Assembly (NCBI RefSeq): GCF_015624485.1
Contig: NZ_CP061378.1
Location: 992,001-1,056,000, forward strand
From: Bradyrhizobium genosp. L
GTDB lineage: Bacteria; Pseudomonadota; Alphaproteobacteria; Rhizobiales; Xanthobacteraceae
DNA length: 64,000 nt
Reading direction: 5' to 3'
The translations under genes and the position numbers were made by a program. The notes beneath the pieces were generated by a model, which was not told the DNA's origin, did no database searches, and was given only the letters and a program-made list of their open reading frames with translations. Below are positions 1 through 64,000 of this stretch, one piece after another. Each line of letters starts with the position of its first letter. Position 1 is the stretch's first letter.

Positions 1-1241
1 CGGCGAGCGGCGAAGGTCTCGTCGTCCGCCTTGCTGTTGAACGGCTTGTCCAACGGCATGACCTGGCGGGCGCGGGTCATCGGCTCGACTGCTTTGAAGC
101 CGGCTTTGGCGAGGGCCTGATTCAGAGAGACACCAATGTCATGGCGGTCGGGCCAGGAAATGCCGGTGCCGCCGGGCAGCCAGTCATCGCCATGCACGGT
201 TCCGAGGCGCGGCAGCACCCAGAGCCCGTCCTCATCGACCACCGGCTGGGCCAGCTCGGCCGGAGCGAGGGCGGCACGGCCGGTCAGGCGACGAACGAGG
301 TCGAAGACCTTCTGATCGTCCTTGTGCGGCCAATAGCCGATCGTGGGTCCATGTTCGCCCTTGGACGGTGCCGGGCCGCTTCTGGCGCGGAAGTCGAACG
401 AAGTGTGGCGATAGACGTCGGCAGAGGCGGACTCCATCGCCGGCATGAAGACGTCAAGCGCGCGATTGGGGTCATTGCGGCCCGTCCATCCGTCAACGGC
501 CCCCCAATTGCGGATGGAAGGCCGGGCGAGGAGGTGCAGCTGCGGACGCTCGGGATAAGTCGGTGTGTAGAGAGTGATGACCTCGCTCCAAAGGCCCCGC
601 TTTGTCTGACGCGGCGGGAAGGCGACCAGCTCTACTCCCGTGAAGGCATCGCTTTGTGCGGCCTTGGCCACGAGCACGCGTTGCGCACCGCTCCGGAAGC
701 GCAGGTCTTGACCTGCCAACGCGCCCAGCGCGTGGGCGGCGATCGCATCGAACAGAAGATTGTCCGCCGGACTCGGGCAGGCGCCCTTCTGAGCCTGCAG
801 CGCGCCATTCACTTGCAGTTTGGTCCAACTGGCCGTGTCCATCGCGGTCCCGGCAATCGCCGCGCGCGTCGGCGCCGGCTTATCGGGGTAGATCAGGGTC
901 AGCCATAGGCCGATCGCCGCCTGGACGCGCCGACGCAGGTCTTCGTCGGTGGCGACATCGCCTGTGATGAAGAAGGAAAGAGGCCGACTCTGGGTTTCGG
1001 CGTCGAACTGGTGGCGCCGCATGAAGGCGATCTCGGGAACAAACCAGGCCAGGATCTCGGAGAGCCCATCGAGGCGCAGGGTCGACGGAGCGTCATTCGG
1101 GCGCTTGGATTTCTCGCGCGACCATGCCTGCAAGGTTTCTTGCGCGTCTGGGGACAAACGGTAGCGCGTCAGCACCAGATTATCCTGGGCGGTGAAGCCG
1201 GCTTCCCAGACATTCAGGTCGAGCGAATTGACGTTAGCCAT
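1..1241 (-). CDS. pPIWI-RE protein, N-terminal part (cut by window edge)
   Basis: The reading frame is open from ATG at 1241 to the window edge, giving about 413 residues without a stop. It starts MANVNSLDLNVWEAG and contains FFITGDVATDEDLRRRVQAA and GWTGRNDPNRALDVFMPA, which I recognise as the N-terminal pPIWI_RE/DUF3962-type region that precedes the RNase H-like PIWI domain. The PIWI domain, with the conserved Arg and Glu that name the family, would lie to the left and is not visible. The start overlaps the helicase stop by 8 bp, so the two are translationally coupled. pPIWI-RE proteins are Argonaute relatives predicted to bind guide-target hybrids in defence against plasmids and phages. 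Identity is inferred from partial sequence plus the two diagnostic partner genes upstream. Confidence 0.8.
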   Translation of the reverse strand, partial: MANVNSLDLNVWEAGFTAQDNLVLTRYRLSPDAQETLQAWSREKSKRPNDAPSTLRLDGLSEILAWFVPEIAFMRRHQFDAETQSRPLSFFITGDVATDEDLRRRVQAAIGLWLTLIYPDKPAPTRAAIAGTAMDTASWTKLQVNGALQAQKGACPSPADNLLFDAIAAHALGALAGQDLRFRSGAQRVLVAKAAQSDAFTGVELVAFPPRQTKRGLWSEVITLYTPTYPERPQLHLLARPSIRNWGAVDGWTGRNDPNRALDVFMPAMESASADVYRHTSFDFRARSGPAPSKGEHGPTIGYWPHKDDQKVFDLVRRLTGRAALAPAELAQPVVDEDGLWVLPRLGTVHGDDWLPGGTGISWPDRHDIGVSLNQALAKAGFKAVEPMTRARQVMPLDKPFNSKADDETFAAR

Positions 1242-4200
1242 AGGCGAGGCCCTTGGTCTTGGAGAGCGCATCGCGGAATGGCTGGTAGAGCAATTTCGCG
1301 AGTGTTCTGGCGGTGGGATCGGACGACGCCATGGCGATGTCGAGCTGGCGCAATGCCTGGACGAGGGCGCTGCTGTCTGGCGTGTCAGTTGCGCCGTCGA
1401 AGGAGAGAGGCGCGAACTGCCGGTCGACAAAGCCGATGTGCACGGGGCAGCCGTTGCGAATGCCACGGCCGATGGTCTGCCAAAGCGGGGTCAGCATGTC
1501 CCACGCGAACTGGGCCTTGTAGTCGGTCGAGAGGCCGCTGTAGCCGCCGCGAGCATAGAGGCTGTAGCGCACGATGTTGGTGGCCGCGTAACGCATGCGG
1601 CGGGCGCGCTGGGACAGGCGCTCGTCAGGCTGGCCGGGATCTGTGCCCATTCCGCGGTCGAAGCGCTCGACGCCGAAGCGGTTCAGCCGGCCGATCACCG
1701 CGGCCAGGTCGTCCGGCCGTGGGTGGGGTCGGTGCAGGAAATAGATCGAGGCGATCGCTGCGCGACTTTCGCGATTGAGGATATTGTGGCCGCGGGCGAC
1801 CACTTGCATCGGCGCCACTAGGATCGATTTTTCCGGTTCCTCGCCGAAGCGTTCGATGAGGGAGCGGGGAAGCGGCCTGGCGCGTCGCAGGCGATGATCG
1901 TCCGGCGCGCCGGCGTCATCGGCTTGGTCCCGTGTCAGGCAGAACACCCGCCAGTCGGCCAAGCCGTGGGTCTCGAGGCTCTCAAGCAGCATGTCGGCGA
2001 CGATTGCCGCATCCGTGTAGGAGTTGGTGACGAGAAGGGCGCGGCGTCGCCCGCGCAGATGCTCGTCGCCCCATTCACGGGCCATGCGCAGCCAGTTCTC
2101 CTCGATCAGGTTGAGGTTATCGCGACGGGCGGACAGGCGCGCGGCGACGCCACTCAAGGCCCTGCGGCGGTCTGCTTCCCGCAGGCCTGAAATCCGAACC
2201 TGCTTTCCCTCCTCGTTGCGCAAGGGCACCAGCTCGAACACGGAGCGTCCAATTGCATCGAGCTCGGCCTGGGGCTGCAATAGCACGCCTTGGGCCGGGA
2301 CTTGCACGTCGAAGCTCGGCGACGCGCAGTCCATGGGCTTCCCTGTTTTGGGATTGAACTGACGTTGGGCACCGCCGGCCCAGCTCGTGCCACTGAGCAT
2401 CAGCACGTGGGGACCGGCCTGACCTTCGCTGGCGAGCAGGTCGTGCAGGTGGGTGAGCAGGTGGCGGCCGACCCCGAGGTGGTTGATGAGGGTCAATTTG
2501 CCGCCCATCGTGTCGCGCCGATCCTCGCTTGGCTCGTCATACAGTAACCCGAACACCGCTCCGGCCGGGTTCGACGGGAGCAGCGTGCGGTAGTGGCGGA
2601 TTAGATTGCCGGCCTGGCTCAGCAACTGGGCGTCGTCGATCCCGAGGTCGGTGGCCACGGCCGGTTGGGTCTTCACCAGCCAGTAATAATGGGACAGGAC
2701 GAGGTCGGTGACGATCGCAAGCAACAGCGCAAGCGCATTGCCGTGGGGGCTCATCGCCGCCTTGCTTGCCGTGGCGCTGGTGGCGTTGAACGCCGATAGT
2801 GGACCGTCCAGGAGATCGCGGACCCGTTCGGTCAGATTTTCATAATAGTCGCTGACCACCATATCGCGGGCGATGGCCTGAAGGGCATCGCTTGCGGACT
2901 GGAAGGCGGGATTGCGGAAGGGTTGTCGCGCCTCGTCGGCTTGTTCCTCGGCCTCGTCACGGCTGACGGCCGACCCTTGCGAAAAGCGCGAGATGCTTCC
3001 GGCGACCTTGATGACCTCGAGGAAGTCTTCCTCGAAATCCGGATCGTCGAAGCTGCGACCGGGGCGGGTGAGGCCCTGCACATCCTGCCGCCGTCGCCAA
3101 ATTTCATAGAGGATGCCGCCGGCGGTGAAGGGCGTGTTGCGGTAGAAGTCAGCGAGATAGGCCTGCTCGTTCTGGAGAAGAGCGTAGAGCGTTCCGATCA
3201 GGCGGTAGAATGTGTGGAAGTTGGCCTGCCAGCGAGCGTTCACCTGACGGCGAAACTGGACTCCGCTGCGCTCGCGCAACGCCTCGGACGACTTGGTGCC
3301 GATTGCCGGTGCATAGACGTCGCGCTCGTCACCCATGATCGGTGAGCGTGGCGCGAAGATATCGTCGAGGGTTTTTTGGACGGAGTCGACCTCATCGACG
3401 ATCATCAAGTCCAGGGTGTGCTGAAACAGTTCCGGCAAGGTCAGATGCTGCGCCGATGTCCATTTGTCCGGCGTCATGTGGACGAAGGCCTGGGGCGTAA
3501 GGGCGATAACCTGGGCGGTGACGGCGCTACGCTGCTGCTCCTGAGCCGGGCACCGCGTCCATAACGGACATGACCTCTGGGCGCCGACGCCATCGTCGTC
3601 GTCAACCGCGTCTTCCTCGGCGAGCTCCGCGTCGCGGCGACGCTGATAGATCCTGTGGCAGGGCTTCTCCTTGAAGGTGGGGAAAGCGGGCCGCTGGCCC
3701 GCTCCGCGGACGACGGTCGGATCGCGCTGGAAGCCGTCGAGCGGACAGGCGACGCTGAAGTTTTCGGCGACGTCTCCGACAGCCGACACCGACCAACCCG
3801 AGGACGACAGGCCCTGCTGCCAGTGGATGGAGTTCAGGTGGCGGTCGCGATTGTAGAAGCTTGAGAGCACCGTGGCGCTGACGCCGTGCATCCGCAGGCG
3901 GGCGATCAGGGTCGCTCCCTGGATAGTGTCGGTGACGAGGATGCCAATGCGCTTGCCCTGACCGCCGAGAGTCAGGGCCAGCACGACAAGCCACACCAGG
4001 GTAGATTTGCCGGAGGACAGCATGCCGAGGACATGGACGGCGCCGTCCAAGGTCAGGGTTTCGCCGTCGAAGAAGCCTTCCTTAAGGCCTTCGAGCTGGA
4101 GTTTATTGAGACGCTCGCGCAGCCGAAGCGGCGGGAGGGTCGAGGGCCAGTCCGATTGAGCTTCCCGCGCGTCGACCGTTTCGGCGGCGGCCCGCAGCTG

Positions 4201-4797
4201 CGCCAGGGTCAATGTGATTGGCGCATGGCGGTGCCGCCGCGGGATGGCATGCTTGGCCGCGGCCGCCGCATCCGGATCGGCTACGGGGATTTGGTAGGCG
4301 AGCAGCGTCTCACCGCGGTTGGTGCGGACCAGCGCGTCGCCTGCGCTGGCCAACTGCAGGACACGGGCGATCCAGGGCGCGGGCGTTTGCAGGTGATCGG
4401 TCAGGACGGCGAGCACGCCTTCAGGCGCGCTGCGCCGCAGGGTGGGGATGCGGCCGTTGATGGCGTAGCAGCGCATCGTTTCCGGCGTGAGGCCGTGTCG
4501 ACGGCAGGCGTCGAGCCAGGCCGAGGCCGACATGTAGCGGCCGGCCAGGTGTCGCAGGCTCGTCAGATCGCGCAGGAAGGCCGGATCGGCGCCGGCTGCC
4601 ATGACTTTCGCATAACCAAGCAACAGATAGGGAAGGGCCGATACGTCCTCGTCGGGACAGTGGCGCGCCAGGAAATGAAGACATAGCTCGGTGAGCGCGA
4701 GTATGCGGTCCTCCGCCGCGGGGAGATCGCGCGCCGCGGGATCGGCGCTGCGCAATGCCTTGCGGTAGACCTCCAAGAAGGCGCGATCCGTCCTCAT
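1234..4797 (-). CDS. pPIWI-RE-associated DinG-like superfamily 2 helicase
   Basis: This is a 1187-residue helicase. The Walker A motif GMLSSGKST is at residues 258-266 and the DEVD Walker B at about 468-471. Four cysteines lie between them at about 351, 380, 410 and 416, spaced like the iron-sulphur cluster of DinG/XPD helicases. A C-terminal helicase half contains VVARGHNILN and IGRLNRFG. The N-terminal 230 residues match the extra region typical of pPIWI-RE helicases. It starts at ATG 4797, overlapping the upstream REase gene by 4 bp (ATGA), and ends inside the pPIWI-RE start. The expected role is to unwind or translocate on nucleic acid for the PIWI protein. The family assignment rests on motifs and gene order. 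The exact substrate is unknown. Confidence 0.85.
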   Translation of the reverse strand: MRTDRAFLEVYRKALRSADPAARDLPAAEDRILALTELCLHFLARHCPDEDVSALPYLLLGYAKVMAAGADPAFLRDLTSLRHLAGRYMSASAWLDACRRHGLTPETMRCYAINGRIPTLRRSAPEGVLAVLTDHLQTPAPWIARVLQLASAGDALVRTNRGETLLAYQIPVADPDAAAAAKHAIPRRHRHAPITLTLAQLRAAAETVDAREAQSDWPSTLPPLRLRERLNKLQLEGLKEGFFDGETLTLDGAVHVLGMLSSGKSTLVWLVVLALTLGGQGKRIGILVTDTIQGATLIARLRMHGVSATVLSSFYNRDRHLNSIHWQQGLSSSGWSVSAVGDVAENFSVACPLDGFQRDPTVVRGAGQRPAFPTFKEKPCHRIYQRRRDAELAEEDAVDDDDGVGAQRSCPLWTRCPAQEQQRSAVTAQVIALTPQAFVHMTPDKWTSAQHLTLPELFQHTLDLMIVDEVDSVQKTLDDIFAPRSPIMGDERDVYAPAIGTKSSEALRERSGVQFRRQVNARWQANFHTFYRLIGTLYALLQNEQAYLADFYRNTPFTAGGILYEIWRRRQDVQGLTRPGRSFDDPDFEEDFLEVIKVAGSISRFSQGSAVSRDEAEEQADEARQPFRNPAFQSASDALQAIARDMVVSDYYENLTERVRDLLDGPLSAFNATSATASKAAMSPHGNALALLLAIVTDLVLSHYYWLVKTQPAVATDLGIDDAQLLSQAGNLIRHYRTLLPSNPAGAVFGLLYDEPSEDRRDTMGGKLTLINHLGVGRHLLTHLHDLLASEGQAGPHVLMLSGTSWAGGAQRQFNPKTGKPMDCASPSFDVQVPAQGVLLQPQAELDAIGRSVFELVPLRNEEGKQVRISGLREADRRRALSGVAARLSARRDNLNLIEENWLRMAREWGDEHLRGRRRALLVTNSYTDAAIVADMLLESLETHGLADWRVFCLTRDQADDAGAPDDHRLRRARPLPRSLIERFGEEPEKSILVAPMQVVARGHNILNRESRAAIASIYFLHRPHPRPDDLAAVIGRLNRFGVERFDRGMGTDPGQPDERLSQRARRMRYAATNIVRYSLYARGGYSGLSTDYKAQFAWDMLTPLWQTIGRGIRNGCPVHIGFVDRQFAPLSFDGATDTPDSSALVQALRQLDIAMASSDPTARTLAKLLYQPFRDALSKTKGLAYG

Positions 4798-6083
4798 GGC
4801 GTCAGCTCTTCGAGGAGATCGGACACGGTGGCGATCGCGACGGCCGGACGGCCGTTGGCCGCGCGCAGAGCTTCAAATCGCGCCTCAAAGCGAGGATCCG
4901 TCTCGATGATGTAGTCGGGGATGACCAGATAGCAGTGGTGGTCGGCCTCGAAGGTCTTGAAGCCGTTGAAGCGGCTGGCGAGGCGAGCCGGCGAGATATA
5001 GTCCTTAACATCGATGGCCAGCCGTCGGCTACTGTCCGGGGCTATTGCCACAAGGTCCACCCGATCCAGGCTCGGCCACAGTTTCGTTGTCCACCCCAGG
5101 GAGTCGAGCCCGCGTTTGAGTTCGAGCTCCGCCAGTCCCGGAAGCGCCCAAAAGGTCCGGAAGGCGCGCTTTAAATAAAGCATTCCAGGGCGGTACTTGA
5201 GCGTTGCGTGCACGCCTTCGCGGGCTTTGCGGATGGCTTCAGGCTGGCGACATTCGGTGTGGAAGGCGCGACCGTCGCGGCGCAGGATCGTCTTGCTGAC
5301 CGTGCAGATTGGCAGTTCTCCGTTGATCGCGAAGCTTTCGGGAATCCGGTCGTAGAAGGCCTCGACGATTTCGTCCGATCGTTCGAGGGTGGCGAGCAGC
5401 GGGTCCATGAGGATGGCTGTGGACCAACTCGTCATGACCACGTTTTCGATGATCGTTTTCCGCCAGGTCCGGTAGAGCGCTTCGCCATCGACACGATCGC
5501 GGCAGAGGCCCACCAGCATCTCGTAGCCGAGGTTCTCTTCGATCTCGGATTCGGGATCCCCTCCAGGCAGCGCCAAGGCACGGCACGCAGTGCTGGCCTC
5601 GCCGGACTCGACGAGCCGCACGGCGAGATAGTCGCCGCCCGCATCCCAGCTGACGTCCGGAAGCCACCGGAAAAGAGGCTCCTTGGCACGACGCATGAGC
5701 CCGTGAAGATCCGTAGGCCAGACGTTATCGCCATCGGCGAGGTTGCGCGCAGCGCCCAAGTCGAACACGCGCCGGACAGATGGTGGATAGGGCGCCCTCA
5801 GCCACCCTTCGGCGTCGAGACTGGCCTGGATTTGGACGATGGCGCTGGCGATCAGAGTGACCATCTCGCGAACGCCGTGGACGGGCGCTTGGGGGCCTTC
5901 GAGCTGCGCGAGCTTGGCAAGGACATCCGGCGCTACGCCTGCCGGGTCCTCAAGATAGCGGTAAAGAGTGGCGCGGCCGATGCCGAGTTGCTCGGCGGCG
6001 GCCGTCTTCCAGCGGCGGCCATAGCCAAGTTTCTCCGAAAAGAGCGCTTGGGCACGCTGAGGGAATGAGGCCGCATCGACCAC
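4794..6083 (-). CDS. pPIWI-RE-associated HTH-REase protein
   Basis: This 429-residue protein is the first gene of the minus-strand pPIWI-RE operon. Residues 25-60 (WKTAAAEQLGIGRATLYRYL) form a helix-turn-helix. The C-terminal half carries a PD-(D/E)XK nuclease signature: Asp343 in RVDLVAI, then Asp358-Val-Lys360 in LAIDVKDY, with candidate motif I glutamates near 319-321. Cysteines at about 260 and 278 may add a structural site. This HTH plus REase layout is that of the REase which accompanies pPIWI-RE proteins. The start is GTG at 6083, with AAGGAG eight bases upstream. The next gene overlaps by 4 bp. The HTH may autoregulate the operon or guide the nuclease; neither is shown. Confidence 0.85.
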   Translation of the reverse strand: MVDAASFPQRAQALFSEKLGYGRRWKTAAAEQLGIGRATLYRYLEDPAGVAPDVLAKLAQLEGPQAPVHGVREMVTLIASAIVQIQASLDAEGWLRAPYPPSVRRVFDLGAARNLADGDNVWPTDLHGLMRRAKEPLFRWLPDVSWDAGGDYLAVRLVESGEASTACRALALPGGDPESEIEENLGYEMLVGLCRDRVDGEALYRTWRKTIIENVVMTSWSTAILMDPLLATLERSDEIVEAFYDRIPESFAINGELPICTVSKTILRRDGRAFHTECRQPEAIRKAREGVHATLKYRPGMLYLKRAFRTFWALPGLAELELKRGLDSLGWTTKLWPSLDRVDLVAIAPDSSRRLAIDVKDYISPARLASRFNGFKTFEADHHCYLVIPDYIIETDPRFEARFEALRAANGRPAVAIATVSDLLEELTP

Positions 6084-6114
6084 GAATCAGTCTCCTTGAA
6101 ACAAAAGAGACCAT

Positions 6115-6132
6115 AGTGTATCAAGTGTATCA
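6115..6132 (-). promoter_or_regulatory. Tandem 9-bp repeats upstream of the pPIWI-RE operon
   Basis: Two direct copies of AGTGTATCA lie side by side at 6115-6123 and 6124-6132, about 32 bp upstream of the GTG start of the HTH-REase gene. They sit in the 147-bp divergent region between this operon and abiE. Their place suggests a binding site for a regulator, perhaps the HTH of the first gene. No clear -35/-10 pair was found for the minus strand. Confidence 0.4.
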
Positions 6133-6183
6133 CGGCAACAAAGCCTTAGTCCACCGCCGGGAATGTCCACAAACCTAACCACA

Positions 6184-6223
6184 TTGAAAACTGTCAGAAA
6201 GGAGCATATATTTCTGACAGGAG
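6184..6223 (+). promoter_or_regulatory. abiE promoter with perfect inverted repeat operator
   Basis: TTGAAA at 6184-6189 and TATATT at 6207-6212 are separated by 17 bp, a good sigma-70-type promoter. A perfect 10-bp inverted repeat, CTGTCAGAAA at 6191-6200 and TTTCTGACAG at 6211-6220, overlaps the spacer and -10 box. AGGAG at 6219-6223 lies 7 bases before ATG 6231. AbiEi antitoxins are known to repress their own promoter by binding inverted repeats, so this is the expected operator. The predicted transcript start near 6219 leaves a very short leader. Confidence 0.75.
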
Positions 6224-6230
6224 CATGATC

Positions 6231-6824
6231 ATGCAGCGGTTAACCGAACAGATTCTCGCGCATGCGGAGGGGTTGTCGGAAGGCACGCCCGTGGCGGCTA
6301 AGAGCTTGCTTCATCTCGGTAATCGTGCCGCGGTGGATCAGGCATTGTCGCGTCTGACCGAGCGAGGTCAACTGATCCGCGCCGGTCGCGGCGTTTATCT
6401 CCGTCCCATCACGAGCCGGTTCGGCACGAGGGCTCCCTCCGTCCAGCAGGCGGTCGAGGCGCTCGCCAACCAACGCGGCGAGGTCATCGTCCCGAGCGGG
6501 GCGGCAGCCGCCAACACCCTCGGCCTCACGACCCAAGTGCCGGTTCGGTCGGTCTATCTGACCTCCGGCCGCAGCCGAACGATGAATCTCGGCAAGCAGA
6601 TCGTCGAACTTCGTCACGCTCCGCGCTGGCAACTCGCCCTGGCTCATAAGCCGGCTGGCGAGGCGGTGCGTGCGCTGGCCTGGCTTGGGCCGGAGAAGGC
6701 GGAAGCCGCACTGAAGATGTTGAAGCGGAAGCTCTCGCCGTCCACTTTCAGCGAACTTGTGGCGGCGGCGCCGCAGCTTCCAACCTGGCTCGCGCGCAGC
6801 GTGGGAAAGGCGGCGCATGGCTGA
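6231..6824 (+). CDS. abiEi: AbiEi-type antitoxin / transcriptional repressor (DUF6088)
   Basis: A 197-residue protein with an N-terminal winged helix (residues about 1-60, ending GRGVYLRP) and the AbiEi antitoxin C-terminal region around PSGAAAANTLGLTTQVP and the Gly-Arg-Ser-Arg stretch. ATG 6231 is preferred over ATG 6225, because AGGAG is 7 bases from 6231 and only one base from 6225. The gene overlaps the downstream toxin gene by 8 bp. It is predicted to antagonise the nucleotidyltransferase toxin without stable binding (type IV toxin-antitoxin) and to repress the promoter just upstream, which carries a perfect inverted repeat. AbiE systems act in abortive infection and in stabilising mobile elements. 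Confidence 0.85.
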   Translation: MQRLTEQILAHAEGLSEGTPVAAKSLLHLGNRAAVDQALSRLTERGQLIRAGRGVYLRPITSRFGTRAPSVQQAVEALANQRGEVIVPSGAAAANTLGLTTQVPVRSVYLTSGRSRTMNLGKQIVELRHAPRWQLALAHKPAGEAVRALAWLGPEKAEAALKMLKRKLSPSTFSELVAAAPQLPTWLARSVGKAAHG

Positions 6825-7830
6825 CGCCTTTCTCCACCTTCCGGTCGCCGACCGCCGCGAGGCGCTGAGCGTCGCGGCCGATCAGTCGGGACGCCCAGCG
6901 CACCTTCTCGAGAAGGATGTGTGGGTGGTATGGGCGCTCGCCACGCTCTATGGATCGGCGCTCGGCGAGCATCTGGTGTTCAAGGGCGGCACGTCACTGT
7001 CAAAGGCTTATGGGGTCATCCGGCGGTTTTCCGAGGACGTCGACCTGACCTACGACATCCGGGCGATCGCGCCGGACCTGGTGGGGGCCAACGGCGAGGC
7101 GTTGCCGAAAACGCGGAGCGAGGAGAAGCGCTGGTCGAGCGAGGTGCGCAAGCGCTTGCCGCAGTGGGTGGCGGGGAACGCCCAGCCGGTGATCGCGGAC
7201 GTGCTGGCCGCGGAGGCGTTGGCTGCTGCCATCCGCGTCGAGGACGAGAAGCTGTTCATCGACTATGAACCGATCGCGGCGGGCTCCGGGTACGTGACGC
7301 CGAGCGTGATGCTCGAGTTCGGCGCGCGATCGACGGGCGAGCCGGCAAGTCTGCGGGACATCGCCTGCGACGCATCCGGTCTGATCGAAGGCGTGACGTT
7401 TCCGACGGCACGACCACGCGTCATGCACGCCGAGCGAACCTTCTGGGAAAAGGCGACGGCGATCCACGTCTTCTGCCTGCAGGAGCGACTCCGCGGCGAT
7501 CGCTTCGCACGACACTGGCATGATGTCGTGCGGCTGGATGAGGCCGGCCTTGCGGAAGCGGCTTTCGCGGATCGCGACCTGGCGGGCGCAGTCGCGCGCC
7601 ACAAGGGCATGTTCTTCGCCGAGAAGGCGGCCGATCGCAGTCCGATCGACTACGTGGCCGCCGTGAATGGCGGTTTGCACCTCGTGCCCGGCGGCGATGC
7701 CTCCAAGGCGCTGCGAGAAGACTACCGCCGCATGGTCGATGACGGATTGTTCTTGGACGATGCCGAACCCTTCGAGGCGCTGATGGCGCGATGCGCCGAC
7801 ATCGCTGCGCGGGCCAATCGCGCGGCGTAA
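6817..7830 (+). CDS. abiEii: AbiEii-type nucleotidyltransferase toxin
   Basis: A 337-residue protein of the AbiEii/AbiGii family. The nucleotidyltransferase core is plain: KGGTSLSKAYG at residues 56-66 and SEDVDLTYD at 72-80 form the G-S and D-x-D motifs of the polymerase-beta fold. Further family blocks are MLEFGARSTGEP (165-176), ERTFWEKATAIH (206-217) and RHWHDVVRL (232-240). The start is ATG 6817 inside the antitoxin gene; a longer in-frame start upstream would lie wholly within abiEi and is not likely. Family members transfer nucleotides to cell targets such as tRNA, stopping growth; the target here is not known. The gene ends 25 bp before gajA. Confidence 0.9.
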   Translation: MADAFLHLPVADRREALSVAADQSGRPAHLLEKDVWVVWALATLYGSALGEHLVFKGGTSLSKAYGVIRRFSEDVDLTYDIRAIAPDLVGANGEALPKTRSEEKRWSSEVRKRLPQWVAGNAQPVIADVLAAEALAAAIRVEDEKLFIDYEPIAAGSGYVTPSVMLEFGARSTGEPASLRDIACDASGLIEGVTFPTARPRVMHAERTFWEKATAIHVFCLQERLRGDRFARHWHDVVRLDEAGLAEAAFADRDLAGAVARHKGMFFAEKAADRSPIDYVAAVNGGLHLVPGGDASKALREDYRRMVDDGLFLDDAEPFEALMARCADIAARANRAA

Positions 7831-7855
7831 TAGAAAAGAAAGCAGGGAGAGAAAT

Positions 7856-9640
7856 GTGCGTATTTCGCGGGTAAAAATCAGCAACTTCGCGAATTTCTCG
7901 GAGATCGACGTCGAGACTGGCGAAAGCATCGTCATCGTCGGTGAGAACAAGGTTGGCAAGAGCAACTTCGTCCGTGCGCTGCAACTGATCCTCGACCCTG
8001 GTCTTTCTGAACGTGATCGGCAGCTCGGGCTTGAGCATTTCTGGGATGGCTTGGGAGAAGACAAGCTCGGGGAAACGATCGAGGTCGCGGTCGAGCTGAC
8101 CGACTTCACGGGCGATCCGCGGTTGATGGCGCACCTCAACGACTGCGTGGTCGATCCGGGGCCGCCGATGGTTGCGCGTCTCACCTACCGTTTCCAACCG
8201 AAGGCCAATCTCGGGCGGGATCCGGAGAGCCTCGCCGACTATGAATACATCGTTTTTGGCGGCAACGATCCGGAGATGTCCATCGGGCCGTCGCTGCGAC
8301 GGATGCTTCCGCTCGACGTGCAGGTCGCGTTGCGCGATGCCGAGAAGGATCTGTCGAGCTGGCGCAATTCGCCGCTAAGGCCTTTGATCGAGGAACTGGC
8401 GACCTCTCTCGATGAAGACGCGCGGGCCGAAATCCAGGAGCAGGTCAACAAGGCGCAAGCCGAGTTGGTCAGCCATGATGAAGTGGTCGCAACCGCCGAG
8501 CGGATCGGCCAGCGGCTGATCGCGATCGCCGGCGAGCAACATGCGGTGCCGTTGACGCTCGGCCTCGCGCCGACCCGGGTTGATGCGCTGCTGCGCAGCC
8601 TGCGTCTCCTGATCGACAATGGTGCGCGCGGCATTTCCGATGCCAGCCTTGGGACCGCCAACCTGATCTTCTTGGCGCTCAAGAGCCTGGAACTCGATCG
8701 GCTCGTGACGGATGGCGAGCGCGACCACACTTTCTTTGTCGTCGAGGAGCCGGAAGCGCACCTTCACCCGCACATCCAACGTCTGGTTTACCGCTATTTC
8801 CTCGGCCGCGGCGGGGATGACGAGGAGCAGACGCCGCCACTCACAACCATCCTGACCACGCATTCGCCGCATATCGCGAGCGTCACCCCGATCCGGTCGG
8901 TCGTGCTGCTTCGTCAAGACGCGGCGACAAATGCGACGATCGCCGTTTCGACGGCCAAGGCGCCGCTCGACGAGCGCGACGAGGCGGACCTCCAGCGCTA
9001 CATCGACGTAAGCCGTGGCGAGATCTTCTTCGCTCGCGGAGTCATCCTGGTCGAGGGCGACGCGGAGCGGTTTCTCGTGCCTGCCTTCGCCGAGGCGCTG
9101 GGCATTCCGCTCGACATGCTGGGCATCACCGTATGCTCGGTCAGCGGCACGAACTTCACGCCCTACGTCAAGCTACTGGGTCCCGAGGGCCTCAACATTC
9201 CGCACGTCATTTTAACCGATCGCGACCCGAACGGAACGAAACCTCCACTGGTCCGACGTCGCCTGATCAATGTCCTGCGGTTGGTCGAAGACGGCGTGAA
9301 CTATACGCCTCTGGATGCCGACGCCGTTATCGCGCGTGCGGAGGCGTTCGGGTATTTCGTGAACAGCAACACGCTCGAGCTGGAGCTGTTCGCCGGCGGC
9401 CTTGCTGAGGCGATGCAGGAGGTCATCGAACAGGAGTTATCGATCGGTCAAGCGACGCGCGACCTGATTCAGGGATGGGTCGACGACACCGACACTCTCG
9501 ACGAGGAGCAACTGATCAAGATCATCGAGCGGATCGGAAAAGGGCGCTTCGCGCAGGCGCTGGCGCCGTACGTCGATGAGGATACGTGCCCGGACTATGT
9601 CCGGCAGGCGCTGGAGTATATCCGCGATGCCGTTACGTAG
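7856..9640 (+). CDS. gajA: Gabija GajA: OLD-family ATPase-Toprim endonuclease
   Basis: A 594-residue protein. It has an ABC/SMC-type ATPase with Walker A GENKVGKS (29-36), a signature-like region near SLGTANLIFLALK (264-276), Walker B VVEEPEAHLHPH (295-306) and an H-loop TTHSPH (334-339). A Toprim nuclease domain follows, with Glu400 in LVEGDAE and DRD at 455-457. The start is GTG 7856, with AGGGAG 7 bases upstream; the nearby ATG at 7854 is out of frame. The stop overlaps the next gene by 14 bp. Paired with a UvrD-like helicase, this is the GajA half of Gabija, a DNA nickase complex that senses nucleotide depletion during phage infection. The catalytic residues appear intact. Confidence 0.9.
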   Translation: MRISRVKISNFANFSEIDVETGESIVIVGENKVGKSNFVRALQLILDPGLSERDRQLGLEHFWDGLGEDKLGETIEVAVELTDFTGDPRLMAHLNDCVVDPGPPMVARLTYRFQPKANLGRDPESLADYEYIVFGGNDPEMSIGPSLRRMLPLDVQVALRDAEKDLSSWRNSPLRPLIEELATSLDEDARAEIQEQVNKAQAELVSHDEVVATAERIGQRLIAIAGEQHAVPLTLGLAPTRVDALLRSLRLLIDNGARGISDASLGTANLIFLALKSLELDRLVTDGERDHTFFVVEEPEAHLHPHIQRLVYRYFLGRGGDDEEQTPPLTTILTTHSPHIASVTPIRSVVLLRQDAATNATIAVSTAKAPLDERDEADLQRYIDVSRGEIFFARGVILVEGDAERFLVPAFAEALGIPLDMLGITVCSVSGTNFTPYVKLLGPEGLNIPHVILTDRDPNGTKPPLVRRRLINVLRLVEDGVNYTPLDADAVIARAEAFGYFVNSNTLELELFAGGLAEAMQEVIEQELSIGQATRDLIQGWVDDTDTLDEEQLIKIIERIGKGRFAQALAPYVDEDTCPDYVRQALEYIRDAVT

Positions 9641-11444
9641 CGTCAGCGCTGCCTATCTTGCCGAAGCGGGCGATCTGGCCGGCAACCCGGGTCAGCAGGC
9701 GGCCTATGACTCGACGGGAAACTGTGTCGTTCTCGCGGGGCCTGGTAGCGGCAAGACCAAGACGCTGGTTCTCAAGCTCGCGCGGATCATGGCGGAGGAC
9801 GTCCGCGCGCCGCGCGGTGCGGCGTGCATCACCTATAGCCAGGAATGCGCGCGCGAGCTGACACGCCGGCTCGAGCGATTGGGCCTGCGCGAGGCGCCCA
9901 ATCTCTTTGTTGGTACAGTCCATGGTTTCTGCCTGAGGCATCTCCTCATGCCCTATGGACGGCTTGCCGATCTTCCGGTGCCGTTCCCGCTCGCCGTGGC
10001 CACGCAGAGGCAGAGCGACCAGGCGATGAAGCGCATCGGCGATCGACTGTTCGGCGTTGGCCACCCGAACAAGCCCATGGACCTTGGGCGGCATCGACGG
10101 TCGGTCCTCGACAGAACGTCGATCGCCTGGACCAACGAGGCGGAGCTCGCCGCATGGGCGGATGGATATGAGGCCGAGCTGCGTCGGTTGGGTCTGATCG
10201 ACTTCGATGATCTCGTGATCTTCGGACAGCGACTGGTTTCGGAGCACGACTGGGTGCTCCCGCTGCTTCAGGCGAAATTTCCGGTCCTCGCGGTCGATGA
10301 ATATCAGGACCTCGGCGTGGCGTTGCATCGCATCGTCAAGCGTGTGGCCTTTGATGGCGGCATTCGGCTCTTTGCGGTGGGAGACTCCGACCAGTCGATC
10401 TACGGCTTCACCGGCGCCGACGGAGCACTGCTCCAAGAGCTGGCCGAGCGGGATGATGTCGAGCGGGTTCAGCTTCAGCTCAACTATCGTTCGGCGTCGC
10501 GCATCGTCAGCGCGTCCGAAATGGCGCTTGGCGAGGCCCGCGGGTATCGGTCGAACGACCCGGACCGGCAGGCGGTCATCGAATTCGTCCAATGCTCCGA
10601 TGGTCTTGAAGGACAGGCCGCGCAAGCAGTCGCCGAGATCATTCCAGCAGCTCTCGCCGCCAAGCCCGGACGCGCGCTTGGCGACATCGCCATTCTGTAC
10701 AGGGATTATCGGGTCGGCGAAGTCGTTGCCGAAGCCGTCGCTGCTGCGGGCTTCGATTTCGTTCGCGTTGACACCGCGGCTCCCTATCGGAAGGTTGCGC
10801 TCACGAGCTGGATCGAGGACTGCGCCGCCTGGTGCTCCGGCGGTTGGCGCGAGGCCCGGCCACAGTTGCGTGGTCTGCTCGACCGCTGGCTCGGATTTCA
10901 TCGTACCCGGATCTCCGAAGTCCAGGCGCGAGATGAATCCCAGCGTCTGACGCAGCTTCTGTGGTCCCTTCGCGTCGAGAAGGGACTCGCTCGGGATTTC
11001 GTGACCGGCATGCGAGCAGATATGCTCGATGCGCTAATGGCGGCCGAGCCCAGTCTCGCTGATCAGCGCGAACAAGTGGACCGCATGTCGGCGGCTCTCG
11101 CCGTCGGCGGACCGCTGGCCGATCTCGACCTTGCGAGCCTTGGCGGTCGCGACGGCTCTCCGCTGCACCTGAACTTGTTGACGCTGCACTCCGCGAAGGG
11201 GTGCGAATACGATGTTGTGATCATGGTTGGTCTCGATCTAGGGAGTTTGCCCTGGCGCAATGAATTGCCCGCCGCCCGCCGCGAGAGCCGGCGGCTCTTC
11301 TATGTCGGCCTGACACGCGCTCGGGACGAAATCCATATGCTCTACTCTGGCTACGTCGACACGGGCCGCGGCAGGATGCATTGGGGGCGCTCTCCTTTCC
11401 TGGATGAACTTGAAGCGCGGATGGAGGAGGCCGAAGGCGAGTAG
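9627..11444 (+). CDS. gajB: Gabija GajB: UvrD/PcrA-like helicase
   Basis: A 605-residue superfamily 1A helicase. The Q motif lies around NPGQQAAYD (20-28), Walker A AGPGSGKT at 37-44, VDEYQD near 223-229, GDSDQSIYGF near 252-261, LTLHSAKG near 518 and FYVGLTRARDEIH near 558. ATG 9627 is chosen because it overlaps the gajA stop and the protein then begins just before the Q motif, as usual. It lacks the long C-terminal region of housekeeping UvrD. In Gabija, GajB binds the GajA tetramer and is needed for phage defence, probably by sensing DNA ends and consuming ATP. The downstream REase begins 3 bp after the stop, so all three genes probably share one transcript. Confidence 0.9.
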   Translation: MPLRSVSAAYLAEAGDLAGNPGQQAAYDSTGNCVVLAGPGSGKTKTLVLKLARIMAEDVRAPRGAACITYSQECARELTRRLERLGLREAPNLFVGTVHGFCLRHLLMPYGRLADLPVPFPLAVATQRQSDQAMKRIGDRLFGVGHPNKPMDLGRHRRSVLDRTSIAWTNEAELAAWADGYEAELRRLGLIDFDDLVIFGQRLVSEHDWVLPLLQAKFPVLAVDEYQDLGVALHRIVKRVAFDGGIRLFAVGDSDQSIYGFTGADGALLQELAERDDVERVQLQLNYRSASRIVSASEMALGEARGYRSNDPDRQAVIEFVQCSDGLEGQAAQAVAEIIPAALAAKPGRALGDIAILYRDYRVGEVVAEAVAAAGFDFVRVDTAAPYRKVALTSWIEDCAAWCSGGWREARPQLRGLLDRWLGFHRTRISEVQARDESQRLTQLLWSLRVEKGLARDFVTGMRADMLDALMAAEPSLADQREQVDRMSAALAVGGPLADLDLASLGGRDGSPLHLNLLTLHSAKGCEYDVVIMVGLDLGSLPWRNELPAARRESRRLFYVGLTRARDEIHMLYSGYVDTGRGRMHWGRSPFLDELEARMEEAEGE

Positions 11445-11447
11445 TCA

Positions 11448-12353
11448 ATGATGTCATTTCGAGAAGCTCAGACGGTCGAAGATCTGGCGGACCTCCTCTA
11501 CGATTTCCTTCCCGGGAGCGGCAACAACCGGACTGCCTTTCCGCTCGCCGCCGCACAGGCAGGAGTCGGCGATCTGTGGATTCCTGGCAGCAAGCGACCC
11601 GCGATCGTGCAGCTCTTGAGCACGACGCTAGAACAGCGCCGGTCATGTTTTACGAAGTTGATCGTGGCGATCGTCCGCCAAGCGATGACTTACCGGCGCG
11701 GAAAGGGCAATCCACTGAGCCGAGAGGAGATCGATCGGCTCAATAGCCTTCTTCCCGGCGTGCAATTCAAGATTCCAGAGCTGCTCGATCCGAGCTTCCT
11801 CAGCAGCTTCGGCTCGCCGAAGGCGACAGAAACTGCGCCGCGGGCGTCGTCGACACTGAGCGCGGAGAAGGCGCAGGAGCTCGCCGCGCTGCTTATCGAG
11901 ATCACGAAGCTCGATCCGCAAGCACGGGGCTTGCGCTTCGAGGGCTTTCTCAATGAGCTATTCGCCGGTTTCGGCCTCGCGCCACGTGGCTCTTTCCGAC
12001 TCGTCGGCGAGCAGATCGACGGCAGCTTCAAACTGCACGGTCAGACCTACCTGGTTGAAGCGAAATGGCACGGGCCTCAGATCGGCTTTGGCGACCTGAT
12101 GACCTTTTCGGGCAAGGTTGGTGGAAAGGCGTCCTGGTCGCGCGGCCTGTTCGTTAGCAATTCCGGATTCACGGCGGAGGGGCTGGAGGCGTTCTCGCGT
12201 GGACGGCAAACGAACCTCATATGCGCTGACGGGCTAGACCTTTATGAGGTGCTCTCGCGCAAGGTCTCGCTGATCGCGGCTTTGGAAGCCAAGGAACGCC
12301 GTGCCGCCGAGACGAACAGAGCATTCGTGGCCGTGCGGGACCTGAATCTATAG
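11448..12353 (+). CDS. Mrr-like restriction endonuclease after Gabija
   Basis: A 301-residue protein with two parts. Residues 1-125 are a helical region of no family I recognise. Residues 160-260 are a Mrr-type PD-(D/E)XK nuclease with Glu165 in [12 protein letters not shown], Asp191 in EQIDGSF and Glu204-Ala-Lys206 in YLVEAKW. The likely job is to cut foreign or modified DNA. It starts at ATG 11448 (ATG 11451 is also possible), only 3 bp after gajB and on the same strand, which points to co-expression with Gabija. It is not one of the two standard Gabija genes. It may be an accessory third component or an independent restriction gene packed into the island. The nuclease call is firm, the link to Gabija is inferred. 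Confidence 0.8.
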
Positions 12354-12468
12354 GGGAGTTGATCGGGCTTGGATCGTGATGACGGTATAAGCAACGATTG
12401 CAGGCTCCGGCGTGTCGTAGTGCGGCATACATAAGGCATCCATATCGACATGGATGCTGTCTCGTCGG

Positions 12469-13194
12469 TCACATTGTGGACCCTGCCGGGTCTTCCTTGA
12501 CGCCGCGGGCGACGATCCGGAGCGTTCCGTCGGCAAGCGGACGCTGCAGCTTCAGGGCCTCGTCCAGAGGGGCTGTCATCCAGGTCTCGACTTCGTCCGG
12601 CGTCGTCAGGATCACCGGCATCGCCTTGGGGTGGATGGCGCCGACCTCGGCGTTTGGCTCGGTCGTGAGAAACGCGTAGAGGTCGTTGGTGGTCTCGCCT
12701 TCCTTGACCTTCCGGACAGACATCCAGTTGGTCCAGATGCCGGCGAAGCAGGTGAGGGGACGGGTCTCATCGAGCGCGAACCAGATATCGCCGCCCTCGG
12801 CCTTGTTGAACTCGCTGAAGGAGTTGAACGGCACCACGCAGCGGTTTTCGGGTCCCAGCCATCTCGTCCAGTGCTTGCTCTTCACGTTGCGGATGTTCGT
12901 CGTGCCGCCGTCCGGCTCCATCCGCAGCAGCTCCTTGAAATCGACGGCCTTGCCCTTGGTCTGCAGCTTCTCGGCTCGTTTCTTGGTGGCGTCCATCAGC
13001 GCTTTTGACGACGACGGCATTCCCCAGCGCGCCGTAGCGAGTTCACGGCCCCCGGGTCCGTTGCGAACGATTGGTGCCTTGTAATCGGGAAACACACCGG
13101 GCATCGGCGCCAGATTGCCGACGTGTCGGTTCACGACGCGGAACAGTGCGCTGATCGCGGCTTGGTTGGTCGTGATCGAGTAGAGGTTGCACAT
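12469..13194 (-). CDS. yedK: SRAP-domain abasic-site protein (YedK/HMCES family)
   Basis: A 241-residue SRAP protein, the usual length. Cys2 directly follows the start Met (MCNLYSITT), as needed for the thiazolidine crosslink to abasic sites after Met removal. The other family marks are NIRNVKS, the PFNSFSEF block holding the catalytic Glu, and HPKAMPVILTT with the catalytic His. These proteins shield abasic sites in single-stranded DNA during replication. It is the last gene of a minus-strand group, 3 bp after the stop of the upstream Cys-rich gene. Its place on a conjugative element, close to Ku, suggests a role in handling single-stranded or broken DNA during transfer, though this is inference. 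Confidence 0.9.
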   Translation of the reverse strand: MCNLYSITTNQAAISALFRVVNRHVGNLAPMPGVFPDYKAPIVRNGPGGRELATARWGMPSSSKALMDATKKRAEKLQTKGKAVDFKELLRMEPDGGTTNIRNVKSKHWTRWLGPENRCVVPFNSFSEFNKAEGGDIWFALDETRPLTCFAGIWTNWMSVRKVKEGETTNDLYAFLTTEPNAEVGAIHPKAMPVILTTPDEVETWMTAPLDEALKLQRPLADGTLRIVARGVKEDPAGSTM

Positions 13195-13197
13195 CGG

Positions 13198-13647
13198 TCA
13201 GGCTTCGGTCCGAGGGTGGCGCGGCTGCCAAGCCAATTGTAGCAGAGTCGCGGAAGGACGCCGGCCCGCCCTGGCGCATTTGCGGCAGCGCAGCCGGCTG
13301 GCGAGATCGTGCACGAAGGTGGTCGGCGGATGCTTCATCGCCGCGAGGTCAACGTCGCTCGGCGTCTTGCAGCGCGCGCACTGGATCTCCAGCCAGGGGA
13401 GGCCTCCATTCACCGCCTGGTCGATGGTGGGCGACGGATCAATCGGTTCTCCATCTGACCACATGCGTTCATTCCAACTCTCACATAGCAGCTTGTCCGC
13501 CTGCTGAATGAGCGCTTCCCCTTTCGCTCGCGTCTCCGCCGATCGGGTGGCCAGGATATTGGCCATTGCCCGCGCCTTGCCGAGCTCCTTCGCCAGAGCC
13601 TTGCGGTCGCCACCCGACAGGGGCGTAGGGTGATACTTCGGGGCCAT
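13198..13647 (-). CDS. Conserved hypothetical protein with CxxC zinc-binding motif
   Basis: A 149-residue protein starting MAPKYHPTPLSGGDRKAL. An upstream Met at 13722 would add 25 residues that overlap the neighbouring gene and do not look like part of the fold. The N-terminal half is helical and basic. The C-terminal half has IQCARCK and LRCRKCARAGR, a pair of CxxC motifs spaced like a zinc ribbon. It sits between another Cys-rich gene and yedK in the same minus-strand group. I do not recognise a named family. A DNA-binding or regulatory role would fit the zinc ribbon but cannot be shown. Confidence 0.65.
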   Translation of the reverse strand: MAPKYHPTPLSGGDRKALAKELGKARAMANILATRSAETRAKGEALIQQADKLLCESWNERMWSDGEPIDPSPTIDQAVNGGLPWLEIQCARCKTPSDVDLAAMKHPPTTFVHDLASRLRCRKCARAGRRPSATLLQLAWQPRHPRTEA

Positions 13648-13694
13648 CCGGACATCCAGGCGCAAAGAGGATCGGATCGGCGATCCAAAGCGGG

Positions 13695-14090
13695 CTACGG
13701 CGTCTCCAACATTGGCCAGCACCCGTCTTCTTCATGTCTCCCAGTGCGCTGCTGGCAGGTGTTGTCGATCAGCCGCTGCGCGACGTCCTTCCAGACCGCG
13801 TTGCCGCCATACAATCGGACTGCATCGGCAGTCTGGATTTCCACGGTTCGCTCGCAGCGGCGGCAGGAGACGCGCAAGACGTGACGCTGAATTTCCGAAA
13901 GACGTCGCTGCCGCATCTCGGCCCCGGTCGCGCCGGCGCGAGGATCTTTGAGGACCGATTCCCAGTATTCGGCCGGGAGCGGCGCATCTGGAGCCGCAGC
14001 GGGGAGAGTTGGCCTGCGAGCAGCTTCGGCGGCCAGTTTTTCCATCTGCTTTGGGGTCGGCATGCGCCAGCTCGCGGGTCGGTCGGTCAT
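13695..14090 (-). CDS. Conserved hypothetical Cys-rich protein
   Basis: A 131-residue protein starting MTDRPASWRMPTPKQMEKLA. The C-terminal half has VSCRRCERTVEIQ followed by DNTCQQRTGRHEEDGCWP, four cysteines that could bind one zinc ion. The block AVRLYGGNAVWKDVAQRLIDNTC looks conserved, of a kind I associate with small proteins from Bradyrhizobium and relatives. It is the first gene of the minus-strand group ending in yedK and is divergent from ku across 145 bp. It has no assigned function. Confidence 0.65.
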   Translation of the reverse strand: MTDRPASWRMPTPKQMEKLAAEAARRPTLPAAAPDAPLPAEYWESVLKDPRAGATGAEMRQRRLSEIQRHVLRVSCRRCERTVEIQTADAVRLYGGNAVWKDVAQRLIDNTCQQRTGRHEEDGCWPMLETP

Positions 14091-14235
14091 TCCGAATTAG
14101 AACATAAAGTGAACAAAAGTCGAGTCCGCTCAAGCCTGCGCCGAGAAAAAATCATCCTTTTGGTAGGGGCGCGGTGTCGGAACCAAGCCGGGCCGTTCGT
14201 CTTGAATCCAGCATCAGTATCGGAGTTCCCCCGCC

Positions 14236-15168
14236 ATGGCCCCCCGCGCTAACTGGAAAGGCTTCCTGCGTCTTTCCCTCGTCACCTGTCCGGTCGCGCT
14301 CTATCCGGCCACGTCGGATTCCGAAAAGGTCTCCTTCAACCAGCTCAACCGGAAGACCGGCCACCGGATCAAGTACGCCAAAGTGGACGCCGACACCGGC
14401 GAGGAGGTCGCCAACGAGGACATCGTCAAGGGGTACAAGGTGGACACCGACACCTTCATCGAGGTGACGAAGGAGGAGCTGGAAAATGTCGCGCTGGAAT
14501 CGACGCGAACCATCGAGATCGACGAGTTCGTCGACCGCAGCGAGATCGACCCGAGGTATCTGATCCGTCCCTACTACTTGGTGCCGGACGGAAAGGTCGG
14601 TCACGACGCCTTCGCCGTCGTCCGCGAAACGATCCGTGAGATGAACAAGGTCGCGATCGGACGGGTGGTGCTGACCAACCGTGAGCACATCATCGCCCTC
14701 GAACCCATGGACAAGGGCCTAATGGGAACGCTGCTGCGCTATCCTTATGAGGTGCGTTCTGCAGGCGAGTATTTCGACGATATTCAGGACGTCAAAGTCA
14801 CCAAGGACATGCTTGATCTCGCCAAGCACATCATCAATCAAAAGGCGGGCCACTTCGAGCCGGACAAGTTCGAAGACCAGTACGAAACCGCCCTCATCGA
14901 TCTCATCAACCAGAAGCGCGCCGGCAAGCCCATCACCGCGAAAGAGCGACCGCGTGGCGAGAATGTCGTCGATCTGATGGACGCGCTGCGCAAGAGCATT
15001 GGCGGCGAAAAGGCGGCAGCGACAGAGGCACCGAAGAAGCCAGCCAAGAAGGCGCGCAAGGCGACGGCCGGGCAGAAGGAAATGCTGATGCCGATTGCCG
15101 GCAAGAAACCGGCCAAGGAGGCCGTGGCAAGGAAGCCGGCGGCCAAACCGCAGCGGAAGTCGGCTTAA
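14236..15168 (+). CDS. ku: Bacterial Ku protein (non-homologous end joining)
   Basis: A 310-residue Ku homolog. It opens MAPRANWKGFLRLSLVTCPV, the typical start of bacterial Ku, with the ring-forming core to about residue 255 including VRETIREMNKVAIGRVVLTN. The tail from about 262 to 310 is rich in Lys, Ala and Pro, like the DNA-binding C-terminal extensions of rhizobial Ku. Ku forms a homodimer that rings DNA ends and recruits ligase LigD. No ligD is in the window, so it must rely on host ligase. Rhizobia often carry several ku copies; this one is on the ICE. It could help recircularise or repair transferred DNA, which is inference. Confidence 0.95.
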   Translation: MAPRANWKGFLRLSLVTCPVALYPATSDSEKVSFNQLNRKTGHRIKYAKVDADTGEEVANEDIVKGYKVDTDTFIEVTKEELENVALESTRTIEIDEFVDRSEIDPRYLIRPYYLVPDGKVGHDAFAVVRETIREMNKVAIGRVVLTNREHIIALEPMDKGLMGTLLRYPYEVRSAGEYFDDIQDVKVTKDMLDLAKHIINQKAGHFEPDKFEDQYETALIDLINQKRAGKPITAKERPRGENVVDLMDALRKSIGGEKAAATEAPKKPAKKARKATAGQKEMLMPIAGKKPAKEAVARKPAAKPQRKSA

Positions 15169-15338
15169 GGTATCCTTGCGGTGGGTTCACGGGAAGCTCG
15201 CTCCGACATGCCGGATGCGTTGAGATATTTCCCGGGCCGGCCGCTCTGTTCGCCCGCTTTGGACGTTCTCTGATCCCGAGCTAGACAGCACGGCTGATCG
15301 AATGGCAGCGTCAGGAGGTCGGTGCGGGGAAGCGTCTC

Positions 15339-15954
15339 ATGGCGAGAAAACTGAAGACCTACCAGACCTCGCTGGGCTTCTTCGATCTGGCGATTGCTGC
15401 TCCCTCCATGAAAGCGGCTCTGGAAGCGTGGGGCGCAGACAGCAATCTCTTCCACCAGGGCGCGGCGAAGGGAGAGCCACGACCCGGACGTCATCGCCGC
15501 GACCATGGCAAAGCCCGGCGTCGTTCTCAGGCGACCGGTTGGAACCGACCGACCTTTCAGCGAACATGCCGAGCTGCCCACCGATCTTGGCGGCGGCGGA
15601 CCAACGAAAGCCGCCCGCAAGTCGAAAGGCCCAAAAGCGAAGAAACCTTCCTCTCGCCCCGTCGACAAGGCTGCGGAACGAAAGGCCGCTCTCGCCTTCG
15701 AAAAGGAGGAGAAGCGGCGCCAGCTTGAACAGGCGAAGGAAGAGACTGCCAGGCAGAAGGACCGTGAACGCCGTCAGCAGGCCATCGACAAGGCGCAAGC
15801 TGCGTTGGACAAGGCCGCGCAGGAGCACGTGAAGCGGGCCGCCGTCATCGAGGCCGAGGTCGAGGCTCTCGAGAAGAGATCGCAAGCCGAAAAAGCCTGC
15901 TGGGATAAGGAGAAGGAACGATTGGAAGCGACGCTGCGGCGCGCGCGGGGTTAG
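15339..15954 (+). pseudogene. TolA-like coiled-coil protein gene broken by a +1 frameshift
   Basis: Frame one from ATG 15339 reads MARKLKTYQTSLGFFDLAIA and continues to the G run at 15470-15472. The continuation lies in another frame, reading DPDVIAATMAKPGVVLRRPV and on to the stop at 15954. Removing one G from GGG would give a single protein of about 205 residues with a Lys/Glu/Arg-rich coiled coil in its second half (RRQLEQAKEE, KDRERRQQAIDKAQAALD). I recall intact versions in Bradyrhizobium, often annotated as a TolA-like envelope protein near ku. Either the gene is truly inactivated or the assembly has an error. An internal ATG at 15505 could still yield a 149-residue C-terminal product. 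Confidence 0.7.
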
Positions 15955-15981
15955 CTTCCGTCATGCCCGGCGCCGGTCCTT

Positions 15982-16245
15982 CTAATCAGGAGGACATTCT
16001 GGGCAGGTATCACCGATCGAGTTCAGCACGTCGCGAATCTCGGCCGCCGCTGCATCAGGGGAGACGCCTGCGGGCGGGTCTACGCGGGCGATATCGATCG
16101 CTCGCTCCCATGCATGCGGATCGGCGCGGTCCTGCATCCAGCCGTGCTCCTCGCATTCGCGGATGGCACCAGCTTCCCGGAGCACGTCAATCGCCCATCC
16201 GCGCATTGTCCGTATCGCCGGTCTTCGTTCACTTGTCATCAGCAT
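15982..16245 (-). CDS. Small conserved hypothetical protein
   Basis: An 87-residue acidic protein, MLMTSERRPAIRTMRGWAIDVL onward, ending CPECPPD. AGGAG lies 8 bases before ATG 16245, a good ribosome binding site that supports real coding. It has a helical look, a Trp/His patch (HGWMQDRADPHAWERA) and a terminal CPxC. I know of similar small proteins in Bradyrhizobium-type genomes, but no function. It converges with the broken TolA-like gene. Confidence 0.6.
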   Translation of the reverse strand: MLMTSERRPAIRTMRGWAIDVLREAGAIRECEEHGWMQDRADPHAWERAIDIARVDPPAGVSPDAAAAEIRDVLNSIGDTCPECPPD

Positions 16246-16413
16246 AGGAAGAGCTCCTGATACGGCGAATCGTTTTATCCGTTATTCGTTCCGGCCGATA
16301 ACACATGGCTGGGATTCGCAATGGTGGGAACTCAGGGTTTGGAGTGCTAGCGCAGTGTAGGCGACTCACGCTACCCATCATTCTCAACCACCTCACTGCA
16401 CAATGGGAATGAT

Positions 16414-16596
16414 ATGGTTGCTGCCACCCGTGAACTGCCGGCCTCTGGTTACGCGCTTGAAGTGGACGGCCGACTGAAAGCCGAATTTGCAACCAGAGAC
16501 GGCGCCAGGGCAGGTGGAGAAGAGCTCAAGAAACGTTTTCCCATGCTTCAGATCAGGATCTATGACGCGCAGACGAATGCGCGCGAGGAAATCTAG
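16414..16596 (+). CDS. Small hypothetical protein (60 aa)
   Basis: A 60-residue product starting MVAATRELPASGYALEVDGR and ending YDAQTNAREEI. The alternating pattern and the repeated form of 'EVDGRLKAEF...ELKKRFPMLQIRIYDA' suggest a compact alpha/beta fold. No strong ribosome binding site is visible. It resembles short proteins seen in rhizobial genomes, but I cannot name a family. It is the last recognisable gene before the ICE maintenance block. Confidence 0.5.
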   Translation: MVAATRELPASGYALEVDGRLKAEFATRDGARAGGEELKKRFPMLQIRIYDAQTNAREEI

Positions 16597-16946
16597 ATCC
16601 TCCGACTCAAGTCTTTGCGCTCCTTCTTGCGCGCGTGCGGCTTCCGCCGCACCGGGCTCTCGTGAACCGAGCCGCTCCGCGTCTCGGCCATCCGGCTTCG
16701 ATCCCTCGCGCAAGGGCTGCGGAGCTCCTCGCCGGGGGCACTCGGGAAAGGGGCTCGCCTGCGGCGATCGCTATCACTGCCCCGTTCCCGGGTGCCGCTG
16801 TTGAACCGGTCTCGTCGCTGCACTCGGTCCCGCGTGCCGCCTTCGGCGTCGCTATGCTCACGCTCCTGCGGGTGCCGTTTCTCGAAGGCGATGCGCCGCT
16901 GGCGCACGCCTGATACGGCCTGCGGCCTAAGGCAGATTGCGAAGAG
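16597..16946. other. GC-rich non-coding stretch before ardC
   Basis: No convincing gene is seen here. The stretch contains several short inverted repeats, for example GTGCGGC at 16635-16641 with GCCGCAC at 16646-16652 (loop TTCC), and many short GC-rich words. A similar non-coding stretch lies at 33,700-33,880. It directly precedes the structured leader of ardC. Confidence 0.5.
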
Positions 16947-17033
16947 GCTGAGAGTAAGAGTGCAGGCTGGGTTTTTCCGTGACGGGTTACAAGCTGCGAG
17001 AGAGGCTCGCGGCGCCCGTCGCGGAGACCCGCG
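16947..17033 (+). promoter_or_regulatory. Structured leader A upstream of ardC
   Basis: This leader closely resembles the one in front of parB (18,010-18,093). Both have GAGAGT..AGAG words, then GACGGGTT, a GAGAG tract, CCCGTCG and a purine-rich GGAGA just before the start codon. Here GACGGG (16981-16986) can pair with CCCGTC (17015-17020), and GCGAG with CTCGC inside the loop. This would form a two-part hairpin ending next to the ribosome binding site. A cis-regulatory RNA is a fair guess. Confidence 0.5.
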
Positions 17034-18272
17034 ATGTCAAACCGTACTGCTTGCGCGCGCGCCGGCCAGGACCGGGCGAACCTCTATAGCGAAATTACCG
17101 ACAAGATCATTGCCGAGCTTGAGGCCGGACGCGTGCCCTGGGTTCAGCCTTGGGGTACGGCCGCGGCGAAAGCGCCGCTCGCCATGCCGAAAAATGCGTC
17201 GACCAACCGGCAATACAGTGGCGTCAACATCCTCATCCTTTGAGGAGCCGTGATCGAACACGGATTTGCAGGTCAAAGTTGGCTCACCTTTCGTCAGGCC
17301 CTCTCGCTCGGCGGCCACGTGCGCAAGGGAGAGCGCGGCACCACAGTCGTCTACGCTGATCGTTTCGTGCCGGATGACGAAAAGCGACGCGCCGCTGAGA
17401 CCGGCGAAGACGCGCAAGCGATTCCATTCCTCAAACGCTTTACCGTTTTCAACACCGATCAGTGCGAGGAACTGCCCGACAACATTGCCACCGCTGCGCC
17501 GCCACCGCCGGCTGGCCTCATCGAACCCACGGTCGACGCCCTGATCAAGGCCAGCGGAATTCCATTTCGGATTGGTGGAGATCGCGCATTCTATGTCACA
17601 GCCGAAGACTATGTACAGGTCCCACCGCCGCAGGCCTATTTTGAACCCATCAACTGGCACCGCACAGCGCTGCATGAACTCGGTCATGCGACTGGACATC
17701 CCTCGCGCCTCAACCGCGACCAAAGCGGATCCTACGGTACGAAGAAATATGCCTTCGAGGAGTTGGTTGCCGAATTAAGTTCCGCGTTCGGCTGCGCGTC
17801 GCTCGGGATCGCGCCGACCGTGCGCCATGCCGACTATATCGGCTCCTGGCTCGAAGTCCTGCGCGAAGACAATCGCGCCATCGTGCGGGCCGCCTCGCAG
17901 GCGAGCAAGGCCGCGGACTATTTGCTCGGCTTCGTTCCCGGGTCCATTGAGTCCGCGTCGCTGGATTCGGCTGTCGCCGATCACGAGGCGGCGGGATGCT
18001 TGGCCTCGCGCGAGAGTGAGAGGAGGGGAGGCTGTTCGCGACGGGTTGGAAGCCGAGAGAGAGTCTCACGGCCGCCCGTCGTGGAGAGCCAAAATGACGA
18101 AAGCCGTACAAAAGATCGCGCTGTCGCCTTCCCGGGATATTCCGTTCAACAAGCTCGTGCTCAGCCAGTCGAACGTTCGCCGCGTCAAGGCCGGTGTCTC
18201 GATCGAACAGCTAGCCGAGAGCATCGCGCAGCGTACGCTTCTGCAAAGTCTAAGTGTCCGGGCCGTCGTTGA
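17034..18272 (+). pseudogene. ardC: ArdC-type antirestriction protein gene with in-frame stop
   Basis: The frame from ATG 17034 encodes the N-terminal single-stranded DNA-binding domain (ANLYSEITDKIIAELEAGRV) to NILIL, then TGA at 17241-17243. It then continues in the same frame with GAVIEHGFAGQSWLTFRQAL and the metallopeptidase motif HELGHATGHPSRL near 17680. The family sequence at the break is normally ILWGAV, so TGG has become TGA. The frame also lacks its stop near 18,000: after DHEAA it reads GGA where TGA would be expected. It runs on through the parB leader to 18272, overlapping parB. ArdC protects incoming single-stranded DNA from restriction. The gene is probably inactive, although a GTG at 17250 could start a shortened form. 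Confidence 0.8.
18010..18093 (+). promoter_or_regulatory. Structured leader B upstream of parB
   Basis: This is the second copy of the leader family described before ardC. CGACGGG (18039-18045) can pair with CCCGTCG (18075-18081), and GAGA with TCTC inside. The outer stem sequence is shared with leader A while the inner stem differs but still pairs, which supports a conserved RNA structure. GGAG at 18083-18086 is the ribosome binding site for parB. Confidence 0.5.
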
Positions 18273-20211
18273 TGCAGATGACAACGAGACCGGCATGTTC
18301 GAGGTGCCGGCGGGCGGCAGGCGCTATCGTGCCCTCGAGCTTCTGGTGAAACAGAAACGCATGTCAAAGACGCAGGCGGTGCCGTGCGTTGTGCGCGAAG
18401 GGGGCATTGCCGCGGACGATTCGGTGGCGGAGAACGATGAGCGGGTCGGTCTGCACCCGCTCGATCAGTTTCGGGCCTTCCAGACTCTCCGCGATCTCGG
18501 CCTGACCGAGGAAGACATCGCCGCCCGGCACTTCGTGAACCCTGCGATCGTGAAGCAGCGGCTGCGGCTGGCGTCGGTGTCGCCGAAGCTGCATGAGGTC
18601 TACGCCGAAGACGGCATGACGCTCGAGCAACTCATGGCGTTCTCGGTCGTAGCCGATCACGCCCGCCAGGAGCAAGTCTGGGAGAACGTCAGCCGTTCCG
18701 GTTATGACGAGCCTTACCAGATCCGCCGACTGCTCACCGAGAACACCGTGCGCGGGTCCGATCGCCGGGCGCAGTTTGTGGGCCTCGATAAATATCAGCA
18801 CGCGGGTGGCGGCGTTCTGCGGGATTTGTTCGAGCACGACGACGGCGGCTGGCTTCAGGACGTCGTGTTGCTCGACCGCCTCGTAACCGAAAAGCTCAAA
18901 GCCGAAGCTGAGACGATTGCTGCCGAAGGCTGGAAGTGGATCTCAGTCGCCGTAGACTTCTCCTACGGTCACACTCAAGGCCTACGAGAAATCGAAGGCA
19001 GACCTGTCGATCTCTCGCCTGAGGAGCAGGCCACCATCAATGCGCTGAACACCGAGCAGGCCAAGCTGGAAACCGACTACCAGGATGCCGACGAATTGCC
19101 CGAAGAGGCCGATCAGCGTCTCGGCGAAATCGAGTCGGCACTGGCGGCATTTGAAGACCGGCCGATGCTTTACGAACCGACCGAGATCGCCCGAGCTGGT
19201 GTCTTCATCAGCATCGATTCCGAAGGACGCCTCTCCGTGGACCGGGGTTACGTCCGGCCGGAGGACGATGTGCAGGAAACTGATCCTGATGTCGGGCAGA
19301 ACGCCGACGTGTCGTCGACTGAAGGGCAGGAGCCTGGCACTTCAGTTCAGCGCACGATCATCGCAGTCGCAGGTGGCGCTCCTGATGCCGAAGAGGATGA
19401 TGGGGACACGGCCAAACCTCTGCCGGATCGGCTGATCACCGAGCTGACGGCGCATCGTACGCTGGCATTGCGGGATGCGCTGGCAGAAAATCCTGCGATC
19501 GCGTTTCAGGCGGTGTTGCATAACTTCGTGCTGACGGCCTTTTATCGGTTCGCATCAACCGGGAACTGTCTGGAGATCGGCCTTCGTACACCGACCTTTC
19601 CTGCCCAAGCTCCCGGGCTGAGGGAAAGCGCGTCTGCGAAGGCTGTCGAGACGCGGCATGAGTCCTGGAAGGCACGGTTGCCGAAGAGCGAAAACGATCT
19701 CTGGGATGCGCTCACGGCTCTTGATGGTGGTGCACAGGCATCATTGTTCTCCCACTGTGCATCATTTGCGGTCAACGCCGTCTACGAGCCGGCCAACCGC
19801 TACAATCAGAGCCGTGTCTCCGCTCACGGTGTCCGCACGCGTCTCGACCAAGCTAATGTGCTTGCGCGCGCGGTCGGGCTCGACATGGTGCAGGTTGGCT
19901 GGCGGCCGACCGTCGACAACTATCTCGGCCGGGTCACCAAGCCGCGAATTCTGGAGGCGGTGCGGGAAGCCAAGGGCGAGTCGTCGGCACAACTGATCGA
20001 CCATATGAAGAAGGCTGAGATGGCAAAGGAGGCCGAGCGTCTACTCGATGGTTCGGGCTGGTTGCCAGAACCGCTGCGATCCGTCGACTCGAGCGTGTCG
20101 TCGGTTGAACAGGAGGGTGAAACGGGCGCTCTGCCCGAATTCCTCGCCGACGATGAGGACCGAGAGAATGCCGGCGACGATCACCCGCAACAGCTCGACG
20201 CGGCTGAGTGA
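18094..20211 (+). CDS. parB: ParB/Spo0J-like nuclease-domain protein of the ICE
   Basis: A 705-residue protein. Residues 12-130 are a ParB N-terminal domain (LVLSQSNVRRVKAGVSIEQL, then VPAGGRRYRALELL, the ParB arginine box). A helix-turn-helix region around LTEEDIAARHFVNPAIVKQRL follows. The long C-terminal part of about 500 residues has an acidic linker and no domain I can name. ATG 18094 is chosen because GGAG is 7 bases upstream and the ParB domain follows at once. There is no ParA beside it. Such large ParB-like proteins sit next to ardC and the Strawberry-notch helicase in many alphaproteobacterial ICEs and plasmids, where they are thought to help maintenance. Two hairpins follow the stop. 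Confidence 0.85.
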   Translation: MTKAVQKIALSPSRDIPFNKLVLSQSNVRRVKAGVSIEQLAESIAQRTLLQSLSVRAVVDADDNETGMFEVPAGGRRYRALELLVKQKRMSKTQAVPCVVREGGIAADDSVAENDERVGLHPLDQFRAFQTLRDLGLTEEDIAARHFVNPAIVKQRLRLASVSPKLHEVYAEDGMTLEQLMAFSVVADHARQEQVWENVSRSGYDEPYQIRRLLTENTVRGSDRRAQFVGLDKYQHAGGGVLRDLFEHDDGGWLQDVVLLDRLVTEKLKAEAETIAAEGWKWISVAVDFSYGHTQGLREIEGRPVDLSPEEQATINALNTEQAKLETDYQDADELPEEADQRLGEIESALAAFEDRPMLYEPTEIARAGVFISIDSEGRLSVDRGYVRPEDDVQETDPDVGQNADVSSTEGQEPGTSVQRTIIAVAGGAPDAEEDDGDTAKPLPDRLITELTAHRTLALRDALAENPAIAFQAVLHNFVLTAFYRFASTGNCLEIGLRTPTFPAQAPGLRESASAKAVETRHESWKARLPKSENDLWDALTALDGGAQASLFSHCASFAVNAVYEPANRYNQSRVSAHGVRTRLDQANVLARAVGLDMVQVGWRPTVDNYLGRVTKPRILEAVREAKGESSAQLIDHMKKAEMAKEAERLLDGSGWLPEPLRSVDSSVSSVEQEGETGALPEFLADDEDRENAGDDHPQQLDAAE

Positions 20212-20217
20212 CACAGC

Positions 20218-20282
20218 GCGGGATGGCTCCGGCCATCCCGCAGTTGCTTGGGGACCGGTGTGCAGCGCCGGTCCCTATTTTT
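20218..20282 (+). terminator. Double hairpin with T tract after parB
   Basis: The first hairpin has 9-bp arms GCGGGATGG (20218-20226) and CCATCCCGC (20233-20241). The second pairs GGGACCGG (20251-20258) with CCGGTCCC (20268-20275) and runs into TATTTTT. The second is a classic intrinsic terminator. It lies 39 bp after the parB stop and separates parB from the helicase gene. Confidence 0.75.
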
Positions 20283-20352
20283 GTGGGCGAGCGCCGAGAG
20301 GGAGAGCCGGGCCGGGAAGGGTTTGAGCCGTTGGGTCAAAGGAGAGCGCCTG

Positions 20353-23300
20353 ATGGTTCGACCCGTTCCCGCTCTCCCGAGAAATCCTGCCATGACCGAA
20401 TCTCTCGCCGGCGGCGCTGCCGCCGCGCCGCTCTCGATGCATGCCGCTGCCACTCTCACCTCTGCCGCCCTCAAGGCCGCCCGACAGATCTTGACTGATC
20501 TCGAACGCGGACGTCGCATCGATGCCGCCGTCCTGCGTGGCACCATGGAGGCTGCATTCGGTGCCTCGGACGCAACCGGAGCCTGGAATTGGAAGACCAC
20601 CTATGACGTTTGCGAGGCGGCAACCGTTCTCTTCCTGCGCAAGTTCGGCCCGGCCATGCGCGCCAAGGCTGGCTCGACGGCTGCCATGCTGCCAATGCTC
20701 GCGAGAATCGCGAGCTGTCTGCCGACCCATACGCGGCGTTCCGAGGACAGTCAGGCGCTCCAGCAATACTCGACGCCGATCCCGCTTGGGCTGACCGCAT
20801 GCGCCGCGGCCGGCATTACGCCTGCCGACTGCGTTCTGGAGCCATCCGCGGGGACCGGCTTGCTCGCCATCCTTGCCCAGCTCGCCGGTGGTTCTCTGAT
20901 GTTGAACGAGTTGGCCGATAGCCGAGCGGCGTTGTTAGACCATTTGTTTGCCAACATTGAGGTTACGCGGTTCGACGGCGCGCAGATCGATGATCATCTC
21001 GACGCGAGGGTAGTACCGAGCGTCGTTCTGATGAACCCGCCGTTCTCCGCGGTGGCGAATGTCGATCGGCGGATGGCGGACGCTGCTTTCCGGCACATCG
21101 CTTCGGCACTCGCGCGTCTTTGCGATGGTGGACGCCTCGTCGCCATCGCTGGCGCAGGCCTTGCGCCGGATAACCCAGCGTGGACCGATTCCTTTGTTCG
21201 CCTCCAGGAGCGCGGACGCGTGGTGTTTTCTGCCGCGATCGACGGCGCCGTCTACGCCAAGCACGGCACCCAGACGGACACGAGGCTGCTCGTAATCGAC
21301 AAGCTACCCGCTGCCGATCCGAAGGCTTTTCCTGGCTCGCAGGGCATGGCCGGCGACGTCGGCACCTTGCTCGAGTGGGTCACCCAGCATGTGCCTCCGA
21401 GGCTGCCCGTCGCCGCGCCGGTCGTGGCCGACGTGGTCAGGCGGCGTGCAATGTCTCGATCAGCGACCGCTTCCGCATCACGTCTGTCGTCCCCTTCGGA
21501 AAGTGCAGCGCCAAATGGCGTCGAACTAACGTACGAGACGGTCGAATGGTCGCCGCCGGAAGGCGCCCGGCTAACCGACGCGCTTTATGAGGAGTACGGA
21601 TTACAATCGATCCGTATTCCCGGATCGTGCGCGCATCCGACCAAGCTCGTGCAATCCGCGGCGATGGCGTCCGTTGCGCCGCCGAAGCCGTCCTACCGTC
21701 CGCACCTGCCTTCGACCCTGGTGGTAGATGGAGTTCTGTCGGACGCCCAGATGGAGAGCGTCATTTATGCCGGCGAGGCGCATTCCGAATTTCTGGCGGG
21801 CTCCTGGACGGTCGACGCGACGTTTGATGTTGTAACTGCCGCGCGCGACGACGCAGAGAATGCCGTCCGCTTTCGCCGCGGCTGGTTTCTCGGCGATGGT
21901 ACCGGCGCGGGCAAGGGGCGGCAGGTCGCCGGAATCCTGCTCGACAATTGGCTTAAGGATCGCCGCCGTGCGGTCTGGATCAGCAAATCCGACAAGCTGA
22001 TCGAAGATGCCCAGCGCGACTGGTCCGCGCTCGCCATGGAGCGACTGCTCGTTACACCTCTGTCCCGGTTTCGCCAGGGCACCCCAATCCGCCTTTCGGA
22101 AGGCGTCCTTTTTGCCACCTACGCCACGCTACGCACCGACGAGCGTGGCGAAAAGCTTTCGCGTGTACGGCAGATCGCCGAATGGTTGGGCTCCGACTTC
22201 GACGGAGTGATCGTCTTCGACGAGAGCCATGCCATGCAGAATGCGGTCGGGGGCAAGGGCGAGCGCGGCGACCAGGCTGCCTCTCAGCAGGGGCGTGCGG
22301 GCCTGAGGCTCCAGCACGCCTTGCCCAATGCTCGCGTGGTTTATGTCTCGGCGACTGGCGCCACCACGGTCCACAACCTCGCTTATGCCCAACGCCTCGG
22401 CCTTTGGGGCGGTGCCGATTTCCCATTCGCCACACGCGCCGAGTTCGTTGAGGCAATCGAGGAGGGTGGAGTTGCGGCAATGGAGGTGCTGGCGCGCGAC
22501 CTCAAGGCGCTCGGTCTCTACGCTGCCCGCTCATTGTCCTATGAGGGCGTCGAGTACGAACTCGCTGAACACCAGCTTACGCCGGAACAGGTTCGCATCT
22601 ACGACGCCTATGCCGACGCGTTCAGCATCATCCATAATAATCTCGACGCGGCGATGCGGGCCGCCAACATCACCGGCGAAACCGGAACGCTGAACGGGCA
22701 GGCAAAATCCGCGGCCCGATCCGCCTTCGAGAGCGCCAAACAGCGCTTCTTCGGCCATCTGCTGACCTCGATGAAGACGCCGTCGCTCATCCGATCGATC
22801 GACCGCGATCTTGACGCCGGCCATGCCGCTGTCATCCAGATTGTCTCAACGGGCGAAGCGCTGATGGAGCGCCGGCTCGCCGAGATCCCGACCGAAGACT
22901 GGGGCGACGTCCAGGTCGATATCACCCCGCGCGAGTATGTGCTCGACTATCTCGCCCATTCCTTTCCGGTCCAGCTCTACGAGCCCTTTACCGACTCGGA
23001 GGGCAACCTCTACTCTCGGCCTGTCTATCGCCATGGCCAACCGGTTGAGAGCCGGGAAGCCGTAACACGACGCGGCCGCCTCATCGAGAAACTCGCCTCG
23101 CTGCCTCCGGTACCCGGGGCGCTGGATCAAATCGTGCAGCGCTTCGGCACCGACATGGTCGCTGAAGTGACTGGCCGCTCGCGCCGAATCATTCGTAAGG
23201 GCGACCGGTTGGTGGTCGAAAATCGCGCGGGTTCGGCCAATCTAGCTGAGACATCGGCCTTCATGGACGACATCAAGCGCATCCTCGTGTTCTCCGACGC

Positions 23301-24714
23301 GGGTGGCACCGGGAGGAGCTACCATGCCGAGTTGTCGGCGCGGAATCGCCGCTTGCGGGTCCACTATCTGCTCGAGCCCGGCTGGAAGGCGGATGCTGCG
23401 ATCCAGGGGCTTGGCCGGACAAACCGGACCAATCAAGCTCAGCCCCCGCTGTTTCGCCCCATTGCGACGGACGTGAAGGCCGAAAAGCGTTTTCTCAGCA
23501 CCATCGCCCGACGGCTAGACACCTTGGGAGCCATTACGCGCGGCCAGCGCCAGACCGGAGGACAGGGGCTGTTCCGGCCCGAGGACAACCTCGAAAGTCA
23601 GTATGGGCGTGACGCGTTGCGTCAACTCTACATGTTGCTCGTCCGAGGCAAGGTCGACGGTTGCTCGCTTGGGAGATTCGAGGATGCGACCGGTCTGAAG
23701 CTCATGGATGCCAATGGGCTCAGGGATGACCTGCCGCCGATCACGACCTTTCTGAACAGGTTATTGGCGCTCACCATTGACCTACAGAATGTGCTGTTCA
23801 CCGCCTTCGAGCAGCTCTTGACCGCTCGGATCGAAGGCGCGGTTGCATCCGGCACCTACGACGTGGGGTTGGAAACCCTCCGTGCCGAGAGCTTTGTCGT
23901 CACCGACCGGCGGACGATCTATGACCATCCGGGGACCGGCGCCGTGACCCGGCTGCTCACGGTCGCTCGGCGCCAGCGCAATCATCCGGTGAGTCTGGAT
24001 GATGCTCTTGCTCGTCTTTCCGATCGTCAGGCCGTCCTGCTCGTCAATGAGCGCTCGGGACGAGCCGCCGTGCAGGTCCCCGCGGCGAGCGTCGTGCTCG
24101 ATGACGGCGAGATCGAGCGGCGCGTCCGTCTGATCCGGCCGATGGATCAGCACACGGTCCCCTTGACCACCATGGCCGAAAGTCATTGGGACGAAGCGGA
24201 TCGTGAACGCTTTGCCCCGACCTGGCTGGCGGAGCTTGCCGAGGTGCCCGAGTTCACGGAAAGCACGATCCACGTTGTGGCGGGCTTGCTGTTACCGATC
24301 TGGAAGCGGTTGCCGAACGAGTCGACCCGCGTCTATCGGCTCCAAACCGATGCGGGCGAACGCATCATCGGACGCAAGGTCTCTGCTGTCTGGGTCGCAA
24401 GCGTCCTTGCGGCGGACGCGCCTTCGCTGACGCCGGATGCTGCCTTTGCCGCGCTGGTGGAAGGACGGACCGTCCTCGATCTAACGGAGGGGCTCCAGCT
24501 TCGTCGAGTCCGGGTGATGGGTGCATATCGCATCGAGCTGTCGGGATTCAGCGACACGATGCGCGATCGCCTCCGTGCTTACGGCCTCTTTGGAGAGATC
24601 ATCTCCTGGAAGCTGCGCATGTTCGTACCCACGGACGCGAGCGGCATCGAGGTCCTGTCGAGGGTGCTCGACACCTATCCGGTTACGGGCGTCAGTGAGC
24701 GGGAGGCCGCGTGA
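20353..24714 (+). CDS. Methyltransferase-like / Strawberry-notch helicase fusion
   Basis: A 1453-residue protein. The N-terminal third is a Rossmann methyltransferase-like domain with EPSAGTG near residue 162 and NPPFS near 229, the N6-adenine type motif IV. The middle is a superfamily 2 helicase of the Strawberry-notch type: FLGDGTGAGKGRQVAG near 515, FDESHAMQN near 622, VSATGATT, and the C-terminal helicase block with IQGLGRTNRTNQAQPP. ATG 20353 has AAGGAGAG 7 bases before it and is preferred; ATG 20392 is possible. The gene overlaps the primase start by 1 bp. Such proteins are ICE and plasmid core genes, possibly modifying or remodelling the element's own DNA. The biochemical activity is unproven. 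Confidence 0.9.
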   Translation: MVRPVPALPRNPAMTESLAGGAAAAPLSMHAAATLTSAALKAARQILTDLERGRRIDAAVLRGTMEAAFGASDATGAWNWKTTYDVCEAATVLFLRKFGPAMRAKAGSTAAMLPMLARIASCLPTHTRRSEDSQALQQYSTPIPLGLTACAAAGITPADCVLEPSAGTGLLAILAQLAGGSLMLNELADSRAALLDHLFANIEVTRFDGAQIDDHLDARVVPSVVLMNPPFSAVANVDRRMADAAFRHIASALARLCDGGRLVAIAGAGLAPDNPAWTDSFVRLQERGRVVFSAAIDGAVYAKHGTQTDTRLLVIDKLPAADPKAFPGSQGMAGDVGTLLEWVTQHVPPRLPVAAPVVADVVRRRAMSRSATASASRLSSPSESAAPNGVELTYETVEWSPPEGARLTDALYEEYGLQSIRIPGSCAHPTKLVQSAAMASVAPPKPSYRPHLPSTLVVDGVLSDAQMESVIYAGEAHSEFLAGSWTVDATFDVVTAARDDAENAVRFRRGWFLGDGTGAGKGRQVAGILLDNWLKDRRRAVWISKSDKLIEDAQRDWSALAMERLLVTPLSRFRQGTPIRLSEGVLFATYATLRTDERGEKLSRVRQIAEWLGSDFDGVIVFDESHAMQNAVGGKGERGDQAASQQGRAGLRLQHALPNARVVYVSATGATTVHNLAYAQRLGLWGGADFPFATRAEFVEAIEEGGVAAMEVLARDLKALGLYAARSLSYEGVEYELAEHQLTPEQVRIYDAYADAFSIIHNNLDAAMRAANITGETGTLNGQAKSAARSAFESAKQRFFGHLLTSMKTPSLIRSIDRDLDAGHAAVIQIVSTGEALMERRLAEIPTEDWGDVQVDITPREYVLDYLAHSFPVQLYEPFTDSEGNLYSRPVYRHGQPVESREAVTRRGRLIEKLASLPPVPGALDQIVQRFGTDMVAEVTGRSRRIIRKGDRLVVENRAGSANLAETSAFMDDIKRILVFSDAGGTGRSYHAELSARNRRLRVHYLLEPGWKADAAIQGLGRTNRTNQAQPPLFRPIATDVKAEKRFLSTIARRLDTLGAITRGQRQTGGQGLFRPEDNLESQYGRDALRQLYMLLVRGKVDGCSLGRFEDATGLKLMDANGLRDDLPPITTFLNRLLALTIDLQNVLFTAFEQLLTARIEGAVASGTYDVGLETLRAESFVVTDRRTIYDHPGTGAVTRLLTVARRQRNHPVSLDDALARLSDRQAVLLVNERSGRAAVQVPAASVVLDDGEIERRVRLIRPMDQHTVPLTTMAESHWDEADRERFAPTWLAELAEVPEFTESTIHVVAGLLLPIWKRLPNESTRVYRLQTDAGERIIGRKVSAVWVASVLAADAPSLTPDAAFAALVEGRTVLDLTEGLQLRRVRVMGAYRIELSGFSDTMRDRLRAYGLFGEIISWKLRMFVPTDASGIEVLSRVLDTYPVTGVSEREAA

Positions 24715-25775
24715 TGTCCGGCGATGTCTCCGAGCTGGCACGCCGCCTCGCGCGCGAGGCCGAGGCGGTGTGCCGACATTATCTCCCCAATGGTAAGCGG
24801 GCGGGGCGGTACTGGGTGGTTGGCGACGTCCACAACACCCCGGGCCGCTCGTTATTTGTGCGGCTCCAGGAATCGTCGAAGGGCCCCGCCGGCAAATGGA
24901 CCGACGCCGCGACCGGGGGGCATGGCGATCTCCTCGACATCATCCGCGAAAGCCTTGCCTTGCGAGACTTCCGCGAGGTCGCCGAGGAGGCGAGGCGCTT
25001 TCTGAAGCTGCCTCGTTCTGAGGAGCAATCACTCCCGAGACCCGTTCGTCCAGTCGTGCCGACCGGATCGCAAGAAGCCGCCCGTCGACTTTTTGCGATA
25101 TCCGGTCCGATCGAAGGGACGTTGGTGGAAACGTATTTGCAACGTCGTGGAATAAGCCAAATCCACCATGGTGGTAGCCTGCGCTTCCACCCACGTTGCT
25201 ACTACCGACCGGACGAGCATTTGCCGACTGAAACCTGGCCGGCGATGATAGGCTCTGTCACGGACCTCGAGGGACGGATCACCGGCGTGCATCGCACCTG
25301 GCTAGATCCACACGGCTTTGATCGCGTGCGGCTCGGCAAGGCCCCGATCGACACGCCACGACGGGCCATGGGCGACCTGCTTGGTAACGCCGTTCGCTTC
25401 GGCGTGGTGGACGACGTGCTCGCTGCGGGCGAGGGGATCGAGACCATGCTGTCGCTGCGTTATGTACTGCCGACCTTGCCCATGACCGCTGCTCTCTCGG
25501 CCAATCACCTCTCAGCCATGTTGCTGCCGTCTGGCCTACGCCGACTCTATATCGCCCGTGACGCAGATGCCGCCGGAGATGCCGTACAGGCTATTCTCAC
25601 CCAGCGCGCAGAAGCCGCCGGCATTGAAGCGATCGCATTGTCGCCCCGGCTGGGCGACTTCAACGAAGATCTGCACATCTTCGGCCTCGAGGCCCTCCGA
25701 GCAGCGTTGCTACTTCAACTCGTACCGGAGGACGTCGTCCGTTTCCTGCATTCGTCGATGGCAACCGCGGAATAG
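24714..25775 (+). CDS. Toprim-domain primase-like protein
   Basis: A 353-residue protein. Its N-terminal half (RRLAREAEAVCRHYLPNGKR, WTDAATGGHGDLLDII) matches the DUF7146-type region that replaces the zinc domain of DnaG-like primases. The C-terminal half is a Toprim domain with AAGEGIETMLSL as motif I and LYIARDADAAGD as the D-x-D motif. ATG 24714 overlaps the helicase stop (TGATG), so the two are coupled. It probably lays primers on the element's single strand after transfer or during ICE replication. A GTG at 24711 would add one residue. Confidence 0.85.
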   Translation: MSGDVSELARRLAREAEAVCRHYLPNGKRAGRYWVVGDVHNTPGRSLFVRLQESSKGPAGKWTDAATGGHGDLLDIIRESLALRDFREVAEEARRFLKLPRSEEQSLPRPVRPVVPTGSQEAARRLFAISGPIEGTLVETYLQRRGISQIHHGGSLRFHPRCYYRPDEHLPTETWPAMIGSVTDLEGRITGVHRTWLDPHGFDRVRLGKAPIDTPRRAMGDLLGNAVRFGVVDDVLAAGEGIETMLSLRYVLPTLPMTAALSANHLSAMLLPSGLRRLYIARDADAAGDAVQAILTQRAEAAGIEAIALSPRLGDFNEDLHIFGLEALRAALLLQLVPEDVVRFLHSSMATAE

Positions 25776-25898
25776 CCCCGGCAATTCGATGGGCGTCGAC
25801 AGGTCGGTCGCGGTGCGGCCACTGCCGGAAGAGGACGCGACCACAGCCTTCTAGAGGGCGATCGGACGGCAAGCGGCTCGGGCCGGCAATGGCTGCGT

Positions 25899-26113
25899 CC
25901 GGCTATTTTCCGCCGCGCGCCGGCGACGAGAAGACACATTAGCCATCTGGCGAGCGCGCTTTGCATCGCGAAGCAAAATAGCCGGCCTCCGCCATCCTCC
26001 GCTGCGCTTCGGCCCTCCGCTCCGCTCCGGGTTCTGGCCCGCTCCGCCTGTCGTCTGAGTGATCGCCACGAAGGCCGCGATGGTCGCGGCCGATCCGGCA
26101 AAGGATCACCTCC
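25899..26113 (+). promoter_or_regulatory. Repeated leader type 2, copy 1 (before DUF2493 gene)
   Basis: CCGGCTATTTT at 25899-25909 is a perfect 11-bp inverted repeat of AAAATAGCCGG at 25975-25985. A TCCTCCGCT..CGCT..CGGCCC block follows from 25995, then GATCGCCA and a GGCCGCGA/TCGCGGCC palindrome at 26073-26091 just before the start codon. The same order of parts, with different arm sequence, occurs before the DUF736 gene at 28,032-28,202. The 123 bp before it (25,776-25,898) hold no gene. Confidence 0.5.
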
Positions 26114-27037
26114 ATGACCGATCACGATGACATCGAGCCGCCGCACGCCGCATCTCCGACCGAACGCGTTCTTACCGAATTGCAGCTCTTCGGTTACCGC
26201 CCCTTCGACGACCAGCCCGATCCACGGCCGCTTCCCGAGGGCACGAGCATCACCGGTGCCGTCGCTGACATCTTCGATGCTCTGGTCGCGACGTTGAGTG
26301 ATACTCGGCTCGAGCCGGACCTTGACGATCTGCTCTGGTCGACCGTCAACCTGTTTCACCGAGCCGTCGACCGCGTCGGTCGTCAGCTCGACGATAACGA
26401 ACAGGCGCAGCAGAAGAGCCAGCGCGAACAGGACGGCTCCGAAATTCGATCGGTCGAACTCGAGCGCGTGACGGCGGAAGGCATCACATTGATCGAGCGG
26501 CGCGACTGCCTGGAGCTCTTCCGCGACCAGGCCATCGAGCGCTTTGAGACACACACCGGCTCATTCTGGCGCCCTCGATCGGGATCGCTGGTCAACCACC
26601 GTACGCTGACGGCAGCGATGATCGACTCCCGCGACTTCATCGCCGCCAAGCGCCGCGCCGAGACCGAGGTCATGTTGCCACCAGGACCGAAGATCGCACT
26701 CACCGGAGGGCTCGACTTCAACGACCATCATTTGATCTGGGATCGCCTCGACAAGGTTCACGCCAAGCATCCCGACATGGTCCTGCTCCACGGCGGCTCA
26801 CCCAAGGGGGCTGAATTGATCGCCTCCAAATGGGCGACCACCCGCAAGGTGCCCCAGATCGCCTTCAAGCCCGACTGGACGAAACATGCCAAGGCAGCAC
26901 CTTTCAAGCGCAACGATGCCATACTCGAAATCCTACCGATCGGGGTCATGCACTTCCCGGGCACTGGAATCCAGGACAACCTGGCCGATAAGGCGAAGCG
27001 GCTCGGCATCCCGGTCTGGATGTTCGGCGGCGCGTGA
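26114..27037 (+). CDS. DUF2493 (SLOG-like) domain protein
   Basis: A 307-residue protein. The N-terminal 190 residues are helical with no named domain. The C-terminal part, KIALTGGLDFNDHHLIWDRL through HPDMVLLHGGSPKGAELIA, is the DUF2493 domain of the SLOG superfamily, a Rossmann-like fold that binds nucleotides or their derivatives. The end, LGIPVWMFGG, is also typical. It is a standard gene in this type of ICE, between the primase and DUF736 genes. The molecular role is unknown; SLOG relatives bind nucleotide signals, so a sensing role is possible. Confidence 0.85.
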   Translation: MTDHDDIEPPHAASPTERVLTELQLFGYRPFDDQPDPRPLPEGTSITGAVADIFDALVATLSDTRLEPDLDDLLWSTVNLFHRAVDRVGRQLDDNEQAQQKSQREQDGSEIRSVELERVTAEGITLIERRDCLELFRDQAIERFETHTGSFWRPRSGSLVNHRTLTAAMIDSRDFIAAKRRAETEVMLPPGPKIALTGGLDFNDHHLIWDRLDKVHAKHPDMVLLHGGSPKGAELIASKWATTRKVPQIAFKPDWTKHAKAAPFKRNDAILEILPIGVMHFPGTGIQDNLADKAKRLGIPVWMFGGA

Positions 27038-27177
27038 GCGCCGTCTGCTCGACTGAAGTCTTTGAGGCGAAATTGCTCACGCCGCAACTCCGCCTCGTTT
27101 CGGTCTCATATCCAGAGTTGCGCCGTGGTGGTGGTGGAAGGCGCAGCTGGTACATCTATGCACATGGAGCCACCACC

Positions 27178-27627
27178 ATGCTCGCTATTGGGCTTGTTCT
27201 CAACACACTCGGCATAGGCCTGTTCTGCTGGGCGATTTTCGCGCTCGCAGTGTATGCCCTGCCGTTTTTCGTCGCGCTGAGTATCGGGATGACTGCGTTG
27301 CAGACCGGCACTGGTGTCGTCGCCGCGCTTCTTATCGGGACGGCCGGTGGCGCGCTGACGCTCGTCCTCGGCCAGATCGCCGTCGCTGTTACTCGGTCCT
27401 TGGCCTTGCGCATCGCGATCGCGACAACATTTGCTGTTCCCGCCGCGGTCGCCGGCTATCATGTGGTCTTCGCCCTGTCCCCGATCGGGGTGCCTTCGCT
27501 GGCTTGGCGAGAGGTCTTCGCTTGCCTGGGCGCGGTTTGCATTGGCCTCACGTCGTGGATGCGCTTGTTCGTTTTGGCGGAGACCCGCCCCTTCGAGCCG
27601 GGTGGTGTGGTGGAGAGTCCGTCCTAA
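27178..27627 (+). CDS. Small multi-spanning membrane protein
   Basis: A 149-residue hydrophobic protein starting MLAIGLVLNTLGIGLFCWAI. At least four membrane segments can be seen: residues 2-25, 27-45, about 50-85 (ALLIGTAGGALTLVLG) and about 90-125. An in-frame start at 27034 would add 48 polar residues that overlap the previous gene and do not resemble a domain. GGAG lies about 10 bases before ATG 27178. Proteins like this recur at this place in alphaproteobacterial ICEs. The function is unknown; a small GAAA-loop hairpin (27638-27651) follows. Confidence 0.65.
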   Translation: MLAIGLVLNTLGIGLFCWAIFALAVYALPFFVALSIGMTALQTGTGVVAALLIGTAGGALTLVLGQIAVAVTRSLALRIAIATTFAVPAAVAGYHVVFALSPIGVPSLAWREVFACLGAVCIGLTSWMRLFVLAETRPFEPGGVVESPS

Positions 27628-27651
27628 TCAGTTCTTACGGCCGAAAGGCCG

Positions 27652-28031
27652 AGAGCTGACCGTCTACCGCCTTCATCGTCGAACAGGTTCGCATAGTTCG
27701 GCGCGCTGAATGGGCGATGATCGAGATCTGAGCGCGGGAGAGCCAGTCCTGCTCGGAACTCCTCGATCAAGCTGCCGGCATTCGGTCTGGCCCACGCAGC
27801 CGCGGCAGAGCGATCTTACCTCGATCGGTTCTTTGGAGACGATGCCGCCCTTTGCAGGAGATTGTTTCTCTTTCCGCGCTGAATCGTTCCGATCTCTTGT
27901 TCATCAAAACCGAGATAGCCACGCTTCTCCAGAGTTGTGGTTCAGCACGCGGACGCACGTGGCCTCGTTGATGGCTTGATCTGGCCGAAGACTGGCTTTG
28001 CCTCGATCGTCTGAGCCGCAACGCCGTTGAT
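27652..28031. other. Non-coding stretch between membrane protein and DUF736 leader
   Basis: No gene is convincing here. Short frames occur but have no ribosome binding site and no recognisable domain. The stretch runs into the structured leader of the DUF736 gene. A promoter for DUF736 is expected in it, but no strong -35/-10 pair was picked out by eye. Confidence 0.4.
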
Positions 28032-28202
28032 GCGACTTTCTTCCCCTGGGCTTCGCCCATTCCTCGCGAGACAAGAAAGTCGCCGCAACGACGTCCTCCG
28101 CTACGCTCCGGCCCGAGCGGGTGCGTCGCCGATCGTCCTCGGCCCTAGATCGCCATCGAGGCCGCGGTGGTCGCGGGCTCGAAACACAACAGGAGAAGTG
28201 AC
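28032..28202 (+). promoter_or_regulatory. Repeated leader type 2, copy 2 (before DUF736 gene)
   Basis: GCGACTTTCTT at 28032-28042 is a perfect inverted repeat of AAGAAAGTCGC at 28073-28083, with a small inner GGGC/GCCC stem. The TCCTCCGCT..CGCT..CGGCCC block follows at 28094-28114, then GATCGCCATCGAGGCCGCG and TGGTCGCGG at 28148-28176, and AGGAG at 28191-28195. This repeats the layout seen before the DUF2493 gene. Confidence 0.5.
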
Positions 28203-28523
28203 ATGGCTAACATCGGTTCTTTCAAGAAGGTCGGTAACGAATTCCAGGGCGAGATCGTGACCCTGAGCCTGAAGGCCAAGGGCGTCCGCATCGTCGCCGA
28301 GACCAACCGATCCAACGACAACGCTCCCAGCCACCGCATCTATGTGGGTCGCGCGGAGATTGGCGCAGCTTGGTCGAAGCGTTCCGAGGAAGGCCGCGAC
28401 TACCTCTCGCTCAAGCTCGACGACCCCTCGTTCAACGCGCCGATCTACGCGAACCTGTTCGATGACGAAGGCGGTGAAGGCTACACCCTGCTCTGGTCGC
28501 GGCCGCGCAAGACCGGCGAGTAG
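28203..28523 (+). CDS. DUF736 family protein
   Basis: A 106-residue protein, MANIGSFKKVGNEFQGEIVT onward, ending in the typical YTLLWSRPRKTGE. This is the full length for DUF736, a family found almost only on alphaproteobacterial plasmids and ICEs. It has a beta-rich pattern. AGGAG lies 7 bases before ATG 28203. Its long, structured leader and short coding region suggest strong expression. The function is unknown. A GC-rich hairpin follows 13 bp after the stop. Confidence 0.9.
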   Translation: MANIGSFKKVGNEFQGEIVTLSLKAKGVRIVAETNRSNDNAPSHRIYVGRAEIGAAWSKRSEEGRDYLSLKLDDPSFNAPIYANLFDDEGGEGYTLLWSRPRKTGE

Positions 28524-28536
28524 GGCCACTCCACCA

Positions 28537-28564
28537 AGCCCCGTCCGGTCCGCCGGGCGGGGCT
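28537..28564 (+). terminator. Hairpin after DUF736 gene
   Basis: AGCCCCG (28537-28543) pairs with CGGGGCT (28558-28564), with further CCGG pairing in the loop. The stem is strong but the following bases are TCTCAT, so the T tract is weak. It lies 13 bp after the DUF736 stop and may end that transcript. Confidence 0.55.
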
Positions 28565-28626
28565 TCTCATCCTTCCAGGCGTCAGTGAGCGCGAACCGGC
28601 CGCCGGATCGAGCGGCTCGGCATCAA

Positions 28627-28875
28627 TCACTCGGCCTGCCCCCGAGTCCTTTTCTTGGTGCTTGTGGGCGGGCGAGTGAGCAGGTCGGCGGCCTCGACAC
28701 CGAGGCTGCGCGCGAGCCGATCGACAACGTCGATACCCGCCGCATAAATGCTTCGCTCGAGTGCGCTGATATACGTGCGGTCAATTTCAGCACGATGAGC
28801 CAATTCCTCCTGTGACAAGCCACGGGCCTGCCGGAGCTTCCGCAAATTGATTGCAAGTATCTCGCGTATATCCAT
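28627..28875 (-). CDS. XRE-family HTH repressor, QseC-like by position
   Basis: An 82-residue protein that is almost only a Cro/CI-type helix-turn-helix: INLRKLRQARGLSQEELAHR, IDRTYISALER, and a basic tail KKRTRGQAE. It is transcribed away from a small DUF2285 gene 146 bp off. In Mesorhizobium ICEMlSymR7A, the HTH protein QseC and the DUF2285 antiactivator QseM have just this divergent layout, and QseC controls qseM expression. A near-palindrome with 9-bp arms spans the start codon here, suggesting autoregulation. The HTH call is firm; the QseC role is inferred from layout. Confidence 0.85.
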   Translation of the reverse strand: MDIREILAINLRKLRQARGLSQEELAHRAEIDRTYISALERSIYAAGIDVVDRLARSLGVEAADLLTRPPTSTKKRTRGQAE

Positions 28876-28882
28876 ACGCGAG
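28861..28882. promoter_or_regulatory. Palindrome across the HTH gene start
   Basis: CTCGCGTAT at 28861-28869 and ATACGCGAG at 28874-28882 are perfect 9-bp inverted arms around ATCC. The start codon of the HTH gene (28873-28875) is inside. A protein bound here would block the start of its own gene. Direct repeats GAGTATT at 28899-28905 and 28914-28920 lie further into the divergent region. Confidence 0.55.
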
Positions 28883-29021
28883 AGGGCATGTCCTTGAAGA
28901 GTATTTCACCACGGAGTATTCTCGACAAAACACCCTCCGGACGGCTCCCGCGACAGTTTTAGCGCTTCTGCTCCTTCCGGCCCGCGTGTTAGAAATTGTC
29001 TAATCTAAGGCGTGGAGTCTT

Positions 29022-29294
29022 ATGAGGAAGCCACCGCTCGACCCAGACGTCGCCGATGCTGCGCCTGCAGATCAAATTCTTACTGCCTACGATGAGCGGC
29101 ATGTGGTGACCTACATGCGCCTTCTGCAGGCCGAAAGCGAAGGAGCTGACTGGATGGAAGTCGCTCGAATCGTGCTGCATATCGATCCGGTGCGGGAGCC
29201 GGACCGTGCGCGAAGCGCATATCAGAGTCATCTTGCCCGCGCCAAATGGGTGACGGAGCAAGGGCGCCTCTTGCGCGGCACTGGCTTGAAATAG
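29022..29294 (+). CDS. Small DUF2285 protein, QseM-like antiactivator
   Basis: A 90-residue protein that is essentially one DUF2285 domain: HVVTYMRLLQAESEGADWME, ARIVLHIDPVREPDRARSAY, SHLARAKWVTEQG. GGAG lies 5 bases before ATG 29022. QseM of ICEMlSymR7A is a DUF2285 protein of similar size, which binds both TraR and FseA and holds excision off. Its divergent HTH neighbour, the downstream split fseA-like gene and the LuxR/LuxI pair in the same element all match that circuit. TTAGA/TCTAA arms (28989-29003) just upstream may be an operator. Confidence 0.8.
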   Translation: MRKPPLDPDVADAAPADQILTAYDERHVVTYMRLLQAESEGADWMEVARIVLHIDPVREPDRARSAYQSHLARAKWVTEQGRLLRGTGLK

Positions 29295-29362
29295 AACAAA
29301 ATTGCCGGCCGGTATGTTGCGGGCAGAATTGTTTTCTTTTGCTAATCGGTGGTCATTCCGGT

Positions 29363-29376
29363 GCACCACGTGGTGC
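29363..29376 (+). promoter_or_regulatory. 14-bp perfect palindrome upstream of the fseA-like gene
   Basis: GCACCACGTGGTGC is its own reverse complement and lies 83 bp upstream of ATG 29460. In ICEMlSymR7A the LuxR-type activator TraR drives msi172-msi171, the genes that match the next two entries. This palindrome is therefore a candidate TraR box. The sequence differs from the known Agrobacterium tra box. Confidence 0.45.
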
Positions 29377-29459
29377 CAAACTAGGGTCTTCCTACAACCG
29401 CCTCGTTCATACCTATTGCGGCGCAATCGTTGTTAGCAGCGTGCAAAGGGGCGGAAGCA

Positions 29460-29654
29460 ATGCCTGAATTCGACTGGCGGTCGCCGGAATCCTACAAGAG
29501 CCTACAAGACGCGGAAGTCACCGACATCGCCTGGGAATGTCTCCGCCGCAATGCCGACTATCGGCGTGAGTACGACGTGATGATTGCCCACAGTCCGAAC
29601 GGCGAAGTGACTGCCGAATTCAGGAGGAAGTGGGGCATCTGCTTTCGCCCATGA
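29460..29654 (+). CDS. DUF6499 half of FseA-like activator (msi172-like)
   Basis: A 64-residue frame, MPEFDWRSPESYKSLQDAEV onward, ending WGICFRP and TGA at 29652-29654. This is the DUF6499 'transcriptional regulator' domain that forms the N-terminus of the FseA activator in ICEMlSymR7A-type elements. There, FseA is made only when ribosomes shift +1 between msi172 and msi171. Here the frame ends just where the +1 frame with the DUF2285 part is open, and no good independent start exists for that second part. ATG 29460 is preceded by GGGGCGGAAGC, a weak ribosome binding site. FseA activates the excisionase gene, so low frameshifting keeps transfer rare. Confidence 0.8.
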   Translation: MPEFDWRSPESYKSLQDAEVTDIAWECLRRNADYRREYDVMIAHSPNGEVTAEFRRKWGICFRP

Positions 29655-29655
29655 C
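29650..29655 (+). other. Probable programmed +1 ribosomal frameshift site
   Basis: The zero frame reads TTT CGC CCA TGA. Skipping the T after CCA gives GAC CCG CAG, joining CFRP to DPQRSFDEQTIFWAPEV with no stop. A slow stop codon in the A site directly after a proline codon is a usual setting for +1 shifts. The domain order on either side equals that of FseA. Confidence 0.6.
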
Positions 29656-30231
29656 CCGCAGAGGTCGTTCGACGAGCAGACGATCTTTTGGGCGCCTGAG
29701 GTTTTAGCCGCGGTCGTTCCGGTCAAGGTCGCAGTGGCCGATGACGGCCGGGCGCCGCCTCAGCCACTGCTCGACCTTACGGCTGGCCAGGTGCGCCGCG
29801 CTGTCGACGGCTGGCATGCCGTGCTGCGCATCGGCTCGGTAGATCACCGCATTTGGTCCAAAGACGCGCCGGTGCCCGGCGCATCATATGCGGCCGAACT
29901 ACCGTTTGACGCCGATTTGGAGGCGCGCGCCTATGCAGCCCGGCGGTTGTGGCGCGCGATGAATGGACGCGCGCCAGGTCCTGCCTTTCATCAACTGTCG
30001 AAGCAGCGGCGCGAGCGCTTGAGGGCCGCGATCCGTGCGCTCGACGCGCACGGCGCGGGCGCAAGCTATCGCGTCGTCGCAGAAGTACTGTTCGGCAAGA
30101 AGCGCATCCCCGATCGCGCCTGGAAGACGCATGATCTGCGCAATCGAACGATCCGCTTGGTGCAAGGCGGCCTCGCGTTGATGCGCGGTGGTTACCGCAA
30201 ACTTCTGCGGCCCGGCCGCAGGGACGAGTAG
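29653..30231 (+). CDS. DUF2285 half of FseA-like activator (msi171-like)
   Basis: The +1 frame is open from the frameshift site to the stop at 30231 and encodes about 192 residues, DPQRSFDEQTIFWAPEVLAA onward. The C-terminal 80 residues (QRRERLRAAIRALDAHGAGA, YRVVAEVLFGKKRIP, then LRNRTIRLVQGG) are a DUF2285 domain with the basic, DNA-binding look of FseA. A GTG at 29734 could start a shorter product but would cut the conserved FWAPEV region. Joined to the DUF6499 part, the full protein would have about 256 residues. The expected target is the promoter of the excisionase gene 136 bp downstream. Confidence 0.8.
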   Translation, partial: DPQRSFDEQTIFWAPEVLAAVVPVKVAVADDGRAPPQPLLDLTAGQVRRAVDGWHAVLRIGSVDHRIWSKDAPVPGASYAAELPFDADLEARAYAARRLWRAMNGRAPGPAFHQLSKQRRERLRAAIRALDAHGAGASYRVVAEVLFGKKRIPDRAWKTHDLRNRTIRLVQGGLALMRGGYRKLLRPGRRDE

Positions 30232-30366
30232 CGCAGCCCCCGAAGGGGTACCGAAAATCATACCCCCAAACATTCGGCATCCCCCTCCGAGGTCTTGCTC
30301 CTCCATGATGACCGCAGACACGCCGGCCTAGCCAAGCGTAGTGCGCTGTCCTCTTGGAGTTCTCAA

Positions 30367-30648
30367 ATGCCCGATCCGATGGCCGGTCTTCTCCCGCGAT
30401 TCCTGCGCACGCCTGAGGCCGCGCGCTATCTTGGCCTGTCCGGTCGCACCCTCGAGAAGCACCGCACGTACGGTACTGGACCGACGTATCGGAAGATCGG
30501 CGGACGTGTTGTCTACGCCGTCGATGACCTGAAAGCGTGGGCTGACCGCGGCGCCAAGACGTCGACATCGGATCCCGGCAAGGGGACCGTGCTGCCCGCC
30601 AAGAAGCATCCGGCCCTGCGTCCCTATGCAGGCCAGGAACGTCGCTGA
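30367..30648 (+). CDS. Excisionase / RdfS-like recombination directionality factor
   Basis: A 93-residue protein with one winged helix of the MerR/excisionase type: LRTPEAARYLGLSGRTLEKH, then GPTYRKIGGRVVYAVDDLKAW. The tail is basic (PAKKHPALRPYAGQERR). ATG 30367 is preferred; an upstream in-frame start at 30295 adds a non-conserved stretch. In R7A-type ICEs the RdfS protein has this size and fold, is activated by FseA and switches the integrase to excision. The integrase itself is outside the window. The next gene, repA, follows within 22 bp, suggesting one operon. Confidence 0.8.
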   Translation: MPDPMAGLLPRFLRTPEAARYLGLSGRTLEKHRTYGTGPTYRKIGGRVVYAVDDLKAWADRGAKTSTSDPGKGTVLPAKKHPALRPYAGQERR

Positions 30649-30670
30649 TAGCCGCGTGAGAGCAGTGACT

Positions 30671-31552
30671 ATGCGGCGCAAACACCATTCCGAGCGCGAC
30701 CAGCTTGAGCTCTTTCGGGCGCTACCCGGCGATCTTGCGCCGCGCGACGCGCAGGATCTGATGGCATATCCGTTCTTCTCTCTCGCAAAGACCAAGCGGA
30801 TCGTGCCGATCGACTTTCGTGCAGGTGCGATCTCAATTCGTGTCGAAACCGTGCCGGAACACGGGATGGCGACCATCTGGGATGCAGACGTTCTGATCTG
30901 GGCCGCGTCCCAGATCGTCGAAGCCCGTGATTCCGGCCTGAAGACGTCGCGTCTTATGGCTGCAACACCTTACGAGATTCTGACGTTTGTCGGCCGCGGC
31001 ACCAGCGCCCGCGACTATGACCGGCTGAAGGCTGGTCTCGACAGACTTCAGTCAACGAGCGTGCTGACTTCGATCCGCCAGCCGACGGAACGGCGGCGGC
31101 ATCGCTTCTCCTGGATCAACGAGTGGAAGGAGACGGCGGATGCACATGGTCGCCCATTCGGGCTCGAGCTGATCCTGCCGGATTGGTTCTACGCTGGCGT
31201 CATCGATGACGCGCTCGTGCTGACGATCGACCGCGCCTATTTCGGGCTCACGGGCGGGCTTGAGCGATGGCTCTATCGTCTCGTGCGCAAGCATGGCGGC
31301 CGCCAGAACAGCGGCTGGAGCTTTGATCTTCTGCACCTCCATGCCAAGTCCGGCATCCTCTCGCCGCTTAAGCATTTTGCTTACGACATCCGCCAGATCG
31401 TCCAGCGCCAGACATTGCCGGGCTATCAGCTCGTGCTCACGCGCGATCCGAATGGCACCGAGCGGCTGAACTTCGCTCCGACGCCTGTTGCTCCCTTAGC
31501 GGCACGCCTGCGCCGGCGCGGTCTCATTCCAAATTCGGAGGACAACCTGTGA
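30671..31552 (+). CDS. repA: RepA-type replication initiator
   Basis: A 293-residue replication initiator A protein: DLAPRDAQDLMAYPFFSLAK, KTKRIVPIDF, ADVLIWAASQIVEAR and ELILPDWFYAGVIDD are family blocks, and the two winged-helix regions expected of this family can be placed at about 25-140 and 150-270. ATG 30671 is used; the family usually begins shortly before RDQLELFRA. It follows the excisionase gene closely. Three 18-bp direct repeats start 5 bp after its stop, fitting binding sites for this protein. Together they suggest that the excised ICE can replicate, which would help keep it in dividing cells. Confidence 0.9.
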   Translation: MRRKHHSERDQLELFRALPGDLAPRDAQDLMAYPFFSLAKTKRIVPIDFRAGAISIRVETVPEHGMATIWDADVLIWAASQIVEARDSGLKTSRLMAATPYEILTFVGRGTSARDYDRLKAGLDRLQSTSVLTSIRQPTERRRHRFSWINEWKETADAHGRPFGLELILPDWFYAGVIDDALVLTIDRAYFGLTGGLERWLYRLVRKHGGRQNSGWSFDLLHLHAKSGILSPLKHFAYDIRQIVQRQTLPGYQLVLTRDPNGTERLNFAPTPVAPLAARLRRRGLIPNSEDNL

Positions 31553-31557
31553 ATCAG

Positions 31558-31622
31558 CTCGTGCTATCGGGGACCGCAGCCCTCGTGCTATCGGGGACCC
31601 GATCCTCGTGCTATCGGGGACC
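31558..31622 (+). repeat. Three iterons next to repA; putative replication origin
   Basis: The 18-bp word CTCGTGCTATCGGGGACC occurs three times without change at 31558-31575, 31582-31599 and 31605-31622. The period of 23-24 bp is about two helical turns and suits an initiator that binds one DNA face. An AT-richer stretch follows, and a hairpin AGAAATCC/GGATTTCT at 31682-31700. The layout is that of an iteron origin for RepA. Confidence 0.75.
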
Positions 31623-31841
31623 GGAATCGAGCTTAAGAGCTTGTTTCTCCGCGCTTTCCAGCCGCTCTAACTTTACTAACCAGAAATCCTTCGGATTTCT
31701 TCTAACGGACCAGACCACAAGCCGCATCGGAGGTAACTGGCAGCGGCGGCCCGTCAATCCTGCTTGTCCGCAGAAGCCGTGCAGGTGCTTCGCCACCCGC
31801 AAAGCTTACGGCACCCTTTTTCAGTCTCGGGGAGCGGCGGC

Positions 31842-32306
31842 ATGAGCGATCTCACCGAAGTGGAAGTGGTGTGGCTCGAGAAGCGCATCGAAAACCGGAT
31901 TCGGTTCGGTCGTATCGTCAACGACCGCAAGCTTGATCGTCATCGGCGCGTCCTGTCATTTGCGCCCGGCAGCATCTTTGCCTTCGTCCGATGGACCTCC
32001 AACGACTTTGGGACAATCATTTCGCGGATCGACATCTTGCGCGCGGTCGCACCGGGACAGCGCTGCTCGACCGTCCCTTATGTGACACCGGGCGGAGAGA
32101 TTTTGCTGCGGCTCTCCGGGTGGCCGAAGGTCGAGCGAGTGCTGCAAATGACCGATGCCGTTGAGGCACTCGGCATCGATCCCGCTGATGTCGCGCCTGA
32201 TCATTGGCATCACGTCCATAACCGCCTATCCGTCAACGAAAACCCGCGCCCGTATACGAAAGCGCGCCATCAGGCCTGGCTTCATCGTCAAAAGGTGATG
32301 CGATGA
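31842..32306 (+). CDS. DUF2840 family protein
   Basis: A 154-residue protein of the DUF2840 family, with SFAPGSIFAFVRWTSNDFGT, RAVAPGQRCSTVPYVTPGG and DHWHHVHNRL as marks. The family is found between repA and traF on alphaproteobacterial conjugative elements, as here. It overlaps traF by 4 bp (ATGA). There is no known function. The preferred start is ATG 31842 because the family begins at MSDLTEVEV; GGGGAG lies 7 bases upstream. Confidence 0.85.
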   Translation: MSDLTEVEVVWLEKRIENRIRFGRIVNDRKLDRHRRVLSFAPGSIFAFVRWTSNDFGTIISRIDILRAVAPGQRCSTVPYVTPGGEILLRLSGWPKVERVLQMTDAVEALGIDPADVAPDHWHHVHNRLSVNENPRPYTKARHQAWLHRQKVMR

Positions 32307-32815
32307 CGGGCCGCCTAATGATGCTGGCCGGGACGATTGGGGTCGCTGCCGCGCTCATCGCGACGATCGTCCTGGAGCCGCTTCCGCTCTACGTCTGGAA
32401 CGCATCCGCGAGCGTGCCGATTGGTCTCTACCGCCTCCGACCGGCGGACCAATTCCAAGTCACTGAATTGGTCGCCGTGCAGCCGCCGGAGCCGCTTGCT
32501 ACCTTCCTCGACCTTAACGGCTATTTGCCCATTGGCGTCCCGATGCTGAAGCGCGTGCTCGCCCTTCCGGGGCAGAGTGTTTGCAGAACCGGCCTCACGA
32601 TTTCGGTCGACGACGTCGCGGTGGGCGAGGCGAAGGATCACGACAGACGAGGCAGGCCGCTGCCGAAATGGCAGGGCTGCCGCGTCGTCGGCGACGGCGA
32701 TCTGTTTCTGATGAACTGGCAGTCGGACGACTCTCTTGACGGCCGGTATTTTGGATTTCTTCCGGCATCTAGCGTGATCGGCCATGCAATTCCGGTGTGG
32801 ACGTGGGAGGAGTGA
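32303..32815 (+). CDS. traF: TraF-like S26 signal peptidase (pilin maturation)
   Basis: A 170-residue membrane protease. Residues 5-25 form a membrane anchor. The catalytic serine lies in NASASVPIGLYRL (about residues 33-45) and the general-base lysine in VPMLKRVLALPG (about 77-88). The C-terminal block DGRYFGFLPASSVIGHA is typical of the family. TraF processes the TrbC pilin precursor into its cyclic form for the mating pilus. It is coupled to DUF2840 upstream and to the transglycosylase gene 2 bp downstream. In R7A, rdfS and traF share a transcript, which agrees with the order here. Confidence 0.9.
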   Translation: MTGRLMMLAGTIGVAAALIATIVLEPLPLYVWNASASVPIGLYRLRPADQFQVTELVAVQPPEPLATFLDLNGYLPIGVPMLKRVLALPGQSVCRTGLTISVDDVAVGEAKDHDRRGRPLPKWQGCRVVGDGDLFLMNWQSDDSLDGRYFGFLPASSVIGHAIPVWTWEE

Positions 32816-32817
32816 TC

Positions 32818-33648
32818 GTGCGTATTCGACGTGTTCTCCTCGCCATTCCCTTGTTCGATCGATTGCGGGATCATTCCTCGTTCTCAAGCGATGTCTGCAA
32901 AGCTGGCGCGAGCCCGACCGCGTGCTTGGGTCGATTGGGCACGCGCGTTTGTGCTGTCGTGCCCGTGATGGTTCTTCTGACCGGGTTCGGCAGTGCTGCT
33001 TTGGCCCAGAGCGGATCAGCCGACAAACCGGCGATCAACCAGACCGCTCACGCATTTGCCGGTTTCATCAACGAAGCCTCACAACGCTTTGCGATTGCGC
33101 CGAACTGGATCCGATCAGTCCAAAGCATCGAGAGTGCCGGTGACGTGCATGCCAGATCGCCAAAAGGCGCAATGGGCCTGATGCAAATCATGCCGGCGAC
33201 TTGGGCGGAACTTCGCGAGCGCTACAAACTCGGGAACGACCCATACGACCCGCACGACAACATTCTGGCCGGCACGGCCTACCTGCGCGAACTGCTCGAT
33301 CGGTATGGCTCGCCTGGCGTGTTTGCCGCGTACAACGCGGGACCATCTCGCTATGAAGAGCATCTCGCAGGCGGCTCTCTGCCAGACGAGACGCGAGCAT
33401 ACGTCGCAAAGCTTGCAAATCTGCTTGCCATCGAACTGCCGCCGAGGTGGACGTCCAGCGGACAGTCATCAGCAGTTGCGACGCTATTCGTCGCACGATC
33501 CGATCTCACGAAAACGCGCGATCGGTTGCTTACGCTCATGCCGTCGGGCGGTGTCACAAAGGCAATCTCGGCGCCCGATGTTTCGCGCATGGTTCCCCGG
33601 CCTGTTGGCGTGTTCGTCCCTCGATCGGATTCGGAAGTATCGCGATGA
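32818..33648 (+). CDS. Conjugative lytic transglycosylase
   Basis: A 276-residue protein starting at GTG 32818, with GGGAGGAG 5 bases upstream and 2 bp after traF. Residues 40-65 contain a hydrophobic stretch ending SAALAQ, an unusually late signal peptide. The soluble SLT domain has the catalytic glutamate in QSIESAGD, the block GAMGLMQIMPATW and AAYNAGPSRY. It would open peptidoglycan locally so the Trb channel can cross the wall. The last 80 residues are low-complexity and not conserved. The long N-terminal stretch before the hydrophobic segment may mean that the true start lies further in. Confidence 0.85.
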   Translation: MRIRRVLLAIPLFDRLRDHSSFSSDVCKAGASPTACLGRLGTRVCAVVPVMVLLTGFGSAALAQSGSADKPAINQTAHAFAGFINEASQRFAIAPNWIRSVQSIESAGDVHARSPKGAMGLMQIMPATWAELRERYKLGNDPYDPHDNILAGTAYLRELLDRYGSPGVFAAYNAGPSRYEEHLAGGSLPDETRAYVAKLANLLAIELPPRWTSSGQSSAVATLFVARSDLTKTRDRLLTLMPSGGVTKAISAPDVSRMVPRPVGVFVPRSDSEVSR

Positions 33649-34021
33649 CCAAGTGTGCGGGTTCGCAAGCCTTGGCGTGTTTCACAAAGCAAGTGGCACG
33701 TGCTGATGGCGTATGGGCGATGCCTTCGGCCCGCGCTCTACTCGTCGCTTCGCTCCTCACCGAGCCACCCTACGGGTGTCTCGGCCCTTCGGGTAACGAT
33801 CGCTATCGCAAGCGCTCGCAAACAGTCGGGGGCGGCCGGGGGACCACGACGGCAGGACGGCGAGATAAAAGGGGCTCGCCGGTCGAACCGCAAGCCATTG
33901 GCATGGCTTGGGTTCTGGCGTGCCGGCCGGTCGGGACGCGTGCCGCGCCTTGCGTTTTGACCAATGCAATCAAGGACAATTTCGGCACTGCAGGTGCTCT
34001 TGCGCTCTTTGAGGGCCGGCC
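33649..34021 (+). other. Relaxase-proximal intergenic region; candidate oriT
   Basis: There is no gene in these 373 bp. They lie directly before the relaxase gene, where oriT is often found. Two inverted repeats stand out: CCGAG..ACCC-tac-GGGT..CTCGG at 33760-33784, and AAGCCA-ttggca-TGGCTT at 33892-33909. GC-rich words resemble those at 16,640-16,900. Calling it oriT is inference from position and structure. Confidence 0.4.
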
Positions 34022-35785
34022 ATGACAGTGGGCGACAGCGACCTGCGCATTCGGCCTGGGCGCATCCGCAGCACTCGCCCGCCGAAGCCGAAGAGCTTCA
34101 TCAACCAGGTGCTGCGGGCGGCGAAGAAAGCAGGACACACCTCGGGGCACGCTGCGGCTGGCAGGCGTTCCGCGGCCTATGGACGCTCGACGTTTGGCCG
34201 AGGCCGGCTAGCCTTTAGTCGCGCCAGATTGTTCAGCCCGACGCGGCGCGTTGTGGTGAAGGCGCGCGTGGTTCGTCACAAAGGGCGAGCCTTCCGTTCA
34301 GCACCACTGACCGCCCACCTCTCATATCTGAAACGCGACGGCGTGACCCGGAGTGGTGAGCGCGCCGAGATGTTCGAAGCCGGCAGCGACCGCGCCGATA
34401 GCGCGGCTTTCGCGGAACGGTGCAAGGACGACCGGCATCATTTCAGGTTCATCGTTTCACCGGAGGATGCGGGCGACATGACCGATCTCAGGGCCTTCAC
34501 CCGCGATCTCGCCAAGCAGATGGAGGCCGATCTCGGCACGCGGCTCGATTGGGTGGCTGTCGATCATTGGAACACCGACAACCCTCACGTCCATCTTCTC
34601 GTTCGGGGAGTAGATGAGGAAGGGGCGGATCTCGTGATCTCCCGCGACTACATCAGCCAAGGCCTGCGCTCACGCGCCGAGGAACTGGTCGCTATCGAGC
34701 TGGGGCCAAAGCCGGAGCACGAGATCCGTAATTCGCTGGAGAGGGAAGTCGCAGCTGAACGATGGACGCGACTCGACCGAGAAATCCGGCTGGCGGCTGA
34801 TGAGACCGGCTACATCGATCTTCGGCCGGAGAATTCCGGCGGCTCTGACCCCGAGATTCGCCGCCTGATGATCGGTCGCCTTCAATATCTGGAAAGGATG
34901 GGTCTTGCCGCATCCGCCACGCCAGGGGAATGGATGGTCGGGCTCGAGGCTGAGCGCAGCCTGCGCGACCTCGGCATGCGCGGCGACGTCATCAAGACCA
35001 TGCACCGCGTCTTTACCGAGCGTGGGGAAGAGCGCGGCGTGGCCGACTTCGTTATCGAAGGCGGACAGCCGACGTCCCAGATTGTCGGACGGCTGGTCGA
35101 CCGTGGATTGCATGACGAACTGAACGGCGAGGCGTACGCCCTGATCGACGGAACCGACGGACGCGCTCACCATGTGCGCTTCCGAGGGCTCGAGGCCTTC
35201 GACCAGGCACCACCGATCGGAGGAATTGTCGAAGTCCGACGTTTCGGCCAACCCGGTGATGCGCATCCCACCTTGGTTCTCGCCACCCGTTCCGATCTCG
35301 ATCTCGGTGGGCAGGTCACTGCCAGGGGAGCAACTTGGCTCGACCACAGGCTGGCCGAACGCGATCCCATGCCGCTCGCCATGGGCGGATTTGGCCGTGA
35401 GACCCGCGCCGCCATGGAAGCGCGTACCGAGCGTCTGATCGAGGAGGGCCTGGCGCGGCGGCAAGGCCAACGCATCGTCTTGCAGCGCGATCTCCTGAAC
35501 ACGTTGCGCCGGCGCGAACTGAACGAGGTGGCTGCAAAACACTCGGCCGATACCGGCCTGTCTCACTTGAAGGCCGCGTCCGGGGAGCATGTGGCGGGCA
35601 CCTATCGCCAGCGGCTGACGCTCGCCTCGGGGCGCTTCGCCATGATCGATAATGGGCTCGGCTTCCAGCTCGTGCCCTGGTCGAGCGAACTCGAGAAGAG
35701 ACTCGGCCAACACGTCACCGGCGTCGTGAAGGACGGCGGTGGAATCGAATGGGGCTTTGGTCGCAAGCGCGACCTTAGCCTCTAG
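34022..35785 (+). CDS. VirD2/RlxS-type relaxase (DUF3363)
   Basis: A 587-residue relaxase. The N-terminal 80 residues are strongly basic (Arg/Lys-rich). The HUH-type core follows: HLSYLKRDGV with the catalytic tyrosine region near 100-105, HHFRFIVSPEDAG at about 139-151 and NTDNPHVHLLVRG at about 184-196, giving the metal-binding histidines. From about 330 to the end is the DUF3363 region. It nicks oriT and pilots the strand into the recipient. The start MTVGDSDLRI is 36 bp upstream of the basic tract. It precedes traG by 36 bp. This class is the RlxS type of Mesorhizobium ICEs. Confidence 0.9.
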   Translation: MTVGDSDLRIRPGRIRSTRPPKPKSFINQVLRAAKKAGHTSGHAAAGRRSAAYGRSTFGRGRLAFSRARLFSPTRRVVVKARVVRHKGRAFRSAPLTAHLSYLKRDGVTRSGERAEMFEAGSDRADSAAFAERCKDDRHHFRFIVSPEDAGDMTDLRAFTRDLAKQMEADLGTRLDWVAVDHWNTDNPHVHLLVRGVDEEGADLVISRDYISQGLRSRAEELVAIELGPKPEHEIRNSLEREVAAERWTRLDREIRLAADETGYIDLRPENSGGSDPEIRRLMIGRLQYLERMGLAASATPGEWMVGLEAERSLRDLGMRGDVIKTMHRVFTERGEERGVADFVIEGGQPTSQIVGRLVDRGLHDELNGEAYALIDGTDGRAHHVRFRGLEAFDQAPPIGGIVEVRRFGQPGDAHPTLVLATRSDLDLGGQVTARGATWLDHRLAERDPMPLAMGGFGRETRAAMEARTERLIEEGLARRQGQRIVLQRDLLNTLRRRELNEVAAKHSADTGLSHLKAASGEHVAGTYRQRLTLASGRFAMIDNGLGFQLVPWSSELEKRLGQHVTGVVKDGGGIEWGFGRKRDLSL

Positions 35786-35821
35786 CAATCTTTCCAAATC
35801 AGTTGCGAAAAGGCACTCGGA

Positions 35822-37810
35822 ATGTCCGGAACCAAAATCCTGTGGGGACAGGTGGTCGTTGTCGGCCTGATCGTTTTGCTGGCCATCTGGGGAGCAACCG
35901 AGTGGACGGCTTGGCGGCTCGCCTATCAACCGGAGCTTGGGCGGCCCTGGTTCGAACTGTTGGGCTTCAAGGTCTATTACCCGCCGGTCTTCTTCTGGTG
36001 GTGGTTCGTCTACGATGCCTATGCGCCCCAGGTTTTTGTCGAGGGAGCTTTCATCGCGGCGTCGGGCACCGTCGTCTCGATCGCGGCGGCGGTCGGCATG
36101 TCGGTTTGGCGGGCGCGAGAGGCAAAGAATGTCGAGACTTATGGTTCGGCGCGCTGGGCGGATGCCGAAGAGGTCCGGGCTGCCGGACTTCTTGGTCCGG
36201 ATGGCGTGGTGCTCGGCAAGCTCGACCGTGACTACCTCCGGCATGATGGACCGGAGCACGTCTTGTGTTTCGCACCCACCCGATCGGGAAAGGGTGTCGG
36301 TCTCGTCGTGCCCTCGTTGTTAGCCTGGCCGGGATCGGCCATCGTGCACGACATCAAGGGTGAGAACTGGCAGCTGACCGCGGGCTTCCGCTCGCGGCAT
36401 GGCCGCGTCCTGTTGTTCGATCCGACCAACCCGAAGTCTTCAGCCTACAACCCGCTGCTCGAGGTCCGGCGTGGGGAATGGGAGGTTCGGGACGTCCAGA
36501 ACGTTGCCGACGTCCTGGTCGACCCCGAAGGCTCGCTCGACAAGCGGAATCATTGGGAGAAGACCAGTCATTCGCTCCTGGTCGGCGCCATCCTCCATGT
36601 CCTCTATGCCGAGGTGGACAAGACCCTGGCCGGTGTCGCCGCCTTCCTGTCCGATCCGAAGCGGCCGATCGAGGCGACGCTGAAGGCAATGATGACCACG
36701 CCGCACCTTGGCGAGCAGGGGGCCCATCCCGTGGTCGCCTCGACCGCACGCGAACTCCTGAACAAGTCAGAGAATGAGCGCTCTGGCGTTCTGTCCACCG
36801 CGATGTCGTTCCTTGGGCTGTACCGTGATCCCGTCGTGGCTCAGGTGACGCACCGCTGCGATTGGCGGATCGCCGATCTGATCGAAGATCGCCGCCCGAC
36901 GACGCTTTACCTCGTGGTGCCGCCGTCGGATATCTCGCGGACCAAGCCGTTGATCCGCCTGGTGCTGAACCAGATCGGTCGTCGCCTGACCGAGGACTTG
37001 CACGCCCGCGACCGCCGACACCGTGTCCTGATGATGCTCGACGAGTTCCCGGCGTTGGGCCGGCTTGATTTCTTCGAGTCCGCGCTCGCCTTCATGGCGG
37101 GGTATGGCATCAAGAGCTTTTTGATCGCGCAATCGCTCAATCAGATCGAGAAGGCCTACGGGCCCAACAACGCCATCCTCGACAACTGTCACGTCCGGGT
37201 CAGCTTCGCGACCAATGACGAGCGGACCGCCAAGCGGGTGTCCGACGCGCTCGGTACGGCAACCGAGATGAGGGCGATGAAGAACTACGCCGGTCATAGG
37301 TTGAACCCCTGGCTGGGGCACCTGATGGTCTCGCGGCAGGAGACAGCGAGGCCGCTGCTGACCCCGGGCGAGGTCATGCAGCTTCCGCCAATGGACGAGA
37401 TCGTCATGGTGGCAGGGACGGCGCCGATCAGGGCGAAGAAGGTCCGCTATTACGAGGATCGCCGGTTCACCGAGCGGGTTTTGTCACCGCCCGATCCGGC
37501 GAGCGCCGGCCCATCGCCGCGAACGGATGGATGGTCAGCGCTCGGACCGTTGAAGCCGACGGCAGGTCCAACTGACAGAGCCACGGAGGCCGAGCAAGAC
37601 ACGGCGAACAGCGGGCTCCGTCGTGAGCCCGAACTCCCCGAACACGTCGCGATCGCCAGGGAGACGACCGAATCGACGCCGGCGGAGGAATTTGCCGCCG
37701 TTCTTGACGATGACGAGGATGCGGTCCGGCAGACTCGGCTCATACGCCAACAGATGCGTGGCGTCGCGCGTCAAGTCGTCATGGACCCGAATGACGGCAT
37801 GGAGCTTTGA
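35822..37810 (+). CDS. traG: TraG/VirD4-type coupling protein
   Basis: A 662-residue type IV coupling protein. Two membrane segments lie near residues 8-27 and about 76-95. The Walker A motif FAPTRSGKGVGLVVPSL is near 147-163 and the Walker B block LMMLDEFPALGRL near 402-414. SFLIAQSLNQIEKAYG is the conserved sensor region. It brings the relaxase-DNA complex to the Trb channel and powers DNA export. The last 110 residues are acidic and variable. It follows the relaxase and overlaps nothing; copG starts 6 bp after its stop. Confidence 0.95.
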   Translation: MSGTKILWGQVVVVGLIVLLAIWGATEWTAWRLAYQPELGRPWFELLGFKVYYPPVFFWWWFVYDAYAPQVFVEGAFIAASGTVVSIAAAVGMSVWRAREAKNVETYGSARWADAEEVRAAGLLGPDGVVLGKLDRDYLRHDGPEHVLCFAPTRSGKGVGLVVPSLLAWPGSAIVHDIKGENWQLTAGFRSRHGRVLLFDPTNPKSSAYNPLLEVRRGEWEVRDVQNVADVLVDPEGSLDKRNHWEKTSHSLLVGAILHVLYAEVDKTLAGVAAFLSDPKRPIEATLKAMMTTPHLGEQGAHPVVASTARELLNKSENERSGVLSTAMSFLGLYRDPVVAQVTHRCDWRIADLIEDRRPTTLYLVVPPSDISRTKPLIRLVLNQIGRRLTEDLHARDRRHRVLMMLDEFPALGRLDFFESALAFMAGYGIKSFLIAQSLNQIEKAYGPNNAILDNCHVRVSFATNDERTAKRVSDALGTATEMRAMKNYAGHRLNPWLGHLMVSRQETARPLLTPGEVMQLPPMDEIVMVAGTAPIRAKKVRYYEDRRFTERVLSPPDPASAGPSPRTDGWSALGPLKPTAGPTDRATEAEQDTANSGLRREPELPEHVAIARETTESTPAEEFAAVLDDDEDAVRQTRLIRQQMRGVARQVVMDPNDGMEL

Positions 37811-37816
37811 GGCGAT

Positions 37817-38242
37817 ATGCGCGACCGGATGAACGTCTATTTCCCGCCTGAGCTTCTGAAACAGATCACGGAGCTCGCCGATCGCAAGAAGCTGTCCCGG
37901 TCCGCGATCGTGGAAGCGGCTGTCGCTTCGTTTCTGTCACCGGACGGCGCGGACAGGCGGGAGGCGGCGTTTACCCGCCGCTTGGATCGGTTGTCGCGTC
38001 AGATGCAGAGGCTGGAGCGCGACGTTGGTTTGACGGCCGAAAGCTTGGCGCTCTTCATTCGCTTCTGGCTAACGATCACGCCGCCGCTACCCAATGACGC
38101 GCAGGGGGCCGCGCAGGCAAAGGGTCGGGAGCGGTTTGAAGGATTTGTCGAGGCGCTCGGGCGTCGTCTGCAAAAGGGGCAAAGCTTTCTGCGCGAGATT
38201 CCAAATGACTTCCTCCGCCCGGAAACCGCGGAAGAAGCCTAA
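37817..38242 (+). CDS. CopG-like ribbon-helix-helix protein
   Basis: A 141-residue protein. Residues 1-50 form a ribbon-helix-helix: MRDRMNVYFPPELLKQITEL, ADRKKLSRSAIVEAAVASFL. A helical C-terminal part follows (RRLDRLSRQMQRLERDVGLT) that may mediate oligomers. In related elements this gene sits exactly between traG and trbB. It may regulate the trb operon or bind oriT with the relaxase. The cargo cassette starts just after it, so trbB is now about 3.6 kb away instead of adjacent. Confidence 0.85.
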   Translation: MRDRMNVYFPPELLKQITELADRKKLSRSAIVEAAVASFLSPDGADRREAAFTRRLDRLSRQMQRLERDVGLTAESLALFIRFWLTITPPLPNDAQGAAQAKGRERFEGFVEALGRRLQKGQSFLREIPNDFLRPETAEEA

Positions 38243-38288
38243 CAGAGCTTCTCTGAACCTGTCGTTATAAGGTCCGCTTCCGGGAGGC

Positions 38289-39185
38289 TCAAATAGATCC
38301 TTTCATGTTCCCTCGTTGTTCAAGCCAAGAGCAGAAGGCGAGCGTTCGGGTGTCTGTTTGAAGCGTCTTCGGCACGTACGTGCAATATTCACGCGCACGT
38401 AGCGCTGGACCAGAAAATGGCGTCACGAGTCGCCCCGCCGCCAGGTCCTCCGCCACCAAGGCCGTTGGTCCCATCGCGACCCCAACCCCATCCAGCGCAG
38501 CTTGGAGTGTGAGATAAAAGTGGTCGAGAACAAGATCTGCTGTGGCTTCCAGATCAGGCGTGCCCGCTTCGGATAGCCAGTCGTGCCATAGTCTCGGCAA
38601 ACTGAGCGTGTGGAGCAGCGTGTGTCGCCTTAAGTCGACGGTGTGGCCTAGAGGCAACCTGTTTAGCAGTTCTGGACTGCAAACAGGTAATCTCGTTTCC
38701 GAGAGGAATGGACGAACCCGATAATCATGGAACGCGTCGGGGCCTCCTCGGATGACGATATCGGCGCGTTCCGCCAAAGCATCGATCGGTATATTCGATG
38801 TTTCGATCCGAACCCTTATCTGCGGGTGCTGGGTTTGGAAGTCCGCAATCTTAGGTACGAGCCAGCGCAAGGAAAAAGTAGCCGGAGCGTTAACGCGCAA
38901 TATCGTCGCGTCGATTTCGCCGTATCTCGCGGTCGCCGACACTACACGAGCCAACGCTTCCCCTATTTCGTGAAGATAGACTTGGCCGGCCGGTGTGAGC
39001 ACAACACGACGATTTTGTCGCTCAAAGAGCGGCGCACGCAACCAGCGCTCCAGAAGACGGATCTGCTGGCTGATTGCTCCCTGTGTCACCCCGAGTTCTC
39101 CAGCCGCGGATTTGAAGCTGCCGAGGCGCCCAGCGGCCTCGAAAGCACGGATGGCATTCATGGGAGGAAGCAAACGAGGCATCAA
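38289..39185 (-). CDS. LysR-type regulator, GcvA-like
   Basis: A 298-residue LysR protein. The HTH is in NAIRAFEAAGRLGSFKSAAG and ELGVTQGAISQQIRLLERWL; the effector domain starts near residue 90. The pattern RLWHDWLSEAG and TLQAALDGVGVAMGP are like the GcvA subgroup. The start is MMPRLLPPMN at 39185, divergent from an MFS gene across 73 bp. LysR proteins often control the gene transcribed away from them, so it probably regulates the MFS and reductase genes. It belongs to the cassette inserted between copG and trbB. The inducer is unknown. Confidence 0.9.
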   Translation of the reverse strand: MMPRLLPPMNAIRAFEAAGRLGSFKSAAGELGVTQGAISQQIRLLERWLRAPLFERQNRRVVLTPAGQVYLHEIGEALARVVSATARYGEIDATILRVNAPATFSLRWLVPKIADFQTQHPQIRVRIETSNIPIDALAERADIVIRGGPDAFHDYRVRPFLSETRLPVCSPELLNRLPLGHTVDLRRHTLLHTLSLPRLWHDWLSEAGTPDLEATADLVLDHFYLTLQAALDGVGVAMGPTALVAEDLAAGRLVTPFSGPALRAREYCTYVPKTLQTDTRTLAFCSWLEQRGNMKGSI

Positions 39186-39258
39186 GATAGCTCAGCTAAA
39201 GTCATTTGCCAGAATTACTGGTTTGCTCGGGCGGTACGCAAGAGCCAAACTCTCCCGA

Positions 39259-40548
39259 ATGACGAAATCGTTCATCGCCTGGAAGAAATCGGCAGGCTCA
39301 AGTTCATTGGCGCCAAGCAGGCGGCGTGGCTTATTGGCCGCCTGTCTCACCCACGCACTGCATGACGGTTATACAGACGGGCTATATGCCTTCCTCCCGG
39401 TCTGGCAGGCTCAGTTCGGCCTCTCCTATGCGACACTTGCCGTCGTGCGCGCCCTCTATTTCGGGACAATGGGGATCGCTCAGATTCCGGCCGACCGAGC
39501 GCTTCGGTGTTTATCTCCGCGCACGTCATTGATCCTGTCGACCCTTTTCGCTTCGATCGGACTGATCGTCGCAGCGCTTCCGTTCGGTTTTTCGGGACTT
39601 TGCATTGGCCTGGTCGTGGCAGGCATAGGATCGAGCATTCAGCATCCTCGCGGCTCTGCGCTGATTACGGACAGTTCTGGAGAGAATCCTCGCCGCTCCC
39701 TGAGCATCTATAATTTCTCAGGTGATTTCGGAAAAGCGGTGCTGCCCGCTCTTGTCGCACTACTCTTACCCATCATCGCCTGGCGCTCAGTCCTGGGCTT
39801 GATGGCCGCACTTGGCTTCTGTTTGTCGATCGTCTTGTTAGCGCTGATACCCGCAGTCGTTCAATCAGATCGTGCGACAAAAAGGACAGCGACCGGTGGT
39901 CGACGCGGTGGCTTCAGTATTCTGACAACGATTGGCGCGCTCGATACAGCGATCCGCATGGGTTACCTCCTGTTCCTTCCATTTCTGATCCACGGACAGC
40001 ACGGCGGTTCATCGGAAGTCGGTCTTGCGCTTGCGCTACTTTTTATTGGGGGCGCCTTCGGAAAGGCAACGTGTGGATGGCTCGCTGAACGACTAGGAGT
40101 GGTCGGCAGCGTCGTGACCACAGAAGTTGCCACAGCTTTGCTCATCGGGGTGACGCTGGGCACGTCGCTGACACTTACGCTTGTCTTGCTGCCATTGCTT
40201 GGCGTTGTCCTCAATGGGACGTCTTCGGTGCTCTATGGTACGGTGCCTGAACTTTCCGAGGGTGACACCGGGCGAACCTTTGCCATCTTCTACACTAGCG
40301 TCATTGGCTCTGGGGGTGTCGCGCCGATCCTCTATGGCGTAATCGCCGATCACAGCACCCAGACAATTGGCGTGCTTGCCTCAGCGGCAACGGCGGCACT
40401 GATCGTGCCGCTCGTGTTGGCTTTGAGGCCGTACTTGGCAACTCCCGCTCCAACCCTCCCGGAGAATAAATCAGTTCTCAGTCCCACTCCCTCCGATGCA
40501 GGAGCATTCACGAAAATGAATCCACAGGAAGAGCGACATCAGGCATGA
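39259..40548 (+). CDS. MFS transporter
   Basis: A 429-residue major facilitator with about 12 membrane segments, the first near LLAACLTHALHDGYTDGLYA. The N-terminal pattern HALHDGYTDGLYAFLPVWQA is like the fosmidomycin-resistance (Fsr) branch. ATG 39259 is used; longer in-frame starts run back into the divergent LysR gene. The stop overlaps the next gene by 4 bp (ATGA). Export of a small acid or drug is a fair guess, but the substrate cannot be read from the sequence. Confidence 0.85.
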   Translation: MTKSFIAWKKSAGSSSLAPSRRRGLLAACLTHALHDGYTDGLYAFLPVWQAQFGLSYATLAVVRALYFGTMGIAQIPADRALRCLSPRTSLILSTLFASIGLIVAALPFGFSGLCIGLVVAGIGSSIQHPRGSALITDSSGENPRRSLSIYNFSGDFGKAVLPALVALLLPIIAWRSVLGLMAALGFCLSIVLLALIPAVVQSDRATKRTATGGRRGGFSILTTIGALDTAIRMGYLLFLPFLIHGQHGGSSEVGLALALLFIGGAFGKATCGWLAERLGVVGSVVTTEVATALLIGVTLGTSLTLTLVLLPLLGVVLNGTSSVLYGTVPELSEGDTGRTFAIFYTSVIGSGGVAPILYGVIADHSTQTIGVLASAATAALIVPLVLALRPYLATPAPTLPENKSVLSPTPSDAGAFTKMNPQEERHQA

Positions 40549-41429
40549 ATACAAGGATCGCCATTGTTGGCCCGGGAGCGATCGGCACCACCATCGCCGC
40601 TGCGCTACAGCAGGTTGGTCAAGCGCCCATGCTATGCGGTCGCTCGGCTCGCGAGCGCTTAGAGTTACAAGACACGAACGGTTTGGTGCAAATACCCGGT
40701 CCAGTGCAGATTGATCCGAGCCAGGTCAAGAGCCCGGCCGATCTCGTCTTCTTCGCGGTGAAGGCAACACAAATCGGATCTGCCGCGCCGTGGTTGGCGG
40801 CGCTATGCCATCAGGATACGGTCGTCTGCGTGTTGCAGAATGGCGTCGAGCAAGTATCGGCAATCTCGCCTTTAGCGCCTTGTCGCTCAGTCGTTCCTTC
40901 GATCGTTTGGTTTCCGGCGCAAGCCCAACCAGACGGTTCCATTTGGTTGCGTGGTGGAGCTCGCCTAACATTGCCGGAGGACTCCGGATCCCGCATTGTG
41001 CTTGAGGCGCTCCGCGGCTCTTTTTGCTCCGTAGAGCTAGATCCAAATTTTGTGTCTCTTGCCTGGCGCAAACTTCTACAGAACGCGGCAGCAGGATTGA
41101 TGGTGCTTAGCGGCCGTCGCTCGGGCATGTTCCGGCGCGCCGACATCGCTCACCTGGCTACGCAATATCTCCGAGAATGCCTCGAAGTGGCGAGAGCGGA
41201 GGGCGCGATCTTGGGAGATGAGGTGCCAGACGAAATCGTTGACAGTTTCCAAGCCAATCCACCTGACATGGGAACATCCATTCTCGCCGATCGCAACGCC
41301 AACCGCCCACTTGAGTGGCAAACTCGAAACGGCGTTATACTCCGTCGAGGCAAAGCTCACGGCATCGCCACTCCTGTTAGCGATGTAGTCGTGGCGCTTT
41401 TGGCAGCAGCAAGTGACGGACCAGGATGA
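40545..41429 (+). CDS. 2-dehydropantoate 2-reductase family protein
   Basis: A 294-residue protein of the ApbA/PanE family. The N-terminal Rossmann fold shows IAIVGPGAIGTTIAAALQQV, and FFAVKATQ and LQNGVEQ are the usual NADP-site blocks. The catalytic lysine lies in LAWRKLLQNAAAG. The C-terminal block (MGTSILADRNANRPLEWQTR, then NGVILRRGKAHGI) is typical. It may reduce ketopantoate or a related 2-keto acid. It is coupled to the MFS gene, so the pair may make or modify and export one compound. Such cargo is unusual inside a trb operon. Confidence 0.85.
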   Translation: MNTRIAIVGPGAIGTTIAAALQQVGQAPMLCGRSARERLELQDTNGLVQIPGPVQIDPSQVKSPADLVFFAVKATQIGSAAPWLAALCHQDTVVCVLQNGVEQVSAISPLAPCRSVVPSIVWFPAQAQPDGSIWLRGGARLTLPEDSGSRIVLEALRGSFCSVELDPNFVSLAWRKLLQNAAAGLMVLSGRRSGMFRRADIAHLATQYLRECLEVARAEGAILGDEVPDEIVDSFQANPPDMGTSILADRNANRPLEWQTRNGVILRRGKAHGIATPVSDVVVALLAAASDGPG

Positions 41430-41855
41430 TTCAATTGCAGTCTCAGTCATCAATTCTGCTGTTACGCGGGAAAATCGGCGCTACGTAATGTGGATTTCGA
41501 GAGCGCTGGTGTCCAAGTCCATTAGCCCCGACCGGCTCGAGAATAAAAATCTGGCACTACTGCAGACGATCGCCAACGGTGAACGGAATGTCTAGGGGCT
41601 TTGAGGTATAGATTGCAATCAGTCCGTGCCGCTACCAATCCGTCACTCCGTCTTGCCTGGGGATGATGGTAAGCAACTATTGTCGGACGGATACGACTAA
41701 GCGGCTGTCGTCAAATTCCAGTTCTCAATCTTTTCTTTTTCTACGCTTGCCTACGATTGCCGAAAGAGCTTGTTGCGCTAAGTCTATCGGTGCTTTTTCT
41801 AATCATCCCCATATGAGGACGCCCGTTGGACGTCTTCATTCGGTGGGGGCGAACA
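41430..41855. other. Stretch before trbB with no clear gene
   Basis: These 426 bp are less GC-rich than the neighbours. A 60-codon frame at 41413-41595 overlaps the end of the reductase gene and has no recognisable domain; it is not called. The sequence probably holds the promoter of the separated trb operon. A T-rich run lies at 41,728-41,741. No strong promoter pair could be fixed. Confidence 0.4.
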
Positions 41856-42818
41856 GTGGCAATCCATTCCATTCAATCGGAAGCGAGTTCGCGCGGTGCG
41901 CGAATGCTGCGCAGCGCGCTTGGCTCCGCGATTGCCGGCTACCTTGATGACGAGGCGGTCATCGAGGTGATGCTCAACCCGGATGGGCGATTGTGGATCG
42001 ACCGATTGTCGAATGGTCTGATCGACACAGGCGAAACTCTGTCCGCAGAGGATGGCGAGCGCATTGTTCGCCTGGTCGCGCATCACGTAGGCGCCGAGGT
42101 GCATGCCGGCGCGCCACGGGTTTCGGCAGAACTGCCTGGAACTGGTGAGCGATTCGAAGGCCTTTTGCCTCCGGTCGTTGCGGCACCGGCCTTTGCTATC
42201 CGCAAACCGGCCGTCGCCGTGTTTACGCTCGACGACTACGTCGCCAGGGGGATCATGACCTCGGAGCAGGCCAGGACCCTGAAGGACGCGGTCGCAGCAC
42301 GGAAGAACATCCTCGTCGCCGGTGGGACATCGACCGGCAAGACAACCTTGACGAACGCGCTCCTGGCCGAGGTGGCAAAGACTGCTGATCGGGTCGTGCT
42401 GATCGAAGATACCCGCGAGCTTCAGTGCAAAGCGCCCAATCTTGTAGCTTTGCGGACCAAAGATGGTGTGGCCACGCTGTCGGACCTCGTTCGCTCCTCG
42501 CTGCGCCTGCGTCCTGACCGCATCCCGGTTGGCGAAGTCCGCGGCGCCGAAGCGCTTGATTTACTCAAGGCTTGGGGTACCGGCCATCCCGGTGGCATCG
42601 GGACCATTCATGCAGGCACCGCGCTCGGTGCGCTGAGGCGGCTCGAGCAGCTCATTCAGGAAGCCGTCATCACGGTTCCGCGTGCCCTCATCGCCGAGAC
42701 CATCAACCTCGTTGCTGTGCTTGCGGGGCGCGGCGTTGACCGTCGCCTCGCTGAGCTCGCCCTCGTCACGGGGCTTGGGGCCGCCGGCGACTACAGCCTT
42801 TCATCAGCAGGAGACTGA
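41856..42818 (+). CDS. trbB: TrbB conjugal transfer ATPase (VirB11 family)
   Basis: A 320-residue ATPase if the start is GTG 41856; TTG 41826 would add ten residues. The Walker A motif [16 protein letters not shown] is near residues 152-167, and [16 protein letters not shown] is the Walker B/ASP region, with GIGTIHAG as the His box. VirB11-type ATPases form hexamers at the base of the channel and direct pilus assembly and substrate transfer. It opens the trbBCDEJKLFGI operon; trbC begins 1 bp after its stop. Confidence 0.95.
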
Positions 42819-42819
42819 C

Positions 42820-43146
42820 ATGCGTCAGCAATTTTGTTTTCGTCGAGATGCCGCATCACTAGCCATATCCGGGATGGTTCTTTTGGCGTCGGCACCGGCC
42901 TGGGCGGCCGGCTCGAACATGCCGTGGGAACAGCCACTCAATCAGATCTTGCAGTCGGTTGAAGGTCCGGTCGCCAAGATCATCGCCGTCATCATCATCG
43001 TGGTGACCGGGCTCACGCTCGCGTTCGGGGACTCGTCAGGTGGTTTCCGCAGGCTGATCCAGATCGTGTTCGGTCTGTCGATCGCGTTCGCAGCCTCGAG
43101 CTTCTTCCTGTCGTTCTTCTCCTTCGGCGGCGGCGTGGTGATCTGA
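42820..43146 (+). CDS. trbC: TrbC pilin precursor
   Basis: A 108-residue protein with a signal peptide ending APAWAAG, followed by SNMPWEQPLNQILQSVEGPV and two long membrane segments (about residues 50-72 and 82-104). This is the layout of TrbC/VirB2 pilins. The mature peptide is expected to be processed by TraF, which is present in this element. ATG 42820 has AGGAG upstream (42809-42813) and follows trbB at once. The stop overlaps trbD by 1 bp. Confidence 0.9.
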   Translation: MRQQFCFRRDAASLAISGMVLLASAPAWAAGSNMPWEQPLNQILQSVEGPVAKIIAVIIIVVTGLTLAFGDSSGGFRRLIQIVFGLSIAFAASSFFLSFFSFGGGVVI

Positions 43147-43409
43147 TGGATGACCCGGTCACAGGCCTTTTCGTGCCCGTTCATCGCGCACTCACCGAGC
43201 CAATCCTGATGGGCGGCGCGCCGCGGTCGGTCGCAATCGTGAACGGCACGCTTGCAGCAGCCCTGGGTCTCGGACTTCGGCTCTGGATCGCCGGTCTTGT
43301 CCTCTGGTTCATCGGCCACATGGCCGCCGTCTGGGCCGCCAAGCGCGATCCAGCCTTCGTCGATGTGGTGCGCCGACATCTGCGCATTCCCGGTCATCTC
43401 AACCTCTGA
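43146..43409 (+). CDS. trbD: TrbD transfer protein (VirB3 family)
   Basis: An 87-residue inner-membrane protein, MDDPVTGLFVPVHRALTEPI onward. GVFVPVHRALTEPILMGGAPR-type text and the membrane segments at about 28-48 and 50-65 are VirB3 features. It would sit with TrbE at the inner-membrane complex. It overlaps trbC by 1 bp, and trbE begins 10 bp later. Confidence 0.9.
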   Translation: MDDPVTGLFVPVHRALTEPILMGGAPRSVAIVNGTLAAALGLGLRLWIAGLVLWFIGHMAAVWAAKRDPAFVDVVRRHLRIPGHLNL

Positions 43410-43419
43410 GTTCTCGGTC

Positions 43420-45861
43420 ATGATGAATCTCGCCGAATATCGCCATTCCAGCGCGCGCCTGGCGGACTTCCTGCCTTGGGCAGCCCTTGTCGACGAAGGA
43501 ATCATCCTGAACAAGGACGGCTCGTTCCAGCGGACAGCAAAGTTCCGCGGACCCGACCTGGATAGCGCAGTGCCGGCTGAACTCGTCGCCGTTGCGGGTC
43601 GCTTGAATAACGCCTTGCGTCGCTTGGGATCAGGCTGGGCCGTATTCGTCGAGGCGCAGCGTCATTTTGCTGGGACCTACCCGCCTAACTCCTTTCCGGA
43701 TGTCGCGTCTGCGCTGGTTGACGCGGAACGCAGGGCGCAGTTCGAGGAGGCGGGTGCCCATTATGAGTCCAGCTACTTCCTGACCTTACTCTATCTGCCT
43801 CCAGAGGAGGGGGCCGCCAGGGCAGAGCAACTACTTTACGAAGGTCGCGACCGCACCGTCGGAGCCGGCTCGCGCGAGGTGCTTCGCGGGTTTATCGATC
43901 AAACAAACCGTGTGCTTCAACTCGTCGAAGGGTTCATGCCGGAATGCACCTGGCTCGATGATCAGGACACGCTGACTTATCTGCACTCGACGATCTCGAC
44001 CAAGCGTCATCGCGTTCGGGTGCCCGAAGTTCCCATGTACATCGACGCACTCTTGGCCGACCAGCCGTTGACCGGAGGGCTCGAGCCGATGTTGGGTTCA
44101 GCGAACGTGCGGGTTCTGACGATCGTCGGCTTTCCGGGCGCGACGACCCCGGGAATTCTGGACGACCTGAATCGCCTGGCGTTTTCGTATCGCTGGTCGA
44201 CCCGCGCGATCATGCTCGACAAGGCCGACGCCACCAAGCTGCTGACCAAAATCCGCCGCCAGTGGTTCGCCAAGAGAAAGTCCATCGGCGCCATCCTCAA
44301 GGAAGTCGTGACCAACGAGGCATCGACGCTGCTCGATACCGACGCTCACAACAAGGCGATAGATGCCGACGCGGCTTTGCAGGAACTGGGGTCGGATCAG
44401 ATCGGACAGGCCTTTGTCACGGCGACCATCACCGTGTGGGACGGCGATCCCGGTGCAGCCGACGAAAAGCTGCGGCTGGTCGAGAAGGTCATTGAGGGCC
44501 GCGATTTCACCTGTATGATCGAAACGGTGAACGCCGTCGAAGCCTGGCTCGGCAGTCTGCCCGGGCACGTCTACGCCAACGTGCGGCAGCCACCAGTTTC
44601 GACCCTCAACCTCGCCCATATGATTCCGATGTCGGCCGTGTGGGCCGGCGAGGCGAGGGATCTGCACTTCAAGGGTCCGCCGCTCCTGTTTGGGAAGACC
44701 GAGGGATCGACCCCATTTCGATTCTCGCTCCACGTCGGCGACGTCGGCCATACCCTCGTGGTGGGGCCGACCGGTGCCGGCAAATCGGTGTTGCTCGCGC
44801 TAATGGCGTTGCAATTCCGTCGTTACCCGAACTCGCAGGTCTTTGCGTTCGATTTCGGTGGTTCGATCCGGGCGGCCGCGCTCGCCATGGGCGGCGACTG
44901 GCACGATCTCGGCGGTGCGTTGTCTGACGGGGACGAAAACCCCGTCGCGCTGCAACCTTTGGCCTGGATCGACGATTCCGCCGAGCGCGGATGGGCGACG
45001 GAATGGACTAGCGCAATCCTGGCGCGGGAAAAGGTCGAGATCACGCCGGAGGTCAAGGATCATCTGTGGTCGGCGCTGACCTCTCTCGCCTCGGCGCCGA
45101 GGGAGGAACGTACCCTCACGGGCCTGTCAGTTCTGCTGCAATCGAATTCCCTGAAGCGAGCACTGCAACCCTATTGCCTCGGCGGTCCCTCCGGGCGCCT
45201 GCTTGATGCTGAATTCGAGCGCCTTGGCGAGGCCTCGGTCCAAGCGTTTGAGACTGAAGGTCTGATCGGAACGAGCGCTGCGCCGGCCGTGCTGGAGTAC
45301 CTCTTCCATCGTATTGGGAATCATCTCGATGGCCGGCCGACGCTCCTCATTGTCGATGAGGGGTGGTTGGCCCTCGACGACGAGGATTTTGCTGGCCAAA
45401 TCCGGGAATGGCTGAAGACGCTACGGAAAAAAAACGCATCCGTCATCTTCGCCACCCAGTCGCTTTCGGACATTGATGGCTCCGCGATTGCGCCGGCTAT
45501 CATCGAAAGCTGCCCAACGCGATTGTTGCTGCCGAACGAACGGGCGATCGAACCGCAGATCACTGCCATCTACCGCCGTTTCGGCCTCAATGACCGCCAG
45601 ATCGAGCTTCTGAGCCGGGCAACGCCAAAGCGCGACTACTATTGCCAGTCTCGTCGCGGCAACCGGATGTTCGAGCTTGGCCTTGGTGAGGTTGCGCTCG
45701 CATTCACCGCAGCCTCTTCCAAGACAGACCAGGCCGCCATCTCGCAACTCTTCGCCGAACATGGACCCGATGGCTTCGTGCCTGCCTGGCTTCAGCACCG
45801 TGGCGTCGCCTGGGCGACAGATCTGATCCCCAATCTCGTCAATCTGAAGAAATCGCTATGA
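43420..45861 (+). CDS. trbE: TrbE transfer ATPase (VirB4 family)
   Basis: An 813-residue VirB4-type ATPase. The start MMNLAEYRHSSARLADFLPW is typical. The Walker A motif VVGPTGAGKSVLLALM lies near 447-462 and the Walker B block LLIVDEGWLALDD near 643-655, followed by KKNASVIFATQSLSDI. This is the main motor for pilus assembly and is essential. ATG 43420 is chosen over a longer frame that runs through trbD. The stop overlaps trbJ by 4 bp (ATGA). Confidence 0.95.
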   Translation: MMNLAEYRHSSARLADFLPWAALVDEGIILNKDGSFQRTAKFRGPDLDSAVPAELVAVAGRLNNALRRLGSGWAVFVEAQRHFAGTYPPNSFPDVASALVDAERRAQFEEAGAHYESSYFLTLLYLPPEEGAARAEQLLYEGRDRTVGAGSREVLRGFIDQTNRVLQLVEGFMPECTWLDDQDTLTYLHSTISTKRHRVRVPEVPMYIDALLADQPLTGGLEPMLGSANVRVLTIVGFPGATTPGILDDLNRLAFSYRWSTRAIMLDKADATKLLTKIRRQWFAKRKSIGAILKEVVTNEASTLLDTDAHNKAIDADAALQELGSDQIGQAFVTATITVWDGDPGAADEKLRLVEKVIEGRDFTCMIETVNAVEAWLGSLPGHVYANVRQPPVSTLNLAHMIPMSAVWAGEARDLHFKGPPLLFGKTEGSTPFRFSLHVGDVGHTLVVGPTGAGKSVLLALMALQFRRYPNSQVFAFDFGGSIRAAALAMGGDWHDLGGALSDGDENPVALQPLAWIDDSAERGWATEWTSAILAREKVEITPEVKDHLWSALTSLASAPREERTLTGLSVLLQSNSLKRALQPYCLGGPSGRLLDAEFERLGEASVQAFETEGLIGTSAAPAVLEYLFHRIGNHLDGRPTLLIVDEGWLALDDEDFAGQIREWLKTLRKKNASVIFATQSLSDIDGSAIAPAIIESCPTRLLLPNERAIEPQITAIYRRFGLNDRQIELLSRATPKRDYYCQSRRGNRMFELGLGEVALAFTAASSKTDQAAISQLFAEHGPDGFVPAWLQHRGVAWATDLIPNLVNLKKSL

Positions 45862-46586
45862 GACCTCTTGGCCTATTGGCGACCACGGCCGCCTTCGCGC
45901 TGCTGCTTGGTGTTACGCTGCCCGCACGAGCGCTGATCGTCTTCGATCCCACCAACTACGTCCAGAATGTCCTGACGGCCGCGCGGGAACTCCAGCAGAT
46001 TAACAATCAGATCACCTCGTTGCAGAACGAGGCGCAGATGCTGATTAATCAGGCAAGGAATCTGGCAAACCTGCCGTATTCATCGTTGCAGCAACTTCAA
46101 TCATCGATCCAGCGCACCCAGCAATTGCTGGCCCAGGCCCAGCGCATTGCCTACGACGTGCAGCAGATCGATCATGCCTTCTCGACAAGCTACGCGCCAG
46201 CGACCAGCAGCCAATCGAACCAGTTGCTGATCTCCAACGCTCAATCGCGATGGCAGAATTCCTATGCCGCAACGCAAGACGCACTGCGCGTTCAAGCGGG
46301 CATTGTTGGCAACCTCGACACCAATCGCATCCAGGCGTCCGCGCTTGTAACGTCTAGCCAAGGCGCAAGCGGCGCGCTGCAGGCAACGCAGGCTGGCAAT
46401 CAGATTCTCGCACTGAACGCGCAGCAACTCGCCGACCTCACCGCTGTCGTGACGGCGCAGGGCAGGGCGCAGAGCCTTGAAGCCGCGCAACGCGCAGCGG
46501 CCCAGGACCAGGGCCGCGAACAGCTTCGGCGGTTTCTTATGCCAGGGCGGGGCTATCAGTCATCCAACGTGCAGATGTTCCACTGA
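45858..46586 (+). CDS. trbJ: TrbJ transfer protein (VirB5 family)
   Basis: A 242-residue secreted protein. The signal peptide is MRPLGLLATTAAFALLLGVT and ends near PARALIV. The mature part is a long Gln/Asn-rich coiled coil (ELQQINNQITSLQNEAQMLI, QQLQSSIQRTQQLLAQAQR), the standard look of TrbJ/VirB5, a minor pilus-tip component. It overlaps trbE by 4 bp and trbK by 1 bp. Confidence 0.9.
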   Translation: MRPLGLLATTAAFALLLGVTLPARALIVFDPTNYVQNVLTAARELQQINNQITSLQNEAQMLINQARNLANLPYSSLQQLQSSIQRTQQLLAQAQRIAYDVQQIDHAFSTSYAPATSSQSNQLLISNAQSRWQNSYAATQDALRVQAGIVGNLDTNRIQASALVTSSQGASGALQATQAGNQILALNAQQLADLTAVVTAQGRAQSLEAAQRAAAQDQGREQLRRFLMPGRGYQSSNVQMFH

Positions 46587-46942
46587 TGACCGACATCCGG
46601 GCATTCAAAGCATTGTCGTTGCTTACGACAATTGGCGTGTTGGTCGTCACCGCCTGCACGATCCAGCTTCGCGGCGGAGACGGTCCTCTGCCGCCGAAAG
46701 CGGAGCAGACGACAGATGCAAGCAGCTCAGACCTCGCGCGCTGCCGCAGCGTCACGTCGGAGCAAGCAGAGAGTTATGAGCGTTGCAAGCAAGTCTGGGC
46801 CGAAAGCCGCCGTCGCTTCTTTGGCAAGAAAGACGGTGTCGCAGTTCCAGGCCACGCCGATTCCACCGCAGGCGTGGTGCTCGGTCCAAAGGATCAAAGC
46901 CGGATACCGCAGGGATATCCGAATCTGGCGCCCCTGAGGTGA
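46586..46942 (+). CDS. trbK: TrbK-alt putative entry exclusion lipoprotein
   Basis: A 118-residue lipoprotein. The signal ends in the lipobox VVTAC, so Cys24 would be lipid-modified. The soluble part contains RCRSVTSEQAESYERCKQVW and AESRRRFFGKK, which define the alternative TrbK family. Entry exclusion proteins stop a second copy of the element from entering a cell that already has one. It has the expected place between trbJ and trbL. Confidence 0.85.
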   Translation: MTDIRAFKALSLLTTIGVLVVTACTIQLRGGDGPLPPKAEQTTDASSSDLARCRSVTSEQAESYERCKQVWAESRRRFFGKKDGVAVPGHADSTAGVVLGPKDQSRIPQGYPNLAPLR

Positions 46943-46949
46943 GCAAGCC

Positions 46950-48176
46950 ATGACTGGTACGGGGATCATTGACCAGTTCCTTGAAACGTTCACGCGTTAT
47001 ATCGATAACGGATTCGGATTGCTGGGGAGCGAGGTCGGATACCTCGCAACGACCCTTGCTGCGATCGACATTACGCTCGCAGCGTTGTTCTGGAGTTGGG
47101 GAACGGACGAGGACATCATCGCGCGCCTCGTCAAGAAAACGCTCTTCGTAGCGGTCTTTGCCTACCTCATCGGCAACTGGAACAGCCTGGCGCGCATCGT
47201 TTTCGAAAGCTTTGCCGGTCTTGGGCTGAAAGCATCAGGCACGAGCCTCTCCGCATCGGATTTCCTGCGGCCGGGAAAGATCGCCCAAGTCGGACTTGAT
47301 GCCGGCCGACCGTTGCTCGATTCGATCTCAAACCTGATGGGGTACATCAGTTTCTTTGAGAACTTCGTCCAAATCGTCGTTCTCCTGTTCGCGTGGGTCG
47401 TGGTGCTGCTCGCCTTCTTCATTCTGGCGATCCAGCTCTTCGTCACCCTGATCGAGTTCAAGCTCACGACACTGGCCGGCTTCGTGCTGATTCCCTTTGG
47501 CTTGTTTGGCAAGACCGCCTTCGCGGCGGAGCGCGTTCTGGGCAACGTCATTTCCTCGGGAATCAAGGTCCTGGTCCTTGCTGTCATTGTCGGCATCGGC
47601 TCCACCTTGTTCTCGCAGTTCACAACTGGTTTCGGCGGTGGACAGCCGACCATCGAAGACGCGATGACTCTGATGCTCGCGGCGCTCTCCTTGTTGGGCC
47701 TCGGCATCTTCGGTCCGGGTATCGCAAACGGCCTGGTGTCAGGCGGACCTCAACTCGGTGCCGGCGCCGCGATTGGAACAGGCCTTGCTGCTGGCGGCAT
47801 TGTTGCGGCGGGCGCAGGTCTTGCCGCCGGCGGTGCTGGTCTCGCTGGCGGTGCGGTTGCAGGCGCCGCGCGCGGTGGCGGCGCCGTCATAAGCGGAGCA
47901 TCGGCCGCCTATCGAAGCGGCGGCCTTGCCGGCGTGGCAGAGGCGGGCGCTTCGGCTGCAACGAGTCCATTGCGTCGAGCAGCTACTGCCTTCGGACGTA
48001 GCCAAGCGGGCGATCAAGGCGCGAGCGCCGCGGCCGAAGGACAGCCTGATTGGGCTCGCCGCATGAAGCGCGCTGAGACCATTCGGCATGGTGCCTCGGC
48101 CGCTGGCAATGCCGTCCGCTCGGGCGATCATGGTGGCAGCGGCTCCTCCGTCGATTTGTCCGAAGGAGAACACTGA
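46950..48176 (+). CDS. trbL: TrbL transfer protein (VirB6 family)
   Basis: A 408-residue polytopic inner-membrane protein. It starts MTGTGIIDQFLETFTRYIDN, has at least five membrane segments between residues 25 and 255, and then a Gly/Ala-rich region (GAGLAAGGAGLAGGAVAGAA) and a polar tail. VirB6-type proteins line the inner-membrane part of the DNA channel. The low-complexity tail is usual for TrbL. It follows trbK by 7 bp and is 93 bp before trbF. Confidence 0.9.
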   Translation: MTGTGIIDQFLETFTRYIDNGFGLLGSEVGYLATTLAAIDITLAALFWSWGTDEDIIARLVKKTLFVAVFAYLIGNWNSLARIVFESFAGLGLKASGTSLSASDFLRPGKIAQVGLDAGRPLLDSISNLMGYISFFENFVQIVVLLFAWVVVLLAFFILAIQLFVTLIEFKLTTLAGFVLIPFGLFGKTAFAAERVLGNVISSGIKVLVLAVIVGIGSTLFSQFTTGFGGGQPTIEDAMTLMLAALSLLGLGIFGPGIANGLVSGGPQLGAGAAIGTGLAAGGIVAAGAGLAAGGAGLAGGAVAGAARGGGAVISGASAAYRSGGLAGVAEAGASAATSPLRRAATAFGRSQAGDQGASAAAEGQPDWARRMKRAETIRHGASAAGNAVRSGDHGGSGSSVDLSEGEH

Positions 48177-48269
48177 GATGCACCTCTGCATCTCCGCCGC
48201 ACAACAGCGCCTCAAATCCACCCATCGCAAGACTTGAAACCGATCACTCGATATCAGGGGCAATCATCG

Positions 48270-48953
48270 ATGTTCAAACGACCATCAGTTCACTACGGGC
48301 GCATGCCCGAGCCGATTACGCCTTATCAAAAGGCCGCGCAGGTTTGGGACGAACGCATTGGATCGGCGCGGGTGCAAGCCAAGAACTGGCGTCTAATGGC
48401 GTTCGGCTGTTTGATGCTGTCGTCCGGTCTCGTTGGCAGCCTTGTCTGGCAATCGAGCCAAGGATCGATCACGCCTTGGGTAGTTGAAGTCGATCATCTC
48501 GGCCAGGCCCAGAGGGTCGCGCCTGCCAACATCGACTATCAGCCCACTGATGCGCAGATCGCCTACCATCTGGCTCGCTTTATCGAGGATGTCAGAGGTC
48601 TGCCGGCCGATGGTATCGTTTTGCGCCAAAATTGGCTCCGGGCCTATGATTTTACAACCGATCGCGGCGCCGCTGGGCTCAACGACTATGCGCGCAACAA
48701 CGACCCTTTCGCCAAGTTGGGCAAGCTCCAAATCTCCGTCGATGTATCGAGCGTCATTCGTGCGTCTTCGGAAAGCTTTCGGGTCGCGTGGACCCAGCGT
48801 GTCTACGACAATGGCTCGCTGAGTTCGACCGAGCGCTGGACCGCGATTCTCACGATCGTGATCGAGACGCCACGCGATGCCGAACGCCTACGTAAGAATC
48901 CGCTTGGCGTTTACGTCCGCGCCATCAACTGGTCAAAGGAGTTGAGTCAGTGA
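48270..48953 (+). CDS. trbF: TrbF transfer protein (VirB8 family)
   Basis: A 227-residue protein of the VirB8 type. It starts MFKRPSVHYGRMPEPITPYQ; a membrane anchor lies near 41-63 and a periplasmic NTF2-like domain follows, ending VYVRAINWSKELSQ. TPYQKAAQVWDERIGSARVQ is a family mark. It bridges inner and outer membrane parts of the channel. A longer frame from 48234 adds 12 residues and is not needed. The stop overlaps trbG (GTGA). Confidence 0.9.
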   Translation: MFKRPSVHYGRMPEPITPYQKAAQVWDERIGSARVQAKNWRLMAFGCLMLSSGLVGSLVWQSSQGSITPWVVEVDHLGQAQRVAPANIDYQPTDAQIAYHLARFIEDVRGLPADGIVLRQNWLRAYDFTTDRGAAGLNDYARNNDPFAKLGKLQISVDVSSVIRASSESFRVAWTQRVYDNGSLSSTERWTAILTIVIETPRDAERLRKNPLGVYVRAINWSKELSQ

Positions 48954-49975
48954 CCAAGACGACGTTTGACGATCATTCCACCCTGCAAAGCAGGCTCGAT
49001 TCGGCTTGGCCCGAGTTCGTGAGCTCGAAGCGTGCATTTCTGTCCGCTCTTCTGCTTTGTTCGTCGGCGCTCGGCGGGTGCGCGACGTACATCCCGCCGG
49101 AGATCAGTTATGACGCTGACGTTCCTCCCTTACCGGCGACGCCAGTGGCTCTCGACGACGGATCGCGACCGCTTCACGTTCCACCCCTCTGGAAGCCCGC
49201 TCTCGGCGGCAAGTCGGGAGGGAAGGAAGACCCTGAACCCGTGAGCCGGGTTGAGACCGCGAACAGCGCAGCCCGGGTCGAACCGCGCAAGCGGGGGTAT
49301 TTCAACGCGGCGCAAGTCTACGCCTACAGTCCCGGGGCGCTCTATCAGATTTACGCCGCGCCGGGGCAGATCACGGATATCGCGCTCGAGGAGGGAGAAC
49401 AGTTGACGGGATCAGGGCCGATCGCGGCCGGAGATACCGTCCGCTGGGTCGTCGGCGACACCGAAAGCGGAAGCGGCGACACACGGCGGGTCCATATCCT
49501 GGTCAAGCCGACCCGAGCCTCGATCGAGACCAACCTGGTGGTCAATACCGATCGGCGTACCTACCTGATCGAGCTCCGCTCCCGCGAACGGCCATACATG
49601 CCGTCTGTTGCCTGGTACTATCCAGAAACTACACGGGAACGATCGCGCTCGGTCGCTCTGAAGCCCGTTCTTCCGGATCCGGCGCAGCGCATCTCCCGCT
49701 ATGCCATCGAAGGGGACAGTCCTCCTTGGCGGCCGCTCGCCGCATATGATGATGGCCGCAAGGTCTACATCGAATTCCCGGCGGGGATCGTGCAAGGCGA
49801 GATGCCTCCGCTTTTCGTCATTGGTCCAGACGGCAAGACCGAACTCGTCAACTATCGCGCCTACGGCAACGTGTTGATCGTCGATCGGCTGTTTGCGGCC
49901 GCCGAACTGCGGCTTGGTCGTGAACACCAGCAGAAGGTTAGGATTGTCAGGACCGACGGGAGGCCGTCGTCATGA
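48950..49975 (+). CDS. trbG: TrbG transfer protein (VirB9 family)
   Basis: A 341-residue protein starting at GTG 48950. Residues 28-45 hold a signal with the lipobox ALGGC, so it should be an outer-membrane lipoprotein. YAYSPGALYQIYAAPGQITD, ALEEGEQL and TDRRTYLIELRSRERPYMPS are VirB9 blocks, and FNAAQVYAYSP is typical of TrbG. The first 27 residues before the signal are unusual and may mean that translation really starts later. It overlaps trbI by 4 bp (ATGA). Confidence 0.9.
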   Translation: MTKTTFDDHSTLQSRLDSAWPEFVSSKRAFLSALLLCSSALGGCATYIPPEISYDADVPPLPATPVALDDGSRPLHVPPLWKPALGGKSGGKEDPEPVSRVETANSAARVEPRKRGYFNAAQVYAYSPGALYQIYAAPGQITDIALEEGEQLTGSGPIAAGDTVRWVVGDTESGSGDTRRVHILVKPTRASIETNLVVNTDRRTYLIELRSRERPYMPSVAWYYPETTRERSRSVALKPVLPDPAQRISRYAIEGDSPPWRPLAAYDDGRKVYIEFPAGIVQGEMPPLFVIGPDGKTELVNYRAYGNVLIVDRLFAAAELRLGREHQQKVRIVRTDGRPSS

Positions 49976-51183
49976 ATACCCGGAACGAAGCCGATCACCA
50001 GCAAGGTACTCCGCCGGCTACACCGGAGGAACAGTCCAGGAGCTTCCGCTTGAGAGCAGAGCATCCGCGCGTGACACGGCTGTCGCGGAAGGTCTTGGCC
50101 GGCGGGAGCGCGGTTGCCCTGCTTGTCATCGGCGGAGCGGTCTTGTGGTCGCTGCAGGGCAATCGTTCCCGAAGCCAGGCGGCCGATGAGCTTTACAGCA
50201 CTGACCATCACAATGTCGCCGATGGCATTACGACGCTGCCGAAGGACTACGCTGGCGTTCCGCGCCAGCCGATTCCGCAGCTTGGTCCGCCGCTCCCCGG
50301 GGACCTCGGTCGACCGATCCTAGCTGCTCAGGGGCAGTTGCCGACGAGCGGAGCTGATCCGGACCAGCAGCGGCGGGATCAAGAGACCGAAGCAGCCCGC
50401 ATCAGCCATCTGTTCGCTTCGACCAATGGACGAGAAGTGCGTCCGTCCTCCGCTGCGGCTGTTGGCAGCGAGCGCGTCGTGTCGCCGAGCGCAACGAGCA
50501 CTAGCGACGATGGATCTGCGCAAAGCGGTCAGGACCACAAGCTTGCCTTCGTAAACGCCTCCGTGGACCGTCGCACGGTAAGCCCTGACCGCGTCACCAA
50601 GCCCGCTTCACCCTACATCGTGCAGGCTGGAACGGTCATTCCAGGGGCGCTGATCACTGGGATCCGATCGGACCTGCCAGGCCAAATTACCGCGCAAGTT
50701 ACCGAGAATGTTTTCGATACGCCGACCGGCCGCTTCCTGCTTGTGCCTCAGGGAGCGCGTCTGGTTGGCATCTACGACAGCCAGGTCGCTTTCGGGCAGT
50801 CCCGAGTCCTGCTCGTCTGGACCCGGGTGATCATGCCGAACGGACGTTCAATCGTTCTCGAGCGGCAGCCTGGCGCCGACACTGCCGGGTATGCCGGTCT
50901 TGAGGACCAAGTCGACAATCACTGGGGCGAGCTGTTCAAGGCTGCGGCGCTATCGACGTTCTTGGCAGTCGGGACGGAACTAGGAGCAGGTTCCGACACC
51001 AATAGCAACGACAGCACCATCATCCAGGCATTGCGACACGGCGCCTCGGACTCGCTGAATCAAACCGGACAACAGGCGGTTCGGCGCAGTCTCAACGTCC
51101 AGCCTACTCTGACCGTGCGACCTGGTTTTCCAGTTCGCGTTCTCGTCAATCGTGACCTCATACTTGTGCCATACGGAGGGTAA
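49972..51183 (+). CDS. trbI: TrbI transfer protein (VirB10 family)
   Basis: A 403-residue VirB10-type protein. A membrane segment lies near residues 42-60 (VALLVIGGAVLWSLQG). A Pro/Gln-rich periplasmic linker follows, and the C-terminal beta-barrel domain has VQAGTVIPGALITGIRSDLP, RLVGIYDSQVAFGQSRVLLV and NRDLILVPYGG. VirB10 spans both membranes and senses energy use to open the channel. It ends the core trb set; the DUF2274 gene follows by 4 bp. Confidence 0.95.
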   Translation: MNTRNEADHQQGTPPATPEEQSRSFRLRAEHPRVTRLSRKVLAGGSAVALLVIGGAVLWSLQGNRSRSQAADELYSTDHHNVADGITTLPKDYAGVPRQPIPQLGPPLPGDLGRPILAAQGQLPTSGADPDQQRRDQETEAARISHLFASTNGREVRPSSAAAVGSERVVSPSATSTSDDGSAQSGQDHKLAFVNASVDRRTVSPDRVTKPASPYIVQAGTVIPGALITGIRSDLPGQITAQVTENVFDTPTGRFLLVPQGARLVGIYDSQVAFGQSRVLLVWTRVIMPNGRSIVLERQPGADTAGYAGLEDQVDNHWGELFKAAALSTFLAVGTELGAGSDTNSNDSTIIQALRHGASDSLNQTGQQAVRRSLNVQPTLTVRPGFPVRVLVNRDLILVPYGG

Positions 51184-51187
51184 CGCC

Positions 51188-51433
51188 ATGCCCAAGCTTA
51201 GAATAGGAGCGCTGCCCGACGACAAGCCGGTCAAGGTCGCCACTGAGCTTCCAGCGTCAGTGCATCGAGATCTCGTCGCCTATGCAGAGGCCTTGGCGCG
51301 CGAAAGTGGGCAGCGTATCGACCCGGCAAAGCTGATCGCGCCCATGCTGGCGCGCTTTATGGCCACGGACCGTGGATTTGCAAAAGCGAGACGATCTGGT
51401 CATTCCCCAAGAGCCGGCGAGGGTGAGGGATAG
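51188..51433 (+). CDS. DUF2274 family protein
   Basis: An 81-residue protein of the DUF2274 family, MPKLRIGALPDDKPVKVATE onward, with LVAYAEALARESGQRIDPAK as the core. The family follows trbI in many alphaproteobacterial conjugative elements. It looks like a short helix-rich DNA-binding protein. Its last 34 bp overlap the end of a convergent LysR gene, which is unusual. The C-terminal SPRAGEGEG may be non-conserved read-through. Confidence 0.8.
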   Translation: MPKLRIGALPDDKPVKVATELPASVHRDLVAYAEALARESGQRIDPAKLIAPMLARFMATDRGFAKARRSGHSPRAGEGEG

Positions 51434-52359
51434 CGTTCTGCCAACAGATTGAGGAAACGCTTCAGAGCCGGATTCTCATTGTCGTCGCGCCAATGCGCAT
51501 AGAAGTCCACCCGGCTTGGTCCCGCTCCGTCCTGCAACTCCCGGTACACAAGGCCAGCGAAGCTTGCACCAATATCCGATTCCATAGCCAGACTAAGTCC
51601 CATGCCCATACTCGTCAGACTCTTGATAATGCCACGGCTTACGTCATGGCGTTCTACCTTGGGCCGATCGTCGGCCAATACCAGCTTCGAAATCAAGAGA
51701 TCCTCGAGCTCTCGTCCTGGATCATATTCACTTAGAAGGATCTTTTCGTTACGCAAATCGGTCCAATAGATGATCTCGCGTGTTGCAAGGCAGTGATCCT
51801 GCGGCAACGAGATCAGGATGCGTTCGCTCCAGAGCAATAGTGATCTTGTGTCCTTTGAAGGTAAACGTCCAGGGCTAACGACAACGTCGACGGTTCCGCT
51901 ACGGAGGGCAGTCATCAGACGGAAGTGTGAGCGTTCCATCGTTGCCAGTTCAAGCCCGGGGAACAGCTTCTTAAACTCACCTATCGTCGCTCGCAAATTG
52001 CCGGTGGACATGGATGTGAAGAAGCCTACGACAAGATGCCCAGTATCGCCGCGACCACCGGACCTTCCGGTGTCAACGAGCATATCGACCTGCTCCAGAA
52101 TCAGTCGTGCAATGCGCAAAACTGCGCGGCCGGTCAACGTAGGCTTGATTCCCCCACTTGAACGCTCAAACAGTGAAGCTCCCACGAGGTGCTCAAGTTG
52201 GACGATAGCACGGCTGAACGCGGTATGTTTGATTGAAAGCGCCTCTGCGGCTCGTCGAAAACTTCCATGGTCAGAAGCGGCAACCGCAAGTCGAAGCTGT
52301 TGCAGGTCAACAGCTCTCGCCGCGTTCCGCTGACCGTTCCTAGTTTCAATTTCCGTCAT
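51400..52359 (-). CDS. LysR-type regulator next to the trb operon
   Basis: A 319-residue LysR protein starting MTEIETRNGQRNAARAVDLQ at 52359; an upstream in-frame start at 52437 adds 26 residues that look non-coding. The HTH lies at DHGSFRRAAEALSIKHTAFS, slightly late because of the extended N-terminus. The effector domain includes TVDVVVSPGRLPSKDTRSLL. LysR genes of this type are common after trbI in related ICEs. It is convergent with the trb operon and parallel to luxI, 82 bp away. Whether it regulates transfer is unknown. Confidence 0.85.
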   Translation of the reverse strand: MTEIETRNGQRNAARAVDLQQLRLAVAASDHGSFRRAAEALSIKHTAFSRAIVQLEHLVGASLFERSSGGIKPTLTGRAVLRIARLILEQVDMLVDTGRSGGRGDTGHLVVGFFTSMSTGNLRATIGEFKKLFPGLELATMERSHFRLMTALRSGTVDVVVSPGRLPSKDTRSLLLWSERILISLPQDHCLATREIIYWTDLRNEKILLSEYDPGRELEDLLISKLVLADDRPKVERHDVSRGIIKSLTSMGMGLSLAMESDIGASFAGLVYRELQDGAGPSRVDFYAHWRDDNENPALKRFLNLLAERYPSPSPALGE

Positions 52360-52441
52360 GTTTATAGCTCGGTAGCGAACCGCAAGACGCGGCGTCCCCG
52401 CTCTAGGCGGGAACGGGCATATCGTACTGGCCTGCATTGTT

Positions 52442-53074
52442 CTACGCGGCCGCGAAAATTACTGGCGTCCAAAGGGCCGGTGCCGAAAGCCCGCCGGCTC
52501 TACGAAGGGTGACCAGAGTATCGCGCGAGATCTCGAGGTAACCCGCCACGGCTAAGGTGTTGCCAATTGCGGAAGGATTGCCAATGCGCCGCAGGGGCCA
52601 ACCCGCTCGTCTAAGGATTCGCTCCATACGGACGTCTGTGACGGTAACGATGTCAGTGAGTTGTCTTGAGAGCCCGAACTCTACCATTCCCGCAAATAGC
52701 TCGTAAACAGCACGAGTAAGACCGTGATCCCCCTTCGGGGCATCGGCAGCAACATCGATCGCGAATCTACTACTTTCCCAAACGAGAGGAGTTGACGGCG
52801 CAGGTTGACCTTCGAGAAGCGTAGGGAAGGTGTCGCAAAGCATGGTCGGGCCAAGTGTCGGGAGGAGGCGTACGGAGCCTTGCACCTGCCCGTTGTCACA
52901 TAGCTGGACTAGGTAAGCGGGATGCAGTGCATCGAAATCGTCGATCTCCATGTCGCCGCTGGTTTGAACGTCCCATGCCATGCGAAGTTTGAAAACGCGA
53001 TACCGTAACCGATGCATTTCGGCAAGTGTCTCGGCGAACTGTCCATATAAGGACGGTGTGATTAGCTGAATCAT
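52442..53074 (-). CDS. Acyl-homoserine lactone synthase (LuxI/TraI family)
   Basis: A 210-residue LuxI protein. It starts MIQLITPSLYGQFAETLAEM at 53074, with GGAGGG close upstream. Family residues are MHRLRYRVFKLRMAW (Arg24-type and Phe/Trp site), the DFDALHPAYLV block with catalytic aspartates, GSVRLLPT and WESSRFAID. It makes N-acyl-homoserine lactone from S-adenosylmethionine and an acyl carrier. With the luxR gene just upstream, it forms the density sensor of the ICE, as traI1/traR do in ICEMlSymR7A. The acyl chain cannot be told from sequence. Confidence 0.9.
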   Translation of the reverse strand: MIQLITPSLYGQFAETLAEMHRLRYRVFKLRMAWDVQTSGDMEIDDFDALHPAYLVQLCDNGQVQGSVRLLPTLGPTMLCDTFPTLLEGQPAPSTPLVWESSRFAIDVAADAPKGDHGLTRAVYELFAGMVEFGLSRQLTDIVTVTDVRMERILRRAGWPLRRIGNPSAIGNTLAVAGYLEISRDTLVTLRRAGGLSAPALWTPVIFAAA

Positions 53075-53132
53075 AGTCCCTCCAACGGTGTACATCGTCA
53101 CCTTTGGAGCGGATCACGCGTCTTAAGTCAGT

Positions 53133-53161
53133 ACCTGTAGTTGTAGGGGGCTGCGCCCCTA
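53133..53161. promoter_or_regulatory. Lux-box half site and hairpin between luxR and luxI
   Basis: ACCTGTAG at 53133-53140 matches one half of the known lux box; the other half is poor. It lies 60-70 bp before the luxI start, the usual distance. Next to it TAGGGG (53144-53149) and CCCCTA (53156-53161) form a hairpin that overlaps the luxR stop. Either a LuxR-type site for luxI or a luxR attenuator is possible. Confidence 0.4.
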
Positions 53162-53953
53162 ATTTTGCTGTTTTCTTTTCACAGCGGCTAAGCGGGCTAC
53201 CGCTTGCACAATCGTCCGAACACCAAGCTTTTTCTTCGCGCCTTCTAGGTAGAAGGCAACTGTGTTGCGCGAGATGCCGAGAATGCAACCAATCTCCCAA
53301 GCGCTCTTGCCCCGAGCTGCCCACTCCAAGCATTCGAACTCACGCGGTGATAGGCGTGCCCCCTCTATATCGTCTACGTTCACCAGCTTTCGGCGGGTAT
53401 GAGCATGGAAATACATCGCCATAAGCTGAAGAACGCGTTCATGCGATTCAATGAACCGTTCGAATTGCGGGCGGTTCTGGTCCACGGCAAAGGTCAATGC
53501 AGCGATGGGGCCGTGGCCGTCGTGAATGGGCACCGTAAAGCCAAATCGGATTCCGAATTCCGCGGCCTCTTCGAAAAGCCGATGCTGTGCTTTCGATGTG
53601 AACTTCGAGTTGAAATTAACCCCCCACCGAAAGGGCTCGGGGTTTCGAAGAGCTTCTCCGATGACGGGATCAAGCACTTGATAATTATTTCGTAGATAGT
53701 GTGCTACCCACCGCGATGGATATGTAGAGATTAGGCGCGGTTTGACTTTGCTTGAGTGCTGGAGGGCTAGATAGGCAAAACACGATAGGTCCAAAGCGGT
53801 CGCTGTGTCCGCCATGGCTTTGGAGAAGTCTTGGAGATCTTCTGCGGTCGCTAGGAGATCAATGAAATTTTGAAAGATGCGGTGCATCGCTGCCAAGCAA
53901 GCCGTGCATGGTGCGAGAGCAGAGATCTCGCCCAATTCGTTGATTGTGCCCAC
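53159..53953 (-). CDS. LuxR-type quorum-sensing activator (TraR-like)
   Basis: A 264-residue LuxR protein from ATG 53953; a start at 53887 would give 242 residues, closer to the usual length. The autoinducer domain has FAYLALQHSSKVKPRLISTY, YPSRWVAHYLRNNYQVLDPV and FRWGVNF, with the expected Trp, Tyr and Asp residues. The C-terminal HTH is LSPREFECLEWAARGKSAWE and GISRNTVAFYLEGAKKKLGV. It precedes luxI on the same strand. By analogy with TraR it should activate luxI and the fseA-like gene and be held by the QseM-like protein. Confidence 0.9.
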   Translation of the reverse strand: MGTINELGEISALAPCTACLAAMHRIFQNFIDLLATAEDLQDFSKAMADTATALDLSCFAYLALQHSSKVKPRLISTYPSRWVAHYLRNNYQVLDPVIGEALRNPEPFRWGVNFNSKFTSKAQHRLFEEAAEFGIRFGFTVPIHDGHGPIAALTFAVDQNRPQFERFIESHERVLQLMAMYFHAHTRRKLVNVDDIEGARLSPREFECLEWAARGKSAWEIGCILGISRNTVAFYLEGAKKKLGVRTIVQAVARLAAVKRKQQN

Positions 53954-54009
53954 AACAAGTGACCAAAGAGCCGCGCTTCGAGGCCGGTGAAGTCAAGGCA
54001 AAACCCTCT

Positions 54010-54042
54010 TGTACGAAACACCACAACGTCGTGCCTCGTACA
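54010..54042. promoter_or_regulatory. Inverted repeat upstream of luxR
   Basis: TGTACGA at 54010-54016 and TCGTACA at 54036-54042 are perfect 7-bp arms. The loop holds CACCACAACGTCGTGCC, which resembles the palindrome before the fseA-like gene. It lies about 57 bp upstream of the luxR start and may be a regulator site. Confidence 0.35.
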
Positions 54043-54198
54043 TTTTGTCTTTGCCTATTCTCATAACGCCCCCGGCATTTTGTGCCGAAATCGCAGCCGT
54101 CACCCCCAAAGCGCCGAATGTGATGCGGCTATGCAACTGGCCAGGAGCCTGCATCTGCCGGGACACTGCGTTGACCGGCCAGAAAGGCCAGTTTGCCG

Positions 54199-54447
54199 AC
54201 CAAGCCAATCATCGACCAAGAGACTCACCGGATCATCGGCGGTGTGATTGTTGGCCCGCAGGCTGGCGACATGATCGGAGAACCTGTCCGGCGATCGAGA
54301 TGGGCGCCGATGCAATTGATATCAGCAAAACCATTCATCCGCATCCGACGTTCGGAGAAACAATAGGCCTAGCTGCCGAAGTACGAAGGTGTTTGCACGG
54401 ATGTGTTGCCGGGTGCGAAGAGGTTGACCAAGCGCGCGAGCCACTAG
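54199..54447 (+). pseudogene. Remnant of dihydrolipoamide dehydrogenase C-terminus
   Basis: Three short pieces in different frames together match the end of a dihydrolipoamide dehydrogenase: IIDQETHRIIGGVIVGPQAG and DMIGE from 54199, then AIEMGADAIDISKTIHPHPT and FGETIGLAAEV from 54291, then EGVCTDVLPGAKR ending at TAG 54445-54447. At least two frameshifts separate them. HPHPT is the conserved catalytic His region of this enzyme family. The rest of the gene is missing. It marks decayed DNA near the right end of the element. Confidence 0.7.
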
Positions 54448-55388
54448 AAATTCAAAACATGAACTGCATCAGGTGTCTCGCTGCCGATCGTTCATATGGG
54501 ACCCGAATATGGCGGGAACTCCTCGGAGGGAGGTCAAGGTACCTTTGAGCGTTCAGGAGGAGGAATTTGCCGCGGCATGTCGATACGTCGTTCTGGAGAG
54601 AAGACCTGATCTAGCAGCATCCATCGTCATTGTAGACAGCCAGCTCAGGATTGGGAATGACCGCATGTTCGGTCGCATTTGTAGAACTCGGTCTTGCCAG
54701 ATTGGTGCGAGTTCTACATCTCGCAATCGAAGGCAAGGCGATGGCGCTGGAAAAAGTGCCTAGGCTCCTGTTCGACCTGTCGAGTTTCAGAAGAAAGACG
54801 CTCCGCGCGCTAAGTAGAGACGATCGAGGACAGCACCTCGGGAAATAGGCGCGATTTCGTCAGCGCGCGATTTAAAGGAATGGACACTCATCATCGCAAC
54901 GCGAACCCAGGCAGTAATCCTCGGCAGAACCCTCGGCGATTGGGAACTCTGAATTGCAAAAGCAGGTATGGCGGCGCGGGCATTGCGAGATCTGAGCCGG
55001 GCGATGAAATGAGCTGTTCTGGACGTGCGGAGCCTGGTGATCGGGACCCTTCAAGTTTCGCGCGCGCTTTTTGGTGCAGTCGAAATCGTACCTCGCGTCA
55101 AATGCCGAAAATGGCGCTGAGAGCTGCGGACTTCAGCACAAAATGCGGTCTGATGTGCACGACAGTATTGCTGCTGGATGTCGCTCGTTAGATTTCCGCG
55201 ATCGAATTCCGCACTCGGCGTTTGCGAAAGATATCCGATCTTCGTTTCCTCCCTCTACTTGGCTCGGCGCGATCGGCGGGCCCTTTATCAAGGTCTGGCT
55301 ACATCTGGTGCCGCGGCGAAACGGCGTTATTTCGCGATTCTTGCTTGCGCTTACGGTAACAAACGCTAGTTGTTTCAATGCTCCGGAC
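54448..55388. other. Gene-poor decayed region at the right end of the ICE
   Basis: No intact gene could be supported in these 941 bp. Short frames exist, but none has a domain and a ribosome binding site together. Together with the dehydrogenase remnant just before, it looks like worn-out mobile-element DNA. It runs directly into the tRNA fragment that marks the element's end. Confidence 0.5.
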
Positions 55389-55437
55389 CAGACTACGAAT
55401 CTGAGGGTCGGATGTTCGAATCGTTCCGGGCGCGCCA
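55389..55437 (+). other. attR: 3' part of tRNA-Arg(ACG), ICE right end
   Basis: The 49 bases begin with the anticodon arm CAGA-CTACGAA-TCTG (anticodon ACG), continue with a variable loop and the T arm GGATG-TTCGAAT-CGTTC, and end with acceptor strand CGGGCGC, G and CCA. The preceding bases do not form a D arm or a GCGCCCG 5' strand, so the gene is a 3' fragment. This is what integration into a tRNA gene leaves at the far end. The intact tRNA-Arg should lie left of the window on the plus strand. Confidence 0.8.
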
Positions 55438-55482
55438 TTCGGCTTTATTTTCATTAGATTTTCTCGGCGCCGGCTGAGCGCG

Positions 55483-56385
55483 TTACCGTAAAACGCCCAT
55501 GGTGTTTGGCGGTGCGTTGCGGTTTCCAACATTGACTTGCACCGTCGCAGTCGTTCCGACGATCAGGCGATCGACATCATTGCGCGGGATGCGGATCCGA
55601 ACCGGAATGCGCTGGGCGAGCCTGACCCAGGAGAACGATGGATTGACGCTGGCGAGCAGGCTGGACCCTAAACTTCGATCGCGGTCCTCGATTCCGCCAG
55701 CGATACTCTCGACCCGACCGCTCAGCGTCGTTCCGCTCATCAGTTTCACGTCAACGGCGTCACCGAGGTGGATCCGCGGGATCTTGGTCTCCTCGAAATA
55801 GCCTTCGACACGCACGGTGTCGATGTCGATCAGCGCCATGATGCCGCGCCCCGCGGCGAGATAGGTGCCGGGCCGTAAATCGAAATTGGTCACGCGGCCG
55901 TTCGCGGGTGCCCGGATTTCGGATCGATCGAGATCGAGCCGCGCGATCTGAAGGTCGGCCACGGCCTGACCATAAAGCGCCTTGGCTTGCAAATCCGTAG
56001 CGCGGATCGTCTCGCGCTGTTGCTGCGACACGACACCTTCGCTCAGCTTCTCGTATCGTGCGCGGTCGCTCGCTGCCTTCTCCGCGGCGGCTTCGCGGTT
56101 GGCCAGAGACGCCTCTGCTTGTTGGACGGCGAGGCGGAAACGGTCGGGATTCAGCCGCAGCAAGATATCACCCTTGCGGACGACCTGATTGTCCCGGACC
56201 AGCACCTCGTCGATCAGCCCGGAGACATCGGCGGCAACGGCGATGATGTCGGCGCGGACGCGGCCGTCCCGTGTCCATGGCGCCGCCTCATAATGCTCCC
56301 ACATGCCGATGCCGACCGGTGCCGCGACGCTCACCATCAGGACAGTGAGCATCATGCGGGGAAACATCGAACTCATCGTTGTCAT
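55483..56385 (-). CDS. HlyD-family efflux adaptor (AaeA-like)
   Basis: A 300-residue membrane fusion protein. A membrane anchor lies at residues 8-28; then come a biotinyl-lipoyl-like domain (DGRVRADIIAVAADVSGLID, VRDNQVVRKGDILLRLNP), a coiled coil (QQAEASLANREAAAEKAASD) and a beta-barrel (VEGYFEETKIPRIHLGDAVD). ATG 56385 overlaps the DUF1656 gene by 4 bp; a longer frame is not needed. It ends 46 bp from the tRNA fragment, so it is the first chromosomal gene after the ICE. With the FUSC and DUF1656 genes it should export aromatic acids, as AaeXAB does in Escherichia coli. Confidence 0.9.
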   Translation of the reverse strand: MTTMSSMFPRMMLTVLMVSVAAPVGIGMWEHYEAAPWTRDGRVRADIIAVAADVSGLIDEVLVRDNQVVRKGDILLRLNPDRFRLAVQQAEASLANREAAAEKAASDRARYEKLSEGVVSQQQRETIRATDLQAKALYGQAVADLQIARLDLDRSEIRAPANGRVTNFDLRPGTYLAAGRGIMALIDIDTVRVEGYFEETKIPRIHLGDAVDVKLMSGTTLSGRVESIAGGIEDRDRSLGSSLLASVNPSFSWVRLAQRIPVRIRIPRNDVDRLIVGTTATVQVNVGNRNAPPNTMGVLR

Positions 56386-56600
56386 AGCGGCAGCTTTCCC
56401 AGAACAGCGTAGAAGATCTTGGTCAGAATGACGAAGACGGCGAAGTCGAACAGCGCGGGGTGCCACGCATACCTTCGAATATGGACGCCGATGAATTTGC
56501 GGTTGGCCGCGGAGGCGATAAAGCAGGCCGCGAGCGCACAAGCACAGGCCAGCGCTAACGTCGGAACGTAGACGCCGGCAATGGCGATTTCCTCGTTCAT
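56382..56600 (-). CDS. DUF1656 membrane protein (AaeX-like)
   Basis: A 72-residue protein with two membrane segments (about residues 8-30 and 48-68), MNEEIAIAGVYVPTLALACA onward. The DUF1656 family includes AaeX, a small partner of the AaeA/AaeB efflux pair. It overlaps both neighbours by 4 bp (ATGA each time), so the three genes are translated together. Its exact role is unknown. Confidence 0.85.
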   Translation of the reverse strand: MNEEIAIAGVYVPTLALACACALAACFIASAANRKFIGVHIRRYAWHPALFDFAVFVILTKIFYAVLGKLPL

Positions 56601-58666
56601 GGCATGGCCTTGATGGACAAAGCATGAGCATCCGGAAACATCGTCCGACGCAGGCCGATCAGCGCGAGCGTTCGCTGCTGGCGGGCGGTCGTGTCTTTGC
56701 GCGTGTCGCACAGCGCGTTGTCGATCGCGGCCAGAAGGGCGCGCGCATCGTCAGGCTTCAGTTTCGCGTTGCCGCGGGCCAGCCAGCGGAATGCCTGCGA
56801 CAGCATCGGCAGAAGCTGCTGGAGGCCAGGGTCGCTGCGCGCGTCCTCGTGCACTGCGGCTTGCCTGAGCGCGAGCAGATCGAGTCCGATTTGCAGCGCG
56901 GCCAAGGGACGGGCTTCCACCGCGATGTCCGTCGTCGCGCCAGCCAGCCGAGGGATCACCAGGCCGAATCGATCAAGCATGATGCTGGTCCATCTGGCGC
57001 GGCTCATCGGCCGCCGTGCAGCAGCCAGCCTCGCCAGATCGGACCAGCCGTGGCGCAGCAGACGCTGCGCCGCTCCCGATGCCGACAGTGAACGCAGCAA
57101 TCGAATTGCGATGAACGCTGTGAGAAGTCCGATCATCGCAGCCGCATTGCTATTGATGAACAGAGCGAAGTCGGCGCTGAATTTGTTCTGGAGGTCGAGC
57201 GCGCTGATCAGTCCGAGACCGAGCGCCAGCGCCTTGATGAAATGCCGGGGATTGGCCTGCAGATAGCCGATCACCAGAAAGGTCGGCGCCAGCGAGAACA
57301 CCAGCATCGGAAAGCCGGTGATGGCCGGGAAGATCACGAACAGGTAGATCGCGGCGATCGGTAGGCAGGCCAGCGTCCAGAGCGCGTAGGAAATCAGCGT
57401 TGGCGCGGGATCGTCGAGGCTGCTGTAGAGCGCCGCGGCGATGGCGGCGATTTGCGTGGCGACGCCGCCTTCCGGCCAGGCCGTCGTGATCCAGACCGTG
57501 CAGCAGCCGAGCACGGCGACGCCAAGAGCCACGACCGACAGAACGGCAAGGCCGGGATCGCTGTGCAGGCGTCGCCTCACGTGTCGATCCCGCAGGCCAG
57601 CTTGGCTCCAAGTGGCAGGGTGAGCACCGCTGTGCAATGCGCGCGACAGGTTTCGCGCGGCAGCCAGCGCTTCGATCAGCGTGGCCAATCTGGCCGCGGT
57701 TCCGGCCTCGATCAGCCGATCCCATTCGCTGCGATCGTCGCAACAGGTCGCTTCGAACGATGTGCACTTTCTGATCAGTTCGTCGGAAGTGGCCGGTGAT
57801 CGCTCCGGCGCACGTGTCCAGTCGGCGAGTTCAGACAGCAGTTGGTTCAACTCGGCCGAGCGCCGCTCTCCCAAGGCGGCGAGTCCGTCCTCCACCGACA
57901 GCAGCATCGGCAAGACCAATGCGAGCTGGTCCTGCACGGCACCGATGGCGCGCAGGTCCGGCTTGCTCGCGGCGGTGTCGTAGCGCAGGTGCGTCGACAG
58001 GATCTCGATTTGCGTGATGTCCGCAGCGAGCTTCCAGCGTCCCGTATTCGGTGCCTTGTCGACGCGCGCGCAGAGCACATCGGTGGTCCGGGCGAAGGCG
58101 TCCGACAATGCGGCGCAGAGGGATTTCAGCACAGGAGTAGTGACGTCGCTCGGGAACAGCAGGGTGTGCACCAGGGTCGCACAGCCGATGCCGAGCAGGA
58201 TCTCCTCGACACGCGACAGCGCGGTCACAAATACCATCGCCGGAACGTTGACGCTCGAGAACGCGATTGTCGTCGCGGTGTAGCCTGCCAGCAGGAAAGC
58301 ATAGCTGCGCGGCGTGCGGTCCTGCAAGGAGATATAGAGGCAGAGTCCGGCCCATGCGGTAACGGCAACCGACAATAACGCGGGTTGATCGACCAGGATC
58401 GGGACCAGCGCCAGCGCCACGCAGGCGCCCAGCAATGTCCCGACAAAGCGGTAGACGGCTCGTGACCGAACCGCGCCGGCGAACGGCTGTGCGGTCAGAT
58501 AGACCGTGAGCATCGCCCAATACGGCCGCTCCAATCCGAGCCGGAAGGCAAAATAGATCGCGAGCATTGCCGCGATGAAGGAGTTCGCCGAGAACAGCGC
58601 CCATTTCGGATCGAGCTGGCCGGGTGCTGCTGTTGCGAGAAGCCGAGACAGAAATGGTGAAGGCAT
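56597..58666 (-). CDS. FUSC-family efflux protein (AaeB-like)
   Basis: A 689-residue inner-membrane protein starting MPSPFLSRLLATAAPGQLDP at 58666. Two membrane bundles of about six segments each (residues 20-170 and 350-500) are divided and followed by cytoplasmic domains, the layout of the fusaric acid resistance/AaeB family. Near the start, LDPKWALFSANSFIAAMLAI and RPYWAMLTVYLTAQP are family blocks. A longer frame to 58990 runs through the divergent AraC gene and is rejected. The expected substrates are hydroxylated aromatic acids. Confidence 0.9.
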   Translation of the reverse strand: MPSPFLSRLLATAAPGQLDPKWALFSANSFIAAMLAIYFAFRLGLERPYWAMLTVYLTAQPFAGAVRSRAVYRFVGTLLGACVALALVPILVDQPALLSVAVTAWAGLCLYISLQDRTPRSYAFLLAGYTATTIAFSSVNVPAMVFVTALSRVEEILLGIGCATLVHTLLFPSDVTTPVLKSLCAALSDAFARTTDVLCARVDKAPNTGRWKLAADITQIEILSTHLRYDTAASKPDLRAIGAVQDQLALVLPMLLSVEDGLAALGERRSAELNQLLSELADWTRAPERSPATSDELIRKCTSFEATCCDDRSEWDRLIEAGTAARLATLIEALAAARNLSRALHSGAHPATWSQAGLRDRHVRRRLHSDPGLAVLSVVALGVAVLGCCTVWITTAWPEGGVATQIAAIAAALYSSLDDPAPTLISYALWTLACLPIAAIYLFVIFPAITGFPMLVFSLAPTFLVIGYLQANPRHFIKALALGLGLISALDLQNKFSADFALFINSNAAAMIGLLTAFIAIRLLRSLSASGAAQRLLRHGWSDLARLAAARRPMSRARWTSIMLDRFGLVIPRLAGATTDIAVEARPLAALQIGLDLLALRQAAVHEDARSDPGLQQLLPMLSQAFRWLARGNAKLKPDDARALLAAIDNALCDTRKDTTARQQRTLALIGLRRTMFPDAHALSIKAMP

Positions 58667-58756
58667 GATGTGATCGTCCGTGAGGCACGGAGACCATAGG
58701 CGTTGCTGCGTCGAGAGAATTTCGTTATTCTGCCAATTAATTGCTAAAGGATGACA

Positions 58757-59695
58757 ATGCGCGGCACGCTCTATCAGCACTATCGGCGGTTCGATCCTGA
58801 CATTTTGGACCGTCCGATCGTGGCCGGCATGGTGGATACCCGGGAGCAGGAGGACGAACTGCCGGTTCACATCCATCGCAAGGGACAGCTCGTCCTCGCC
58901 CAGCGCGGCGGCGTGACGTGCGAAGTGCCGAGCGGCCTGTGGATGGTCCCGCCGCGCTGCGGCGTCTGGATTCCCGGCGGTATGCCCCACAGCAATCGCG
59001 TCAGCGGCAACGCCAGCCTGCTGTTTCTCTATGTGGACATGGATGCGGCGAGCGTGCCGCAGGAATGCTGCACGCTGTCGATCTCACCGCTGTTGCACGA
59101 GCTGATCCATCGGATGGCGACGCTGCCCCCGCTCTACGATCCCGACGGCCCGCCCGCGCAGATCGCCGCGGTGCTCCTCAACGAGTTGATCGCCATGCCG
59201 ACCGAACGGCTGCATCTTCCGATCACGCGGAGTTCGAAACTGCGTATGATCGCCGATGCCTTGATGGACAATCCGGCCGACCGTAGGACCGTGGCGGAGT
59301 GGGCGCAAGCCGTCGCGCTCGGCGAGCGGACGCTGATGCGCATTGTGCTCGCCGAGACCGGCATGACCTTCAGTCGCTGGCGTCAGCAGCTTCAGATCAT
59401 CGTCGCCATCCAGAAATTGTCTGCTGGCAACACGGTTCAGTCCGTGTCCGAGGCGCTCGGCTACGAGTCGGTGAGCGCGTTCATCACCATGTTCAAGAAG
59501 GCGCTTGGCAAATCGCCGGCGCGCTACTTCTCCGAGCGGGAGGCCGGCCAGACTGGCCCGGGGGAGACCTGCCGCGAGACGAACTGCAAGCTTCGCCGGA
59601 TGCCTGAGGTGCGGGACGCGCTCAATGGACTTTCGAAACGCGGATGGCTGGAGTTAGAGCGCTTCGTTTCGGACGATCTCGATGCCGAAGCCTGA
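58757..59695 (+). CDS. AraC-family regulator of the efflux operon
   Basis: A 312-residue AraC protein. Residues 20-120 are a cupin-like sensor (LPVHIHRKGQLVLAQRGGVT, GVWIPGGMPHSNRV). The HTH pair is in RTVAEWAQAVALGERTLMRI and SVSEALGYESVSAFITMFKK with KSPARYF. ATG 58757 is chosen because AAGGA lies 7 bases upstream; ATG 58751 is too close to it. It is divergent from the efflux operon across 90 bp and probably controls it. The C-terminal tail past residue 260 is unusual, and its end overlaps ribB by 42 bp. Confidence 0.9.
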   Translation: MRGTLYQHYRRFDPDILDRPIVAGMVDTREQEDELPVHIHRKGQLVLAQRGGVTCEVPSGLWMVPPRCGVWIPGGMPHSNRVSGNASLLFLYVDMDAASVPQECCTLSISPLLHELIHRMATLPPLYDPDGPPAQIAAVLLNELIAMPTERLHLPITRSSKLRMIADALMDNPADRRTVAEWAQAVALGERTLMRIVLAETGMTFSRWRQQLQIIVAIQKLSAGNTVQSVSEALGYESVSAFITMFKKALGKSPARYFSEREAGQTGPGETCRETNCKLRRMPEVRDALNGLSKRGWLELERFVSDDLDAEA

Positions 59696-60730
59696 CAGTC
59701 CCTTGAAGTGATGCGTCGACGACGTGAGGTGACGGATGGAGCTGATCTTGAGATCCCGCAGGATCTGGGCGCCGACGCCGATCTCGCGCCATTGCCGATT
59801 ACGGTCGTCTTCGCGCGAACTGATCGGGCCTAGCGGCGCAGGCGGAACGCCCGCCGCGCCGTCGCGCAGATAGACGAGCACGCCGCTGCCATTATCCTTG
59901 AAGCGTTGCAGAATGACGTCCATCTTGGCCTGTTCCTGACCCGAGAACAAATCGCGCAGGATGTTGGGTTTGTAGAAGCGCGTGAGGACGTTGGTGCCGT
60001 CGCCCAGTTCTCCGTAGATATAGGCGACGTGATGAATGGGGTCGAACGGCGAGCGATACGAATAGCCCTGGAGCGGGCCGATCGAGCTCTCCGCCGTGAC
60101 GCTCGAGACGCGCTCGATCAGCGTCTCGCGGGCCTGCCGGAAGCTGATGAGGTCTGCGATGGTGACCTGTTTCAGCTTATGCTTGTCGGCGAACGCCGCG
60201 ACTTGCGGACCCTTCATCACCGAGCCATCGTCGTTCATCAGTTCGCTGATGACACCGACCGGCTCGAGACCTGCCAGTCTGCACAGGTCGACGGCGGCCT
60301 CGGTGTGACCCGAGCGCATGAGTACGCCCCCTTCTTTTGCGATCAGCGGGAAAACGTGTCCCGGCCGGCAAAAATCGCCGGCGCCGACGTTGGGGTTGGC
60401 GAGTGCACGGCAGCACGAGGCCCGCTCTTCGGCCGAGATGCCCGTACCGTTATCCGGCCGGTAGTCCACTGACACGGTGAACGCCGTGGTGTGAGCCGAG
60501 TCGTTGTTGACAACCATCGGGTCAAGCCGCAGGCGTCTCGCGTCTTCGAGGGTAATCGGAGCGCAGACGATTCCCGATGTATGGCGAATGATGAAGGCCA
60601 TCTTCTCAGCCGTACACCGCGAGGCGGCAACGACGAGGTCCCCTTCGCCCTCGCGATCGTCGTCGTCGGTGACCACGACGATTTCGCCGTCGGCGAGCGC
60701 CTGCAGGGCCGCTTCGATCGATCCCGTCAT
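59654..60730 (-). CDS. ribB: RibB with degenerate RibA-like C-terminal domain (RibBX type)
   Basis: A 358-residue protein. The N-terminal 200 residues are 3,4-dihydroxy-2-butanone 4-phosphate synthase: DDDDREGEGDLVVAAS as the metal-binding acidic loop, and RSGHTEAAVDLCRLAG. It makes a riboflavin precursor from ribulose 5-phosphate. The C-terminal half resembles GTP cyclohydrolase II (SPFDPIHHVAYIYGELGDG, GVLVYLRDG) but lacks the three zinc cysteines expected between these blocks, so that activity should be lost. Such RibBX forms are known. ATG 60730 is used; a longer frame runs into the next gene. It converges with and overlaps the AraC gene. Confidence 0.85.
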   Translation of the reverse strand: MTGSIEAALQALADGEIVVVTDDDDREGEGDLVVAASRCTAEKMAFIIRHTSGIVCAPITLEDARRLRLDPMVVNNDSAHTTAFTVSVDYRPDNGTGISAEERASCCRALANPNVGAGDFCRPGHVFPLIAKEGGVLMRSGHTEAAVDLCRLAGLEPVGVISELMNDDGSVMKGPQVAAFADKHKLKQVTIADLISFRQARETLIERVSSVTAESSIGPLQGYSYRSPFDPIHHVAYIYGELGDGTNVLTRFYKPNILRDLFSGQEQAKMDVILQRFKDNGSGVLVYLRDGAAGVPPAPLGPISSREDDRNRQWREIGVGAQILRDLKISSIRHLTSSTHHFKGLSGFGIEIVRNEAL

Positions 60731-60872
60731 CTCGGTCGCTCTCCTCGCTGGAACCGACGGGTGCTCGCGTTGGGTCGTGTGCAGATTGTCAGGCTCGCAG
60801 CGCCGCTCGAGCACTCTGCCGATCTTAACTTCACCATTATTGCCAACTGGCCGGAGCCCATGGCGGGGCGCC

Positions 60873-61496
60873 TCATAGCCTTTCCACGCTGTAGCTGGGA
60901 CGATTGGTGTCGAGCCCGATCGGCGCATCGGACAGCAAAGGACTGGTTGGGTCGTATCGGGGTCTTGGTGAGCGCTCCAGAGGGCGCGAGGGGGTGGCGC
61001 AAGCCTTGACGGTGACCGGCCGATTGGCGTCGATCGGCAGCACGGTCTTGTGCGAAATGCGCTTGAGGGCCAGATTTGATCGAATGCTGCTGACGCCGGG
61101 AATGCGGGATAGTTTGTTGACAATCAGGTCTTCGAGATCTTCGATGTCGGCCGCCATGACGCGGAGCATGTAGTCGCTCTCACCGGTCATGAGATAGCAT
61201 TCCATTACCTGGGCCAACCGGTCGATGGATCGGGTGAAATTCTCGAGGGACGTCTGGACCTGCTTTTCCAGCTTGATCTGGATGAAAGCCGTTACACCAA
61301 TGCCGAGCACGGCGGGATCGAGAAGGGCGATCCGTCGATCGATCACGCCGAGCTTTTCCAGTGTTCTGACGCGTGCCAGACACGGCGACGGCGAGAGATT
61401 GACGCGTGATGCGAGCTCGACATTGGTCAAGCTCGCATTCTGCTGGAGCTCGTTGAGGATCTTGATATCTATTCTGTCGAGAGAGGTTGTCGACAT
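60873..61496 (-). CDS. Lrp/AsnC-family regulator with extended tail
   Basis: A 207-residue protein. Residues 1-60 carry the Lrp HTH (DRIDIKILNELQQNASLTNV, LSPSPCLARVRTLEKLGVID) and 70-150 the RAM ligand domain (QVMECYLMTGESDYMLRVMA, DLEDLIVNKLSRIPGVSSIR). Family members have about 150-160 residues. The last 45 (VKACATPSRPLERSPRPRYD and beyond) are Pro/Arg-rich and not Lrp-like, so the normal stop has perhaps been lost. A dyad at 61,601-61,629 upstream could be its site. It could regulate nearby amino acid or flavin genes. Confidence 0.85.
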   Translation of the reverse strand: MSTTSLDRIDIKILNELQQNASLTNVELASRVNLSPSPCLARVRTLEKLGVIDRRIALLDPAVLGIGVTAFIQIKLEKQVQTSLENFTRSIDRLAQVMECYLMTGESDYMLRVMAADIEDLEDLIVNKLSRIPGVSSIRSNLALKRISHKTVLPIDANRPVTVKACATPSRPLERSPRPRYDPTSPLLSDAPIGLDTNRPSYSVERL

Positions 61497-61600
61497 CGCG
61501 TATCTCCCAAGTATGGCAGTCTTCTGCGGCGCGTATCACCGTCGTTTGCGGGGTGATGACAATCGCGTGGTAAAAGCTAACCGCAATTGCGCTTGTGGGA

Positions 61601-61629
61601 TTTCGACAAATCGTCGATTTGTATCGAAA
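61601..61629. promoter_or_regulatory. Lrp-like dyad upstream of the Lrp gene
   Basis: TTTCGA-CAAATC-GTC-GATTTG-TA-TCGAAA forms nested inverted arms: CAAATC/GATTTG at 61607-61621 and TTTCGA (61601-61606) with TCGAAA (61624-61629). It lies 105 bp before the Lrp start. AT-rich dyads of this length are typical for Lrp/AsnC binding. Confidence 0.45.
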
Positions 61630-62104
61630 AACCGTCAACCTTCGCGTTGTGCATTGCGATCAAAAGGTTAGTTGCCTACTTCCGATACATTTTTTGCCTA
61701 TGCGATATGCAGGCCGACGTTGATCCACGGATTCGGTCAAGATGTAATGCCCGCCGCTCCATCGATTGGCTCCCCGTGTCACTTGACGGGACGTGCAGCA
61801 GAGCTGGATGTCGAGAGCTGCCCTATTTCGTACAACCGCCTGTCGTCGCTGTGGCTTCGGTCCCACGTCGCTGACCACGCCGCGGGCGTTGCGCGAGACA
61901 AAAGGTTCGGCAGCAACGACGCCCACCTCGTCAATCAGAAAATGGCAAAGATCGGCCGGATGCAGAGTTGGATCTAGCGACTCGACGAGTCGTTACAGCA
62001 TAAAATGCTGATGAAGCTTCTGTGACAGGCGTTGTTCAAGCAGTAATGCTGAGAGGCTCGGGCGACTATCCACCCACGATCGCACTTGGGTAGCGACGGT
62101 TTGG
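61630..62104. other. Stretch without a clear gene before the VOC gene
   Basis: A 101-codon frame (61672-61977) has no ribosome binding site and no domain I can recognise, so it is not called. A perfect 7-bp palindrome CGACTCG-a-CGAGTCG lies at 61978-61992 just after it. The promoter of the VOC gene may be here. Confidence 0.4.
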
Positions 62105-62458
62105 ATGTCGAGCGTGAAACTGAAGCAAGTCTATTTGACAGCGAACGATCCTGGACGCCTGGCCGAGTTCTACGAAGGCCTGGGTCTGAAGGTGCGCTTC
62201 GCTGATCCCGGCAAGTGGATCCAGTTCGTGAGCGATGCGGCTGCGTTCTGCGTCGCCGGACCGACGGAGTCGGTCTCGGACCAGCTGCAAGATGCTGTTC
62301 TTGTCTTCGATGTCGATGACCTCGATGCCGCCATGGAGCGTGCCGCAGCCATGGGGGCGCAAGTCGGCGCTGTCCGGGACATGGAAAGTCACGGCCGTGC
62401 GGTGAAGGTGCGGGATCCGGGCGGTAACGTCATCCAGTTCTATCAAGCAGCCGGATAG
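62105..62458 (+). CDS. VOC (glyoxalase/dioxygenase superfamily) protein
   Basis: A 117-residue single-unit VOC protein: KLKQVYLTANDPGRLAEFYE at the start, GLGLKVRFADPGKWIQFVSD, and KVRDPGGNVIQFYQ at the end. The beta-alpha-beta-beta-beta modules are both present. The usual metal ligands (His/Glu) are only partly clear: the first His position is replaced by Gln8 or nearby Tyr, so it may be non-metal-binding. It could be an isomerase, lyase or resistance-type binding protein. It lies 69 bp before the flavin reductase gene on the same strand. Confidence 0.75.
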   Translation: MSSVKLKQVYLTANDPGRLAEFYEGLGLKVRFADPGKWIQFVSDAAAFCVAGPTESVSDQLQDAVLVFDVDDLDAAMERAAAMGAQVGAVRDMESHGRAVKVRDPGGNVIQFYQAAG

Positions 62459-62527
62459 CTCAGACGTTCACCGGGGCAGCGCTGCATGCCCGGACTCACA
62501 ACCAGACAAAGAGGGCGCATCCATCCC

Positions 62528-63073
62528 ATGAATCCAAGGGTCGTAGCCATGCCGTCCGCAACACCGCCGCTGTCCGAAACGAGCCCACTCGATGCCGCAG
62601 CATTCCGTGCTGCGATGCGCAGCGTGCCGGGCACCGTGTCGATCGTCACGACAGGCCGGGCGCCGAACCGCCATGGTCTGACACTGACGGCGGGCTGCTC
62701 ACTGTCGGCGGCTCCGCCCAGCGTGCTGGTTTGCGTCAATCGATCTGCCGGTGCGCACGACACCATTCTCAGCAGTGGGTCGTTCTGCTGGAATATTCTA
62801 GGGGTCGAGCATCGCGATCTGGCGCTCAAGTTTTCCGGGCAGGACGGCAGCAAGGGCGATATCCGCTTCGGTGACGGTGTGTGGTGCGATCTCAAAACCG
62901 GAGCACCAAGTCTGGTCGGCGCGGTCTGCAGCTTCGATTGCCGCGTGGTGAATGCTTACAGCGAGAGTAGTCACACCATTTTCACTGGAGAGGTGGTGGC
63001 TCAGACCACGAGGGCCGGATGTGAGTCGCTCGTCTACATCGACGGATGTTTCGCCGCGCCAAAGGCGGTCTGA
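62528..63073 (+). CDS. Flavin reductase family protein (HpaC-like)
   Basis: A 181-residue flavin reductase-like protein starting MNPRVVAMPSATPPLSETSP; ATG 62486 or 62549 are alternatives. FRAAMRSVPGTVSIVTTGRA, NRHGLTLTAGCSLSAAPPSV and LVCVNRSAGAHDTILSSGSF are the FMN-binding blocks, and SSHTIFTGEVV is also typical. It would supply reduced flavin to a two-component monooxygenase. No oxygenase is in the window. The riboflavin gene ribB nearby and the adjacent transport gene hint at an aromatic or amide catabolic cluster, though this is inference. Confidence 0.85.
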   Translation: MNPRVVAMPSATPPLSETSPLDAAAFRAAMRSVPGTVSIVTTGRAPNRHGLTLTAGCSLSAAPPSVLVCVNRSAGAHDTILSSGSFCWNILGVEHRDLALKFSGQDGSKGDIRFGDGVWCDLKTGAPSLVGAVCSFDCRVVNAYSESSHTIFTGEVVAQTTRAGCESLVYIDGCFAAPKAV

Positions 63074-63187
63074 AACACAGGACGACGTCAGGCGCCGCTA
63101 CGTTTCCGCTACAGCCAAGATGGAACCGATCAGAATGCAAGGAAGACGAAGACTTTCTATCGCGCATCCATCGGCGGCCGGTCGCTG

Positions 63188-64000
63188 ATGCTGTCGCTCT
63201 GGCTCAATGTCATCGCCGGCGGGGTGCTCATCGGGCTGGTTTACGGGCTCGTCGCGCTCGGTCTCACCATCATCTTCGGCGTCATGCGCGTGGTCAATTT
63301 CGCTCATGGCGAGATGGTCGTGTTCGGGATCTACATCGGATACTGGACCGTTCGAATCTGGGACATCCCGATCGTTTTAGCCGCCGCGATCGCCGCGGTC
63401 GTCATGTTCGTGTTCGGCTATCTGCTAGAGACGCTCGTCGTGAAGCGGTTCGTCAATCGGCCGCATCATTATCAGTTCATCGTCTTCATCGGCCTCTCAC
63501 TGCTTTTCAGCGGCGTATTGCTGATGTCGTTCGGTCCGGATCCGCGGCCGACGGCGTCTCAGTTGTCCTTCCAGACCGTGAGCGTGGGACCGCTCACCTT
63601 GGATTGGGCCCGCATCCAGGCGGCCGCTACGGCCGGACTGCTGATCGCCGCACTGGGAGCCTATCTGAAGTACTCCGCATTCGGCCGATCGCTGCGGGGC
63701 GCCGCCAATAATCGACTGGGCGGACTGGTGGTCGGGCTGAATATCCCTCGGGTCTATGCGGTGACCTTCGGCATCGGAGCCGCCTGCGCTGGCGTCGCCG
63801 GCGCATTGATCTCGCCGCTGTTCGATGCGCAGCCCTATCTCGCCGTCGACTTCACGCTGCTGGCCTTCGTGACGGTGATCGTCGGCGGTCTCGGCAGCTT
63901 CGGCGGCGCTCTTCTGGGCGGCCTGACGATCGGGGTCGCCGAAGCGATCGCGGCCTTGATGTTCACGCCGTCGATGAAAACAGCACTCCCTTACGCGCTC
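63188..64000 (+). CDS. livH: Branched-chain amino acid ABC permease, LivH-like (cut by window edge)
   Basis: The frame from ATG 63188 stays open to the window edge (271 codons). It begins MLSLWLNVIAGGVLIGLVYG, has GLTIIFGVMRVVNFAHGEMV, the classic LivH signature, and later AYLKYSAFGRSLRGAANN and TFGIGAACAGVAGALISPLF. At least seven membrane segments are visible. It forms the inner-membrane channel of a high-affinity uptake system for branched-chain amino acids or related acids or amides. The stop and partner genes lie to the right. Confidence 0.9.
   Translation, partial: MLSLWLNVIAGGVLIGLVYGLVALGLTIIFGVMRVVNFAHGEMVVFGIYIGYWTVRIWDIPIVLAAAIAAVVMFVFGYLLETLVVKRFVNRPHHYQFIVFIGLSLLFSGVLLMSFGPDPRPTASQLSFQTVSVGPLTLDWARIQAAATAGLLIAALGAYLKYSAFGRSLRGAANNRLGGLVVGLNIPRVYAVTFGIGAACAGVAGALISPLFDAQPYLAVDFTLLAFVTVIVGGLGSFGGALLGGLTIGVAEAIAALMFTPSMKTALPYAL

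Follow-up and report, generated by a model that had tools for sequence, protein, structure and literature searches.

A complete pPIWI-RE operon as cargo of a Bradyrhizobium ICE: degenerate PIWI site and probable self-repression by the HTH-REase

The window, i.e., the whole 64,000-nucleotide stretch of DNA analysed here (G000:C1:992001-1056000 of a genome of 7,401,610 bases), begins inside a triad of overlapping minus-strand genes, which encode, in transcription order, an HTH-REase, a DinG-type helicase, and a pPIWI-RE protein. The HTH-REase gene (4794..6083, GTG start) codes for 429 aa with an N-terminal HTH, a Y domain, and a PD-(D/E)XK-type REase domain; the helicase gene (1234..4797, ATG start) codes for 1187 aa with an N-terminal Z domain, four invariant cysteines, and Walker motifs. 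The pPIWI-RE gene is visible at 1..1241 and continues left of the window; the whole gene (L002:12587-15241, i.e., G000:C1:990587-993241), whose start and stop were checked, codes for 884 aa. The REase and helicase genes share 4 bp, and the pPIWI-RE gene begins, with an ATG, 8 bp before the helicase gene stops. Coordinates, strand, and overlaps are as a previous sequence-only reading of this DNA had given them, and gene order and overlaps agree with the three-gene pPIWI-RE layout that it claimed.

The same reading proposed an HMM search with the three proteins and an inspection of the DNA left of the window as checks, and both came out in its favour. The REase matches PF18156 (Y, E 1.7e-31) and PF18154 (REase, 2.5e-20), with weak matches for the HTH; the helicase matches PF18155 (Z, 4.8e-11) and PADLOC PprDinG (4.8e-136); and the pPIWI-RE protein matches PF13111 (X, 1.7e-9), PF18157 (MID, 2.2e-16), and PF13032 (RNaseH_pPIWI_RE, 2.4e-29), all three above the cut-offs, as well as PprPIWI (3.7e-73). 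None of the three was left without a match to the family profiles. The part of the gene left of the window completes the PIWI domain, including the Arg and Glu conserved in the family, R754 (kept in 66/66 own-type proteins) and E833 (65/66, the last one having a gap), and the protein is predicted to have an Argonaute fold. PF13032 matches at one place in the genome. The nearest named relatives among genome contigs are Bradyrhizobium sp. 141 (98%, L008), Tardiphaga (87%, L006), and Paramesorhizobium (86%, L007).

As for individual residues, D340-R341-x-D343 and D358-V359-K360 of the REase, which include the nuclease residues Asp343, Asp358, and Lys360 named in the sequence-only reading, are invariant in 10/10 aligned proteins (own included), and the HTH segment RATLYRY is identical across all 10. 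In the helicase, all 11 aligned proteins (own included) agree at the cysteines C351, C380, C410, and C416, throughout the Walker A stretch GMLSSGKS, and at D468-E469. The view that the system looks intact thus holds for the completeness of the triad and for the key residues of REase and helicase, but not for the PIWI nuclease site, which is degenerate. All four domain families, gene order, overlaps, the HTH-fused REase, and the conserved Arg and Glu are shared with the pPIWI-RE three-gene systems of Burroughs et al. (PMC3702460; this and the other papers cited were available in part), and by its profiles and layout the triad is a well-supported further member of this already known, thinly tested family.

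The family was also said to have few tested systems; one member, PsPIWI-RE of Pseudomonas stutzeri, has been tested both in vitro and by gene deletion (PMC10991935). Guided by RNA it cleaves DNA, and guided by DNA it cleaves RNA; D525 and D610 are required for cleavage, R639 and E718 are not. Catalytic residues are kept in only a subset of pPIWI-RE proteins (PMC3702460). As a stand-in for PsPIWI-RE we used P0078, which was found with a Massilia relative as query; it has 783 residues, and because D525, D610, R639, and E718 stand at exactly the same numbers, we infer that it is PsPIWI-RE or a close relative.

Five MAFFT runs were made with 77 proteins, 66 of own type and 11 of the other clade; P0001 (a near copy of the own protein) and the short P0023, P0075, and P0077 were left out. 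According to these alignments, R639 corresponds to R754 and E718 to E833, D525 falls on D626 in a column that is acidic in 46/66 own-type proteins, and D610 falls on G715 in a column that is acidic in 0/66. In the other clade the D610 column holds H in 8 proteins, N in 2, and D in 1. Aligning the two clades with hhalign yields the same residue pairs, though at a low probability (38.5). The own protein, which shares the family and the Arg and Glu columns with PsPIWI-RE, is about 100 residues longer and has no equivalent of Asp610, so that of the two catalytic aspartates it retains the first only. Loss of the first aspartate, considered on account of the invariant Q622 and N624 in strand 1, was dropped, since the alignments with P0078 put D525 on D626 and make the second aspartate the lost one.

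The pPIWI-RE protein might itself be a guided nuclease like PsPIWI-RE, only assisted by helicase and REase. D626 is in place, G715 has a glutamate on either side (E714 and E716; in a smaller alignment all 30 sequences have an acidic residue at 714), and these residues could still hold metal. The D610 column, however, makes PIWI cutting by this protein doubtful, the D525 column is not acidic throughout either, and we regard such a slicer as unlikely. The degenerate site is better fitted by a guided sensor that would recruit helicase and nuclease in the manner of DdmDE.

Regarding the genomic setting, the triad was said to travel on a conjugative element, and the whole window indeed lies within one. 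On the plus strand, Pfam places a conjugation module at 34022..51183, with a relaxase (34022-35785), TraG/VirD4 (35822-37810), a TrbB-type ATPase (41826-42818), a TrbE-type gene (43252-45861), and TrbI (49972-51183); the scan covered part of the secretion genes, and an MFS gene (38995-40548) lies among the conjugation genes. An integrase gene at 1,094,777 adjoins tRNA-Leu(CAA) at 1,096,239, and a 16-bp copy of the tRNA end is found at 968,241. At 3 of 11 same-genus loci (L048, L051, and L053), the 34-37 bp immediately outside the tRNA match the own DNA immediately left of 968,241 (89-93% over 56-59 bp), as expected of an empty site; near 895,133 the same bases have another, slightly poorer match (86-87%). 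The repeat and the flank matches therefore delimit the element at G000:C1:968241-1096238 (127,998 bp), the left border being placed by this short flank. Its gene content and ends make it an ICE of some 128 kb next to tRNA-Leu, and a complete pPIWI-RE defence operon is among its cargo. This placement on a delimited ICE goes beyond the systems of PMC3702460, as far as that source was available. Two integrase-type frames, both of 577 aa, lie 210 kb apart, at G000:C1:884650 (below the family cut-off) and at 1094777. Rfam gave no match at gathering scores on the window, L002, and L003.

Other defence-type genes on the ICE are LmuA and LmuB (Lamassu), two Mrr-type nucleases, an AbiJ-domain gene, AbiE, Gabija, and an accessory AddAB-like pair. 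The Lamassu pair (L003:9703-12554, i.e., G000:C1:969703-972554) lies just inside the left ICE end; after it come a gene whose 936-aa product gives a UvrD C-terminal match, and the two Mrr-type nuclease genes. Before AbiEi, window positions 6191-6220 hold a perfect inverted repeat, CTGTCAGAAA-N10-TTTCTGACAG; the AbiE module resembles other plasmids at the DNA level from 6183-6184 on, so it seems to travel with the repeat. Lamassu is also called DdmABC. DdmABC and DdmDE act jointly against plasmids (PMC12409362), so the ICE may be armed against competing mobile DNA.

The family itself is rare in the genomes searched. With own counted, PF13032 occurs in 2/297 genomes of the order and, at E 0.001, in 3/398 of the phylum (2 over the cut-off); PF18156 was found in own only among 385 genomes of the class, and PF13032 in only G555 itself among 369 genomes of G555's class. 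Searches of plasmids gave 10 records for the own REase (2 typed conjugative) and 19 for an HTH-less REase (6 conjugative), the two sets overlapping. Because family REases reside on plasmids that PLSDB types as conjugative, carriage by the own ICE is not unique, and conjugative DNA is a recurrent home of the family. The REase matched no phage record, and the one stretch of viral contigs matched by pPIWI-RE is not a relative. The available parts of PMC7641849 and PMC12342005 do not treat the family, and no phage or plasmid challenge of pPIWI-RE systems was found in those of PMC3702460 and PMC10991935.

The triad might instead serve DNA replication or repair of the host or the ICE. The sole deletion study of the family showed ciprofloxacin sensitivity, not defence: without piwi-re, P. 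stutzeri forms filaments and its survival under the drug is ~15-fold lower (PMC10991935), and DinG-type helicases act on R-loops (PMC3702460). The very patchy occurrence within the order and the location on an ICE that also holds AbiE, Gabija, and Lamassu, however, fit defence better, and a replication or repair role appears improbable.

Convergent with the pPIWI-RE gene, on the opposite strand, lies an accessory AddB/AddA-like pair (L002:6621-9293 and 9179-12574), preceded by a gene for a 449-aa protein that has no Pfam or PADLOC match; together they span L002:5275-12574 (G000:C1:983275-990574). This pair adjoins pPIWI-RE in own, L006, L007, and L008, with gaps of 12, 7, 7, and 12 bp, respectively, and is 84-97% identical in the relatives, which would suit a part of the system that supplies DNA guides. 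No such neighbour, however, matched in L010-L017. Of the 297 genomes, 7 others have an AddB-like gene, AddA accompanies it at each of the 8 loci, and PF13032 matches in none of these 7; moreover, the pair stands on the other strand with upstream genes of its own. Its membership was set aside on these grounds as quite improbable. In L006 and L007 a Gabija operon of a second type takes the place of the gene for the 449-aa protein before the pair. In L054 (G261:C19) an AddAB-like pair adjoins a 69% relative of the large strawberry-notch-type helicase of the ICE (window 20248-24714), which hints that a related ICE with different cargo exists there.

The promoter of the triad holds the second feature of interest. 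A promoter-like frame (6110..6138, minus strand; a consensus match only) consists of TTGCCG (6133-6138) and TATGGT (6110-6115) with a 17-bp spacer, in which lies the proposed operator, the tandem half-sites TGATACA-CT-TGATACA (6117..6132, minus strand). A third, inverted half-site, TGTTTCA, is recognised by looser patterns at 6097..6103 (minus strand). A block of DNA before the REase start is common to own and L006-L008, although the DNA further up differs. The pattern TGAKACA-N2-TGRKACA, derived from the same loci on which it was counted, matches with at most one mismatch on the coding strand, at -40 to -62 of the REase start, in 12/12 triads with this HTH (own, L006, L007, L008, and L010-L017), not all of them independent, as four pairs resemble each other (own/L008, L006/L007, L012/L014, and L010/L015). 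This count omits L009, in which the start of the REase is cut off, and L018 and L019, in which no triad matched; L021 (below the cut-off, one stop) was unused.

A second match on the opposite strand of the same upstream region is present in L006, L007, and L011; elsewhere in the scanned sequence (12 kb of own and the whole of the other 11 loci) there is none, and resampled sequence gave 2 matches in 2.59 Mb. Across the loci the tandem site fills the 17-bp spacer between TTG at -35 (9/12) and TAnnnT at -10 (10/12). Looser patterns detect the third half-site in all 12 (partially in L017), 11-13 nt further on in 11 of them and 22 in L013. The exact pattern occurs once in the own 7.4-Mb genome, at the triad promoter, as often as a reversed control pattern. 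The site is also present in L069, a relative on an Azospirillum plasmid.

Relatives whose REases carry other HTHs or none were compared by a generic tandem score (all results for L071-L082; for L065-L067 the operator pattern was applied only at two mismatches, and otherwise this score). Upstream of a Nostoc plasmid REase with a MerR HTH (PF00376, E 1.7e-11) there is an 11-base tandem repeat with period 10, and the Calothrix and Aulosira REases, with a different N-terminal HTH that is LexA-like by inspection and annotated as Fis family, have TGGAAACAT-type repeats with period 9. No significant tandem repeat was detected for L074 and for L079-L082, whose REases have long N-termini, nor in the window tested for the Nostoc edaphicum REase L073 (P 0.56), where the annotated start seems by eye too late. 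As for HTH-less triads, L063 and L064 have no operator match at one mismatch (L063 has one at two) and L068 none at two; in L063, L064, L068, L075, L076, L077, and L078 the generic score gives P values of 0.13 to 1.0. In total, P 0.05 is reached in 7/18 HTH-bearing loci versus 0/7 HTH-less ones, so single loci are weak evidence and the argument rests on conservation across loci. Four of the 7 HTH-less triads (L068, L076, L077, and L078) have a divergent WYL-annotated gene just upstream; 3 of these genes were scanned, and all 3 match PF13280. L068 also has a 7-base inverted repeat upstream.

The site in all triads with this HTH, against no significant tandem site in the 7 without one, suggests that the fused HTH is probably the triad's own repressor. 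Burroughs et al. left both autoregulation and sequence specificity as options for the REase HTHs (PMC3702460), and the promoter data favour the former; a conserved promoter operator is not described for pPIWI-RE systems in the available part of that paper. That the HTH gives the REase its target sequence, with restriction at TGAKACA repeats and no transcription control, is very improbable, as the site lies in the operon's own promoter at every locus counted, its exact form is found nowhere else in the genome, and family REases without an HTH exist.

The reading that we prefer, with a probability of roughly 0.55, is a split-DdmDE-like guided defence with a sensor-type pPIWI-RE, a recruited helicase and REase, and the REase HTH as the operon's own repressor. 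The pPIWI-RE protein would bind a short guide and recognise matching DNA when a plasmid, another ICE, or a phage competes with the element, perhaps through an RNA-DNA hybrid. With its degenerate PIWI site it would not be the main cutter and would instead recruit the two partners, of which the DinG-type helicase would open the target and the REase would cleave it. By binding the TGAKACA sites in the promoter spacer, which they fill, the HTH would keep the three genes low until needed.

In this respect the triad would follow the logic of DdmDE, which likewise combines an Argonaute-type protein without a full active site, an SF2 helicase, and a PD-(D/E)XK nuclease (PMC12409362, PMC12904381). In DdmD, however, helicase and nuclease are fused, whereas here they are encoded by separate genes. 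No sequence similarity to DdmD was found with the REase and helicase profiles: against PDB, the best REase match (E 0.064) is a TetR-type regulator aligned over the HTH, and the helicase profile gives no useful match. The REase model shows a modest likeness to DdmD (rmsd 5-6 Å, Foldseek E 0.03), with no Foldseek match at E 0.001 or below. As for pPIWI-RE, its sequence has no PDB match at E 1, and the best match of its profile (E 0.28) is unrelated. A WYL-type gene has been described upstream of ddmDE, the position in which such genes stand in four relatives of the own triad. Dedicated transcription control of a defence operon is also known from WYL-domain BrxR-type regulators (PMC9122589, PMC9122601), in comparison with which the regulator domain proposed here is fused to the nuclease.

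More tentatively, the nuclease might be its own transcription switch. The HTH-REase would shut the promoter and, when drawn onto invader DNA by pPIWI-RE and helicase, release it, so that the very recognition of an invader would increase the amount of the system; after entry of the ICE into a naive host, the operon would start unrepressed and then shut itself down. Within the family this switch would have been re-invented on the basis of other HTHs, or of a separate WYL regulator, and in each case an operator of its own would go with it. The locus offers a complete, delimited example of pPIWI-RE on an ICE and the predictions of a sensor rather than a slicer, a split DdmDE, and probable self-repression at a 16-bp site; its new elements within the family are the degenerate PIWI site and the probable built-in operon switch. 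Finally, the pPIWI-RE frames of Microvirga (L068:12411 onward) and G237 (L005) are far longer than usual, with a 10-kb gene in the former and >2,800 open codons in the latter, and so appear fused to further domains.
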